A stretch of 36,658 nt of DNA, taken from NCBI GenBank assembly GCA_944383695.1, contig CALWQP010000030.1:1-36658 (forward strand), given 5' to 3'. A program made the position numbers and the translations under genes. A model generated the notes under the pieces. That model was given only the letters and a program-made list of their open reading frames with translations. It made no database searches and was not told the DNA's origin. How positions within the stretch are numbered: the first letter of the stretch is position 1; every line of letters starts with the position of its first letter. Below, in pieces: positions 1 through 36,658 of this stretch. The stretch is from an uncultured Mediterraneibacter sp. GTDB taxonomy: Bacteria; Bacillota; Clostridia; Lachnospirales; Lachnospiraceae.

Positions 1-65
1 GCGGATGCATCAACGAGCTGATGATCATACGCTTTCAGTGTGATTCTCATTACTTGACTTGCCAT
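1..65 (-). CDS. rpsJ: Ribosomal protein S10, N-terminal part (cut by window edge)
   Basis: The minus strand reads MASQVMRITLKAYDHQLVDA and then runs off the window, which is the N-terminus of clostridial 30S protein S10 (uS10). S10 sits in the head of the small subunit and also acts in transcription antitermination with NusB. The ATG is at 65-63, with GGAGG at 81-77 placed 11 bases upstream. In Firmicutes rpsJ usually starts the S10-spc ribosomal protein operon, so the following genes should lie just outside the window. Only 21 codons are visible, but the match to the family is very specific. Confidence 0.93.
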   Translation of the reverse strand, partial: MASQVMRITLKAYDHQLVDAS

Positions 66-340
66 AAAAAAAGTCGCCTCCTTTTCGTACTTTTAACTTC
101 AGTACGACAAGCGGTGACTGTACACTCTCCCGTGTGTGTCGTGAGAAACAAACACGGCACTCTCGTTCTTTCAACTCCTGCCATGGTCTCAATCCATGCC
201 TAAGAACGAGATACTGTTGTGATTCGTACAGTGACTTGTCGCCAGTTTCCTAACTTGACATTCGCTCCACGGAAAACCCGCCATTGCTTATTTTTTCGCT
301 CCGACGGCAACCTCACGCTTCATCGCTATCATGTCACAGC
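66..340 (-). ncRNA. Structured 5' leader of rpsJ (candidate ribosomal-protein autoregulatory leader)
   Basis: About 275 nt lie between the promoter and rpsJ with no convincing gene. The transcript can fold into a closed multibranch domain. Positions 235-240 pair with 106-111 (GACAAG/CTTGTC), and 226-232 with 117-123 (ACTGTAC/GTACAGT). Inside these are a 9-bp stem of 202-210 with 162-170 capped by a 194-198/182-186 hairpin, and a stem of 152-157 with 130-135. A further hairpin (102-106 with 86-90) ends just upstream of the Shine-Dalgarno sequence. Long leaders that bind a protein of their own operon are known for ribosomal operons; that this one does so is inference. Confidence 0.7.
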
Positions 341-346
341 CTCATT

Positions 347-375
347 AGTATAAAAGATTCAGGGATTTATTTCAA
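347..375 (-). promoter_or_regulatory. Sigma-A promoter of rpsJ operon
   Basis: On the minus strand TTGAAA (375-370) is followed by a 17-base spacer and TATACT (352-347). Transcription should start near 340, giving the long leader. It lies well clear of the terminator at 489-542, so the ribosomal operon is insulated from the upstream gene. Confidence 0.8.
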
Positions 376-488
376 GTAGTTTTTACTAATAATTGTATTT
401 TTTTAAGTACAATCCTTTTTCACTCCTAAAAGGATACCCCTCTATTAAAATCCAGGCGTCAGTGCGGAAATCCCGCCTCTCCTGAACA

Positions 489-542
489 TAAAAAGACCAA
501 TATGTTCCAGGCAGCATTTTTCGGAACATATCGGCCTTTTTA
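489..542. terminator. Bidirectional intrinsic terminator
   Basis: A long stem (arms around 495-508 and 523-536, core GGAACATAT) is flanked by A-runs on one side and T-runs on the other. It can therefore terminate on both strands. On the minus strand it follows the PI-PLC gene and separates it from the rpsJ promoter. Confidence 0.85.
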
Positions 543-581
543 TTTCATTCAAACCCGAAGTTTAACAGATCAGTATATTAT

Positions 582-2045
582 TTAGAGCTTTACTAATTGG
601 AAAAACGAACGGTTAAGATCCATAAAGCCCATACTCAGCGAAGCGCCATTTGATGCATTACCATCATATCTGAGCATATAATTGCTGTCTTTATTACTGC
701 GGATCAAATACCCCAGCGTTTTCCTGTCTTCAATTTTCCAATACTGATTATCCGCTCTTGTATTTGCCACTGTGACAACTCGTTTGCTGCCATTCGCATC
801 ATCCCATGTGAGGACCTTGCCATCAATCACATTGACGATCTGATAAGCATCTTTGCCTTTCTCATAAACCAGATCCCACTTTTGTTGCTGCTGGCCGTTC
901 CACTGCCAGAGACTTGTCTTCCCGTCACTTTTCATATTGTTGTCCACAACCATCTGCGGCGAGCTGACGAGATAGATTTTATACCTCCCCATCTCATCTG
1001 TATCAATCAGGTAATCGTTACATTTAATAATACCATCTATCAGACGTGCACCTGGGAAATCCGCTGCCACAATCCCAGTTTTTGAAACACCCTTATTATC
1101 TACAAGATTTGCAAATAGCGTGTTAATTCCTTCAAATGCAATGCTGGACAGCTCTCCCGCCTGTCCCACACGCGGAAAGTCCGGATAATAAGAGGCGAAT
1201 GCCGGTTCCGTAAGACCTGTCAGAAGCCTGGGTGCGCCAGTCTGTGGACTGGAATGTCCGCTTGCTGCGAAATACGGCATAACGCCTGCCGAACCTGCGC
1301 TCAGATGATTCAGCGTAACTCCGCTGTTCATAACATCCACCTTTTTCGCATGTTCCTTTACTTTTTCCCATTTCGAATACAAATCCCAATTTGTCCCGAG
1401 ATCGTAGTAATCCTGCGTATCTACATCTCGATAGTTCAAGCCATATACATTCAACGACAGCACATCCGATAAAAGCACCAGCCTGCCTCTCATACTCCCC
1501 AGAGTAGGATCCTTTTCCCCTGTAGGCTTCCAGAAAAGATTCTGATAACGTTTATAATATGTATCAAACACCTTCTTCATCTGAGGATCTGACGCACTGC
1601 TGTTTTCCTGTTTCAGCCGCATAATGATCGTTTCTCCCGGGTGCTGCTGAAGAAAGCTCTGTACCGTTTTAAGCACATCCTCAAGATCATACCCTAAATA
1701 TACAATTCCATGATGCAGCGGAAAACCAGTATCCGCATATTTCACGCGGATATCAATATAACGAATTCCGCTATCTAACTGCTGCTGAAGATTCATCGTC
1801 TGTGTCCGGGTATTATCCACAAAACTGAGGTTACTGCGATGTGACATCGAATCATGCGTTCCCGGAATAGACAATTCACTCAATCGGGCATTATCTCTAA
1901 GCCCGCTCATCCAATCTGCATTGTTCGAAGCCTGCTGTTCCTAGTGATAATACGCGGTGTCATAGTGTGCAGAAACTTTTTCTGCCGGCAGCATCGCCAA
2001 AACAAGAGCTGCTGCCATTACGGTAATGGTTCTCCATTTTTTCAT
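582..2045 (-). pseudogene. Secreted PI-PLC with ricin-type lectin domain, interrupted by one in-frame TAG
   Basis: The full frame starts at ATG 2045-2043 with AGGAGA upstream. It encodes a signal peptide of about 26 residues ending KVSA, then HYDTAYYH, an amber codon at 1943-1941 (codon 35), and EQQASNNADW running into the catalytic domain. That domain has the bacterial phosphatidylinositol-specific phospholipase C X-box: the SIPGTHDS His, a DIR triad and the second His in LHHG. The last 140 or so residues look like a beta-trefoil lectin (QWNGQ, NQYWKIED). The enzyme would cleave PI or GPI anchors outside the cell. If TAG stops translation, the secreted form is lost; an internal ATG at 1910 could yield an unexported enzyme. 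Apart from the TAG the gene is intact. Confidence 0.85.
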
Positions 2046-2287
2046 AATGTACTTTCTCCTTTTCTTCCCTTCACAAATCAGATTAATCAGCTTTTTTGCT
2101 TTCTAAACCGAACCACTGACGAGCAGCCTCACGGCTTCCGTCCTAGTATAAGTTCAGTTTTGCTTATAGTTGCACAGTACCATTATTCCCCGTCACTTGT
2201 CAATATTTCTCGACAAAAAATATCAATTTTATTTATATTTTTGCAATATCCGTATATACACAAAAAGTTAATATCATCTGAAATCAG

Positions 2288-2316
2288 TTGACTTTTATCC
2301 AATTTCAGATTATGAT
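2288..2316 (+). promoter_or_regulatory. Sigma-A promoter of the MATE gene
   Basis: TTGACT (2288-2293), a 17-base spacer and TATGAT (2311-2316) precede the MATE start by about 140 bases. The 413-base gap between the PI-PLC and MATE starts (2046-2458) otherwise holds only the PI-PLC ribosome site and AT-rich DNA with a weaker minus-strand TATACT (2150-2145). I see no further gene in it. Confidence 0.7.
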
Positions 2317-2458
2317 TCCCGTTGACCATTTGGAACGATCATCAGGGATGGAAACAAAAAGAACAAGCCTGTGCCGCTGATGAGAAAATATACGGAACTT
2401 CTATTCTCAGAAGACAACCGAATATCAGATACATCATCAAAGGAGTAAACTTATCGCT

Positions 2459-3799
2459 ATGAACTCACATGAACTTTTCACAAAAACACCGCCTGTTAAA
2501 CTATTTTTCCTGGCTTCAATCCCCGGGGCGGTCAGTATGCTGGCAAGCGCGCTCTACCAGACTCTTGATGGGATATTCGTCGGACAGTTTCTGGGGGAGG
2601 CCGCCTTTGCCGCGCTGAACCTCTCCATGCCTTTTGTTGTCATCAATTTTTCACTGGCTGACTTGATCGGATACGGCTCAGCAGTCCCTATATCGATCAG
2701 TCTCGGGAAAAAGAAGGACCAGGAGGCAAATAATCTTTTCACCTGTTCCTGTATCCTGATCATCGCCGCCGGCATCCTGATGGGCGGTGTGATGTTCCTG
2801 GCCGCCCCCACCCTGATCCGGCTTTTGGGAGCTGAAGGAGCGTTCGCCTCTATGGCAGTGCAGTATCTTCAGGTCTATGCCCTCTGCGCCCCGGTGACAA
2901 CTATCATATTCGCAGTAGATAACTATCTGCGCATCTGTGGATATATCAAAGGCAGTATGCTCATCAATATTATGATGTCCGTTTTGAGCGCTGTGATGGA
3001 GCTTTTATTCCTCGGCGTGCTGGGCTGGGGAATCTGGGCTGCAGCGCTGGCAACCTGCATCGGCATGTTTGTCTGCACTGTTATCGCCTTTTTCCCATTT
3101 TTCCGCGGGAAGGCGCTGCTTCGCTTTTGCCGCCCCCGCTTTGAAGCCCGGAGCATCGGTCAGATAATCGTCTGCGGAAGCCCCAACTTTTTAAATAACA
3201 TTGCCGGAAGGATTACTTCTATTTTAATGAATGTGATCCTGATCAGGCTCGGCGGGGAAACAGCAGTATCTGTGTATGGCATCCTGATGTTTGCTGAAGG
3301 ATTCATCCAGCCGCTCCTCTATGGGATGTGTGACTCTCTCCAGCCCGCGGTGGGATACAACTGGGGCGCCCGGAGATTTTCCAGAGTGCGGGCGATCGAA
3401 AAGTGCTGCTTTACTGCAAGCGGGATTTTCTCTCTTTTTGCGGCGCTCATCATCGCTGTCTTTCCAGAGCAGATCACTGCCATGTTCATGGCGGACGCCG
3501 GAATTGAAGTGCTGGATCTCTCTGTCACGGCGCTGCGGCTTTTTGCCCTTACTTACATTACACGATGGTTTTCCTTTTCCACCCAGAGTTATATGCTGGC
3601 GATCGAAAAGCCCCTGCCCGCATCGCTGATCTCCATATCCACTGCGCTAGTCTTTCCCGTGATCCTTGTGGGCGCGCTGTGGAATCTGGGTCTGACAGGC
3701 ATCTGGCTGAACTTTGCCGGGACCTCCGTGCTTGCTGCAGTTATGTCCCTTATCATTCTGACGAGACTGAGACGCGAACTGATGATACCAGATCTATAA
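2459..3799 (+). CDS. MATE family multidrug/metabolite exporter
   Basis: This 446-residue protein has about twelve hydrophobic segments in two similar halves and the opening typical of MATE (multidrug and toxic compound extrusion) transporters, including the LYQTLDGIFVGQFLGEAA region. These inner membrane antiporters expel cationic drugs or metabolites using Na+ or H+ gradients. It resembles the MepA/NorM-like branch common in Clostridia. The ATG at 2459 has AGGAG at 2441-2445 with a rather long 13-base spacing; no better start is seen. It stands alone between its own promoter and the next promoter. The substrate cannot be read from sequence. Confidence 0.9.
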   Translation: MNSHELFTKTPPVKLFFLASIPGAVSMLASALYQTLDGIFVGQFLGEAAFAALNLSMPFVVINFSLADLIGYGSAVPISISLGKKKDQEANNLFTCSCILIIAAGILMGGVMFLAAPTLIRLLGAEGAFASMAVQYLQVYALCAPVTTIIFAVDNYLRICGYIKGSMLINIMMSVLSAVMELLFLGVLGWGIWAAALATCIGMFVCTVIAFFPFFRGKALLRFCRPRFEARSIGQIIVCGSPNFLNNIAGRITSILMNVILIRLGGETAVSVYGILMFAEGFIQPLLYGMCDSLQPAVGYNWGARRFSRVRAIEKCCFTASGIFSLFAALIIAVFPEQITAMFMADAGIEVLDLSVTALRLFALTYITRWFSFSTQSYMLAIEKPLPASLISISTALVFPVILVGALWNLGLTGIWLNFAGTSVLAAVMSLIILTRLRRELMIPDL

Positions 3800-3903
3800 G
3801 CATCCAAAGGCTGATATTAAGTGATTAAGTCAATATCTCTATACATTTTAAAAAAATAATGTATAATTAGGAACAAATTCAAACGCATGCAAGGAGGAAG
3901 GCA

Positions 3904-4110
3904 TTGGAAATAAATAATACAGTATTTGAGATTGTTTTTTTCTTTATTGAAAACCTCCTATTGTTGATCACAATTCCGTTCCAATTCCATATGTTTTTGT
4001 TTGGTGCGGATGTGGGGATTTTGGTAACAAATATTCTTATTATTTATTTTTTTAGTAGACAGAAAGACAGGCAACAAATGGCGCTGGTGTTTTTTCATTC
4101 TGCTATATAG
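3904..4110 (+). CDS. Possible small membrane protein with TTG start
   Basis: A TTG at 3904 follows a perfect AAGGAGG (3891-3897) by six bases, and TATAAT lies at 3862-3867. The 68-residue product has two strongly hydrophobic stretches (roughly residues 8-29 and 33-50) and a short charged segment SRQKDRQQ. I recognise no family. It ends in TAG; reading through would add 28 residues before TAA at about 4195. It may be a real small membrane protein or the start of a decayed longer gene. The rest of the 511-base gap (4111-4223) shows nothing else before the terminator. Confidence 0.4.
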   Translation: MEINNTVFEIVFFFIENLLLLITIPFQFHMFLFGADVGILVTNILIIYFFSRQKDRQQMALVFFHSAI

Positions 4111-4223
4111 TTCGGCAACTCTGCTTTCCCTACTGCAATGAAGATTTCCATGTTGTTCTACATATCCGCCATCCGGATTTGGGACCAGCCTTAAGAAACG
4201 TGCCCCTCCAAGCTCACAACTAC

Positions 4224-4270
4224 AAAAGAGATGCTGTTTGAGGTTTTCCTCATGTTCAGCATCTCTTTTT
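4224..4270. terminator. Bidirectional intrinsic terminator
   Basis: A perfect stem, AGAGATGCTG pairing with CAGCATCTCT, has an inner GAGG-TTTT-CCTC hairpin, an A-run on the left and a T-run on the right. On the minus strand it follows putP; on the plus strand it ends any transcript from the MATE region. Confidence 0.85.
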
Positions 4271-4310
4271 GCATATTCTCTCTGCGATTTGACAAAACAC
4301 CTTGAAAGTT

Positions 4311-5864
4311 TTATCTGACGGTCCGCACTTCCTCGAACTCTCTTTGTATCTCCTCAGAAGGCTGAGCTGTCAGCAGGGACACCACAACAATGCACAGACA
4401 GGAGAAGATAAACGCTGGCAGGAGCTCATAAACATCCCACAGGCCGCCCAGGGGACGGATGAGGAGATTCCACACAAAGACCATGCCCCCACCGCCGAGC
4501 ATACCCGCTACGGCTCCGGCTCTTGTCGTCCTCTTCCAGAACAGACTGAAAAGCATCAATGCTCCGAATGTAGCGCCGAATCCCGCCCAGGCAAAACTTA
4601 CGATGGTAAAAATGACACTGTTCTCATCCAGCGCTATAATGATCGCCACAACTGCGATCAGCAGCAGCGTGATTCTTGAAATATTCAGCACCTCCTTATC
4701 AGAAGCATTCCTGCGGAACAGCCCCTGATAGATATTTTTCGCAAACGCAGACGCCGCGATCAGAAGATAGGAGTCCGAAGAGCTGATGGTCGCCGCCAGG
4801 ATGCCCGCCATCACAAATCCCGCGATCAACGGAGGAAGCAGGTTCGTAGAGAGGAGGATAAATACATTCTCCGCCTCTGAGGAAGTCGTGAGCGCTGTGG
4901 GATACAATGTCCTCCCCACCAGACCGATAAATACTGCGATAGAAAGCGAGATAACAACCCAAACCGTTGCGATGCGGCGGGAACGTTTCAGCTCATCCTC
5001 ATGACGGATCGCCATGAATCGAAGAAGTACTTGAGGTACGCCAAAATACCCGAGCCCCCAGGCAAGCGCCGAAGCAATGGGAAGGGCTCCGTAGACCGCC
5101 GCCTCACCAAAGAGGGGCACACCGTCTGCCGCCTGCTGCACGCCGTCCACAGTCTGAGGAGTTGCGATCCCAAAGAAATCAAGAAATCCGGGAATCTCCT
5201 TGACATTGTCCAACACAGCGCCCAGCCCTCCGGCTGAAGCCGTACCGACACAGACAATAACACCCAGGGCAACGATCATCACCATGGCCTGCATGAAATC
5301 CGAAGCACTTTCTGCCAGAAATCCGCCAATGATGGTATAGATGAGGACGAACACTGCGCCCACGATCATCATCGGGATGTAAGGCAGGTCAAACAGGGTG
5401 GAAAACAGCTTGCCGCATGTCACAAGGCAGCTCGCTGCGTACACCGTGAAAAAGACTAAAATAAATACGGCCGAGATGGTCATGATGACCTTTCGTTTCT
5501 CATGAAAACGGTTGGAAAAGTATTCCGGAAGCGTGATGGCATTCCCCGCCTTCTCACTGTAACGGCGCAGTCTTTTGGAAACAATGAGCCAGTTGACATA
5601 GGTGCCCACCCCCAGTCCGATGGCTGTCCACGCCGCGTCAGCGATGCCGCACCAGTATGCCACGCCCGGCAGTCCCATGAGCAGCCAGCCCGACATATCG
5701 GAAGCCTCCGCACTCATCGCCGTCACCCACGGGCCAAGGCTTCTGCCCCCAAGAAAATAAGCATCAGAACTTGCATTTGCCTTTCTTGCAAAAGTAACGC
5801 CCAGAATGATCACTACAGTCATGTAAATGACCATTGCGATCAGTATTTGTAATGTATCTCCCAT
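4311..5864 (-). CDS. putP: Sodium/proline symporter
   Basis: This 517-residue protein belongs to the solute:sodium symporter family, with thirteen or so membrane segments. The SAEASDMSGWLLMGLPG stretch near residue 50 is the signature of PutP, including the Ser and Asp residues used for Na+ and proline in the E. coli protein. It would bring in proline with Na+ at the cytoplasmic membrane, for osmoprotection or as an amino acid source. The ATG at 5864 has AAAGGA upstream. It has its own consensus promoter that abuts the end of the upstream MFS gene, and a strong terminator follows. A related SSS substrate cannot be excluded. Confidence 0.85.
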   Translation of the reverse strand: MGDTLQILIAMVIYMTVVIILGVTFARKANASSDAYFLGGRSLGPWVTAMSAEASDMSGWLLMGLPGVAYWCGIADAAWTAIGLGVGTYVNWLIVSKRLRRYSEKAGNAITLPEYFSNRFHEKRKVIMTISAVFILVFFTVYAASCLVTCGKLFSTLFDLPYIPMMIVGAVFVLIYTIIGGFLAESASDFMQAMVMIVALGVIVCVGTASAGGLGAVLDNVKEIPGFLDFFGIATPQTVDGVQQAADGVPLFGEAAVYGALPIASALAWGLGYFGVPQVLLRFMAIRHEDELKRSRRIATVWVVISLSIAVFIGLVGRTLYPTALTTSSEAENVFILLSTNLLPPLIAGFVMAGILAATISSSDSYLLIAASAFAKNIYQGLFRRNASDKEVLNISRITLLLIAVVAIIIALDENSVIFTIVSFAWAGFGATFGALMLFSLFWKRTTRAGAVAGMLGGGGMVFVWNLLIRPLGGLWDVYELLPAFIFSCLCIVVVSLLTAQPSEEIQREFEEVRTVR

Positions 5865-5964
5865 TCCATATCGTCCTTTCTGTACCGGCGCTCACCGGCA
5901 TTTCTTTTGTGCCCTCTGTGAAAAACTCTCTCCGGGAACGTATTCCTGACACAATATGGAATTA

Positions 5965-5993
5965 ATTATAAACAAATTATAAAGTTTTGGCAA
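5965..5993 (-). promoter_or_regulatory. Sigma-A promoter of putP
   Basis: On the minus strand TTGCCA (5993-5988), a 17-base spacer and a perfect TATAAT (5970-5965) lie about 100 bases before putP. The -35 box directly touches the stop codon of the MFS gene, so putP is a separate unit. Confidence 0.8.
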
Positions 5994-7175
5994 TCATTTT
6001 CTCCGGACAGCAGGAACAGGAGCCTTTTTTGATAAAAGCTCGTGCATGATGACCATCAGTACTAACACGATCAATAAGTAGACCGGCAGCAGCGCCACTG
6101 TGATATGATTTGCAATCAGCCCGAACAGGGGCGGCATCAGACAGGTCCCCACATAAGCGCTGGCCATCTGCACGCCAATAACAGCTTGAGATTTATCCGC
6201 CCCAAAATGATCTGGCGTTGAATGGATGATACTTGGGTAGATCGGGGCGCAGCCAAGGCCAACCAAAGACAGTCCGATCAAAGAAACTGTTTGTGATCCC
6301 GGCAGCAGCATGGCGGCAATGCCTGTCGCGATCAATACCTGCCCCAGACGTATCATTTGCGTATCGTTTAGTTTCATCGTGATAAATCCGGATAATCCCC
6401 GGCCAACCGTGATCCCGATAAAAAATACACTGGCAAAACCCGCTGCCGCATCCGCAGACATCCCTTTATACAATGTCAGGTAGCTGCTCGCCCATAAGAT
6501 CGCGGTCTGCTCTACCGCGCAGTAACAGAAGAAGCAGAGCATAACTTCCTTTGCTCCAGGAATTTCAAAAATCTTCCTCAGGCTGAGCGCTTTATCTGAA
6601 ACAGCTTCTGCTTCTGTTGTACCTGCAGTTCTCCTCTTCCAAAGAGGAAGGCTGAAGATTAAAATTGCCGTCAGCACGATCTGAATGATCCCTATGTAAC
6701 GATAACCCATATTCCATCCCATATCTCCCGCAAGCGCGCATCCCATCAGATAAGGTCCGGCAGTCGCGCCGATCCCCCACATACAATGAAGCCAGCTCAT
6801 GTGCATACTCTTGTAATGCAGCGCAACGTAATTGTTCAGTGCAGCGTCTACACTGCCTGCCCCCAGCCCATAAGGGATCGCCCATAGGCATAACCCCCAA
6901 AAAGAATTGGTAATGGAAAATCCGAACAGCGCTATTGCTGTGGCAGCAACACTGACAGCTGTTACTCTTCCAGTGCCCAGCCAGCGGGTCAGCCTGTCGC
7001 TTTGCAGGCTGGAAACGATCGTACCGCCGGCAATGATCATGGATATAATGCCGGCGTAGGAAACAGGTACGCCAAATTCAGGATACATAGACGGCCATGC
7101 AGACCCAAGCAGCGCATCCGGCAGCCCCAGACTGATAAAGGCAAGATAAATAATTGCCAAAAGTAAGTGGACCAT
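5994..7175 (-). CDS. MFS transporter, FucP-like sugar carrier type
   Basis: A major facilitator superfamily carrier of about 393 residues with twelve predicted membrane helices and the SLGLPDALLGSAWP opening seen in FucP-like and related sugar permeases. It likely imports a sugar or sugar-like solute by H+ symport. I place the start at ATG 7175-7173 because GGAGG lies eight bases upstream; a TTG seven codons earlier (7196) contains that ribosome site within its reading frame and is unlikely. It is divergent from an AraC regulator with a shared 131-base control region, so that regulator probably controls it. It ends in TGA just before the putP promoter. Confidence 0.85.
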   Translation of the reverse strand: MVHLLLAIIYLAFISLGLPDALLGSAWPSMYPEFGVPVSYAGIISMIIAGGTIVSSLQSDRLTRWLGTGRVTAVSVAATAIALFGFSITNSFWGLCLWAIPYGLGAGSVDAALNNYVALHYKSMHMSWLHCMWGIGATAGPYLMGCALAGDMGWNMGYRYIGIIQIVLTAILIFSLPLWKRRTAGTTEAEAVSDKALSLRKIFEIPGAKEVMLCFFCYCAVEQTAILWASSYLTLYKGMSADAAAGFASVFFIGITVGRGLSGFITMKLNDTQMIRLGQVLIATGIAAMLLPGSQTVSLIGLSLVGLGCAPIYPSIIHSTPDHFGADKSQAVIGVQMASAYVGTCLMPPLFGLIANHITVALLPVYLLIVLVLMVIMHELLSKKAPVPAVRRK

Positions 7176-7207
7176 GAGAAATACCTCCGTATTCAAACAC
7201 TGCCGTC

Positions 7208-7240
7208 TTGACAGTGAAGTAGTTCAATTCTATGATTATA
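7208..7240 (+). promoter_or_regulatory. Overlapping divergent promoters of araC-type gene and MFS gene
   Basis: Plus strand: TTGACA (7208-7213), 17-base spacer, TATGAT (7231-7236). Minus strand: a TATAAT (7240-7235) for the MFS gene shares bases with that -10 but has no matching -35. This suggests that the MFS promoter needs an activator and that the two polymerases compete. The activator role of the adjacent AraC protein is inferred. Confidence 0.65.
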
Positions 7241-7306
7241 ATGCACGGATTTTGATATCTCTATCGGAATTCTGCGAAATCCAATAACATTCCTGCGAGG
7301 TTGCAT

Positions 7307-8176
7307 ATGTTCTTATTGAAAGATAACAAGTCCGAAAAAGTACAATATGACCATCCGGATTATCCGATATATATCAGGCGTTTTTTGCTTTCTTCTTATC
7401 CAAGTCATGCCGCGCCAAGTCATTGGCATGATGATATTGAATTTATATTGGTCCTGTCCGGGGAAATGCAATACAATATTAATGGTGAGATCGTTGTATT
7501 AAAAGAAAATGAGGGACTTCTTGTAAATACCCGGCAAATGCACTTCGGTTTTTCTGATTTCAAAAAAGAGTGCGAATTTCTCTGCATTCTTTTACACCCT
7601 ATGCTGCTTTGTGTCACCCCGGCATATGAACATGATTTTGTTTCGCCGCTGATACATAATGCCAGTTTGCCTTATGTCCACCTGCGCCCGGCGATACCAT
7701 GGCAAAGAGACCTGTGCGCACAAATCAAACAGGTTTATACGATAAAAGAAGAAAATGCGGCGCAAATGAAAATACAGGCCGCATTTATAAAAATCTGGGT
7801 GCTGTTGTACGAGAACGCCCCCTTAGCCAACGACAGGAAAAAGCGCCAAAACGCAGACTTAGCCATTGTCAAAAATATGGTGGGATTTATCCAGAAAAAT
7901 TACAAAAAAAGGATCGCTCTTGGGGACATCGCCGCTTCCGGGGCAGTGGGGCAGAGCAAATGCTGTAAGCTGTTTGCAAAATATCTTGGTCAGACACCCA
8001 ACCAGAATCTGACGCAGTATAGAATAAATAAAAGCATGGACCTGCTTAAAACTTCTGACCTGCCGATCATCGAAATCGCCGGCGAGACCGGATTCTCCGG
8101 CGCCAGCTATTATGCGGAAATTTTCCGGAAGTGGACTGGCAAAAGTCCGACAGAATACAGGAATGAATTTTTGTGA
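7307..8176 (+). CDS. AraC family transcriptional regulator
   Basis: This 289-residue protein has an N-terminal cupin-like ligand pocket (SHWHDDIEFILVLSGEMQ, residues about 37-54) and a C-terminal pair of helix-turn-helix motifs (residues about 190-287) ending in the AraC signature FSGASYYAEIFRKWTGKSPTE. Such proteins bind a small molecule, often a sugar, and activate a neighbouring transporter or catabolic gene. ATG 7307 is preferred over TTG 7301 because GAGG at 7297-7300 gives a six-base spacing. It is divergent from the MFS carrier, its probable target. Its 3' end faces the polysaccharide operon with only 38 bases between stops and no clear terminator. Confidence 0.88.
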   Translation: MFLLKDNKSEKVQYDHPDYPIYIRRFLLSSYPSHAAPSHWHDDIEFILVLSGEMQYNINGEIVVLKENEGLLVNTRQMHFGFSDFKKECEFLCILLHPMLLCVTPAYEHDFVSPLIHNASLPYVHLRPAIPWQRDLCAQIKQVYTIKEENAAQMKIQAAFIKIWVLLYENAPLANDRKKRQNADLAIVKNMVGFIQKNYKKRIALGDIAASGAVGQSKCCKLFAKYLGQTPNQNLTQYRINKSMDLLKTSDLPIIEIAGETGFSGASYYAEIFRKWTGKSPTEYRNEFL

Positions 8177-8214
8177 TTTGCAAGTTTTCCCCTCCCCGAT
8201 GATACGCTCTTCCC

Positions 8215-10017
8215 TCAGTCCAGAACGATAATACGGTCGTAATCCCCGATCAGCTTTTCCAGCTCCTCCCGGCTTACGCTCTCCACTGCCTCCACATTGG
8301 GAGCCCAGAGAAAATATCTGCATACATTTTGCACCTCCCCGCTGGACACCTGCCCATTCTCGTCTGATGCCACCACCAGATAGGTCCTTTCATCGGTTTC
8401 ACCGTTTTCATACCACCGGTCGCCGACAGCCCGCTCCACCCTGCCGGGCAGAGACGTCGCATAATCCGCCCGGATACTGCGCAGGCCGTTTATCTCCGAA
8501 TAAAGGAAATTCAGCCCAAGAAGGACTGTTCCCAGCACTGCATACTGATATCTCCGCTTCGCCCCCGGGGACGAATACGCCTTGTATGCGCCCCGCTCAT
8601 CAATGTCCACAGCAAAAGAACCTTCCATATCCACCGCCGCACCCATGATCAGCACTCCCGCAAACAGCGTCATGATACTGCAGGCGTAACGCTCAAAGCC
8701 AGCCAGACGCAGAGCCTCCTCCGCTGGCATGGTGTACAGATACATATACAGCATCCCCGCATAGTAGAGAATGACCGCCACAATGCCAACTGTCAGAATA
8801 TTTCCCAGCCGCCAGCGCTTTTTCATCTTAAACCGGGCATACAAAACCGCTCCCACGGCAAGGATAAGGCACACGAAGAACACCTGTGCCGCCCGCCCTG
8901 ACAGATCAAAGGAAGTCTCGAGAAAATCCCTCGTCACCTGACCGTATAATTCTTCTCCCACAGGAGCTCCATATTCGCCGGCAGCCTTTCCCATCTCAAA
9001 TTTGCCTTCAAAGCCTGCCATATCGATATTGAGATGGCGCTGCCACGCCAGTGAAGGGAGCGCCGCCCCACAGAGTATCAGCACCCCGCACCCAAATATT
9101 TTTGCCCGCCTCCTAAATGAGACGGCCTTATCCGCATCCTCTTTTCCGCTCCCTGGTTTCCGGTCTTCCTTCCCGGTATGGACGCTCATCCACAGAGCAT
9201 AGATTCCTGCCGCTCCTGCAAAAAACACCCCTGTGCTTTTCACAATTCCTATAAATCCAAGCAGTATCACCTGCAGGATGCAAAGCTTCTCTTTTTCTCT
9301 GCAATACCGAAAGGAAACCGCCGCGGACGCCATTGCCAGGAGAGGCAGGAGAAAATCCACCAGCAGGTTGTTGATCCGGATCGTCAGATTCAGATAAGAC
9401 AAAAGCGCGCACCCCATCCCCAGAAATGAGTAGAGAAGAAACCGTCTCCGTTCTTTCACAATGCCAAACACCGCATAGAAACAGGCGATTATCATACTGT
9501 TTTGAGCAAGGAGCATAACGCCCTGAGACCGCCCGGCAAACCGGCACACATAGTAGATGAACACACTGCTGCCCGGCGGATAATCCCGAAATGGTATCAT
9601 GACCGTGTCCGCCCCCGGAAAATGATCCGTGGACAGCAGGTATTTCACGATCAGCGCCCAGTGGGAGAAATTATCATAATGGAGTAATTTCAGATTAAGG
9701 GAAAGCAAAAGGAACACCGCCGCTCCCACCCCAAAGCAGCCCCCGCACAGGCTCCACTTCGGAGCGTTTATCTTTCCTCTTAAAAGAAAGACTACAAATA
9801 TGATAAACCCGATCAGCCCTCCCATGAGCGCCAGATCCGCTGCCAGAGCCAGAATGCCCAGAAGCCCGCCAAAGAAAAGCACAAGACTGATGCCTGCCAT
9901 GCAGACGATGGGCACAAACCAGCTCTTTACCTTCCCAAACCGGCAGACAATAAAAAAATATCCCCAAAACGACATTAAAAGCAGCGCTGCCTCTGTCAGT
10001 CTGTAAAGCCCTTCCAT
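8215..10017 (-). CDS. Large polytopic membrane protein of exopolysaccharide operon, GT-C-like (unassigned)
   Basis: This 600-residue protein has roughly eleven hydrophobic segments and a soluble C-terminal tail. The first large loop carries HYDNFSHW (about 113-120) and RDYPPG (about 144-149), an Asp/His-rich loop pattern reminiscent of GT-C glycosyltransferases and polymerase-like proteins that use lipid-linked sugars. I cannot assign a named family. It is the last gene of the operon, 60 bases after the PilZ synthase, with its own GAGG ribosome site before ATG 10017. A role in modifying, polymerising or moving the polysaccharide is inferred only from position and topology. Confidence 0.7.
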   Translation of the reverse strand: MEGLYRLTEAALLLMSFWGYFFIVCRFGKVKSWFVPIVCMAGISLVLFFGGLLGILALAADLALMGGLIGFIIFVVFLLRGKINAPKWSLCGGCFGVGAAVFLLLSLNLKLLHYDNFSHWALIVKYLLSTDHFPGADTVMIPFRDYPPGSSVFIYYVCRFAGRSQGVMLLAQNSMIIACFYAVFGIVKERRRFLLYSFLGMGCALLSYLNLTIRINNLLVDFLLPLLAMASAAVSFRYCREKEKLCILQVILLGFIGIVKSTGVFFAGAAGIYALWMSVHTGKEDRKPGSGKEDADKAVSFRRRAKIFGCGVLILCGAALPSLAWQRHLNIDMAGFEGKFEMGKAAGEYGAPVGEELYGQVTRDFLETSFDLSGRAAQVFFVCLILAVGAVLYARFKMKKRWRLGNILTVGIVAVILYYAGMLYMYLYTMPAEEALRLAGFERYACSIMTLFAGVLIMGAAVDMEGSFAVDIDERGAYKAYSSPGAKRRYQYAVLGTVLLGLNFLYSEINGLRSIRADYATSLPGRVERAVGDRWYENGETDERTYLVVASDENGQVSSGEVQNVCRYFLWAPNVEAVESVSREELEKLIGDYDRIIVLD

Positions 10018-10077
10018 TTTCTCACCTCACCTGTGTCCTCTTTCATTCTTCCTCTCACCTTTTCTCTCATATTCCTT

Positions 10078-12063
10078 TCATCTTTTCTCCCATCTCATAC
10101 GGATATTCCGGCACACCTCGTCATAAACCGTCATCCACGGATCGATCTCTCTTGGCAGGGAATGTTTCCGGTCATGAACGATCTGCATCCAGTTCCTCTT
10201 GCTCTCCTCATCCTCAGGACTGACTATTGCGGCCAGAAACACCCCCGGCCGCATCCCTGACATTCCAGATGGTGTTTCACTCCCTGCTTTATCTTCCGTC
10301 CAGGCCGCTTCTGCCCGGACGTTTTCTTCCTGCAGGGCGCCTTCCCCTCTGCTGTAAACACAGGTCGCGTTCAGGGCGGCTCTGTAATGCTCCGTGGTAA
10401 CCACGACCCGGAATGCATCCCCTTTTCCTATCCCCATCATGCCCGGAATCCGCAGTGCGATTCCCTCCTCAGACACATCCACAGTCCTTCCCTTCCGGTA
10501 TTCTCCATCTTTCCATACTTCCGCCTTCTCCTCTGCCCCGATCCGGTCCGAGATGCGCCGGGATTCCCTGCCGAGCATAAAGAATACGGCATACAAAAGA
10601 GCAACCAGATTGTAGCCCAGCCAGAAAAGAATGACGCTGCTGTACACCAGCGCCAGTCCGTATTTTCCCCGCAGAAAGCGGAGAATTGACGCAACCGTAA
10701 GGAGGATCAAGATGCCGTGGGGAATGAGATAGCGGAAAGAGGCAGTCTGCACTCTCTGCTTCTTCTTGTCCGTCACTTTAAATTTCTTGTAATGGATTCC
10801 AACGGATTCCAGAAAAACCGGGATGATCAGGTACGGCGCCAGAATCGTATCGATAATCTGGCTCCACCGCATATTCCGGATATTGGTACTCAAATACCCC
10901 ATGGACACCCGGTAGGATAGGTGGGAAGGCAGCCAGAACAGCAGCAGTTCCCAGAATCCGCACTCCACAAGTCGGAATCCAAACAGCGCAAAGAGGATGG
11001 GAGACAGAATGAAGATCATCCGGCACAGAAAGGTCCACCAGTACAGATACGAGTTCAGATAGGCCAGACGGGCTTTCAGCGTAAGGTCTTTTGTAAAGAC
11101 CGCATTTGTATTCTGGATGCTTTGTATCACGCCTCTTGCCCACCGTACTCTCTGACCGATCATACTCGCCACTGTGGTAGTAGAAAGCCCTGCGGCAAGC
11201 ACTTCCGATGAAGCATATGTTATATACCCTGCTTTCTGAAGGCGCAGACTGGTCTCAAAATCTTCTGTCACAGTATCATAGGGGAACCCGCCGATCTCTT
11301 CCAGCGCCGAGCGCAGGATGACGGTGTTGCTCCCGGTATATACAGCCGCGTTGGCGGTGTTTCTCATCACATTGATCTCCCGGGAAAAGAAATCCTGCTC
11401 ATTCGGGATATCTTTCTCCGAAAACAGGTTGAACTGGAACAGATCCTGATTATAGAAGCTCTGAGGAGTCTGCACCAACCCCATCTTTTTCTCCGGCATG
11501 AGAAAGTAAGGGACTGTTTTGATGAGAAATTCTCTCCTTGGTATCATGTCCGCGTCAAAGGTGGCGATCAGCGGCGAGGATGTGCGGGAAAGGGCATGGT
11601 TATAGTTTCCTGACTTGGCGTGACAGTTGTCCGAAAGTCCCAGATACCCCACTCCAAGATGATCAGCCAGCTCTCTGACCTCCTCCCGGTCTCCATCGTC
11701 ACACACATAGATATGGACCTTGTCCGGGTCCGGATACTCCATAAATGTACAGGCATTGATGGTCTTGTAGAGAAGCTTTGGGGATTCATTGTGAGTGGCG
11801 ATGAACACATCCACATGGGGGAACTGGTCATCAGAAACCTCCGGCAGGGGAATCTCATAATCACTGCTTTTCATCCTGTTGACCATCAATTCTATCATTC
11901 CCAGAGATGTCACTGTCTCTGCTGCCACCAGCGCGATACCGGCAACATTCTGCAATATCCCCTCCCGCCATGGCAGTGTAAAGAAAATCCTCCAGATCAG
12001 ATAGACAGACAGGGAAATGATCGTTACTATGAACCATCTGTTTCTTTTGTTCTCATCCGTCAT
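10078..12063 (-). CDS. Cellulose-synthase-like GT2 with C-terminal PilZ domain
   Basis: This 661-residue membrane glycosyltransferase has all processive-synthase motifs: CDDGD (121-125), the DxD at 170-172, TED (266-268) and QRVRW (304-308). Two N-terminal and several later membrane helices would form the glycan channel. The C-terminal region from about 498 is a PilZ domain with R499-xxx-R503 and DVSEEG (529-534), the c-di-GMP-binding residues, both intact. By analogy with BcsA, c-di-GMP binding would open the active site for polymerisation from a UDP-sugar. The sugar and linkage are unknown, and no BcsB-like partner is seen here. Its start overlaps the previous gene by 11 bases, with GGAGG upstream. 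Confidence 0.9.
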   Translation of the reverse strand: MTDENKRNRWFIVTIISLSVYLIWRIFFTLPWREGILQNVAGIALVAAETVTSLGMIELMVNRMKSSDYEIPLPEVSDDQFPHVDVFIATHNESPKLLYKTINACTFMEYPDPDKVHIYVCDDGDREEVRELADHLGVGYLGLSDNCHAKSGNYNHALSRTSSPLIATFDADMIPRREFLIKTVPYFLMPEKKMGLVQTPQSFYNQDLFQFNLFSEKDIPNEQDFFSREINVMRNTANAAVYTGSNTVILRSALEEIGGFPYDTVTEDFETSLRLQKAGYITYASSEVLAAGLSTTTVASMIGQRVRWARGVIQSIQNTNAVFTKDLTLKARLAYLNSYLYWWTFLCRMIFILSPILFALFGFRLVECGFWELLLFWLPSHLSYRVSMGYLSTNIRNMRWSQIIDTILAPYLIIPVFLESVGIHYKKFKVTDKKKQRVQTASFRYLIPHGILILLTVASILRFLRGKYGLALVYSSVILFWLGYNLVALLYAVFFMLGRESRRISDRIGAEEKAEVWKDGEYRKGRTVDVSEEGIALRIPGMMGIGKGDAFRVVVTTEHYRAALNATCVYSRGEGALQEENVRAEAAWTEDKAGSETPSGMSGMRPGVFLAAIVSPEDEESKRNWMQIVHDRKHSLPREIDPWMTVYDEVCRNIRMRWEKR

Positions 12064-13201
12064 GTTCTCCGCCTTCCTTTCTCCTGTTTAAAAACACCCA
12101 CCTTTTCTGTATCCGGTATGAGAAAAAGAATAAAATTCCATCACAGATCAGCTTTGCCGCTGCCGGCTCTGTGTGAAAAAAGGATGACACAACATACACA
12201 GACAAAGAGGAAGCGGCCATAATCCCAATGCACAGGCAAAGATATCGGAAAGCCTCCCTGTTCCACCCTCCTGTCCCGGGGTTTCCTTTTGTCCGGAAAA
12301 CCCAGTTTCGGTTCAGCCCGAAGTTGGCCGCCGCTGAGAGGAACCGTGCCCCGACAGTGGCAGCAGCGATCCGCCAGAACTGCCCCTCGTTCCCTGCATA
12401 GGGAAGCCCGGCGCTCCCATGGAGTATCTGTATCTTTTCAAAAGTATTATCAAAAATCCAGAACAGGGACAAATCCAGCAGGGCGCAGATCATAGAAGTC
12501 AGAACAAACCTGCCCGGTCCATGAAAAAGCGCTCCCATCACACGGACACTGTCCTTGACAGGCCGAAAATGGGTGCCTGCATTGTTATTTACATAGACGG
12601 TCTCTATCTTCTCTGTCACAATGGGAACTCCCTGCTGCGCACAGGCAAGCAGCACCCGCGTCTCATACTCGAACCTGTCCCCCGGAACTTGAAGCATCAT
12701 ATCCAGCAGGCTGCCATCAAACGCCCGGAATCCTGTCTGTGTATCGCTTAAGTATATTCCGCCGAAGATCCAGAAGATAACAGATGAAATGCGGTTTCCG
12801 AACCGGGACTTCCATGGGATGTTCTTCCCTGAAAAGTCCCTGCCTCCAAGAACCAGCATATCCGGGTACGCCTCCACTGTTTCCAAAAGACGTGCTCCGT
12901 CTTCCGGGAGATGTTGTCCGTCACAGTCCATGCACAGGATTCTGCTCTCTGTCCCAGCAGCTTCTCTCACATATCGAAAACCGGTTTTGAGCGCCTGTCC
13001 TTTCCCTTTGTTTTCCTCGTGACGGAGCACAAGACAATCATCCATCCCGGCGATCTGGTCGAATGTTTTCCGGTAAGTTTCGCCGGACCCATCGTCAATG
13101 ACCACGATCTTAGATGGAATCTTGTCACGAAGCTTTACAATCCGCCCATACAGGCCGGGCTCCGGCTCAAGAGCCGGGATGATGATATAGGTCCTCTCCA
13201 T
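12053..13201 (-). CDS. GT2 (DPM1-like) glycosyltransferase fused to GtrA-like membrane domain
   Basis: Residues 1 to about 225 form a GT-A glycosyltransferase of the dolichol-phosphate mannosyltransferase type: VVIDDGSG (33-40), NKGKGQALKTGF and the DCD metal site (92-94). Residues from about 229 to 375 carry four hydrophobic segments with the GtrA pattern (RFVLTSMICALLDL, NFGLNRNWVF, YRIQKRWVF). Such fusions make a polyprenyl-phosphate sugar and probably flip it across the membrane. ATG 13201 lies inside the end of the GGDEF gene (35-base overlap), with AAGGGA upstream, so translation is likely coupled. In this operon it may supply lipid-linked sugar for decorating the polymer. Confidence 0.87.
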   Translation of the reverse strand: MERTYIIIPALEPEPGLYGRIVKLRDKIPSKIVVIDDGSGETYRKTFDQIAGMDDCLVLRHEENKGKGQALKTGFRYVREAAGTESRILCMDCDGQHLPEDGARLLETVEAYPDMLVLGGRDFSGKNIPWKSRFGNRISSVIFWIFGGIYLSDTQTGFRAFDGSLLDMMLQVPGDRFEYETRVLLACAQQGVPIVTEKIETVYVNNNAGTHFRPVKDSVRVMGALFHGPGRFVLTSMICALLDLSLFWIFDNTFEKIQILHGSAGLPYAGNEGQFWRIAAATVGARFLSAAANFGLNRNWVFRTKGNPGTGGWNREAFRYLCLCIGIMAASSLSVYVVSSFFHTEPAAAKLICDGILFFFSYRIQKRWVFLNRRKEGGEHDG

Positions 13202-14912
13202 CTTGTGTTATCCCTTCTTTCCCATCCAGTATCCTGCTCCTTGGACAGTCTGCTCTGCACGAGATACACTCCCTTCTCATACAGGCGATCATTTTTTTAT
13301 TGATATAGAAACGATCTTTACCCAGATATTTGGAGATATACAACGCTGTATCCGCACACTGGTACAGCTTCTTATAATCTCTGATGCATCCGTCTATTGG
13401 AACCGCGCCGATGCTCACTGAGACCCGGTACTTTTCATACTCTTCTTTCATTGCCGCACGCACCCCGGCAAGAAGAGAATCGAACTTCTCTTCCAAAACT
13501 TTTTCCGTCATGGGATTGCCTACGAGAACGATAAATTCATCCCCGCCCAGCCGCCCGATAACGTCCTCCTCACGAAACGCTCCGGACAGGCACCGTGCGA
13601 ACCGCTGAAGCGCCCGGTCTCCCCTTGGATGCCCTTCAAAGTCATTGATCTGCTTAAAATTATCCAAATCCAGAAGGATCAGCGCGCCGCCAGGATGCTC
13701 ATTTTTCAGAAACATCTCTGCCCGGCGCTCAAAGCCGCTCCTGTTGTAAACTCCTGTCAGCCGGTCCCGCTCCGCCTCTGTCCGCGCCGCCCACAGCTGA
13801 TCCTCCATCCGGTCGATGCCGTGGGATTTCTCCACATACCCCTGCTCGAGCTGAAAAATCATATCCATTAGAAGCCGCAGCTCCGGAATCTCACTGTCAT
13901 CCTCCGACGGGTCCCGCTCTCCTCTGAGAATACCGTATATCCCTTCCCTGATCTGCTCAAAACGAAGGAACAGATATTTTTTCAGGTAATACCTTACCAT
14001 CAGGACACTCAGCGCACAGATCAATCCAATTACTGCCAGCCCGATACAAAATGTCAGAAAAACACTTCCCACCACCCGGTCCAGTCCTGAAAAAGCCACC
14101 AGATACATGTCGTCCAGATCTCTTACCACAGCGCTCTGATACGCACCATTGATATGAAGAAATACCGGTTCTCCTTTCGGTATCCGGGATAAATATTCCA
14201 GCATTTCCTGCCCTTCCCGGACATCCCGGATCTGAATATCCTGACTGTTGTTTTCTGTGATCCCAAAAACACTCCCCTTTATTTTTCCCACTGCAAATAT
14301 ACTGGTCTCATATTCAGTTGTCGCCTGCCTTAAGATGGTCCCCACTACCTCCTTGCCGCTCACCAGACCCGCCTGGGAGATGTCCGCATCAATGCGCACA
14401 GCAGCAAACCGTTCTGATTCAGAACCAGCTAATACATAGAAGTATTCAGGACGGTTCCGGAAATCCGGGATGTCCAAATGGACAGAGGCCCTCTCCCCCT
14501 TGGGCAGCTCTTTCAACTCTTCCATCACCACTTCTGCTTCCCTGCTGCCTTCCAGCGTTTCATCTGTACTCAAAAAGACCTCTCCAGAAGAATCAAGCAG
14601 GGAGATATCTCCCACCTCCATAATCTCTTTTAAGAACTCCAGCCCATTTCTGCCGATCATCTGTGTGTCATGGGACGCAATGTATTCCACTGCCCGCGCC
14701 CGGCTTATATAGTCTTCCTCCAGATGCTCCAGCTTCTCCTCATACTCCTGAGTCGCCCGGTCGAGGTTGGACTCCACGCTTATCAATAGCTGCTCCAGAT
14801 ATCTGCCGTTCTCGTCTTTCCCTCTCTTATACAGACTGACCGCAAAGATAAGCACAAACAGGACAGTTGAAAACAGGAAAATTGCCGCCAGCCCTTTGTA
14901 CAGCCGCTTCAT
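13167..14912 (-). CDS. Membrane-bound GGDEF diguanylate cyclase with C-terminal cysteine cluster
   Basis: The 581-residue protein has a helix at 8-28, an extracytoplasmic sensor region of about 250 residues with a long coiled-coil start (38-75), a second helix at about 281-306, a linker, and a GGDEF domain at about 380-538. The active site GGDEF (456-460) and the inhibitory site R447-xx-D450 are intact, so it should make c-di-GMP with product feedback. After the domain comes an unusual tail with Cys 544, 549, 552 and 556. The start is ATG 14912, overlapping the TGA of the EAL gene as ATGA, with GGAGGGGG upstream. The end overlaps the next gene by 35 bases. Confidence 0.9.
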   Translation of the reverse strand: MKRLYKGLAAIFLFSTVLFVLIFAVSLYKRGKDENGRYLEQLLISVESNLDRATQEYEEKLEHLEEDYISRARAVEYIASHDTQMIGRNGLEFLKEIMEVGDISLLDSSGEVFLSTDETLEGSREAEVVMEELKELPKGERASVHLDIPDFRNRPEYFYVLAGSESERFAAVRIDADISQAGLVSGKEVVGTILRQATTEYETSIFAVGKIKGSVFGITENNSQDIQIRDVREGQEMLEYLSRIPKGEPVFLHINGAYQSAVVRDLDDMYLVAFSGLDRVVGSVFLTFCIGLAVIGLICALSVLMVRYYLKKYLFLRFEQIREGIYGILRGERDPSEDDSEIPELRLLMDMIFQLEQGYVEKSHGIDRMEDQLWAARTEAERDRLTGVYNRSGFERRAEMFLKNEHPGGALILLDLDNFKQINDFEGHPRGDRALQRFARCLSGAFREEDVIGRLGGDEFIVLVGNPMTEKVLEEKFDSLLAGVRAAMKEEYEKYRVSVSIGAVPIDGCIRDYKKLYQCADTALYISKYLGKDRFYINKKMIACMRRECISCRADCPRSRILDGKEGITQDGEDLYHHPGS

Positions 14913-15682
14913 ATCAGCCCCCTCCATCTGATATACTGCTCTTTTGTCAACGGTCTGGAATAATAATATCCCTGCCCCAAATAACATTGATTTTCCACGA
15001 GAAAACGGATCTGTTCTTCTGTTTCCACTCCCTCAGCCACCACTTCCATCCCCAGCCGTCTGGCCATGTCAATGGTAGATGCAAGGATGATGTCCGCCCT
15101 TGTCTCCCCGATCCTGCTGACAAAATGCCGGTCCAGCTTCAGGATGTCAAAGCAAAACTCCTGGAGCAGTTTCAACGTGGAGTTTCCGGTTCCGTAGTCA
15201 TCCATGGCAATCTGGTATCCCTCTTTTTGAAGCTGGCCTGCAAACTCCATCAGACCAGCCTCATCCTCCTCTTTCTCTGCCGTCTCTGTAATTTCAAAGG
15301 AAAGCTCTCCGGGCTGTATACCGTAATACGCCGTAACTTTCCTGATGCAATCCGGGCTTCCCTCTCTCCCCGCATGCAGTCTGGACAGATTTACCGACAC
15401 TGGGCCGAAGAGAAATCCCCTCTGCTTCGCCTCAGAGGCGTCTTTGCAGACAAGTCTTACTACTTCTTCATCCAGAAATGGCATAAGCCCCGCCTTCTCC
15501 AGCGCTGGAACGAATCGATCCGGCGGGATCAGAGCGCCGTCCTCTCTCTGCCACCGGACAAGCGCCTCGCCTCCTCTGGGGCTGCCTGTCCTCATGTCGA
15601 TCTGTGGCTGGTACCAGACATGAAAGTCTCTGTTTTTCAATGCTTCTTTGAAACTTCGCTCCACCTTGGATAAGCCTTTCAT
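14909..15682 (-). CDS. Stand-alone EAL-domain c-di-GMP phosphodiesterase
   Basis: This protein of about 257 residues is almost entirely an EAL domain. The expected metal and catalytic residues are present: E39 of EAL, N98, E130, D161-D162, K182, E217 and Q237, so it should hydrolyse c-di-GMP to pGpG. There is no membrane segment or extra sensor. I chose ATG 15682 (GGAGG ten bases upstream, 15697-15693); GTG 15688, two codons earlier, is possible. It is the first gene of the polysaccharide operon and is joined to the cyclase gene by an ATGA overlap, so the two opposing enzymes are made together. Confidence 0.9.
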   Translation of the reverse strand: MKGLSKVERSFKEALKNRDFHVWYQPQIDMRTGSPRGGEALVRWQREDGALIPPDRFVPALEKAGLMPFLDEEVVRLVCKDASEAKQRGFLFGPVSVNLSRLHAGREGSPDCIRKVTAYYGIQPGELSFEITETAEKEEDEAGLMEFAGQLQKEGYQIAMDDYGTGNSTLKLLQEFCFDILKLDRHFVSRIGETRADIILASTIDMARRLGMEVVAEGVETEEQIRFLVENQCYLGQGYYYSRPLTKEQYIRWRGLI

Positions 15683-15790
15683 CCACACAATGCCTCCGCG
15701 TCCACATAAATATCTGCATCTCCAGTATCATTAGGATGCCTGAAAATGAGAAACTTTATGCTTTGCGTGTTTTTTCTCCGGCATTTGCAC

Positions 15791-15840
15791 AAAAAAACAG
15801 ATACACGAAGGATTTCTTTCATTCTTCATGTATCTGTTTA
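15791..15840. terminator. Bidirectional intrinsic terminator
   Basis: A 16-base stem (15795-15810 with 15824-15839, one G-U or A-C position) is flanked by runs of A and T. On the minus strand it ends the flavodoxin/nucleotidyltransferase transcript and insulates the polysaccharide operon, whose promoter must lie in 15690-15790. No strong promoter is obvious there. Confidence 0.8.
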
Positions 15841-15868
15841 TTCTACATCAATAGAAACTCATCCTCAC

Positions 15869-16021
15869 TCAATGGTATCCATCAGGAACGACAACGTAAA
15901 AATCATAATCACTGTCCTCATTATAGGTATCTTTTGCAGAGGAACCGAACAGATAGATCCGTTTTGGCATGATAGTCATGCAGTTACTGTCTTTAATTGC
16001 ATTGATCTCATTATTAATCAT
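15869..16021 (-). CDS. Truncated nucleotidyltransferase (MNT-type) remnant
   Basis: The 50-residue frame carries the nucleotidyltransferase signature LFGSSAKDTYNEDSDYDFYV, that is GSx10DxD, which binds metal and nucleotide. Members of the MntA/minimal nucleotidyltransferase family are usually 100 residues or more and often pair with a HEPN toxin; here the frame ends in TGA right after VVVPDGYH and no partner is present. ATG 16021 has GAGGTGAAC upstream. It lies 51 bases after the flavodoxin gene and just before a terminator. It is most likely a decayed remnant, though a short expressed protein is possible. Confidence 0.6.
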   Translation of the reverse strand: MINNEINAIKDSNCMTIMPKRIYLFGSSAKDTYNEDSDYDFYVVVPDGYH

Positions 16022-16072
16022 CTTGTTCACCTCGCACCCTGCCCTATCTCCAAAATATTCTGTTCTCAGCAA

Positions 16073-16753
16073 TTACAGTCCCAATCCATTCACCCAATCC
16101 TGAACATCCGCTTCGTCAACTCCTGACCGGAACCTCATACCTTCCTGCCAGTCTCCTTCTCCTGCCAGCTCTTCCAGCAGCTGTCCGCTCTCACCCATTC
16201 CCGAAGAGGAGGAAGTCGCGAACGGAATCACGGTCTTTCCTGTGAAGTCATTGTTCTCCACAAAGGAATCCACCGGCCATGCCGCAATGCCCCACCAGAT
16301 GGGATATCCGATAAAGACCGTATCATAGGAATCCCAGTTATCCACTGTTGTTGACACAAGCTCCACGTCCCTTAAGCTTTCGTCTGCATATTCCCGGGAA
16401 ACGCGGCTGTCGTCATCTGTCCAGTTAAGGTCCGCATTTGTATACGGCTCTGCAGGTTCAAGCTCAAAAAGCTCTCCTCCTGTGGCGTCAGCGATGGTAC
16501 TTGCTACCTCTTCTGTATTTCCTGTAGCTGAATAGTAAACAACAAGAACATTTCCCGAGGCCGCTGTGTCAGAAGAGTCTCCTTCACCGGATCGTATCTC
16601 GTCCTGCGCTGAGCCTTCCTGTGCATCATTCTGCGCTGTATCACTCTGTGACACATCCTCCTGAGCCCTTCCTGTATCCGAACTGCACCCTGCCAACAGG
16701 CTCACTGCCGCTGCTCCGACTAGTATCATTGAGAATAATTTTTTTGCTTTCAT
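16073..16753 (-). CDS. Flavodoxin-domain lipoprotein
   Basis: The 226-residue product starts with a lipoprotein signal (LLAGC, Cys23) followed by an acidic, low-complexity linker to about residue 65. After that comes a flavodoxin fold with the FMN phosphate loop YYSATGNTEE (about 73-82) and the PIWWGIAAWP stretch of the flavodoxin_4 family. It should be anchored on the outer face of the membrane and hold FMN as an electron carrier. It follows a heme-type membrane protein and an ApbE lipoprotein in the same direction, which suggests a common extracytoplasmic redox task. A shorter cytoplasmic relative without the signal lies at 22266-22742. Confidence 0.87.
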   Translation of the reverse strand: MKAKKLFSMILVGAAAVSLLAGCSSDTGRAQEDVSQSDTAQNDAQEGSAQDEIRSGEGDSSDTAASGNVLVVYYSATGNTEEVASTIADATGGELFELEPAEPYTNADLNWTDDDSRVSREYADESLRDVELVSTTVDNWDSYDTVFIGYPIWWGIAAWPVDSFVENNDFTGKTVIPFATSSSSGMGESGQLLEELAGEGDWQEGMRFRSGVDEADVQDWVNGLGL

Positions 16754-16786
16754 GGATTATCATTGCTCCTTCCCTAAAGTAAATTC

Positions 16787-17467
16787 CTAAGCTTTCTTTT
16801 TCCTGCCGGCTTTCATCAAAGCTCTGCTCAGATAATGCCCGGCAAACACAAAGAGCCCCATAGCCGCCATATAGTCCAGGATAAAGAAAATAACCGGTTC
16901 TTCATAATTAAAAAACACAAAATGCACCTGCATCAGCATATAACTTAAAATGTCTCTTTTTACAAACGCCCATACTCCGTACGCAGCGATCCCGAACGCC
17001 GCCAGCCGGGCGATCCACCTCCGCGCCGCAAAAGTTTTTTTGAACATCCTGCCTGCCATACCTGTCATCATCCCCCAGTGGATTCCCAGATGCAGGGACA
17101 TAAGCACGAAGCCCCAGTAAGCGCAGGTCATATGAATGACTCTTGCCGGGCCGCTCAGTCCCCTGATATCCAGGAACGCGAAGACATGGCGGGAAAGAAT
17201 GATGCCGCTTATCATAGACCCAAGCATGCAGCTCAGGACCAGGACCACAAGCGCCGTCTGGAGGATGCGGTATGGCGTGTACCGTCCCTTCCCGATGTTA
17301 CCCAGCCATTTCCGGTTTAATATGTGATGGAGTACAAAGAGCAGGAACATCCCTGCCCCGATCCACTCATGAGCAGCCTCTCCGACCATTCCATAAGGCA
17401 TCAGGAACAAAAGCGCTGCCGTCATAAGTATATCTGCTGTGATTTTTATTTTTTGTTTTGTGTTCAT
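16787..17467 (-). CDS. Cytochrome b561/DUF4405-like membrane protein
   Basis: This 226-residue protein has about six membrane helices. Conserved His residues on neighbouring helices (HEWIG, HHILN, HMTCAYWGFVLMSLHLGIHWG) fit axial heme b ligands as in cytochrome b561 or DUF4405-type proteins. It could carry electrons across the membrane from a quinol or cytoplasmic donor to the flavodoxin lipoprotein encoded next. ATG 17467 has AAGGAG upstream, 14 bases after apbE. It ends in TAG. Heme binding is inferred from the His pattern, not certain. Confidence 0.75.
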   Translation of the reverse strand: MNTKQKIKITADILMTAALLFLMPYGMVGEAAHEWIGAGMFLLFVLHHILNRKWLGNIGKGRYTPYRILQTALVVLVLSCMLGSMISGIILSRHVFAFLDIRGLSGPARVIHMTCAYWGFVLMSLHLGIHWGMMTGMAGRMFKKTFAARRWIARLAAFGIAAYGVWAFVKRDILSYMLMQVHFVFFNYEEPVIFFILDYMAAMGLFVFAGHYLSRALMKAGRKKKA

Positions 17468-17481
17468 GGTCTGTCTCCTTT

Positions 17482-18543
17482 TTACTCCTCTGCCACAGCC
17501 TCCAGCACATGCAGCTCCATATTCCCAAAGCTGCTGTTCAGGGTGAAGCTGCTTTCTATCCCTTCAGTAAGATAAACCTGCCCGTCTTCTGTGATAAGGA
17601 TCATGTCAAAATCCTGATGCGCTCTCCAGTATTCTTCTGCTCCGGAAAGTCCCTTTACAAACATGGACGTGGAGAGGGCGTCGGCTGTTTTTCCTTCTTC
17701 GGCGATGATGGTGACCGAATCTATCTCATTGCCCACCGGATATCCGGTATCCGGATCAATGATATGTCCGTATTCTCTGCCGTCCTCACCGATAAAATAT
17801 CTCTCATAATTACCAGAAGTCACAACTGCGCGGTCCGACACCTCAAGAACACCGATCTGTCCTTCTCCGAAAGGGCTTCTAAGCCCGATCCTCCAGCCGC
17901 TTCCGTCAGGGCGGGAGCCAACCGCCTGAATATTCCCTCCGATATCCAGCAGGGCGGATGTGATTCCATCCTCTTTCAGAAGTTCTGCTGCCAGGTCTCC
18001 GGCATAGCCTTTTCCCACAGCTCCCATGTCCAGCTCCATGCCTTCCGGGAGACGGATTTGATTCCCTGCAAGCTCCACCTTCTCATATCCTACATTCTCC
18101 AGCAGAGCCCCTAATTCCTCCTGTCTGGGAATCCGGTTCTCATCTGTCGTAAATCCCCACGCCGCCACCACCGGATAGATCGTAGGATCAAGCGCTCCGC
18201 CTGTCTCTTCTGCCATATCCAGGGCGAACCGGACGATCTGCGCCGTGTCATCACTTAGGGTCACAGGTTCTCCACCGCTGTGGTTCACCCGATAAATCTC
18301 GCTGTCTTCTTCAGTCACTGACCACTCGCTTTCCAGCCTGTATATCTCCTCTTCCGCCTCCTGAAGCGCCTGCTCTGTGCCTTCGCCATAAGCGGTAAAA
18401 GTCATATAGGTGTCCATGGCGAAGAACTCCCGCCGGGATCGTTCCTGATCATCAGCCGCCGCGCCGCCCGCTTTCCGCGAGGCACAAGCCGTAAGACTTA
18501 TCATGAACAAAGACAGAACTATCAGTAAGAATGTCCTCTTCAT
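17482..18543 (-). CDS. apbE: FAD:protein FMN transferase (ApbE), lipoprotein
   Basis: ApbE attaches FMN covalently to Thr or Ser of extracytoplasmic redox proteins using FAD. The 353-residue protein has a lipoprotein signal (SLTAC, Cys20) and ApbE motifs: FAMDTYMTFTAYG near the start, GGALDPTIYPVV, ELDMGAVGKGYAGD, LLDIGGNIQAVG and HIIDPDTGYPV. I chose ATG 18543, with AAGGAG upstream, over an in-frame ATG at 18594 that lacks a ribosome site and would precede the signal peptide. It heads the three-gene redox operon. No protein with the usual flavinylation motif of FMN-binding domains is seen nearby, so its target is either elsewhere or unusual. Confidence 0.92.
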   Translation of the reverse strand: MKRTFLLIVLSLFMISLTACASRKAGGAAADDQERSRREFFAMDTYMTFTAYGEGTEQALQEAEEEIYRLESEWSVTEEDSEIYRVNHSGGEPVTLSDDTAQIVRFALDMAEETGGALDPTIYPVVAAWGFTTDENRIPRQEELGALLENVGYEKVELAGNQIRLPEGMELDMGAVGKGYAGDLAAELLKEDGITSALLDIGGNIQAVGSRPDGSGWRIGLRSPFGEGQIGVLEVSDRAVVTSGNYERYFIGEDGREYGHIIDPDTGYPVGNEIDSVTIIAEEGKTADALSTSMFVKGLSGAEEYWRAHQDFDMILITEDGQVYLTEGIESSFTLNSSFGNMELHVLEAVAEE

Positions 18544-18564
18544 CACACACTCCTTTTCACAATA

Positions 18565-18594
18565 GTGTCTGACAGGTCTGAGCAGATCAGACAC
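18565..18594. repeat. Inverted repeat upstream of apbE
   Basis: GTGTCTGA (18565-18572) and TCAGACAC (18587-18594) are perfect inverted copies, with a further TCTG/CAGA pair inside. It lies 22 bases before the apbE start, downstream of a possible -10 TATACT (18636-18631). It could be an operator for the upstream MerR protein or an mRNA hairpin. Confidence 0.5.
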
Positions 18595-18636
18595 TCTGCC
18601 GGATAACGTCTGCTGCCCATTCCCATTTACAGTATA

Positions 18637-18668
18637 AAAAACAGAACGCTTTTGCAGAAGATTCTGTT
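18637..18668 (-). terminator. Probable terminator after the merR-type gene
   Basis: On the minus strand AACAGAA and TTCTGTT form a short stem followed by a T-run, 28 bases after the MerR stop. The T-run merges into the possible -10 box of the apbE operon, so termination and initiation would be packed together. Confidence 0.5.
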
Positions 18669-18695
18669 TGTTTGGGAGTCAGAACCTTTGGGTTG

Positions 18696-19049
18696 CTACT
18701 CCCGGCTTTTCTTTCGGATCATATATCTCAGATAATCCATCCGTTCCAGTTGTTTCTCCCGGAGGTGGATTTCATCAAGAGCGATTCCCCGGCGCCTGTT
18801 CAGCATCTGCATGCGCTGTTCTTCTGTGTTCTTCCCTTCCAGAAGAAGGCGCATATACTCCTCCACTTCCTCGTTCTGAAAGCCGATATCATGAAGGGTC
18901 ATGATCAGGCCAAGCCGTTCCAGATCCTGGTCATCGTACTGCCACGCGCCCATGACCTTCTTTACTGTGCCGCACAATCCCCAGCTCTCATATTCTCTCA
19001 ATATCTCCATGGGAATCTGATACCGCTCGCTCGCTTCCTTTATCGTCAT
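18696..19049 (-). CDS. MerR family transcriptional regulator
   Basis: This is a 117-residue protein with an N-terminal winged helix-turn-helix (MTIKEASERYQIPMEILREYE, then GAWQYDDQDLERL) and a C-terminal dimerisation helix rich in charged residues. It lacks the C-terminal metal-binding Cys set of metal-sensing MerR proteins, so the signal is unknown. GGAGAGGG precedes ATG 19049. It lies directly upstream of apbE in the same direction and is its likely regulator; MerR proteins usually twist promoters with long spacers. It ends in TAG. Confidence 0.83.
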   Translation of the reverse strand: MTIKEASERYQIPMEILREYESWGLCGTVKKVMGAWQYDDQDLERLGLIMTLHDIGFQNEEVEEYMRLLLEGKNTEEQRMQMLNRRRGIALDEIHLREKQLERMDYLRYMIRKKSRE

Positions 19050-19140
19050 TCTTCCCTCTCCTTTCTACCGGTCAGACCAGATATGGACTCTTTCGATCCG
19101 GACAAAGGTTTCAACTGTTTCCCCTGATTGTTGCCTATAC

Positions 19141-19166
19141 AAAAAAACGGCATCCTTCCGGATGCC
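19141..19166 (-). terminator. Intrinsic terminator after LysR gene
   Basis: On the minus strand GGCATCC-GGAA-GGATGCC is followed by seven T. It lies 110 bases past the LysR stop and ends the reductase-LysR unit. Confidence 0.85.
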
Positions 19167-19277
19167 TACAATATAACATTCCTGTTATTACAAGTCTAAT
19201 ACCTGTTTTTCATCATGAGCCATGCCTTTATGGTATGCCGCCAAAAGGGAAACTTATAACCAAATTTAATTTATCAC

Positions 19278-20150
19278 CTAAATATCTTTATGCTGCCTGA
19301 TATGGACAATAAACTGCTGCATGGTCCGGGAAACAGCCTGCGCCTTTTTCCACACGATCACAGCGCCAGTTTCCAGAGGAGGAGAAAGGGGAATAAACCT
19401 GAGATTGTCATACCGGTTCTCCAGCCGGAAACAAAAAGCTGCCCCTACATTTTTTTCTACCATAACTGCTGCATTATTGATCAGATTGTATGTCCCCATA
19501 ACGCGGACCTGGTCGTAATATTCTCCCAGCCATCCTTCTATCTCGTTTCTGAGAATGGGTCTCTGTGCCAGAAAAACCGGCACGTTGATCAAATCCTGCG
19601 GCGTGACAGAACTCTTTTCCGATAATTCAGAATCTTTCGATACCAGGATCCCCCATTTTTCTTTTCTCTTCAGACGGATAAAACTGTATTTTGTAATATC
19701 CACAGGCTCCATCAGAAGCCCGATATCCAAAAGCCCTTTGTCAATCCGCTCCTTAATTTCGTCTGCGTTTGCTGTGTACAGATCATACTGCACCATGGGA
19801 TGTTCCGCCTGAAACTTACGGATGATGTCTGCAAGCACTTGTACATTGTTTGTCTCTCCGCTGCCGATCGCAATGCTTCCTGACAGCTGTTCCTCTCTCC
19901 GCCTGAACTCTCTTTCCGTCTTGTCCGCAAGCTGCACCAGTTCCTGCGCCCTCCGCTTTAAAAGCATCCCATCTTCTGTCAGATGGATATTGTGGCTGGT
20001 GCGCTCAAACAGCTTTGTCTCCAGTTCTTTCTCGAGCTGTATAAGCTGCCTTGACAAAGTCGGCTGGGTAATATGCAGAAGCTCTGCTGCCTTTGTGATA
20101 TTCTCTTCTCTTGCAACCATTAAAAAGTATCTGAGCACTCTTATTTCCAT
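19278..20150 (-). CDS. LysR family transcriptional regulator
   Basis: The 290-residue protein has the LysR N-terminal helix-turn-helix (VAREENITKAAELLHITQPTLSRQLIQLEKEL) and a periplasmic-binding-protein-like effector domain from about residue 90. ATG 20150 is chosen because GAGG lies nine bases upstream; ATG 20156 is too close to it. It lies 106 bases after the aldo/keto reductase at 20257-21294 in the same direction, so it may be co-transcribed and regulate that gene. It ends in TAG followed three codons later by TAA. Confidence 0.87.
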   Translation of the reverse strand: MEIRVLRYFLMVAREENITKAAELLHITQPTLSRQLIQLEKELETKLFERTSHNIHLTEDGMLLKRRAQELVQLADKTEREFRRREEQLSGSIAIGSGETNNVQVLADIIRKFQAEHPMVQYDLYTANADEIKERIDKGLLDIGLLMEPVDITKYSFIRLKRKEKWGILVSKDSELSEKSSVTPQDLINVPVFLAQRPILRNEIEGWLGEYYDQVRVMGTYNLINNAAVMVEKNVGAAFCFRLENRYDNLRFIPLSPPLETGAVIVWKKAQAVSRTMQQFIVHIRQHKDI

Positions 20151-20256
20151 TGTCATACACCTCGTATTGAGAATATCATTCCGCGGGAAATTTTTCAATT
20201 ATTTCTTCCGCCTCCGAAGCACGCCCCTTCTCTGGTGTAAAGTCACCTTTTCCAGT

Positions 20257-21294
20257 CTATATAGTCTGGTTGCCCGTGGACCAGACATGTTTTTCTTTTG
20301 CCTGTGCCGCCGTATTCTGCGCCATGACCCCTACCAGTCTGTGGGGGACATACGGTTCCTCCAGATAATGGATTTCCTCTTTCGTAAGGCAGATATCCGC
20401 CGCTTTTACCATACCGTCAACGTGCGGCAGCTTTGTCGCTCCCACGACAGGAGACGTCACCTTGGTCAGAAGCCATGCCAGAGAGATTTCTGTCATGGAC
20501 ACGCCCCGCTTAGCCGCAATCTCCTGTACGCGTGATATGATCACTCCGTCTTCCTCAGCCGTCCCATCATACTTCAGCCTAGCATAGCCGTCTTCCTTAA
20601 GCCTTCTGGAAGTTTCGCCCGGGGCTTTGGACAGCCTTCCTCCCGCCAGCGCGCTGTACGGCGTCATCGCAATGTTATCCTCCCGGCAGAGCTTCGCCAT
20701 CTCCCGCTCTTCTTCCCGGAAGATCAGATTGTAATGCCCCTGTATGGATACAAACTTTGCAAATCCCTCTCTTTCCGCCAGAGCATTTGCCTTTGCAAGC
20801 TGATATGCATAGCAGTTGGAAATCCCGATATACCTTGCCTTCCCTTTCTTTACTACGTTATCCAGCCCTTCCATGATATCGTAAAGCGGCGTCGCATAAT
20901 CCCACATATGGTAAATATACAGATCCACATAGTCCATGCCCAGATTCTCAAGGCTTTTATTGAGCATCCGCTCAATATGCTGCTGTGCGGGGACTCCGTT
21001 TTCGATTTCTTCCGAAGTGCGGGGAAGAAACTTTGTGGCCACAACAACCTCATCCCGCTTTGCATAATCACGGAGAGCCCTTCCCAGATATTGTTCGCTC
21101 GTCCCGCTCTGGTACGCAATGGCAGTATCATAAAAATTAATTCCTGACTTCAGCGCATAGCGGATGATCCGGCGGGTGTGCTCTTCGTCAAGGGTCCACG
21201 TATGCTGTCCGTTTGCCGCGTCCCCAAATCCCATGCATCCCATACAGATGCGGGACACACTTAAATCAGAGTTGCCTAATTTTGTATACTTCAT
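20257..21294 (-). CDS. Aldo/keto reductase
   Basis: This 345-residue NAD(P)H-dependent oxidoreductase has a TIM barrel. The catalytic tetrad is visible: Asp and Tyr in NFYDTAIAYQSG, Lys in VATKFLPR and His in LYIYHMWD. It reduces aldehydes or ketones in the cytoplasm; the substrate is unknown. ATG 21294 (AGGAA upstream) begins the typical KYTKLGNSDLSVSRICMGCMG motif. An in-frame ATG at 21441 would add 49 residues of Cys/Arg-rich, non-family sequence. LysR follows it in the same direction. Confidence 0.9.
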   Translation of the reverse strand: MKYTKLGNSDLSVSRICMGCMGFGDAANGQHTWTLDEEHTRRIIRYALKSGINFYDTAIAYQSGTSEQYLGRALRDYAKRDEVVVATKFLPRTSEEIENGVPAQQHIERMLNKSLENLGMDYVDLYIYHMWDYATPLYDIMEGLDNVVKKGKARYIGISNCYAYQLAKANALAEREGFAKFVSIQGHYNLIFREEEREMAKLCREDNIAMTPYSALAGGRLSKAPGETSRRLKEDGYARLKYDGTAEEDGVIISRVQEIAAKRGVSMTEISLAWLLTKVTSPVVGATKLPHVDGMVKAADICLTKEEIHYLEEPYVPHRLVGVMAQNTAAQAKEKHVWSTGNQTI

Positions 21295-21530
21295 AATATC
21301 CGTTCCTTTCCACTCATACTTTGGGCATATCTTGTGTTCCGGCTTTCCTGCCCGACGGCACCGGAAATAGAATATCTCTTTCTGTACAGGATCCTTTCTC
21401 GAAACACCTTTCTCAAAACGGCTTCTTGACGAATCCGGCATTTCCCTTTACTATATAATGGTAAATATGATAATAAATGTGGTAATAAAATATCCCAATT
21501 AGCCTTGATTCAAATGAACGGACCCCAACC

Positions 21531-22133
21531 ATGACTTCTGACAAAAATGAAAGTACAAAGAACATATACATTGTCACAAGCTACACAAACACATTCATCG
21601 GGAAATTGATCCTGCTGAGGGCAAGGATGAGATTCTGGAACCGATACGAGGGAGATTCCTACTCCCATGTATCGCTCTCACTGGAGCCTGATCTGCGCAA
21701 CATGATGTCCTTTGCGCGCAAGCAGATGAACAACCCGCTCATATCCGGACTGATCCGGGAGAACATCCACGCCGGGATGTTCACACTGTACCCGGAGCGC
21801 AGCAGGATCGCGGTCATGAAGATCGAGGTGACGCACCAGCAGTACAGCCGTATATCAAAACATATGAACTCAGACTGGCTCAACGCCCATAATCTGAAAT
21901 ATAATTATCCCGGCTTGATCAGTATGCTCTTTCTTGGCAGGGGTGTCCACGTGGAGAACTCCTTTTTCTGCTCCCAGTGGGTCGCTGAAGTTTTGAGAAA
22001 AAGCGACCTGGATCTGTTTAATGGGCAGCCTTCCTGCAACATACGTCCCTTTGATTTTTACCGTACGTTGAGCCACCGTCTTATCTTTGAGGGAAAGACC
22101 GCCGACTATGCTCATGGGCTGATTGATGAATAA
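21531..22133 (+). CDS. YiiX/NlpC-P60-like papain-fold hydrolase
   Basis: This 200-residue protein has the circularly permuted papain-like order: His in SYSHVSLSL (H46) first and Cys in FFCSQWVAEVL (C147) later, as in YiiX/YaeF-type amidases. These cleave amide or lipid-linked bonds, but the substrate of this clade is unknown. There is no signal peptide, so it is probably cytoplasmic. The ribosome site before ATG 21531 is weak, while AT-rich DNA with TATAAT (21454-21459) lies about 75 bases upstream. It is divergent from the reductase at 20257 and converges on a flavodoxin gene; no operon partner is seen. Confidence 0.7.
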   Translation: MTSDKNESTKNIYIVTSYTNTFIGKLILLRARMRFWNRYEGDSYSHVSLSLEPDLRNMMSFARKQMNNPLISGLIRENIHAGMFTLYPERSRIAVMKIEVTHQQYSRISKHMNSDWLNAHNLKYNYPGLISMLFLGRGVHVENSFFCSQWVAEVLRKSDLDLFNGQPSCNIRPFDFYRTLSHRLIFEGKTADYAHGLIDE

Positions 22134-22265
22134 GGCAGGACTCTATGCTTTGTCAAATGCTTTCCCAATATCATTTCTTACATATTTGTTCTGAAATGCA
22201 CCCATCCTCCTGTATGGAAACTGAAATATCCTTCTTTCCTTAAAAAGCTCATGTCTTTTTTACTT

Positions 22266-22742
22266 TTACAGCACAGTGTCCACCCATTTTTTCAAAGCAT
22301 CCACAGACGGATTTCCATTCAGTATCCGCCCCTCCCTGATATGTGCTCCCGGACAGCTTGGCGCAAGGGCTTGCACCGTCTTTCCGAAACCGCTTCCACC
22401 CGATGTCGCAAAAAGAATGATCTCTTTGCCGGTGAAATCATAGCTTTCAAGAAATGTATTAATGATGGTGGGCGCCACATACCACCAGATGGGGAAACCA
22501 AGCAGTATTCTGTCATATGCAGCGATGTCCGCGTCTTTATCCGCAAGCTCCGGACGGAATGCAAGGTCGTTCATCTCCACGGAACTGCGGGACTTCTTAT
22601 CCATCCAGTCCAAATCCGCCTGCGTATAAGGCACGGCAGGTTTTATCTCATACAGATCCGCTCCTGCCGCCTGCGCCAGATTCTCTGCTGTTCTCTTTGT
22701 GACTCCGCTGGCTGAAAAATATGCTGTCAGTGTGCTGCTCAT
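22266..22742 (-). CDS. Flavodoxin family protein, cytoplasmic
   Basis: A 158-residue flavodoxin_4-type protein: AYFSASGVTKRTAENLA (FMN phosphate loop with Ser instead of the usual Thr), then LLGFPIWWYVAPT and FATSGGSGFGKT. It resembles the C-terminal domain of the lipoprotein at 16073-16753 but has no signal peptide. It likely carries two electrons or acts as an NAD(P)H-linked quinone or flavin reductase. AAGGAG precedes ATG 22742, and a near-consensus promoter lies upstream, so it is probably a single-gene unit. Confidence 0.87.
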   Translation of the reverse strand: MSSTLTAYFSASGVTKRTAENLAQAAGADLYEIKPAVPYTQADLDWMDKKSRSSVEMNDLAFRPELADKDADIAAYDRILLGFPIWWYVAPTIINTFLESYDFTGKEIILFATSGGSGFGKTVQALAPSCPGAHIREGRILNGNPSVDALKKWVDTVL

Positions 22743-22775
22743 AATATCGCTCTCCTTTTTCTTTTTCTGAAGAAT

Positions 22776-22804
22776 ATTATAGGACCCCGGACCGACACTG
22801 TCTA
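22776..22804 (-). promoter_or_regulatory. Sigma-A promoter of flavodoxin gene 22266-22742
   Basis: On the minus strand TAGACA (22804-22799), a 17-base spacer and TATAAT (22781-22776) lie 34 bases before the start codon. Confidence 0.75.
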
Positions 22805-22831
22805 ATGCTTATATTTCATCCTGCGTTATGC

Positions 22832-23371
22832 CTATTCCGTATCGCCTTTCAGACGATCCTTCTGATACTTCCTGTATTCCCTGAATTCTCTGCGCAAAAC
22901 CTTTTTCAGTTCTCTCCGCGGCATATTGCTGTATTTCTTTTTCGCGTCATCCTTTGCCTGCCCGGTCTCCAGGTCATCCAGGATCCACTCCACGGCTTCC
23001 TCTTCTTTTACCTTATATTTGTCAAGTATGTAGCGGATATAAATGTTCCCGATGGAATATCCTCTCTTCTCCATATCCGTCTCAGCTGCCCGGATCGCTT
23101 TTAGTTCACGTCTGCCCCCTGTGACAAGTATCATGTGTTTTTCCTTTTTGTCGGCAGTCATTCTCCATATGATATGGGACACAGCATACGGCACCTTCCC
23201 ATTCTGGCTCTCAAATATAAGTCCAACCTTGGCGCCTGTGGCAAAAATGAGTCTCTTTTCCGCATAATCAGACGCTTTCCTGCATTCCACATCTTCATGT
23301 CCTTCAAATCTGCCGATCCACCGGCAGCAGCTTGCCTTTGTATCATCGTAAAAAATAATAATCTTCCCCAT
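22832..23371 (-). CDS. Flavodoxin-like domain protein with basic C-terminal tail (unassigned)
   Basis: The 179-residue product starts MGKIIIFYDDTKASCCRWIGRF and continues with alternating strands and helices, including VGLIFESQNGKVPYAVSHI and HMILVTGGRR, as in the flavodoxin half of EFR1-type proteins. A clear FMN loop (SxTGNT) is missing. The last 50 residues are helical and very basic (KKKYSNMPRRELKKVLRR). I cannot assign a function. An AT-rich inverted repeat upstream shares a 12-mer with the operator of the MarR gene just behind it, which suggests MarR control. It ends in TAG, then TAA two codons later. Confidence 0.55.
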   Translation of the reverse strand: MGKIIIFYDDTKASCCRWIGRFEGHEDVECRKASDYAEKRLIFATGAKVGLIFESQNGKVPYAVSHIIWRMTADKKEKHMILVTGGRRELKAIRAAETDMEKRGYSIGNIYIRYILDKYKVKEEEAVEWILDDLETGQAKDDAKKKYSNMPRRELKKVLRREFREYRKYQKDRLKGDTE

Positions 23372-23394
23372 GATCCGTCCCGCCTTTCTGTTTT

Positions 23395-23424
23395 ATAGTT
23401 ATAAATTTTTTAATTTTAAACTAT
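23395..23424. promoter_or_regulatory. Candidate MarR operator before 22832-23371 gene
   Basis: ATAGTT (23395-23400) and AACTAT (23419-23424) are inverted copies around an AT core. The core contains TTTAATTTTAAA (23409-23420), identical to a 12-mer in the MarR gene's own operator at 23949-23960. A promoter TTTAAA-17-TATAAA can be read across it on the minus strand. Confidence 0.5.
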
Positions 23425-23438
23425 TTTCAAAAGGGTAA

Positions 23439-23465
23439 GGCGCTCTAATCTGTATGCGGAGCGCC
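23439..23465 (-). terminator. Weak hairpin terminator after marR-type gene
   Basis: GGCGCTC and GAGCGCC form a 7-bp GC-rich stem 30 bases past the MarR stop. On the minus strand it is followed by a modest T stretch, so termination is plausible but may be leaky. Confidence 0.5.
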
Positions 23466-23495
23466 CTGTGCCTGAGAAGGAACACCTGTCTCTGT

Positions 23496-23927
23496 TTACA
23501 AAACCTTATTTATATTGCGATTCATTTTTTTGGCGGCTGATTCCAGTGCCTGCTGCTCTTCTTTCGTCACCCCGTCAAGGACGATCTCTTTGATCTTTCT
23601 GGAAATCTTTTCGATTTTGCAGATCACAGGCGCCGCATCCTCTGTAAGATAATTATGCGTACACCGCCTGTCATCCTGATCCTGGACCATCCTGACATAA
23701 CCGTTCTTCTGGAGCCTGCTTAATGACTGCGATATATGCCCCCGGGTAAACATATTCAGCTGCATGATATCTTTGGATGTATTTTGTTCTCCTGCCCGGT
23801 TCAGATAAAGCAGGACCTGTATATCAATCTTCTGCAGGCCGTATTGTGTTTCCAGCGGCTGCATCTCTTTCTCCAGCAGTCTTCTAAACTGCATGCCATA
23901 CAGTAATGTATCGAGTGAATAATTCAT
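23496..23927 (-). CDS. MarR family transcriptional regulator
   Basis: This is a 143-residue winged-helix protein. NTSKDIMQLNMFTRGHISQSLSRLQKNGYV is the recognition helix region and QDQDDRRCTHNYLTEDA is the beta-wing with the family's DxR. MarR proteins repress by binding palindromes and release on ligand or oxidant binding. A perfect 14-bp inverted repeat covers its -10 box, so autorepression is very likely; a related sequence precedes the adjacent flavodoxin-like gene. GAGAGGG precedes ATG 23927. Confidence 0.88.
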   Translation of the reverse strand: MNYSLDTLLYGMQFRRLLEKEMQPLETQYGLQKIDIQVLLYLNRAGEQNTSKDIMQLNMFTRGHISQSLSRLQKNGYVRMVQDQDDRRCTHNYLTEDAAPVICKIEKISRKIKEIVLDGVTKEEQQALESAAKKMNRNINKVL

Positions 23928-23941
23928 TTTTTCCCTCTCGG

Positions 23942-24003
23942 AGTATAATTTAATTTTAAATTATTTATAATTAAATTATACTGCTAATACGCCAACCTGT
24001 CAA
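23942..24003 (-). promoter_or_regulatory. Consensus promoter and perfect palindromic operator of the marR-type gene
   Basis: On the minus strand TTGACA (24003-23998), a 17-base spacer and TATAAT (23980-23975) match the sigma-A consensus fully. A 14-bp inverted repeat, AGTATAATTTAATT at 23942-23955 and its mirror at 23969-23982, contains the -10 box. Binding there would block polymerase. The function as MarR operator is inferred from position and symmetry. Confidence 0.82.
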
Positions 24004-24014
24004 GAGGATTAAAA

Positions 24015-24047
24015 ATCGCCTATACTCTATGCAAAAGTATAGACGAT
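24015..24047 (-). terminator. Intrinsic terminator at end of reductase/EFR1 operon
   Basis: On the minus strand ATCGTCTATACT and AGTATAGGCGAT form a 12-bp stem (one G-U) followed by TTTTTAAT. It lies 30 bases after the aldo/keto reductase stop and ends the five-gene operon. Confidence 0.8.
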
Positions 24048-24077
24048 CTTTCGTTTTAATGGCGTCTGCTGTCTGTT

Positions 24078-24929
24078 TTAGTCATGTATTTTATACGCCT
24101 TCAGGAGATTCTCTCCCACTCCCGGCGCTTCCGGGTCGTGTGTGCCTTTTCCGGTATCCATGGCTCTCATTTCTTCCATCTCTTCCGAAGTCAGCTCAAA
24201 ATCAAAAATACGGATATTCCCTGCGATACGCTCCGGTTTCGTGGACTTCGGCAGAACGATCAGCCCGTCCTGCACCTCGAACCGCAGGAGGATCTGTCCG
24301 GCATCTTTGTCATACTTCTGCGCCAGCTTCTGAACAACAGGATGGGAAAGAAGCTGCGGATTGCCATGGCCAAGCGGAAAGTATGCTTCGATCTTCACAT
24401 CATCTTTGTCAAGAAGCGCCCTTAACTCTCTCTGCTGGAAGAACGGGTTGCACTCCACCTGGTTCACTGCCGGGACAGTGTTAAACTGTGGAACATATTC
24501 CTTCCATATCTTCGGCGTCATGTTGCTCACACCGATGGATCTCAGCTTTCCTTCCTCTATCGCCTCTTCCAATGCCTTCCATGCGCCTGCCACATCTCCG
24601 TAAGGCTGATGCAGGAGATAGAGGTCAATATAATCTGTCCCGAGATTTGCAAGGGACGTCTCGATCCCTTTCTTTGCCGCCTCATAGCCGTAGTCCTGAA
24701 GCCAGAGTTTGCTGGTGATAAAGATCTCACTTCTGTCGATCCCGCTGTCTTTCACAGCTTTCCCCACATCTGACTCGTTCATGTAGGCTGCCGCTGTATC
24801 AATGTGGCGGTATCCTGCCTTTAAAGCTGCAAGTACCGCATCATAAGTAGGTCCGTCATTGGGGATCTGGAAAACTCCGAATCCGACTGCTGGTATGCTG
24901 TTGCCGTCATTTAATCTTACTTCCAACAT
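24078..24929 (-). CDS. Aldo/keto reductase, 2,5-diketogluconate reductase-like
   Basis: This 283-residue NADPH-dependent TIM-barrel reductase has the tetrad Asp/Tyr (RHIDTAAAYMNE), Lys (TSKLWLQDYG) and His (LYLLHQPYGD). The C-terminal LPKSTKPERIAGN binds the cofactor phosphate. It reduces small aldehydes or ketones; the substrate is unknown. AGGAGG precedes ATG 24929. It is the last gene of the operon that begins with a close paralogue at 27435-28286 and is followed by a terminator. It is intact, unlike that paralogue. Confidence 0.92.
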   Translation of the reverse strand: MLEVRLNDGNSIPAVGFGVFQIPNDGPTYDAVLAALKAGYRHIDTAAAYMNESDVGKAVKDSGIDRSEIFITSKLWLQDYGYEAAKKGIETSLANLGTDYIDLYLLHQPYGDVAGAWKALEEAIEEGKLRSIGVSNMTPKIWKEYVPQFNTVPAVNQVECNPFFQQRELRALLDKDDVKIEAYFPLGHGNPQLLSHPVVQKLAQKYDKDAGQILLRFEVQDGLIVLPKSTKPERIAGNIRIFDFELTSEEMEEMRAMDTGKGTHDPEAPGVGENLLKAYKIHD

Positions 24930-24994
24930 GTTCTTTTCCTCCTGTTTTTTTGATTTAACATCTTTTATTCTTAAGTGGCTAATAACTGTCTGCC

Positions 24995-26035
24995 CTATTC
25001 CATATTCCGCTCCCAGAAATTAACTGCATGATCGATCCAACTTTCCGCCACGGTCCCTTCTCCCAATCCGAACCCGTGCCTCAGACCGTCGAACACCTCG
25101 ATTTCTGCATCCGTACCGTCTGCCTGTATCCGGCTGATATAATTTTCCATAGACCGATAGGAAGCAATCCCGTCGCTGGTTCCCACACAGGCGTAAGTCG
25201 GAGGCTCATTTCCCGTTACTTCGGACAATCCTGTGTACTGCATGATAACCGCTCCCGGAGCCGGATATGCATCCTCCCCGAAAGTCTCTGTCCCATAGGA
25301 TCCCAGCCATGCCGCCATACGCGCTCCTGCAGAGCCGCCCCACAGGGAATAATCAGAGACATCGATCTGCAGCTCCTCTGTATGTTCGTGGAGAAAGGCG
25401 ATCGCCCTCGCCAGGTCCTCACATGCTGTCTGTGCCCCGGGCCGGTAGATCAGGGCAAATGCATTACATCCCATTTTGGAAAGCTCAAGCGCATGGGGAA
25501 AACTGTCGTGCATGGCGGCAACATAGGCAAATCCTCCGCCCGCATTTACGACTGCGGTCTTTGCCCCCGGCTCTCCGCGGAAGAAAAATAATCCGGTATC
25601 CTCTTTTTCCGGGTCTTTTGCCTTCTCTTCTTCTGTATAAATGTCATAAAAAATCTGCTCGCCGGAAGCCGCCCGGTCTTTCAGATAATTTGCGATCTCC
25701 ACAGTCCGGTCCGGGTTCACGTTGTTGTACCAGATCAGAATATCTCCCACATCCTGAAGTTCGAGATCCTCATCTATGGTCCGGTCCACAGGGAAGATCA
25801 GCCTTCCATAATCCCCGAACACCGGATCATTGATCACATCCGTGACCTTTGTATTCAATGTGTAATCACCTGAGCTGTCTGGCGTCACTTCCGACTCACT
25901 TCCTCCCGGATCGATCTTTGTCACGCTGTCCTCCGGCTGTGCGCTGCATCCCACGGCTGTCAGGCAGACCAGCAGACAGGTCAGCAATCCATAGCGCACC
26001 TTTCCCAGTCCGATAGATCGCATCAATACTTTCAT
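24995..26035 (-). CDS. Alpha/beta hydrolase (esterase-like) lipoprotein
   Basis: The 346-residue product has a lipoprotein signal (LTAVGC, Cys30), a linker, and from about residue 75 an alpha/beta hydrolase of the esterase/acetyl-xylan type. NAGGGFAYV forms the oxyanion region, the nucleophile is in GGSAG (S235), the acid is likely D288 (GTSDG) and the base H320 (GLRHGFG). It should act outside the membrane on esters. Its AAGGAG site overlaps the end of the flavin reductase gene, so both are translated from one mRNA. A secreted esterase among cytoplasmic redox enzymes suggests stepwise processing of an esterified compound; this is inference. Confidence 0.85.
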   Translation of the reverse strand: MKVLMRSIGLGKVRYGLLTCLLVCLTAVGCSAQPEDSVTKIDPGGSESEVTPDSSGDYTLNTKVTDVINDPVFGDYGRLIFPVDRTIDEDLELQDVGDILIWYNNVNPDRTVEIANYLKDRAASGEQIFYDIYTEEEKAKDPEKEDTGLFFFRGEPGAKTAVVNAGGGFAYVAAMHDSFPHALELSKMGCNAFALIYRPGAQTACEDLARAIAFLHEHTEELQIDVSDYSLWGGSAGARMAAWLGSYGTETFGEDAYPAPGAVIMQYTGLSEVTGNEPPTYACVGTSDGIASYRSMENYISRIQADGTDAEIEVFDGLRHGFGLGEGTVAESWIDHAVNFWERNME

Positions 26036-26037
26036 TT

Positions 26038-26601
26038 CTATTCTCCTTGGCTCAGCGCTTTTCCATCTTTAAACGCATTCCCTACCTTTTCTCCCAGGCG
26101 GTAATATCCGTAATGAACGGTATCATATGTAATCGGACTGAATTTATCCAGGCTGAGCTCTCCGTCATCTCCGAGCACGCTCTCATCAATGCTCACATTG
26201 ACGATCCGCCCGATGAATTTGGACCCTCCGATCACATCCACAAGCTCACATTCCAGAGTCAGAGGGAGTTCATTTATAACCGGCGCATGTACGAAAGAGC
26301 TTTCTGCCGTAGTGAATCCAGCTTTTTCCATCTTCCTTTCTTCTTTGTTGGCAGAGACGATTCCCACATAATCACATGCTGTCATGTGTTCCACATCCGC
26401 CACGCTGACTGTAAACGCCTTGTTGAGTAAAATATTATCTGTCGTCTTGTGGCTTCCCAGGTCGATGATGATCTCGTCCTGTCCCACAATACCTCCCCAT
26501 GCCGCATTCATGGCATTCGGTCTGCCATTCTCATCATAAGTACCTATGATCATGACCGGCTGGGGGAATAAATAAGGTTTTGCTCCAAAGTTTTTTCTCA
26601 T
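26038..26601 (-). CDS. Flavin reductase-like (flavoredoxin) FMN-binding protein
   Basis: The 187-residue protein has the split-barrel flavin reductase-like fold: PQPVMIIGTYDENGRPNAMNAAWGG at the start, then TDNILLNKAFTVSVAD and the HYGYYRLGEKVG end typical of clostridial flavoredoxins. It binds FMN and passes electrons or reduces flavin with NAD(P)H in the cytoplasm. GGAGG lies nine bases before ATG 26601. It sits between the EFR1 ferredoxin and esterase genes with 32- and 2-base gaps. It ends TAG, then TGA two codons later. Confidence 0.9.
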   Translation of the reverse strand: MRKNFGAKPYLFPQPVMIIGTYDENGRPNAMNAAWGGIVGQDEIIIDLGSHKTTDNILLNKAFTVSVADVEHMTACDYVGIVSANKEERKMEKAGFTTAESSFVHAPVINELPLTLECELVDVIGGSKFIGRIVNVSIDESVLGDDGELSLDKFSPITYDTVHYGYYRLGEKVGNAFKDGKALSQGE

Positions 26602-26633
26602 TTTCTATTGCCTCCTGATACTGATGCCTTTTG

Positions 26634-27413
26634 CTATAGCCTTGTATGCTGGTCATTCGCCTGTACGATCTCTGTCAGCCGGATATGTTCGTTGTGGTAA
26701 CGCGCTTCCGGATTCTTCTCGGGAATCGTCAGGCGGATCGCATTTTTCGGGCAGTGATGGATACAGGCCATACATATCTGGCAGTTTTCCGCCGTATGGA
26801 CTGCCTTCTGTCTTTCTAAGTGAATACCTCCTGCCGGACAGACTCTCGTGCAGATCCCGCAGCCGATACACGCATCTGTCACCCTGTATATGTGTTCCCA
26901 CAGGTCGGCAGGATTTCCCGCCTGACGGGCAAGGAACTGTCTGTGCCGCTCCCTGTCCGCCTCTGTGGCAGGCTGTATCCACTTCCTGCGGGAATCAATA
27001 TCCGCTTTTATCCCGGCGATATGCTCATCTACCTTTTTCTCAGGATCAATGGCAATCTGCTCTTTCATATCAAAACCAGGCAGAAAATTATCCACCATTT
27101 TAAGCGTATTGATGTAGTCAGCCCTTTTTCCGGCAGCCTTAAGCTCCTGATCCGCCAGTTCCGCAGCTCCCCCATGCATATTGCCGTATGTCAGGACCAG
27201 GTAGAGATAATCTGTACGAAACTCTGCCCTTCTCAGAAAATCTTTTACCATACCGGGCATCTCATGACCGTATACCGGGCAGATGATGCCAATGCTGTCC
27301 GCCTCAAAAACCTGCTGTTCTTTATGAATGACCTGGGGGATGCTGAACAGCTCTGTATCCAGCTGTTTCGCCGCATAAAGGCTGTTCCCTGTCCCTGTAA
27401 AATAGAAGATCAT
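26634..27413 (-). CDS. EFR1 family flavodoxin-ferredoxin fusion
   Basis: The 259-residue protein joins a flavodoxin domain (MIFYFTGTGNSLYAAKQL, FMN loop TGTGNS) with two [4Fe-4S] clusters near the C-terminus: CIGCGICTRVCP and CQICMACIHHCP. This is the EFR1 architecture, common in anaerobes, which moves electrons between ferredoxin, flavin and partner reductases. GGAGG precedes ATG 27413 by ten bases. It is the second gene of the operon, 21 bases after the amber-interrupted reductase, and could supply electrons to the flavin reductase encoded next. It ends in TAG. Confidence 0.92.
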   Translation of the reverse strand: MIFYFTGTGNSLYAAKQLDTELFSIPQVIHKEQQVFEADSIGIICPVYGHEMPGMVKDFLRRAEFRTDYLYLVLTYGNMHGGAAELADQELKAAGKRADYINTLKMVDNFLPGFDMKEQIAIDPEKKVDEHIAGIKADIDSRRKWIQPATEADRERHRQFLARQAGNPADLWEHIYRVTDACIGCGICTRVCPAGGIHLERQKAVHTAENCQICMACIHHCPKNAIRLTIPEKNPEARYHNEHIRLTEIVQANDQHTRL

Positions 27414-27434
27414 CAGTTACCGACCTCCTTTATG

Positions 27435-28286
27435 TCAGTCGTGGACTTTCATTGTGTGGAGCATCTTCACAAACGCCGGATCATCATGGTTGACGATCTC
27501 GCTGTGCCCAAGATCCAGCTTTGCGATCTCTGCCATATCCTCATCGCTGAGTTCGAAATCCCAGATATCCATATTCTGTTCCATGCGGTTTTTATGCACG
27601 GATTTCGGAATAACCACAACACCTCTCTGCACGTTCCAGCGAAGTGCTGCCTGCGCCGCGCTCTTTCCGTACTTCTCGCCAATCTTTGTAAGTACCGGAT
27701 GAGTAAAGATCCCGTGGTTTCCTTCTGCGAACGGTCCCCACGCCTCCGGGATCACGCCGTATTCTTTCATCAGGGCAAGGGCGTTTTCCTGCTGGAAGAA
27801 CGGATGAAGCTCTACCTGATTGACAGCCGGCGTCACTTCCACTGTCTCGCACAGATCTGCAAGACGTGCCGGGTAGAAATTACATACGCCGATGGCTTTC
27901 AGTTTTCCTTCTTTGTATGCCTCTTCCATGGCACGGTATGCACCGATGTAATCTGCCATGGGCTGATGGAGCAGATACAGGTCCAGATAATCCAGCCCCA
28001 GTTTGTGAAGAGAAGTCTGGATCGCCCGTTTTGCCGCCTCATAACCTGCATCCTGTACCCAGAGCTTTGTTGTGATGAACAGTTCTTCACGGGGAACACC
28101 GCATTTCGCAATGGCTTTTCCAACTGCCTCTTCATTCATGTAGGCAGCTGCCGTATCGATCAGACGGTAGCCGCTTGCGATGGCGTCCAGCACTGCCTGC
28201 TCACACTCTGCCTAGTCCGGCACCTGAAACACTCCGAATCCTTCCATCGGCATTTTTACTCCATTATTTAATACTGCATATTCCAT
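27435..28286 (-). pseudogene. Aldo/keto reductase interrupted by one in-frame TAG
   Basis: From ATG 28286 (AGGAGG upstream) the frame reads MEYAVLNNGVKMPMEGFGVF, QVPD, then TAG at 28214-28212 (codon 25), then AECEQAVLDAIASGYRLIDT and on to a normal C-terminus. The total of 283 residues equals the intact paralogue at 24078-24929. The tetrad residues (DTAAAYMNE, TTKLW, LLHQP) and cofactor segment (VVIPKSVHKNRMEQN) are all present, so only the TAG breaks it. The TAG aligns with a variable position in the paralogue. It is the first gene of a five-gene operon, so truncation could reduce downstream expression. An internal ATG (28193) would lack the first beta-strand. Confidence 0.85.
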
Positions 28287-28319
28287 AGTAATTGTCCTCC
28301 TTTTTTTCTTTCTGTGTTA

Positions 28320-28374
28320 ATTATAAAAAATCTGTTTAAAAAAGTACAATATGAATCTCGCATTGTGCTATACT
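28320..28374. promoter_or_regulatory. Divergent promoters of reductase operon and LysR gene
   Basis: Minus strand: TTGTAC (28349-28344), 18-base spacer, TATAAT (28325-28320) for the reductase operon. Plus strand: an extended -10, TGCTATACT (28366-28374), for the LysR gene. The 8-mer ATATGAAT occurs at 28349-28356 and again at 28377-28384 and may be part of a LysR-binding region. Confidence 0.65.
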
Positions 28375-28415
28375 GTATATGAATACTGAACCCTCACGAA
28401 AGGAGCAGATGCACC

Positions 28416-29252
28416 ATGATTGAATTGTACCAGCTTGAACAACTTACAGCTTTTAAACGGTATGGAACCTTGTCCAAAGCCGCTGACGAACTCCATATGT
28501 CTCAGCCCACATTGACACGTTCTATGCAGAAACTGGAATCTGAATTCGGTGTCCCCCTGTTCAGGCGCTCAAAAAACAGGCTGGAATTCAACGAGAACGG
28601 GCTCCTTGCGGCAGAGTATGCCCAGAGAGTGCTGGACCAGGCTCAGAACATGCTGGACGGGGTCCGCACATTTGACCGGGCAAGCCATACGATCTCCATC
28701 GGCTCCTGTGCGCCCATGCCCCTGATCACAACCGTCCAGAATGCGGCGCTCCTGTATCCCGACATGACCATTTCTTCTGAGTGCAAGGACTGCGAACCTC
28801 TTATTGAGGGATTAAAAACAAGGCTTTATCAGATCATCATCCTCCCTTATAAACCAGACGATAAATCTTTCACCTTCATAGAATCCGGATCAGAGTCCCT
28901 GTTTTTTGCGCTGCCGCCTGCCCATCGCTTTGCTGACCGGGACGGGCTTTATATGAAGGAAATGGACGGAGAAAATATGCTGCTGTACGCGGATATCGGT
29001 TTCTGGCGCAGCCTGCCCGAGCAGATGATGCCTCATTCCCGATTTCTAGTGCAGAATGAACGCTTTGCGTTCGAAGAACTCATCAATTCCTCTATCCTTC
29101 CCTGCTTTGTGTCTGATCTCTCAATACAGAGGGATGGAAAACCGGCGGACCGGGTCATCATTCCGGTGCTGGATCAGGAAGCAAGCGTTACTTATTACAC
29201 TGTATGCCTGAGAAACACGCTTCCCAAGGTTCAGAAACTATTTCTTATCTGA
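28416..29252 (+). CDS. LysR family transcriptional regulator
   Basis: This 278-residue protein has the LysR helix-turn-helix (FKRYGTLSKAADELHMSQPTLTRSMQKLESEFG, residues about 13-45) and an effector domain. It is divergent from the five-gene reductase/EFR1 operon and shares its 129-base control region, so it very likely controls that operon. AGGAG precedes ATG 28416 by about ten bases. Its 3' end overlaps the opposite-strand reductase at 29238 by 15 bases. Confidence 0.88.
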   Translation: MIELYQLEQLTAFKRYGTLSKAADELHMSQPTLTRSMQKLESEFGVPLFRRSKNRLEFNENGLLAAEYAQRVLDQAQNMLDGVRTFDRASHTISIGSCAPMPLITTVQNAALLYPDMTISSECKDCEPLIEGLKTRLYQIIILPYKPDDKSFTFIESGSESLFFALPPAHRFADRDGLYMKEMDGENMLLYADIGFWRSLPEQMMPHSRFLVQNERFAFEELINSSILPCFVSDLSIQRDGKPADRVIIPVLDQEASVTYYTVCLRNTLPKVQKLFLI

Positions 29253-30242
29253 TATCTTTGATCCACCGAATACTTCTGACATGGGAACCGTGTCCAGCAT
29301 CCGGTCCAGCTCACGTACTTCTTTTTCTGTCAGTTCCACATCCGCTGCCTGTGCATTCTCAAGCAAATGTCCATATTTTCTCGTTCCCGGGATAGGTACG
29401 ATCCACGGTTTCTTCGCCAGCATCCACGCAAGAGAAATCTGTGCGGGCGTTGCATTTTTCCGCTCCGCCATCTCTGTAAGATACCCCATCAATTCCCGGT
29501 TTTGATCCATGCCTTCCGGAGAGAACTGGGGCATCACGCTGCGATAATCTGTTCCTTCCGCAAATTTGGAATCTTTGTTATACTTTGCAGACAGGAATCC
29601 ATTTGCCAGCGGAGAGAAAGCGACGAATCCGATCTGGAGTTCTTCCAGTACCGGGAAGAGCGCTTCATAATCTCTGTACATCATGGAATACCTGTTCTGC
29701 ACTGCCGTAACCGGGCAGACTGCGTGCGCGCGTCTCAATGTCTCCTCATCCGCTTCGGAGATGCCCCAGTGGGTGATCTTCCCCTCATCGATGAGCTCTT
29801 TCATTGCACCTGCTGTCTCCTCAATGGGAACATTCCGGTCAATCCTGTGGATATAGTACAGGTCCAGATGATCTGTCCGCAGACGCTTCAGAGAGCCGTC
29901 CGCAGACCTTTTGATAGTCTCTGGTCTGCCGTCCGGGATCAGGGGTTTATTTACCTCCACAGAATCCTCATCAAACCTTATCCCGCACTTAGAAGCCAGG
30001 ACGACCCTGTCCCGGTACGGCTTCAAAGCCTCTCCCAGCAGTTCCTCGTTGTCATGGGGATTTTCCGGGGTGCCGTAGACCTCTGCCGTGTCAAAGAAGG
30101 TATAGCCTTTATCCACAGCTTTGGAGAGCAGCTCTGTCATCTCCTTTCTGTCAGCCGCCGGACCATATGCATGGCTCATTCCCATACACCCCAGACCGAC
30201 AGCAGATACTTCCAGGTCTTTTCCTAAGATTCTTTTTTGCAT
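29238..30242 (-). CDS. Aldo/keto reductase, AKR13-like
   Basis: This 334-residue TIM-barrel reductase has the catalytic residues in TFFDTAEVYG (Asp, Tyr), LASKCGIRFD (Lys) and LYYIHRID (His), plus the cofactor loop PIPGTRKYGHLLEN. It is a different subfamily from the two 283-residue reductases in the window. AGGCGG precedes ATG 30242. It lies 26 bases after an FMN reductase gene and forms a two-gene operon with it. It ends in TAG and overlaps the convergent LysR gene by 15 bases. Confidence 0.92.
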   Translation of the reverse strand: MQKRILGKDLEVSAVGLGCMGMSHAYGPAADRKEMTELLSKAVDKGYTFFDTAEVYGTPENPHDNEELLGEALKPYRDRVVLASKCGIRFDEDSVEVNKPLIPDGRPETIKRSADGSLKRLRTDHLDLYYIHRIDRNVPIEETAGAMKELIDEGKITHWGISEADEETLRRAHAVCPVTAVQNRYSMMYRDYEALFPVLEELQIGFVAFSPLANGFLSAKYNKDSKFAEGTDYRSVMPQFSPEGMDQNRELMGYLTEMAERKNATPAQISLAWMLAKKPWIVPIPGTRKYGHLLENAQAADVELTEKEVRELDRMLDTVPMSEVFGGSKISDKK

Positions 30243-30268
30243 CTTTTTTCCGCCTCTTTCTGTTATCG

Positions 30269-30805
30269 TTATCTGACTGCTTTTCCTGCTTCAAAGGCTT
30301 CTGTATAAGCCGGGGTATTCTCCACTTCTCCCTTCTGATACACGCCTTCTCCGTAGATCTCAGCTTTTACTTTCGCTCCCGGCAGGCAGTCGGTAAAGCC
30401 TCTGAGCGCATCCATGGTCCTCTCCATGGACCGTCTTCCCGCCGCGGCTGTGGCGATAAAATATACATCCTTGTTCCTTATCTCCGTATAGCGGGGCAGG
30501 GTCCGGTCAATCATGGTCTTTACCTGTCCGTCCATGGAATAGAAGTAAACCGGCGTTGCGAGGACAAGGACATCCGCTTCCACTATTTTCTCCAGAAGTT
30601 CCTCCATGTCATCCTTCTGGACACAAACGCCCTTTCCCCGGCACCCATAACAGGCATTGCAATGTCCGATCTTTAAAGAGCGGAGGAACACTTTTTCTAC
30701 CGTATTCCCCGCTTCTTTCGCGCCCTCACCGAACCGGTCGCAGAGAATGTCTGAATTTCCGCCCCTTCTCGGGCTCCCGGATAGGATCAATACTTTCTTG
30801 CTCAT
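30269..30805 (-). CDS. NAD(P)H-dependent FMN reductase/iron-sulfur flavoprotein-like
   Basis: The 178-residue flavodoxin-fold protein begins KVLILSGSPRRGGNSDIL, the FMN-binding loop of the NADPH-dependent FMN reductase family. A Cys cluster follows (HCNACYGCRGKGVC) as in archaeal-type iron-sulfur flavoproteins, then ATPVYFYSMDGQVKTMIDR. It likely reduces quinones, nitro compounds or a partner protein, with FMN and possibly an Fe-S cluster. AAGGAGG precedes ATG 30805. A reductase gene follows closely, so they probably form one unit. Confidence 0.87.
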   Translation of the reverse strand: MSKKVLILSGSPRRGGNSDILCDRFGEGAKEAGNTVEKVFLRSLKIGHCNACYGCRGKGVCVQKDDMEELLEKIVEADVLVLATPVYFYSMDGQVKTMIDRTLPRYTEIRNKDVYFIATAAAGRRSMERTMDALRGFTDCLPGAKVKAEIYGEGVYQKGEVENTPAYTEAFEAGKAVR

Positions 30806-30944
30806 CTTTTATCCTCCTTTGTGTGCTTTTACCTTATTATTGTAATCAAACAGGAAAAATCATCAATTTCAGCTTCTTCGATATTTGATAAGTAAAACTA
30901 ATCTGACTTCTTTAATAGGTGACTGGACTTCTTGGCCTACCTGT

Positions 30945-30950
30945 ATTATA
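30945..30950 (-). promoter_or_regulatory. Possible -10 box of FMN reductase operon
   Basis: On the minus strand TATAAT at 30950-30945 would give a leader of about 135 bases before 30805; its -35 (TCTGCA) is poor. The gap from 30806 to 31173 holds this box, a strong hairpin and a plus-strand promoter, but no gene I can support. Confidence 0.35.
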
Positions 30951-31018
30951 AGCCTTTGCTCGTAAAATGCAGAAGTATCAATAAGTTTTGCAGTGTATAC
31001 TCATAGGTTACAACTGCA

Positions 31019-31048
31019 AGAGCCAGCGGTTGTTTTACCGCTGGCTCT
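31019..31048. terminator. Perfect 12-bp hairpin between FMN reductase and cupin operons
   Basis: AGAGCCAGCGGT and its exact complement ACCGCTGGCTCT surround the loop TGTTTT. On the plus strand it is followed by TATATATTTT; on the minus strand, the direction of the cupin operon, the tail is not T-rich. It is the only candidate terminator for that operon, 125 bases past its last stop. Confidence 0.6.
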
Positions 31049-31098
31049 ATATATTTTAAAATTTATATCCTGTGAAAATCACTCCGGTACTCCATAAG

Positions 31099-31126
31099 TT
31101 GACACGGGTATATTTTTCTATATAAT
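31099..31126 (+). promoter_or_regulatory. Orphan plus-strand promoter facing the cupin gene
   Basis: TTGACA (31099-31104), a 16-base spacer and TATAAT (31121-31126) are both perfect boxes. No plus-strand gene follows: the transcript would run antisense into the cupin and DUF364 genes. Confidence 0.55.
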
Positions 31127-31173
31127 TGGAAACTCGCCTTGCCTGTTACCCAGTGCAGGACGCCCATTCTTAT

Positions 31174-31860
31174 CTATCCTTCCAGCATCAAAAGCAAAGC
31201 CATCTTAAAGCGGCCTTCTGCTCTTACGCTGTGCAGACCGTTCTTTTCAAACCGGAAATTCTCCCCTTCCCGGATAGCATAGTCCTTGCCTTCATAACCG
31301 ATCACTGCCCTGCCCTCCAGCGCAAACAGAAGGGCGTCGCCGGGCGCCCGGTGCTCGGAGAGCACGCAGCCCTCATCAAAGGACAGGATCATCAGCTTCA
31401 CGCCGCTGCCGGACGCCAGATCCATATTTGCAATGCTGCCCTTCTCGTAATCAATCAGATCTTTCAGGCAGAATACCTCTGCCGGTTTTAAAATTTCGTT
31501 CATGTTCGTCTCCTTTTCCATTAAAATTTCTGTATATACAAAACCCATTTCCCGGGCTTTCATTCCGCAGAGTATTCCGCCCGGAACAAACAATACCCCG
31601 CCCTTCTCCATCCGTACCGGAGAAAAAGAGGCTTCGCCCCGGACCTCCTGCTCACGGCCATATCCCAGCGCATAATCCGCCTGGCCTCCCGCCCCGATAT
31701 AAATAGCCGGACAGTCGTACCGCTCCGGGCTAATATCTGTATGAGGTCCCAGTGAAAAGAAATGTACTCTTTTTGCCCCGCCCAGGCAAGCGTCCGTAGA
31801 GATCGTCAGAGCTGCTTTTGGCCTGTGTTCCTCTTCTATTTTGAATACTCTGTGCTCCAT
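31174..31860 (-). CDS. Double-cupin protein of ABC/DUF364 operon
   Basis: The 228-residue protein has two cupin barrels. The first is at about 15-110 (YDCPAIYIGAGGQADYALG, GGVLFVPGGILCGMK), the second at about 120-225 (EGCVLSEHRAPGDALLFALEGRAVIGYEG). His and Glu residues in the second could bind a metal. No enzyme activity can be assigned; a role in metal or ligand binding fits the operon. GGAGG before ATG 31860 overlaps the end of the DUF364 gene. It is the last gene of the operon and ends in TAG. Confidence 0.75.
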   Translation of the reverse strand: MEHRVFKIEEEHRPKAALTISTDACLGGAKRVHFFSLGPHTDISPERYDCPAIYIGAGGQADYALGYGREQEVRGEASFSPVRMEKGGVLFVPGGILCGMKAREMGFVYTEILMEKETNMNEILKPAEVFCLKDLIDYEKGSIANMDLASGSGVKLMILSFDEGCVLSEHRAPGDALLFALEGRAVIGYEGKDYAIREGENFRFEKNGLHSVRAEGRFKMALLLMLEG

Positions 31861-31865
31861 TTGAG

Positions 31866-32708
31866 TTACCTCCTTGCCAGCTCATATGTGTCCATATAGT
31901 ACAAGTCGTTGCCCTCAGGCAGAGGAGCAAAGACCTCTTTTAAATAGTCCTCTTTATTATTTACGGAAGCGCTGAAAATATAATTGTATCCGAGATCAAA
32001 CAGATACTCTGGGCAGAGCTCACAGCTTGGCCCATAGATTCCGCGGATCTGGGCCTTTTTGCAGGCCTTCAGGATGTCCCGGTAGGTGTCGTTCACGATC
32101 GTGCAGCCTGTCATGACAACAATGTCAAGCTCTCCAAGCGCCTCCGGGAACTCCAGAGCGCTCGCCCCCAGATGCCAGCAGATTCCTTCCGGATATATCT
32201 TCGTCTCCCCCTCTTTGATCCGGGCGCTCAGGATTCCCTTCGGCCCCCGGAAATCAAAGGCATGGAACTCCGCGCATTTTCCGAAAAAGAAATCGTTGAA
32301 AAGCCCATATCCAATGACTCCGGCCTTTTTCCCCTGAACGTCATATGCGAAACGCAGCCCCTCGCTCCTTTGTATTCCCCGGTCTGCCAGTCTCTCCGTC
32401 GTATTGAAAGGCTTGCCAAGCAGATTGAGGAGGCTTACTGCGATTGTGCGAAATTCTGGATCTCCCCAGGCAAACAGCTGCTCCAGGCAGCTTTCCGCCG
32501 TTTTTCCGATCAAAGAGCGCAACACTCTCTCGTACTGTTCCTGCGGCTTTTCCCGGCCAACCCTGAGGGCCTGTGAAAGCCGTCCTTTCGTGTCGGCCGC
32601 CGTCAGCCAGCGGTATCCCATGATAAATTCCTGCAGCACAGGCATCTCCTCCTGATACCGCCGATAGTGTTCCATTGTCCTTCCGAAAATTCCTTCCAAA
32701 TCCTTCAC
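31866..32708 (-). CDS. DUF364 putative heavy-metal chelation protein
   Basis: The 280-residue protein has an N-terminal segment of the DUF4213 type and a Rossmann-like DUF364 domain (KKAGVIGYGLFNDFFF, LDIVVMTGCTIVNDTY, IYGPSCELCPEYLFDLG). This family is found with ABC importers for metals and chelates and is thought to handle a metal or its ligand. The start is GTG 32708 with a strong AGGAGG seven bases upstream that overlaps the stop of the ATPase gene. Cys residues in CELCPE are candidate ligands. The metal is unknown. Confidence 0.82.
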   Translation of the reverse strand: MKDLEGIFGRTMEHYRRYQEEMPVLQEFIMGYRWLTAADTKGRLSQALRVGREKPQEQYERVLRSLIGKTAESCLEQLFAWGDPEFRTIAVSLLNLLGKPFNTTERLADRGIQRSEGLRFAYDVQGKKAGVIGYGLFNDFFFGKCAEFHAFDFRGPKGILSARIKEGETKIYPEGICWHLGASALEFPEALGELDIVVMTGCTIVNDTYRDILKACKKAQIRGIYGPSCELCPEYLFDLGYNYIFSASVNNKEDYLKEVFAPLPEGNDLYYMDTYELARR

Positions 32709-32710
32709 TT

Positions 32711-33514
32711 TTATCCTCCTTTCTCCTCCGCCAGGGAGATGGGAACAATGCTTTTCACCGTCTTCCCCCTGTACTGAAATTCATTGACTGCCACATGTAC
32801 CTCAAAGGAACGGGAAATGTTTTCCTCATCCAAAACCTCCCCTGTAGGTCCATACAGAAAGCCCCCCTCATTGTCCAGCATAAATGCGTAGTCCGATACA
32901 GAGAGCGCATTGGTCGGATAATGGGTGTTCATCACCGCACAGATGCCCTCATCATGAGCCAGCCTTTCTATCATGTTCAGAACCAGAATCTGATTGTGAA
33001 AATCAAGTCCTGTCTCCGGCTCATCGAGAATCATAAGCTCCGGCTCGTTGATCAAAGCCCGGGCGATCAGCACCATCTGCAGCTCCCCGCCGCTCATCTG
33101 GTTGCAGTCCTTGTATGCCAGACGCGTAATCCCTGTCCGCTCCATCATAGCCTCTGCCATGCGAAGCTCCTTTGCTCCGGGCTGCTCAAAAACTCCCAGA
33201 TGGGCGCTGCGCCCCAGCATCACCATTTCCAGTCCGGTAAAGGAAAAGGCAAAGCCATGGGACTGCGGAATATAGGAGATTCTGGACCAGATCTGTCTGG
33301 AAGAAAGCGTATCAATATCACGGCCATCCAAAATGGAGCGTCCGCTTTTCCATTTCAGAAGTCCCACCATACACTTTAAAAGCGTCGTCTTTCCAATGCC
33401 ATTGGGCCCCAGAATAGCCAGAATCCTGCCGGGATTTAAAGTCAGACTAATGTCTTTGAGAATCTCCGGCTGCTTCGGATAGCCGAAACAACCATTCTGC
33501 ACCTCCAGTATCAT
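32711..33514 (-). CDS. ABC transporter ATPase, FecE/FepC type
   Basis: This is a 267-residue ATPase with Walker A GPNGIGKTTLL, Q-loop YIPQSHG, signature MSGGELQMVLIARAL, Walker B LMILDEPE and the switch His in MNTHYPTN. It powers uptake of an iron-siderophore, heme, cobalamin or similar metal chelate with the permease encoded immediately before it. The start overlaps the permease stop as ATGA, so translation is coupled. Confidence 0.93.
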   Translation of the reverse strand: MILEVQNGCFGYPKQPEILKDISLTLNPGRILAILGPNGIGKTTLLKCMVGLLKWKSGRSILDGRDIDTLSSRQIWSRISYIPQSHGFAFSFTGLEMVMLGRSAHLGVFEQPGAKELRMAEAMMERTGITRLAYKDCNQMSGGELQMVLIARALINEPELMILDEPETGLDFHNQILVLNMIERLAHDEGICAVMNTHYPTNALSVSDYAFMLDNEGGFLYGPTGEVLDEENISRSFEVHVAVNEFQYRGKTVKSIVPISLAEEKGG

Positions 33515-34539
33515 CTCAGATTCCTCCCGTTCTTTTTCAGCAGCGAGATAAATATGGGCGCTCCCAGAATCGCCGTGAGCACCGACAGCGGCAGCTCTAT
33601 AACACTGATGCTCCTGGAAAGCGTGTCAATGACAATCATAAAGCTGGACCCCAGGCTGATGCTGGCCGGAATGACAAAGCGGTTGTTACTGCCTGTCAGC
33701 ATTCTCGCACAGTGCGGAATCAGAAGCCCTACCCAGCCGACCTGCCCGCACATGGAGACGCAGGATGCCGTAATCATCGTCGCAGCCAGAATAAAAATCA
33801 GTCTTGTCTTTTTCAAATCAATGCCGCTTGCTTTCGCCTCATCTTCACTCAGAGACAGAATATTCAGCCGGAAGCGCAACAGATAAATGATCAGAATGCC
33901 GATTAAAATCAGCGGGGAGCCGATCAGAATTTCCTTATAGGACGCGCTTGTAAAGCTTCCCAGCAGCCAGTAGGTGATCTCCGGCAGCTCATTCATCGGA
34001 TCCGCCGTATATTTCAGCAGAGAACCCACCGCGTCAAATAAAGAGGAAATAATGACCCCGGCCAGCACAAGAAACACGACAGACTGACTTTCCTTACTTC
34101 GCGCAAGCCAGAGCGTGATCCACACGGAAGCCAGACCGAAAACCAGGGCAATGAGCTGGGTTTCCAGAATGCTTCTGGACGTCAGGATCGCCAGAATCGC
34201 TCCCACGCAAGTCCCGCTGGACACACCCAGAATGTCGGGCGTCGCAAGAGGATTGGAAAACAGCGCCTGAAAGGTATCTCCGGCACAGGTCAGGCCTGCG
34301 CCTATGATGACTGCCATCAGGATTCTGGGCAGCCGCAGATTCATGATGATAGAATAATTTTGGCTGTCTGTCTCTCCATGGAGCAGAGCGCCCGCAAGCG
34401 TCCGTATCACTTCCGGCACAGGAAGCGACATCCTTCCCATGCACATGCAGATCAGCGCCGCTGCTGCCGGCAGCAGGATCATGCAGATCACTGCCGCCGG
34501 GGTAAAATGATTTTTCCGAATCCAAAAACTGTTTTTCAT
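33511..34539 (-). CDS. ABC transporter permease, FecCD/BtuC family
   Basis: The 342-residue permease has about ten membrane helices and the FecCD hallmarks: LRLPRILMAVIIGAGLTCAGDTFQALFSNPLATPDILG near the first helices and GWVGLLIPHCARML near the ATPase contact. As a homodimer it moves a metal chelate across the membrane. The ATG overlaps the stop of the binding-protein gene as ATGA. The permease and ATPase are intact although the binding-protein gene carries an amber codon. Confidence 0.92.
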   Translation of the reverse strand: MKNSFWIRKNHFTPAAVICMILLPAAAALICMCMGRMSLPVPEVIRTLAGALLHGETDSQNYSIIMNLRLPRILMAVIIGAGLTCAGDTFQALFSNPLATPDILGVSSGTCVGAILAILTSRSILETQLIALVFGLASVWITLWLARSKESQSVVFLVLAGVIISSLFDAVGSLLKYTADPMNELPEITYWLLGSFTSASYKEILIGSPLILIGILIIYLLRFRLNILSLSEDEAKASGIDLKKTRLIFILAATMITASCVSMCGQVGWVGLLIPHCARMLTGSNNRFVIPASISLGSSFMIVIDTLSRSISVIELPLSVLTAILGAPIFISLLKKNGRNLR

Positions 34540-35696
34540 TGCAACTGAAGCATTCCCTCCAATTCATCATCTGTTATTTCATATCCATAGAACTCACTGT
34601 AATAGTCACGGATCGTATCCTCAAGGGGATAATCTGCGAAAGCCTCCGGGTAAGCATTGCAGGCCAGCCATGCCAGCACCAGCGGTCCGTCCGGGTTCGG
34701 CGTAAACCAGTTCCACATTCCAAGCGTCGTATCATAGACACGTCCGTTCTCCACGGCCTGAATAGTCGAGAAATCCGCTCCCTCTACTGTATTGTCCATA
34801 ATATCCTGTACCGTCAGCTTCATAAGACCCGGACCATTCAGGAACATAACTTCCGGATCCCAGGCATAGATCTGTTCAAAGCTTACCTGAGCAAAGCCCT
34901 AGGCATCTTCCGCCACATTTTGGACGCCCAAATGCTCCAGCCAGTAATACCCGAACACACCCTGTCCGGCTACCTGGGGCACGCCGTCTGAAACCTGATA
35001 CAAAATCATAGAAGACGGTCTCTTGTCTTCCGGGATCGCTGCTATGCGGGCTTTTACGTCCGCCACAATTTCATCTCCACTCTCCAAAAAGCTGTCCATC
35101 TTCCCATCTTCTCCGAAAACATCCTCCAGAAGCCGCAGCCATTCCTCATACCGCTCCAACGGATCCGCCGGCGTTTCCGCGCCTATGGTGGCAAAGCCTA
35201 CGGCTGGAATACCGCTTGCCTTCAGAATCTCCGCGTGCTCTGCGTTATTGGCATTGTAAAGGATGATGTCCGGTTCCAGCTTCATGATCTCCTCAATATT
35301 CAGATCTGACTGTGCATACACGGTTTCCTCGGATTCCAGAAGCTCCGGCGCAATATTTTTCAGCACAGTTTCATTAATCGTGTCCTTGAATGAGCCGCAG
35401 TATCCGACGATATAGGGAGCCGAGCCCTCAAAATACGCCATATAGGTTGACAAAATGGGAATCTGGTCAATCACAACACGATCGATCTGATCCGGCACTT
35501 CCACCTGATTGCCTGCGTGATCCACCACGATGTGCGTCCCGCTCTGTCCCTCCCCGGACGCCGTCTCTGCCGCTTCAACCAGACTCTCTGTATTTCCGGC
35601 ATTTTCTGCCGTATCTGTACTGTCTGCCTTACCGCAGGCGCCCAGAAGCAGGGCGGCGGCCAACAGAACCGCTGTACCTCTCCATCTTTTTTTCAT
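34536..35696 (-). pseudogene. ABC substrate-binding lipoprotein (FepB/BtuF type) interrupted by one in-frame TAG
   Basis: ATG 35696 (AAGGAG upstream) starts a lipoprotein signal (LLLGAC, Cys21), a linker and a class III binding-protein domain (VVDHAGNQVEVPDQIDRVV, EEIMKLEPDIILYN). At 34901-34899 (codon 266) a TAG follows NVAEDA. The same frame goes on with GFAQVSFEQIYAWDPEVMFL and about 120 residues to TGA at 34536, which is the normal C-terminal lobe. Both halves fit one protein of about 386 residues, with no other defect. If TAG is read as stop, the product lacks its second lobe and cannot hold substrate. Confidence 0.87.
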
Positions 35697-35761
35697 AATG
35701 TCTCCTTCCTCATAAATGACGGTCTGTACAGAAAACCTCTGCAAAATAAAAAGTTCCATGG

Positions 35762-35815
35762 GTTAGTTTTATCTAACTCACGGAACAGTATAAAGTATCT
35801 GCAGTAAAATTTCAG
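35762..35815 (-). promoter_or_regulatory. Promoter of ABC/DUF364 operon with Crp/Fnr-type operator
   Basis: On the minus strand CTGAAA (35815-35810), a 17-base spacer and TATACT (35792-35787) form the promoter. Just downstream, covering about +5 to +20, is GTTAG-N6-CTAAC (35762-35777). A similar site overlaps the start region of the adjacent Crp/Fnr gene. Its position suggests repression. Confidence 0.68.
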
Positions 35816-35833
35816 TTGCAGCCGCAACCAAAA

Positions 35834-36496
35834 TCAGTTTTCTCTGAGAATTTTTATTTCATTGCGGCAGTAATCGATCAGCCCCTCCTTCTTCATCCGC
35901 GCCATTTCCCGCGAAAGGGCGCTGCGCTCCGTCCCCAGATAATCCGCCAGCTCCTGCCGGTTCATAGTCAGCAGGACACCCGTCCTTTCTTCCCGGTTCT
36001 GTTTAAGAAAAAGCAGAAGCTTATCCCGGATGGACTTCTGGCTCATCACATGGATTCTGCGCCCCTGGGTCAGATTTGCAGCCGCAGTCTGCCTCAGCAG
36101 GTTTGCCGTCACCAGAGAGGCGTACCGGCAGCCCATGGCCTCCCGCCTCAGCAGCTTTGAAAGCTTCAGGAAGAGGATCTTCGTCCTTTTCCGCGCCACC
36201 ACTGTGACCTGAGAAGGCTGGTTCTGCAGGCAGGAATGGGAACAGCCGAAGGCCTCAGAAGGAACCGCCAGACGTATGCCGGACTCCTCACCATTGCTGC
36301 CGGGCGCGATCAGCGCTACCTTTCCCTCCAGAACAATGCCTGACCAAACAATCCTGTCACCGTAATGATAGACGATCTCTCCCTTTCCAACCGTGCTCAC
36401 ATAGGCCTCCAGACAGTGCAGAACATGCCGCATCCCCTCCATATCCACGGATTCAAACAGAGGGGAACGCCGCAGCAGCCCAAAGTATTCCTCCAT
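35834..36496 (-). CDS. Crp/Fnr family transcriptional regulator
   Basis: This 220-residue protein has an N-terminal cyclic-nucleotide-binding-like beta-roll (residues about 10-120), a dimer helix and a C-terminal winged helix-turn-helix (TMNRQELADYLGTERSALSREMARMKKEGLI). It lacks the N-terminal Cys cluster of oxygen-sensing Fnr; the signal is unknown. GAAGGAGG precedes ATG 36496. It lies 137 bases upstream of the ABC operon in the same direction, and matching palindromes occur at both promoters. It probably controls itself and the transporter. Confidence 0.88.
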   Translation of the reverse strand: MEEYFGLLRRSPLFESVDMEGMRHVLHCLEAYVSTVGKGEIVYHYGDRIVWSGIVLEGKVALIAPGSNGEESGIRLAVPSEAFGCSHSCLQNQPSQVTVVARKRTKILFLKLSKLLRREAMGCRYASLVTANLLRQTAAANLTQGRRIHVMSQKSIRDKLLLFLKQNREERTGVLLTMNRQELADYLGTERSALSREMARMKKEGLIDYCRNEIKILREN

Positions 36497-36516
36497 GACA
36501 TTTCCTCCTTCGCCGC

Positions 36517-36564
36517 ATTAGTTAGTTGTAACTAATCTATAGCATGTTTCCTGTGCTCTGTCAA
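36517..36564 (-). promoter_or_regulatory. Promoter and operator of the Crp/Fnr gene
   Basis: On the minus strand TTGACA (36564-36559), a 17-base spacer and TATAGA (36541-36536) form the promoter. The palindrome GTTAG-N6-CTAAT (36521-36536) lies against the -10 box, inside a larger ATTAGTT/AACTAAT repeat (36517-36536). This placement predicts autorepression. Confidence 0.75.
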
Positions 36565-36596
36565 CCAGAAGATACCTCAGCTTGTTATTCACTTAT

Positions 36597-36634
36597 GATA
36601 ATGTCACCTTAGGATTCTCTTGAGATAATGTCAC
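36597..36634. repeat. Short direct repeats near right edge, possible insertion sequence end
   Basis: The 11-mer GATAATGTCAC occurs at 36597-36607 and 36624-36634, 27 bases apart. Repeated TGACATTATC-like units are typical of the ends of some transposable elements such as IS21 relatives. The window ends before any transposase could be seen. Confidence 0.35.
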
Positions 36635-36658
36635 TTTTTGATAAACTATAAAACTATG

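What the first reader, a model, noticed from the sequence alone, without database searches (positions are those of the whole stretch)
8215..15682. Self-contained c-di-GMP-controlled polysaccharide operon
One compact operon encodes a phosphodiesterase (EAL), a membrane sensor cyclase (GGDEF with inhibitory site), a GT2-GtrA lipid-sugar enzyme, a BcsA-like synthase with intact PilZ residues and a large membrane protein. Maker, breaker and receiver of the signal are translated together with the machine they control. No BcsB, BcsZ or Pel/Pss-type partners are present, so it differs from the standard cellulose locus, and the product is unknown.
Basis: partly seen in the sequence, partly recalled or inferred. 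Interest (0 to 1): 0.82.

Follow-up and report, generated by a model that had tools for sequence, protein, structure and literature searches.

The report
Signal-controlled exopolysaccharide operon in gut bacterium
A gut bacterium carries one compact operon that probably makes a surface sugar polymer, adds side sugars to it outside the cell and switches its production with its own signalling enzymes; the core genes are already known from streptococci and lactobacilli, so it is a variant rather than a new kind of system.

Summary
Five minus-strand genes (EAL phosphodiesterase, sensor GGDEF cyclase, GT2-GtrA, BcsA-like PilZ synthase, 600-aa membrane protein) form a tight operon, probably in a Candidatus Mediterraneibacter genome. 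Order is conserved: 24 of 25 genus genomes with synthase and membrane protein have them adjacent; 15 of 35 fetched loci have all five functions in order. Synthases of this locus type group together (100/100), apart from Ccs-type loci and E. coli BcsA. The core is published: PMC10333796 describes the same four kinds of gene as a Streptococcus module. The trio without signal genes sits on a Levilactobacillus brevis KB290 plasmid; KB290 makes a glucose plus GlcNAc EPS, though I could not tie that composition to the trio alone. Most likely mechanism: the synthase extrudes a c-di-GMP-activated glucan, GT2-GtrA makes and flips a lipid-linked sugar, and the membrane protein, a probable GT-C transferase, adds it as side groups. 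The GT-C step is inferred from remote similarity (96-98%; one reversed control reached 63%) and gene neighbourhoods. In the window genome this operon holds the only GGDEF and EAL domains with intact motifs that I found. Verdict: new variant of a known kind.

The parts
14909..15682 (-). EAL c-di-GMP phosphodiesterase (257 aa), first gene of the operon
   Evidence: Pfam EAL 214.7 bits; signature motifs present
13167..14912 (-). membrane sensor diguanylate cyclase (581 aa): N-terminal sensor region with no named Pfam domain over cut-off, then GGDEF with RxxD I-site
   Evidence: Pfam GGDEF 115.3 bits; motif REED-VIGRL-GGDEF; ATGA overlap with the EAL stop
12053..13201 (-). GT2-GtrA protein: polyprenyl-phosphate sugar synthase type GT2 joined to a GtrA flippase domain
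   Evidence: Pfam GT2 E=1e-14 and GtrA_DPMS_TM E=4.8e-13, both over cut-off; PDB relative dolichol monophosphate mannose synthase 5mlz E=9.5e-5
12092..12511 (-). GtrA domain (residues 231-370); no hit to it over 40 bits in 7 relatives' loci
10078..12063 (-). BcsA-like processive GT2 synthase with C-terminal PilZ domain (661 aa)
   Evidence: TIGR03030 390.6 bits, under its 699.1 cut-off; cellulose synthases of the PDB E=2.7e-79; catalytic motifs intact
10339..10560 (-). PilZ match in the synthase (RxxxR from residue 503, DxSxxG from 529)
8215..10017 (-). 600-aa polytopic membrane protein, probable GT-C-type transferase that uses a lipid-linked sugar
   Evidence: D115, H119, W120, Y146, Y155, D221, K260, E434, R443, Y444 in 35 of 35 homologues; hhalign 96-98% to a PMT_2 alignment; homologues beside GT2-GtrA genes without a synthase
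15787..15840 (-). strong intrinsic-terminator-like hairpin followed by a U run, about 100 nt upstream of the operon (ends approximate)
   Evidence: fold -25.4 kcal/mol, z -7.55; read

Best explanation
A signal-controlled synthase plus side-chain EPS machine. (1) The BcsA-like synthase polymerises a UDP-sugar, most likely UDP-glucose, and extrudes the chain; its PilZ domain binds c-di-GMP and opens the gate. (2) The GT2 domain loads a second sugar onto a polyprenyl phosphate and the GtrA domain (or another GtrA of the cell) flips it outward. (3) The 600-aa membrane protein, a GT-C-type transferase, moves that sugar onto the emerging chain outside the cell as side units. (4) The membrane cyclase, encoded in overlapping frames with its neighbours, makes the c-di-GMP in response to an external cue and the EAL enzyme removes it, so the operon carries nearly its own signal circuit. 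The likely product is a cell-bound glucan with short side groups, plausibly GlcNAc as in L. brevis KB290, giving aggregation and bile tolerance. Shown: genes, motifs, order, grouping, neighbourhoods. Inferred: all activities, the GT-C fold, the product.
For: Domains and intact motifs. RxxxR and (D/N)xSxxG are kept in 38 of 38 synthases of the group. Synthase and membrane protein are adjacent in 24 of 25 genus genomes that have both and in 10 of 10 order-level genomes outside the genus with strong membrane-protein matches; 10 of 10 with only weak matches lack the synthase. In 6 of those 10 weak loci the homologue lies next to a GT2-GtrA gene, the layout of a three-component glycosylation pair. 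PMT_2 (GT-C) match in M. catenae's protein, E=4.1e-5, 24.3 bits against a 26.1 cut-off; profile comparison 98.3% and 96.3%. In Enterococcus gilvus a BcsA-like synthase is followed by a GtrII-family transferase, PF14264 E=6.3e-32. KB290's plasmid carries the trio, inside the same group; its EPS is glucose plus GlcNAc with a role in bile tolerance, and the strain without the plasmid does not aggregate. Census: the window genome has 2 GGDEF and 2 EAL matches; the second pair is one protein that looks degenerate.
Against: The GT-C assignment rests on remote similarity. Of 26 homologues only 2 reach PMT_2 at E<=1, none over the cut-off, while DUF1418 is reached by 4 (best 0.0036). The 9 weak homologues gave no GT-C family, nor did the two Lactobacillus plasmid proteins. 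Two narrow PMT clusters score 0.4-1.1%; the reversed membrane-protein alignment scored 62.7% against the Wzy set, so chance scores can be high; direct HMM scores are weak, biased and one-way. PDB: only one chance match, E=0.65, none for the profile. KB290 also has a 17-gene chromosomal polysaccharide cluster, and the paper on its plasmid operon was seen only as a title, so its glucose/GlcNAc composition is not tied to the trio by what I saw. GtrA gives no hit in 7 relatives' loci and GT2 none in 5 Lacrimispora-type loci. The outside rows nearest the synthase group include L190, which has a GH5 cellulase neighbour. The PilZ domain of RiGT2, another BcsA-like Gram-positive synthase, was reported not to interact with c-di-GMP. 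No product data for this organism were seen.
Confidence: 0.55

Rival explanations
1. Plain cellulose-like or mixed-linkage glucan synthase operon: the chain is unbranched, the 600-aa protein is an export or assembly partner replacing BcsB, and GT2-GtrA supplies a lipid-linked primer or works on another wall polymer.
For: The membrane protein is the most constant partner of the synthase, even where no GT2 hit lies in the locus (five Lacrimispora-type loci). GT2 shares one frame with the synthase in 2 loci with GtrA gone, which suits a cytoplasmic priming role. Best PDB matches are cellulose synthases. An outside neighbour in the tree, L190, has a GH5 cellulase beside it.
Against: Weak homologues of the membrane protein occur with GT2-GtrA but no synthase (6 of 10 loci), odd for a synthase export subunit. 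KB290 EPS contains GlcNAc besides glucose (not tied to the trio by what I saw). RiGT2 is reported as unlikely to depend on a BcsB subunit of the known type, so a partner need not be one.
Confidence: 0.28
2. The GT2-GtrA and membrane protein decorate lipoteichoic or wall teichoic acid or another wall polymer, and share the operon with the synthase only for co-regulation.
For: Three-component systems of this kind are described for LTA, WTA and secondary wall polysaccharides in Gram-positives (PMC8035078, passages).
Against: Synthase and membrane protein stay together across genera and on plasmids, which points to a shared substrate.
Confidence: 0.1
3. The synthase is not really under c-di-GMP control; its PilZ domain is structural as reported for RiGT2.
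For: RiGT2: no interaction of its PilZ with c-di-GMP but loss of activity without it (PMC10374906 passage). Trio without a local cyclase in Lactobacillus plasmids and Paenibacillus.
Against: Both binding motifs are kept in 38 of 38 synthases of the group, cyclase and phosphodiesterase genes overlap the machine's genes in the window, and a Streptococcus module is described as c-di-GMP signalling.
Confidence: 0.1

Closest known systems
Streptococcus c-di-GMP module (Liu et al. 2020, not held; described in a passage of PMC10333796)
   Same: Diguanylate cyclase, Dpm1-GtrA hybrid, cellulose synthase-like protein, polytopic inner membrane protein, in this order in the Streptococcus loci L044, L046, L047; synthases in one group; the S. 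equinus locus L046 sits between genes that read by eye as trmB and rimP, the published site
   Different: The window adds an EAL phosphodiesterase as first gene; its cyclase has a different N-terminal sensor region (streptococcal ones are reported as PAS-GGDEF); Mediterraneibacter synthases lack an extra C-terminal stretch of the Streptococcus ones; 26-47% identity by protein
Levilactobacillus brevis KB290 pKB290-1 glycosyltransferase operon
   Same: GT2/GtrA, BcsA-like PilZ synthase, homologous membrane protein in the same order; same group in the tree
   Different: No GGDEF or EAL gene beside it; plasmid-borne; 38% identity in the synthase
GtrA/GtrB/GT-C three-component glycosylation systems (PMC8035078, passages)
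   Same: Polyprenyl-phosphate GT2, GtrA flippase, probable multi-spanning transferase
   Different: Here linked to a processive synthase and c-di-GMP enzymes; GT2 and GtrA are one protein
Clostridial cellulose synthase ccsZABHI (PMC7710045, passages)
   Same: GT2-PilZ synthase of Clostridia without Gram-negative BcsB
   Different: ccs has a GH5 hydrolase, CcsB and an MBOAT/DHHW acetylation pair, none seen here; separate place in the tree
Listeria pssA-E with dgcAB/pdeC (PMC4125290, passages)
   Same: c-di-GMP-induced Gram-positive EPS, cell aggregation
   Different: Receptor is the degenerate GGDEF protein PssE; cyclases and a phosphodiesterase lie in another operon

Membership tests
Streptococcus-type c-di-GMP polysaccharide module | Diguanylate cyclase gene next to Dpm1-GtrA, synthase-like and polytopic membrane protein genes | tested here: met
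Streptococcus-type c-di-GMP polysaccharide module | Synthase and membrane protein homologous to the streptococcal ones | tested here: met
   45-46% and 29-30% identity; synthases in one group 100/100
Streptococcus-type c-di-GMP polysaccharide module | PAS-GGDEF cyclase | tested here: not met
   Pfam finds only GGDEF over cut-off in the window cyclase; N-terminal regions do not align. So it is filed as a variant of the module, not a plain member
Streptococcus-type c-di-GMP polysaccharide module | 16 predicted transmembrane helices in the membrane protein | tested here: inconclusive
   only a crude hydropathy plot
Bcs cellulose synthase locus | BcsA at or over the TIGR03030 cut-off | tested here: not met
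   390.6 of 699.1 bits
Bcs cellulose synthase locus | BcsB partner gene | tested here: not met
   none among the window proteins scanned; not searched genome-wide
Bcs cellulose synthase locus | PilZ domain with RxxxR and (D/N)xSxxG | tested here: met
   Pfam PilZ 22.4 bits, cut-off 22.5
Clostridial cellulose synthase (ccsZABHI) | GH5 hydrolase, CcsB and acetylation genes beside the synthase | tested here: not met
   no GH5 or MBOAT among the window proteins scanned; GH5 and MBOAT confirmed beside L177, GH5 beside L190; other Ccs-type labels by eye
RiGT2/Cgs mixed-linkage glucan synthases | Groups with RiGT2 | not testable with these tools
GtrA/GtrB/GT-C three-component glycosylation | Polyprenyl-phosphate-type GT2 | tested here: met
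   Pfam GT2; below-cut-off NCBIfam hits to AglJ and PpgS; dolichol monophosphate mannose synthase in the PDB; lipid substrate itself not tested
GtrA/GtrB/GT-C three-component glycosylation | GtrA flippase | tested here: met
   PF04138 49.8 bits, cut-off 26.1
GtrA/GtrB/GT-C three-component glycosylation | GT-C fold transferase | tested here: inconclusive
   sub-threshold PMT_2 in 2 of 26, hhalign 96-98% with controls up to 63%
Listeria Pss | Degenerate GGDEF receptor PssE | tested here: not met
   the GGDEF here is intact; the receptor motif lies in the synthase PilZ

The most novel reading that the evidence does not exclude
This is a class of synthase-dependent exopolysaccharide in which a GtrA/GtrB/GT-C lipid-sugar relay decorates the chain outside the cell while a processive BcsA-type synthase extrudes it, and in this Mediterraneibacter the operon carries a nearly private c-di-GMP circuit (the only GGDEF and EAL domains with intact motifs found in the genome). 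The streptococcal module and the KB290 plasmid operon would be the same machine with and without the signal part.
Probability: 0.48. Interest if true: 0.7.

Novelty: new variant of a known kind. Interest (0 to 1): 0.5.

Why it matters
It links three published but separate threads: the streptococcal c-di-GMP module whose membrane protein had no stated function in the passage I read, the KB290 plasmid operon and its EPS, and Gram-positive three-component glycosylation. It gives a testable answer to how a synthase-made polymer could get a second sugar, and a compact natural circuit in which maker, breaker and receiver of one second messenger serve one machine. That would be useful for studying c-di-GMP in gut Firmicutes and for glycan engineering.

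Tried and rejected
c-di-GMP riboswitch in the leader: none over gathering score in the window or in six relative loci. Mixed-linkage glucan synthase: cannot be settled without the RiGT2 sequence. Wzy-type polymerase for the membrane protein: profile score 0.3-6%. Export subunit role for it: kept as a rival. Private signalling from gene counts: 11 of 25 genus genomes with the module have exactly 2 GGDEF matches, and 17 of 33 without it have exactly 1 (counts tallied); others have up to 9 and 13, so this does not hold genus-wide. HD-GYP, other PilZ proteins and BcsB were not searched genome-wide.

Many G genomes are the same assemblies as loci L017-L048 (equal contig lengths), so the two sets must not be added. 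Most relatives are metagenome assemblies; L045 looks like a Streptococcus contig in a Lachnospiraceae MAG. GtrA loss and the GT2-synthase frame could in part be assembly errors.

Limits of the profile comparison: the PMT_2 set held 36 proteins, the Wzy set 30. One search gave eight clusters: two with PMT matches, one the membrane-protein family, one the synthase, and four others, not annotated, one of which may be the Wzy set. Rows not printed: one search showed hits over 40 bits only, only frames near a synthase, only clusters of at least four. L077's weak match (43.7 bits) did not reappear. In the tree L088 is labelled with the trio although its membrane protein lies on another contig, and the contig of L045 is cut inside its membrane-protein gene.

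Full report
OBSERVATION. They are packed with overlaps of 4 (ATGA), 35 and 11 nt and one 60-nt gap. Pfam and NCBIfam identify EAL, GGDEF, GT2+GtrA and a BcsA-like GT2+PilZ protein; the last protein, 600 aa and polytopic, matches no family over its cut-off. The signature motifs of EAL, GGDEF with RxxD I-site, GT2 synthase and PilZ are intact (which residues count is recalled). A strong terminator-like hairpin stands about 100 nt upstream (fold z -7.55). No c-di-GMP riboswitch was found in the window. The synthase has one match in the genome.

ORGANISM AND CONSERVATION. The nearest named relative is Candidatus Mediterraneibacter pullicola (97% synthase identity). Of 35 loci fetched with the synthase, 15 carry EAL, cyclase, GT2 (with or without GtrA), synthase and membrane protein in order (L017-L029, L042, L048). 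Of 58 genus genomes (the window's own included), 25 have strong matches to both synthase and membrane protein; in 24 they are adjacent, in one (G035) they lie on different contigs. One genome (G028) has only a broken remnant of the membrane protein, one (G040) only a weak homologue, one (G048) only a distant synthase. Of the 25, 18 have both EAL and cyclase in the locus, four have a cyclase but no EAL hit, one (G041) has neither, and in two the contig is cut (with the window's own locus). At order level 23 of 393 genomes match the membrane-protein profile at E<=1e-10. Of the 20 outside the genus, the 10 strong ones all have the synthase next door and the 10 weak ones have none at E<=1e-20. The synthase profile is patchy: 11 of 398 genomes of the phylum sample and 17 of 392 of the class sample at E<=1e-50, the window's own included and not all of this locus type.

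WHAT IS ADD-ON AND WHAT IS CORE. Cyclase and phosphodiesterase vary: both in 18 of 25 genus genomes and in three loci of other genera (L079, L082, L185); cyclase without EAL hit in Streptococcus and in L030, L031, L043, L078, L092, L093; both after the membrane protein in Chakrabartyella; no hit beside it in the Lacrimispora, Paenibacillus and Lactobacillus plasmid loci. Seven loci show no GtrA hit over 40 bits (L023, L024, L028, L030, L082, L092, L094). In two of these (L023, L030) the GT2 domain and the synthase share one open frame. A review reports that one GtrA flippase serves three systems in one species (PMC8035078 passage), so loss of the local copy need not break the pathway. The constant pair is synthase plus membrane protein, usually with a GT2; five Lacrimispora-type loci (L032, L033, L035, L041, L049) have no GT2 hit.

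PHYLOGENY. In a tree of 58 synthases, the 35 labelled with the trio context (GT2 with or without GtrA), two from Lacrimispora with synthase plus membrane protein only, and a second copy from a Lacrimispora-like genome (L083) form one group of 38 at 100/100. Loci read as Ccs-type and E. coli BcsA lie outside it. The outside rows nearest to it are L190 (GH5 neighbour), L189/L191 (no such neighbours seen) and the long-branched E. gilvus row L196, whose place is unsure. The root is the midpoint, for drawing only. RxxxR and (D/N)xSxxG are present in all 38 rows of the group and broken in L184 and L196, both outside it.

THE MEMBRANE PROTEIN. Ten residues, among them D115, H119 and W120 in the motif HYDNFxHW, are invariant in 35 of 35 homologues, including 9 from genomes without a synthase match. 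In 6 of 10 weak-homologue loci the gene lies beside a GT2-GtrA gene (L069, L070, L071, L073, L075, L076; L068 has a partial GT2; L072, L074 and L077 show no such pair), as a donor-and-transferase pair would. Pfam PMT_2 is reached by 2 of 26 members, best E=4.1e-5 and under its cut-off; DUF1418 is reached weakly by 4. Nine weak homologues gave no GT-C family. Profile comparison with 36 PMT_2 proteins gave 98.3% and 96.3%; four other polytopic clusters gave 0.1-1.5%, Wzy 0.3-6%. A reversed alignment reached 62.7% once, two narrow PMT clusters scored about 1% or less, and HMM scores were weak and one-way. I take a GT-C fold as likely, not shown. In Enterococcus gilvus a related synthase is followed by a GtrII-family transferase, a pairing of the same sort.

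PRODUCT. L. brevis KB290 plasmid pKB290-1 and an L. plantarum plasmid carry the trio. For KB290 I saw passages of PMC3609814 (a strain cured of three plasmids loses aggregation and gut-juice tolerance while one cured of two that keeps pKB290-1 does not; two plasmid glycosyltransferases named; also a 17-gene chromosomal polysaccharide cluster) and of PMC4285317 (cell-bound EPS of glucose and GlcNAc, bile-salt tolerance). Of Fukao et al. 2019, whose title says that a plasmid glycosyltransferase operon is responsible for the EPS, aggregation and bile resistance, I saw only the title in reference lists. A glucose backbone with GlcNAc side units is my inference for that operon, and a further step for the window.

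SIGNALLING. The window genome has two GGDEF and two EAL matches at E<=1e-6. One of each is in this operon; the others are one 546-aa protein whose motifs read TGDEY, EAVVR, LDHFG and AAGVE, which looks degenerate in both domains by eye. HD-GYP and other PilZ proteins were not searched. So within what was tested the operon holds the only c-di-GMP enzymes of the genome with intact motifs.

PRIOR ART. A passage of the review PMC10333796 describes the four-gene module in Streptococcus, citing Liu et al. 2020, which is not held. The S. equinus locus L046 sits at the published trmB-rimP site by reading of the flanking proteins by eye. In the capped listings of my ten paper searches I saw no paper that joins a GtrA/GT-C relay to a BcsA-type synthase; that is a statement about these listings only. 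The nearest were L. johnsonii glucan EPS1, which needs a GtrA-GtrB pair (PMC7117936, abstract and passages), and an Actinoplanes GtrA cluster (PMC13390465, passages).

VERDICT.

Noticed in passing
window 582-1910 (-): A 442-aa protein with a PI-PLC X domain and ricin-type lectin-like repeats; looks like a secreted phospholipase.
   Followed up: no
window 236-331 (-): S10-Clostridia ribosomal protein leader, 88.8 bits, so a ribosomal protein operon probably starts off the window's edge.
   Followed up: no
window 15869-16030 (-): Short frame that reads by eye like the start of a nucleotidyltransferase, cut off by a stop, just before the hairpin upstream of the operon.
   Followed up: no
L023 9146-11908, L030 9233-11905: Polyprenyl-phosphate-type GT2 and BcsA-like synthase in one open frame with no GtrA hit; possible natural fusion or assembly effect.
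   Followed up: partly
L197 716-2356: A composite GGDEF-EAL protein that looks degenerate in both domains by eye; matches of similar frame length and score recur in many genus genomes.
   Followed up: partly
L196 7998-11620: Enterococcus gilvus megaplasmid: BcsA-like synthase with broken PilZ motifs followed by a GtrII-family transferase.
   Followed up: partly
window 19278-30242: Four aldo/keto reductases, an alpha/beta hydrolase-like protein, a flavodoxin-ferredoxin-like protein and two LysR regulators close together.
   Followed up: no
L045: Contig filed as Lachnospiraceae but nearly identical to the Streptococcus equinus module in L046; probable binning error or recent transfer.
   Followed up: no
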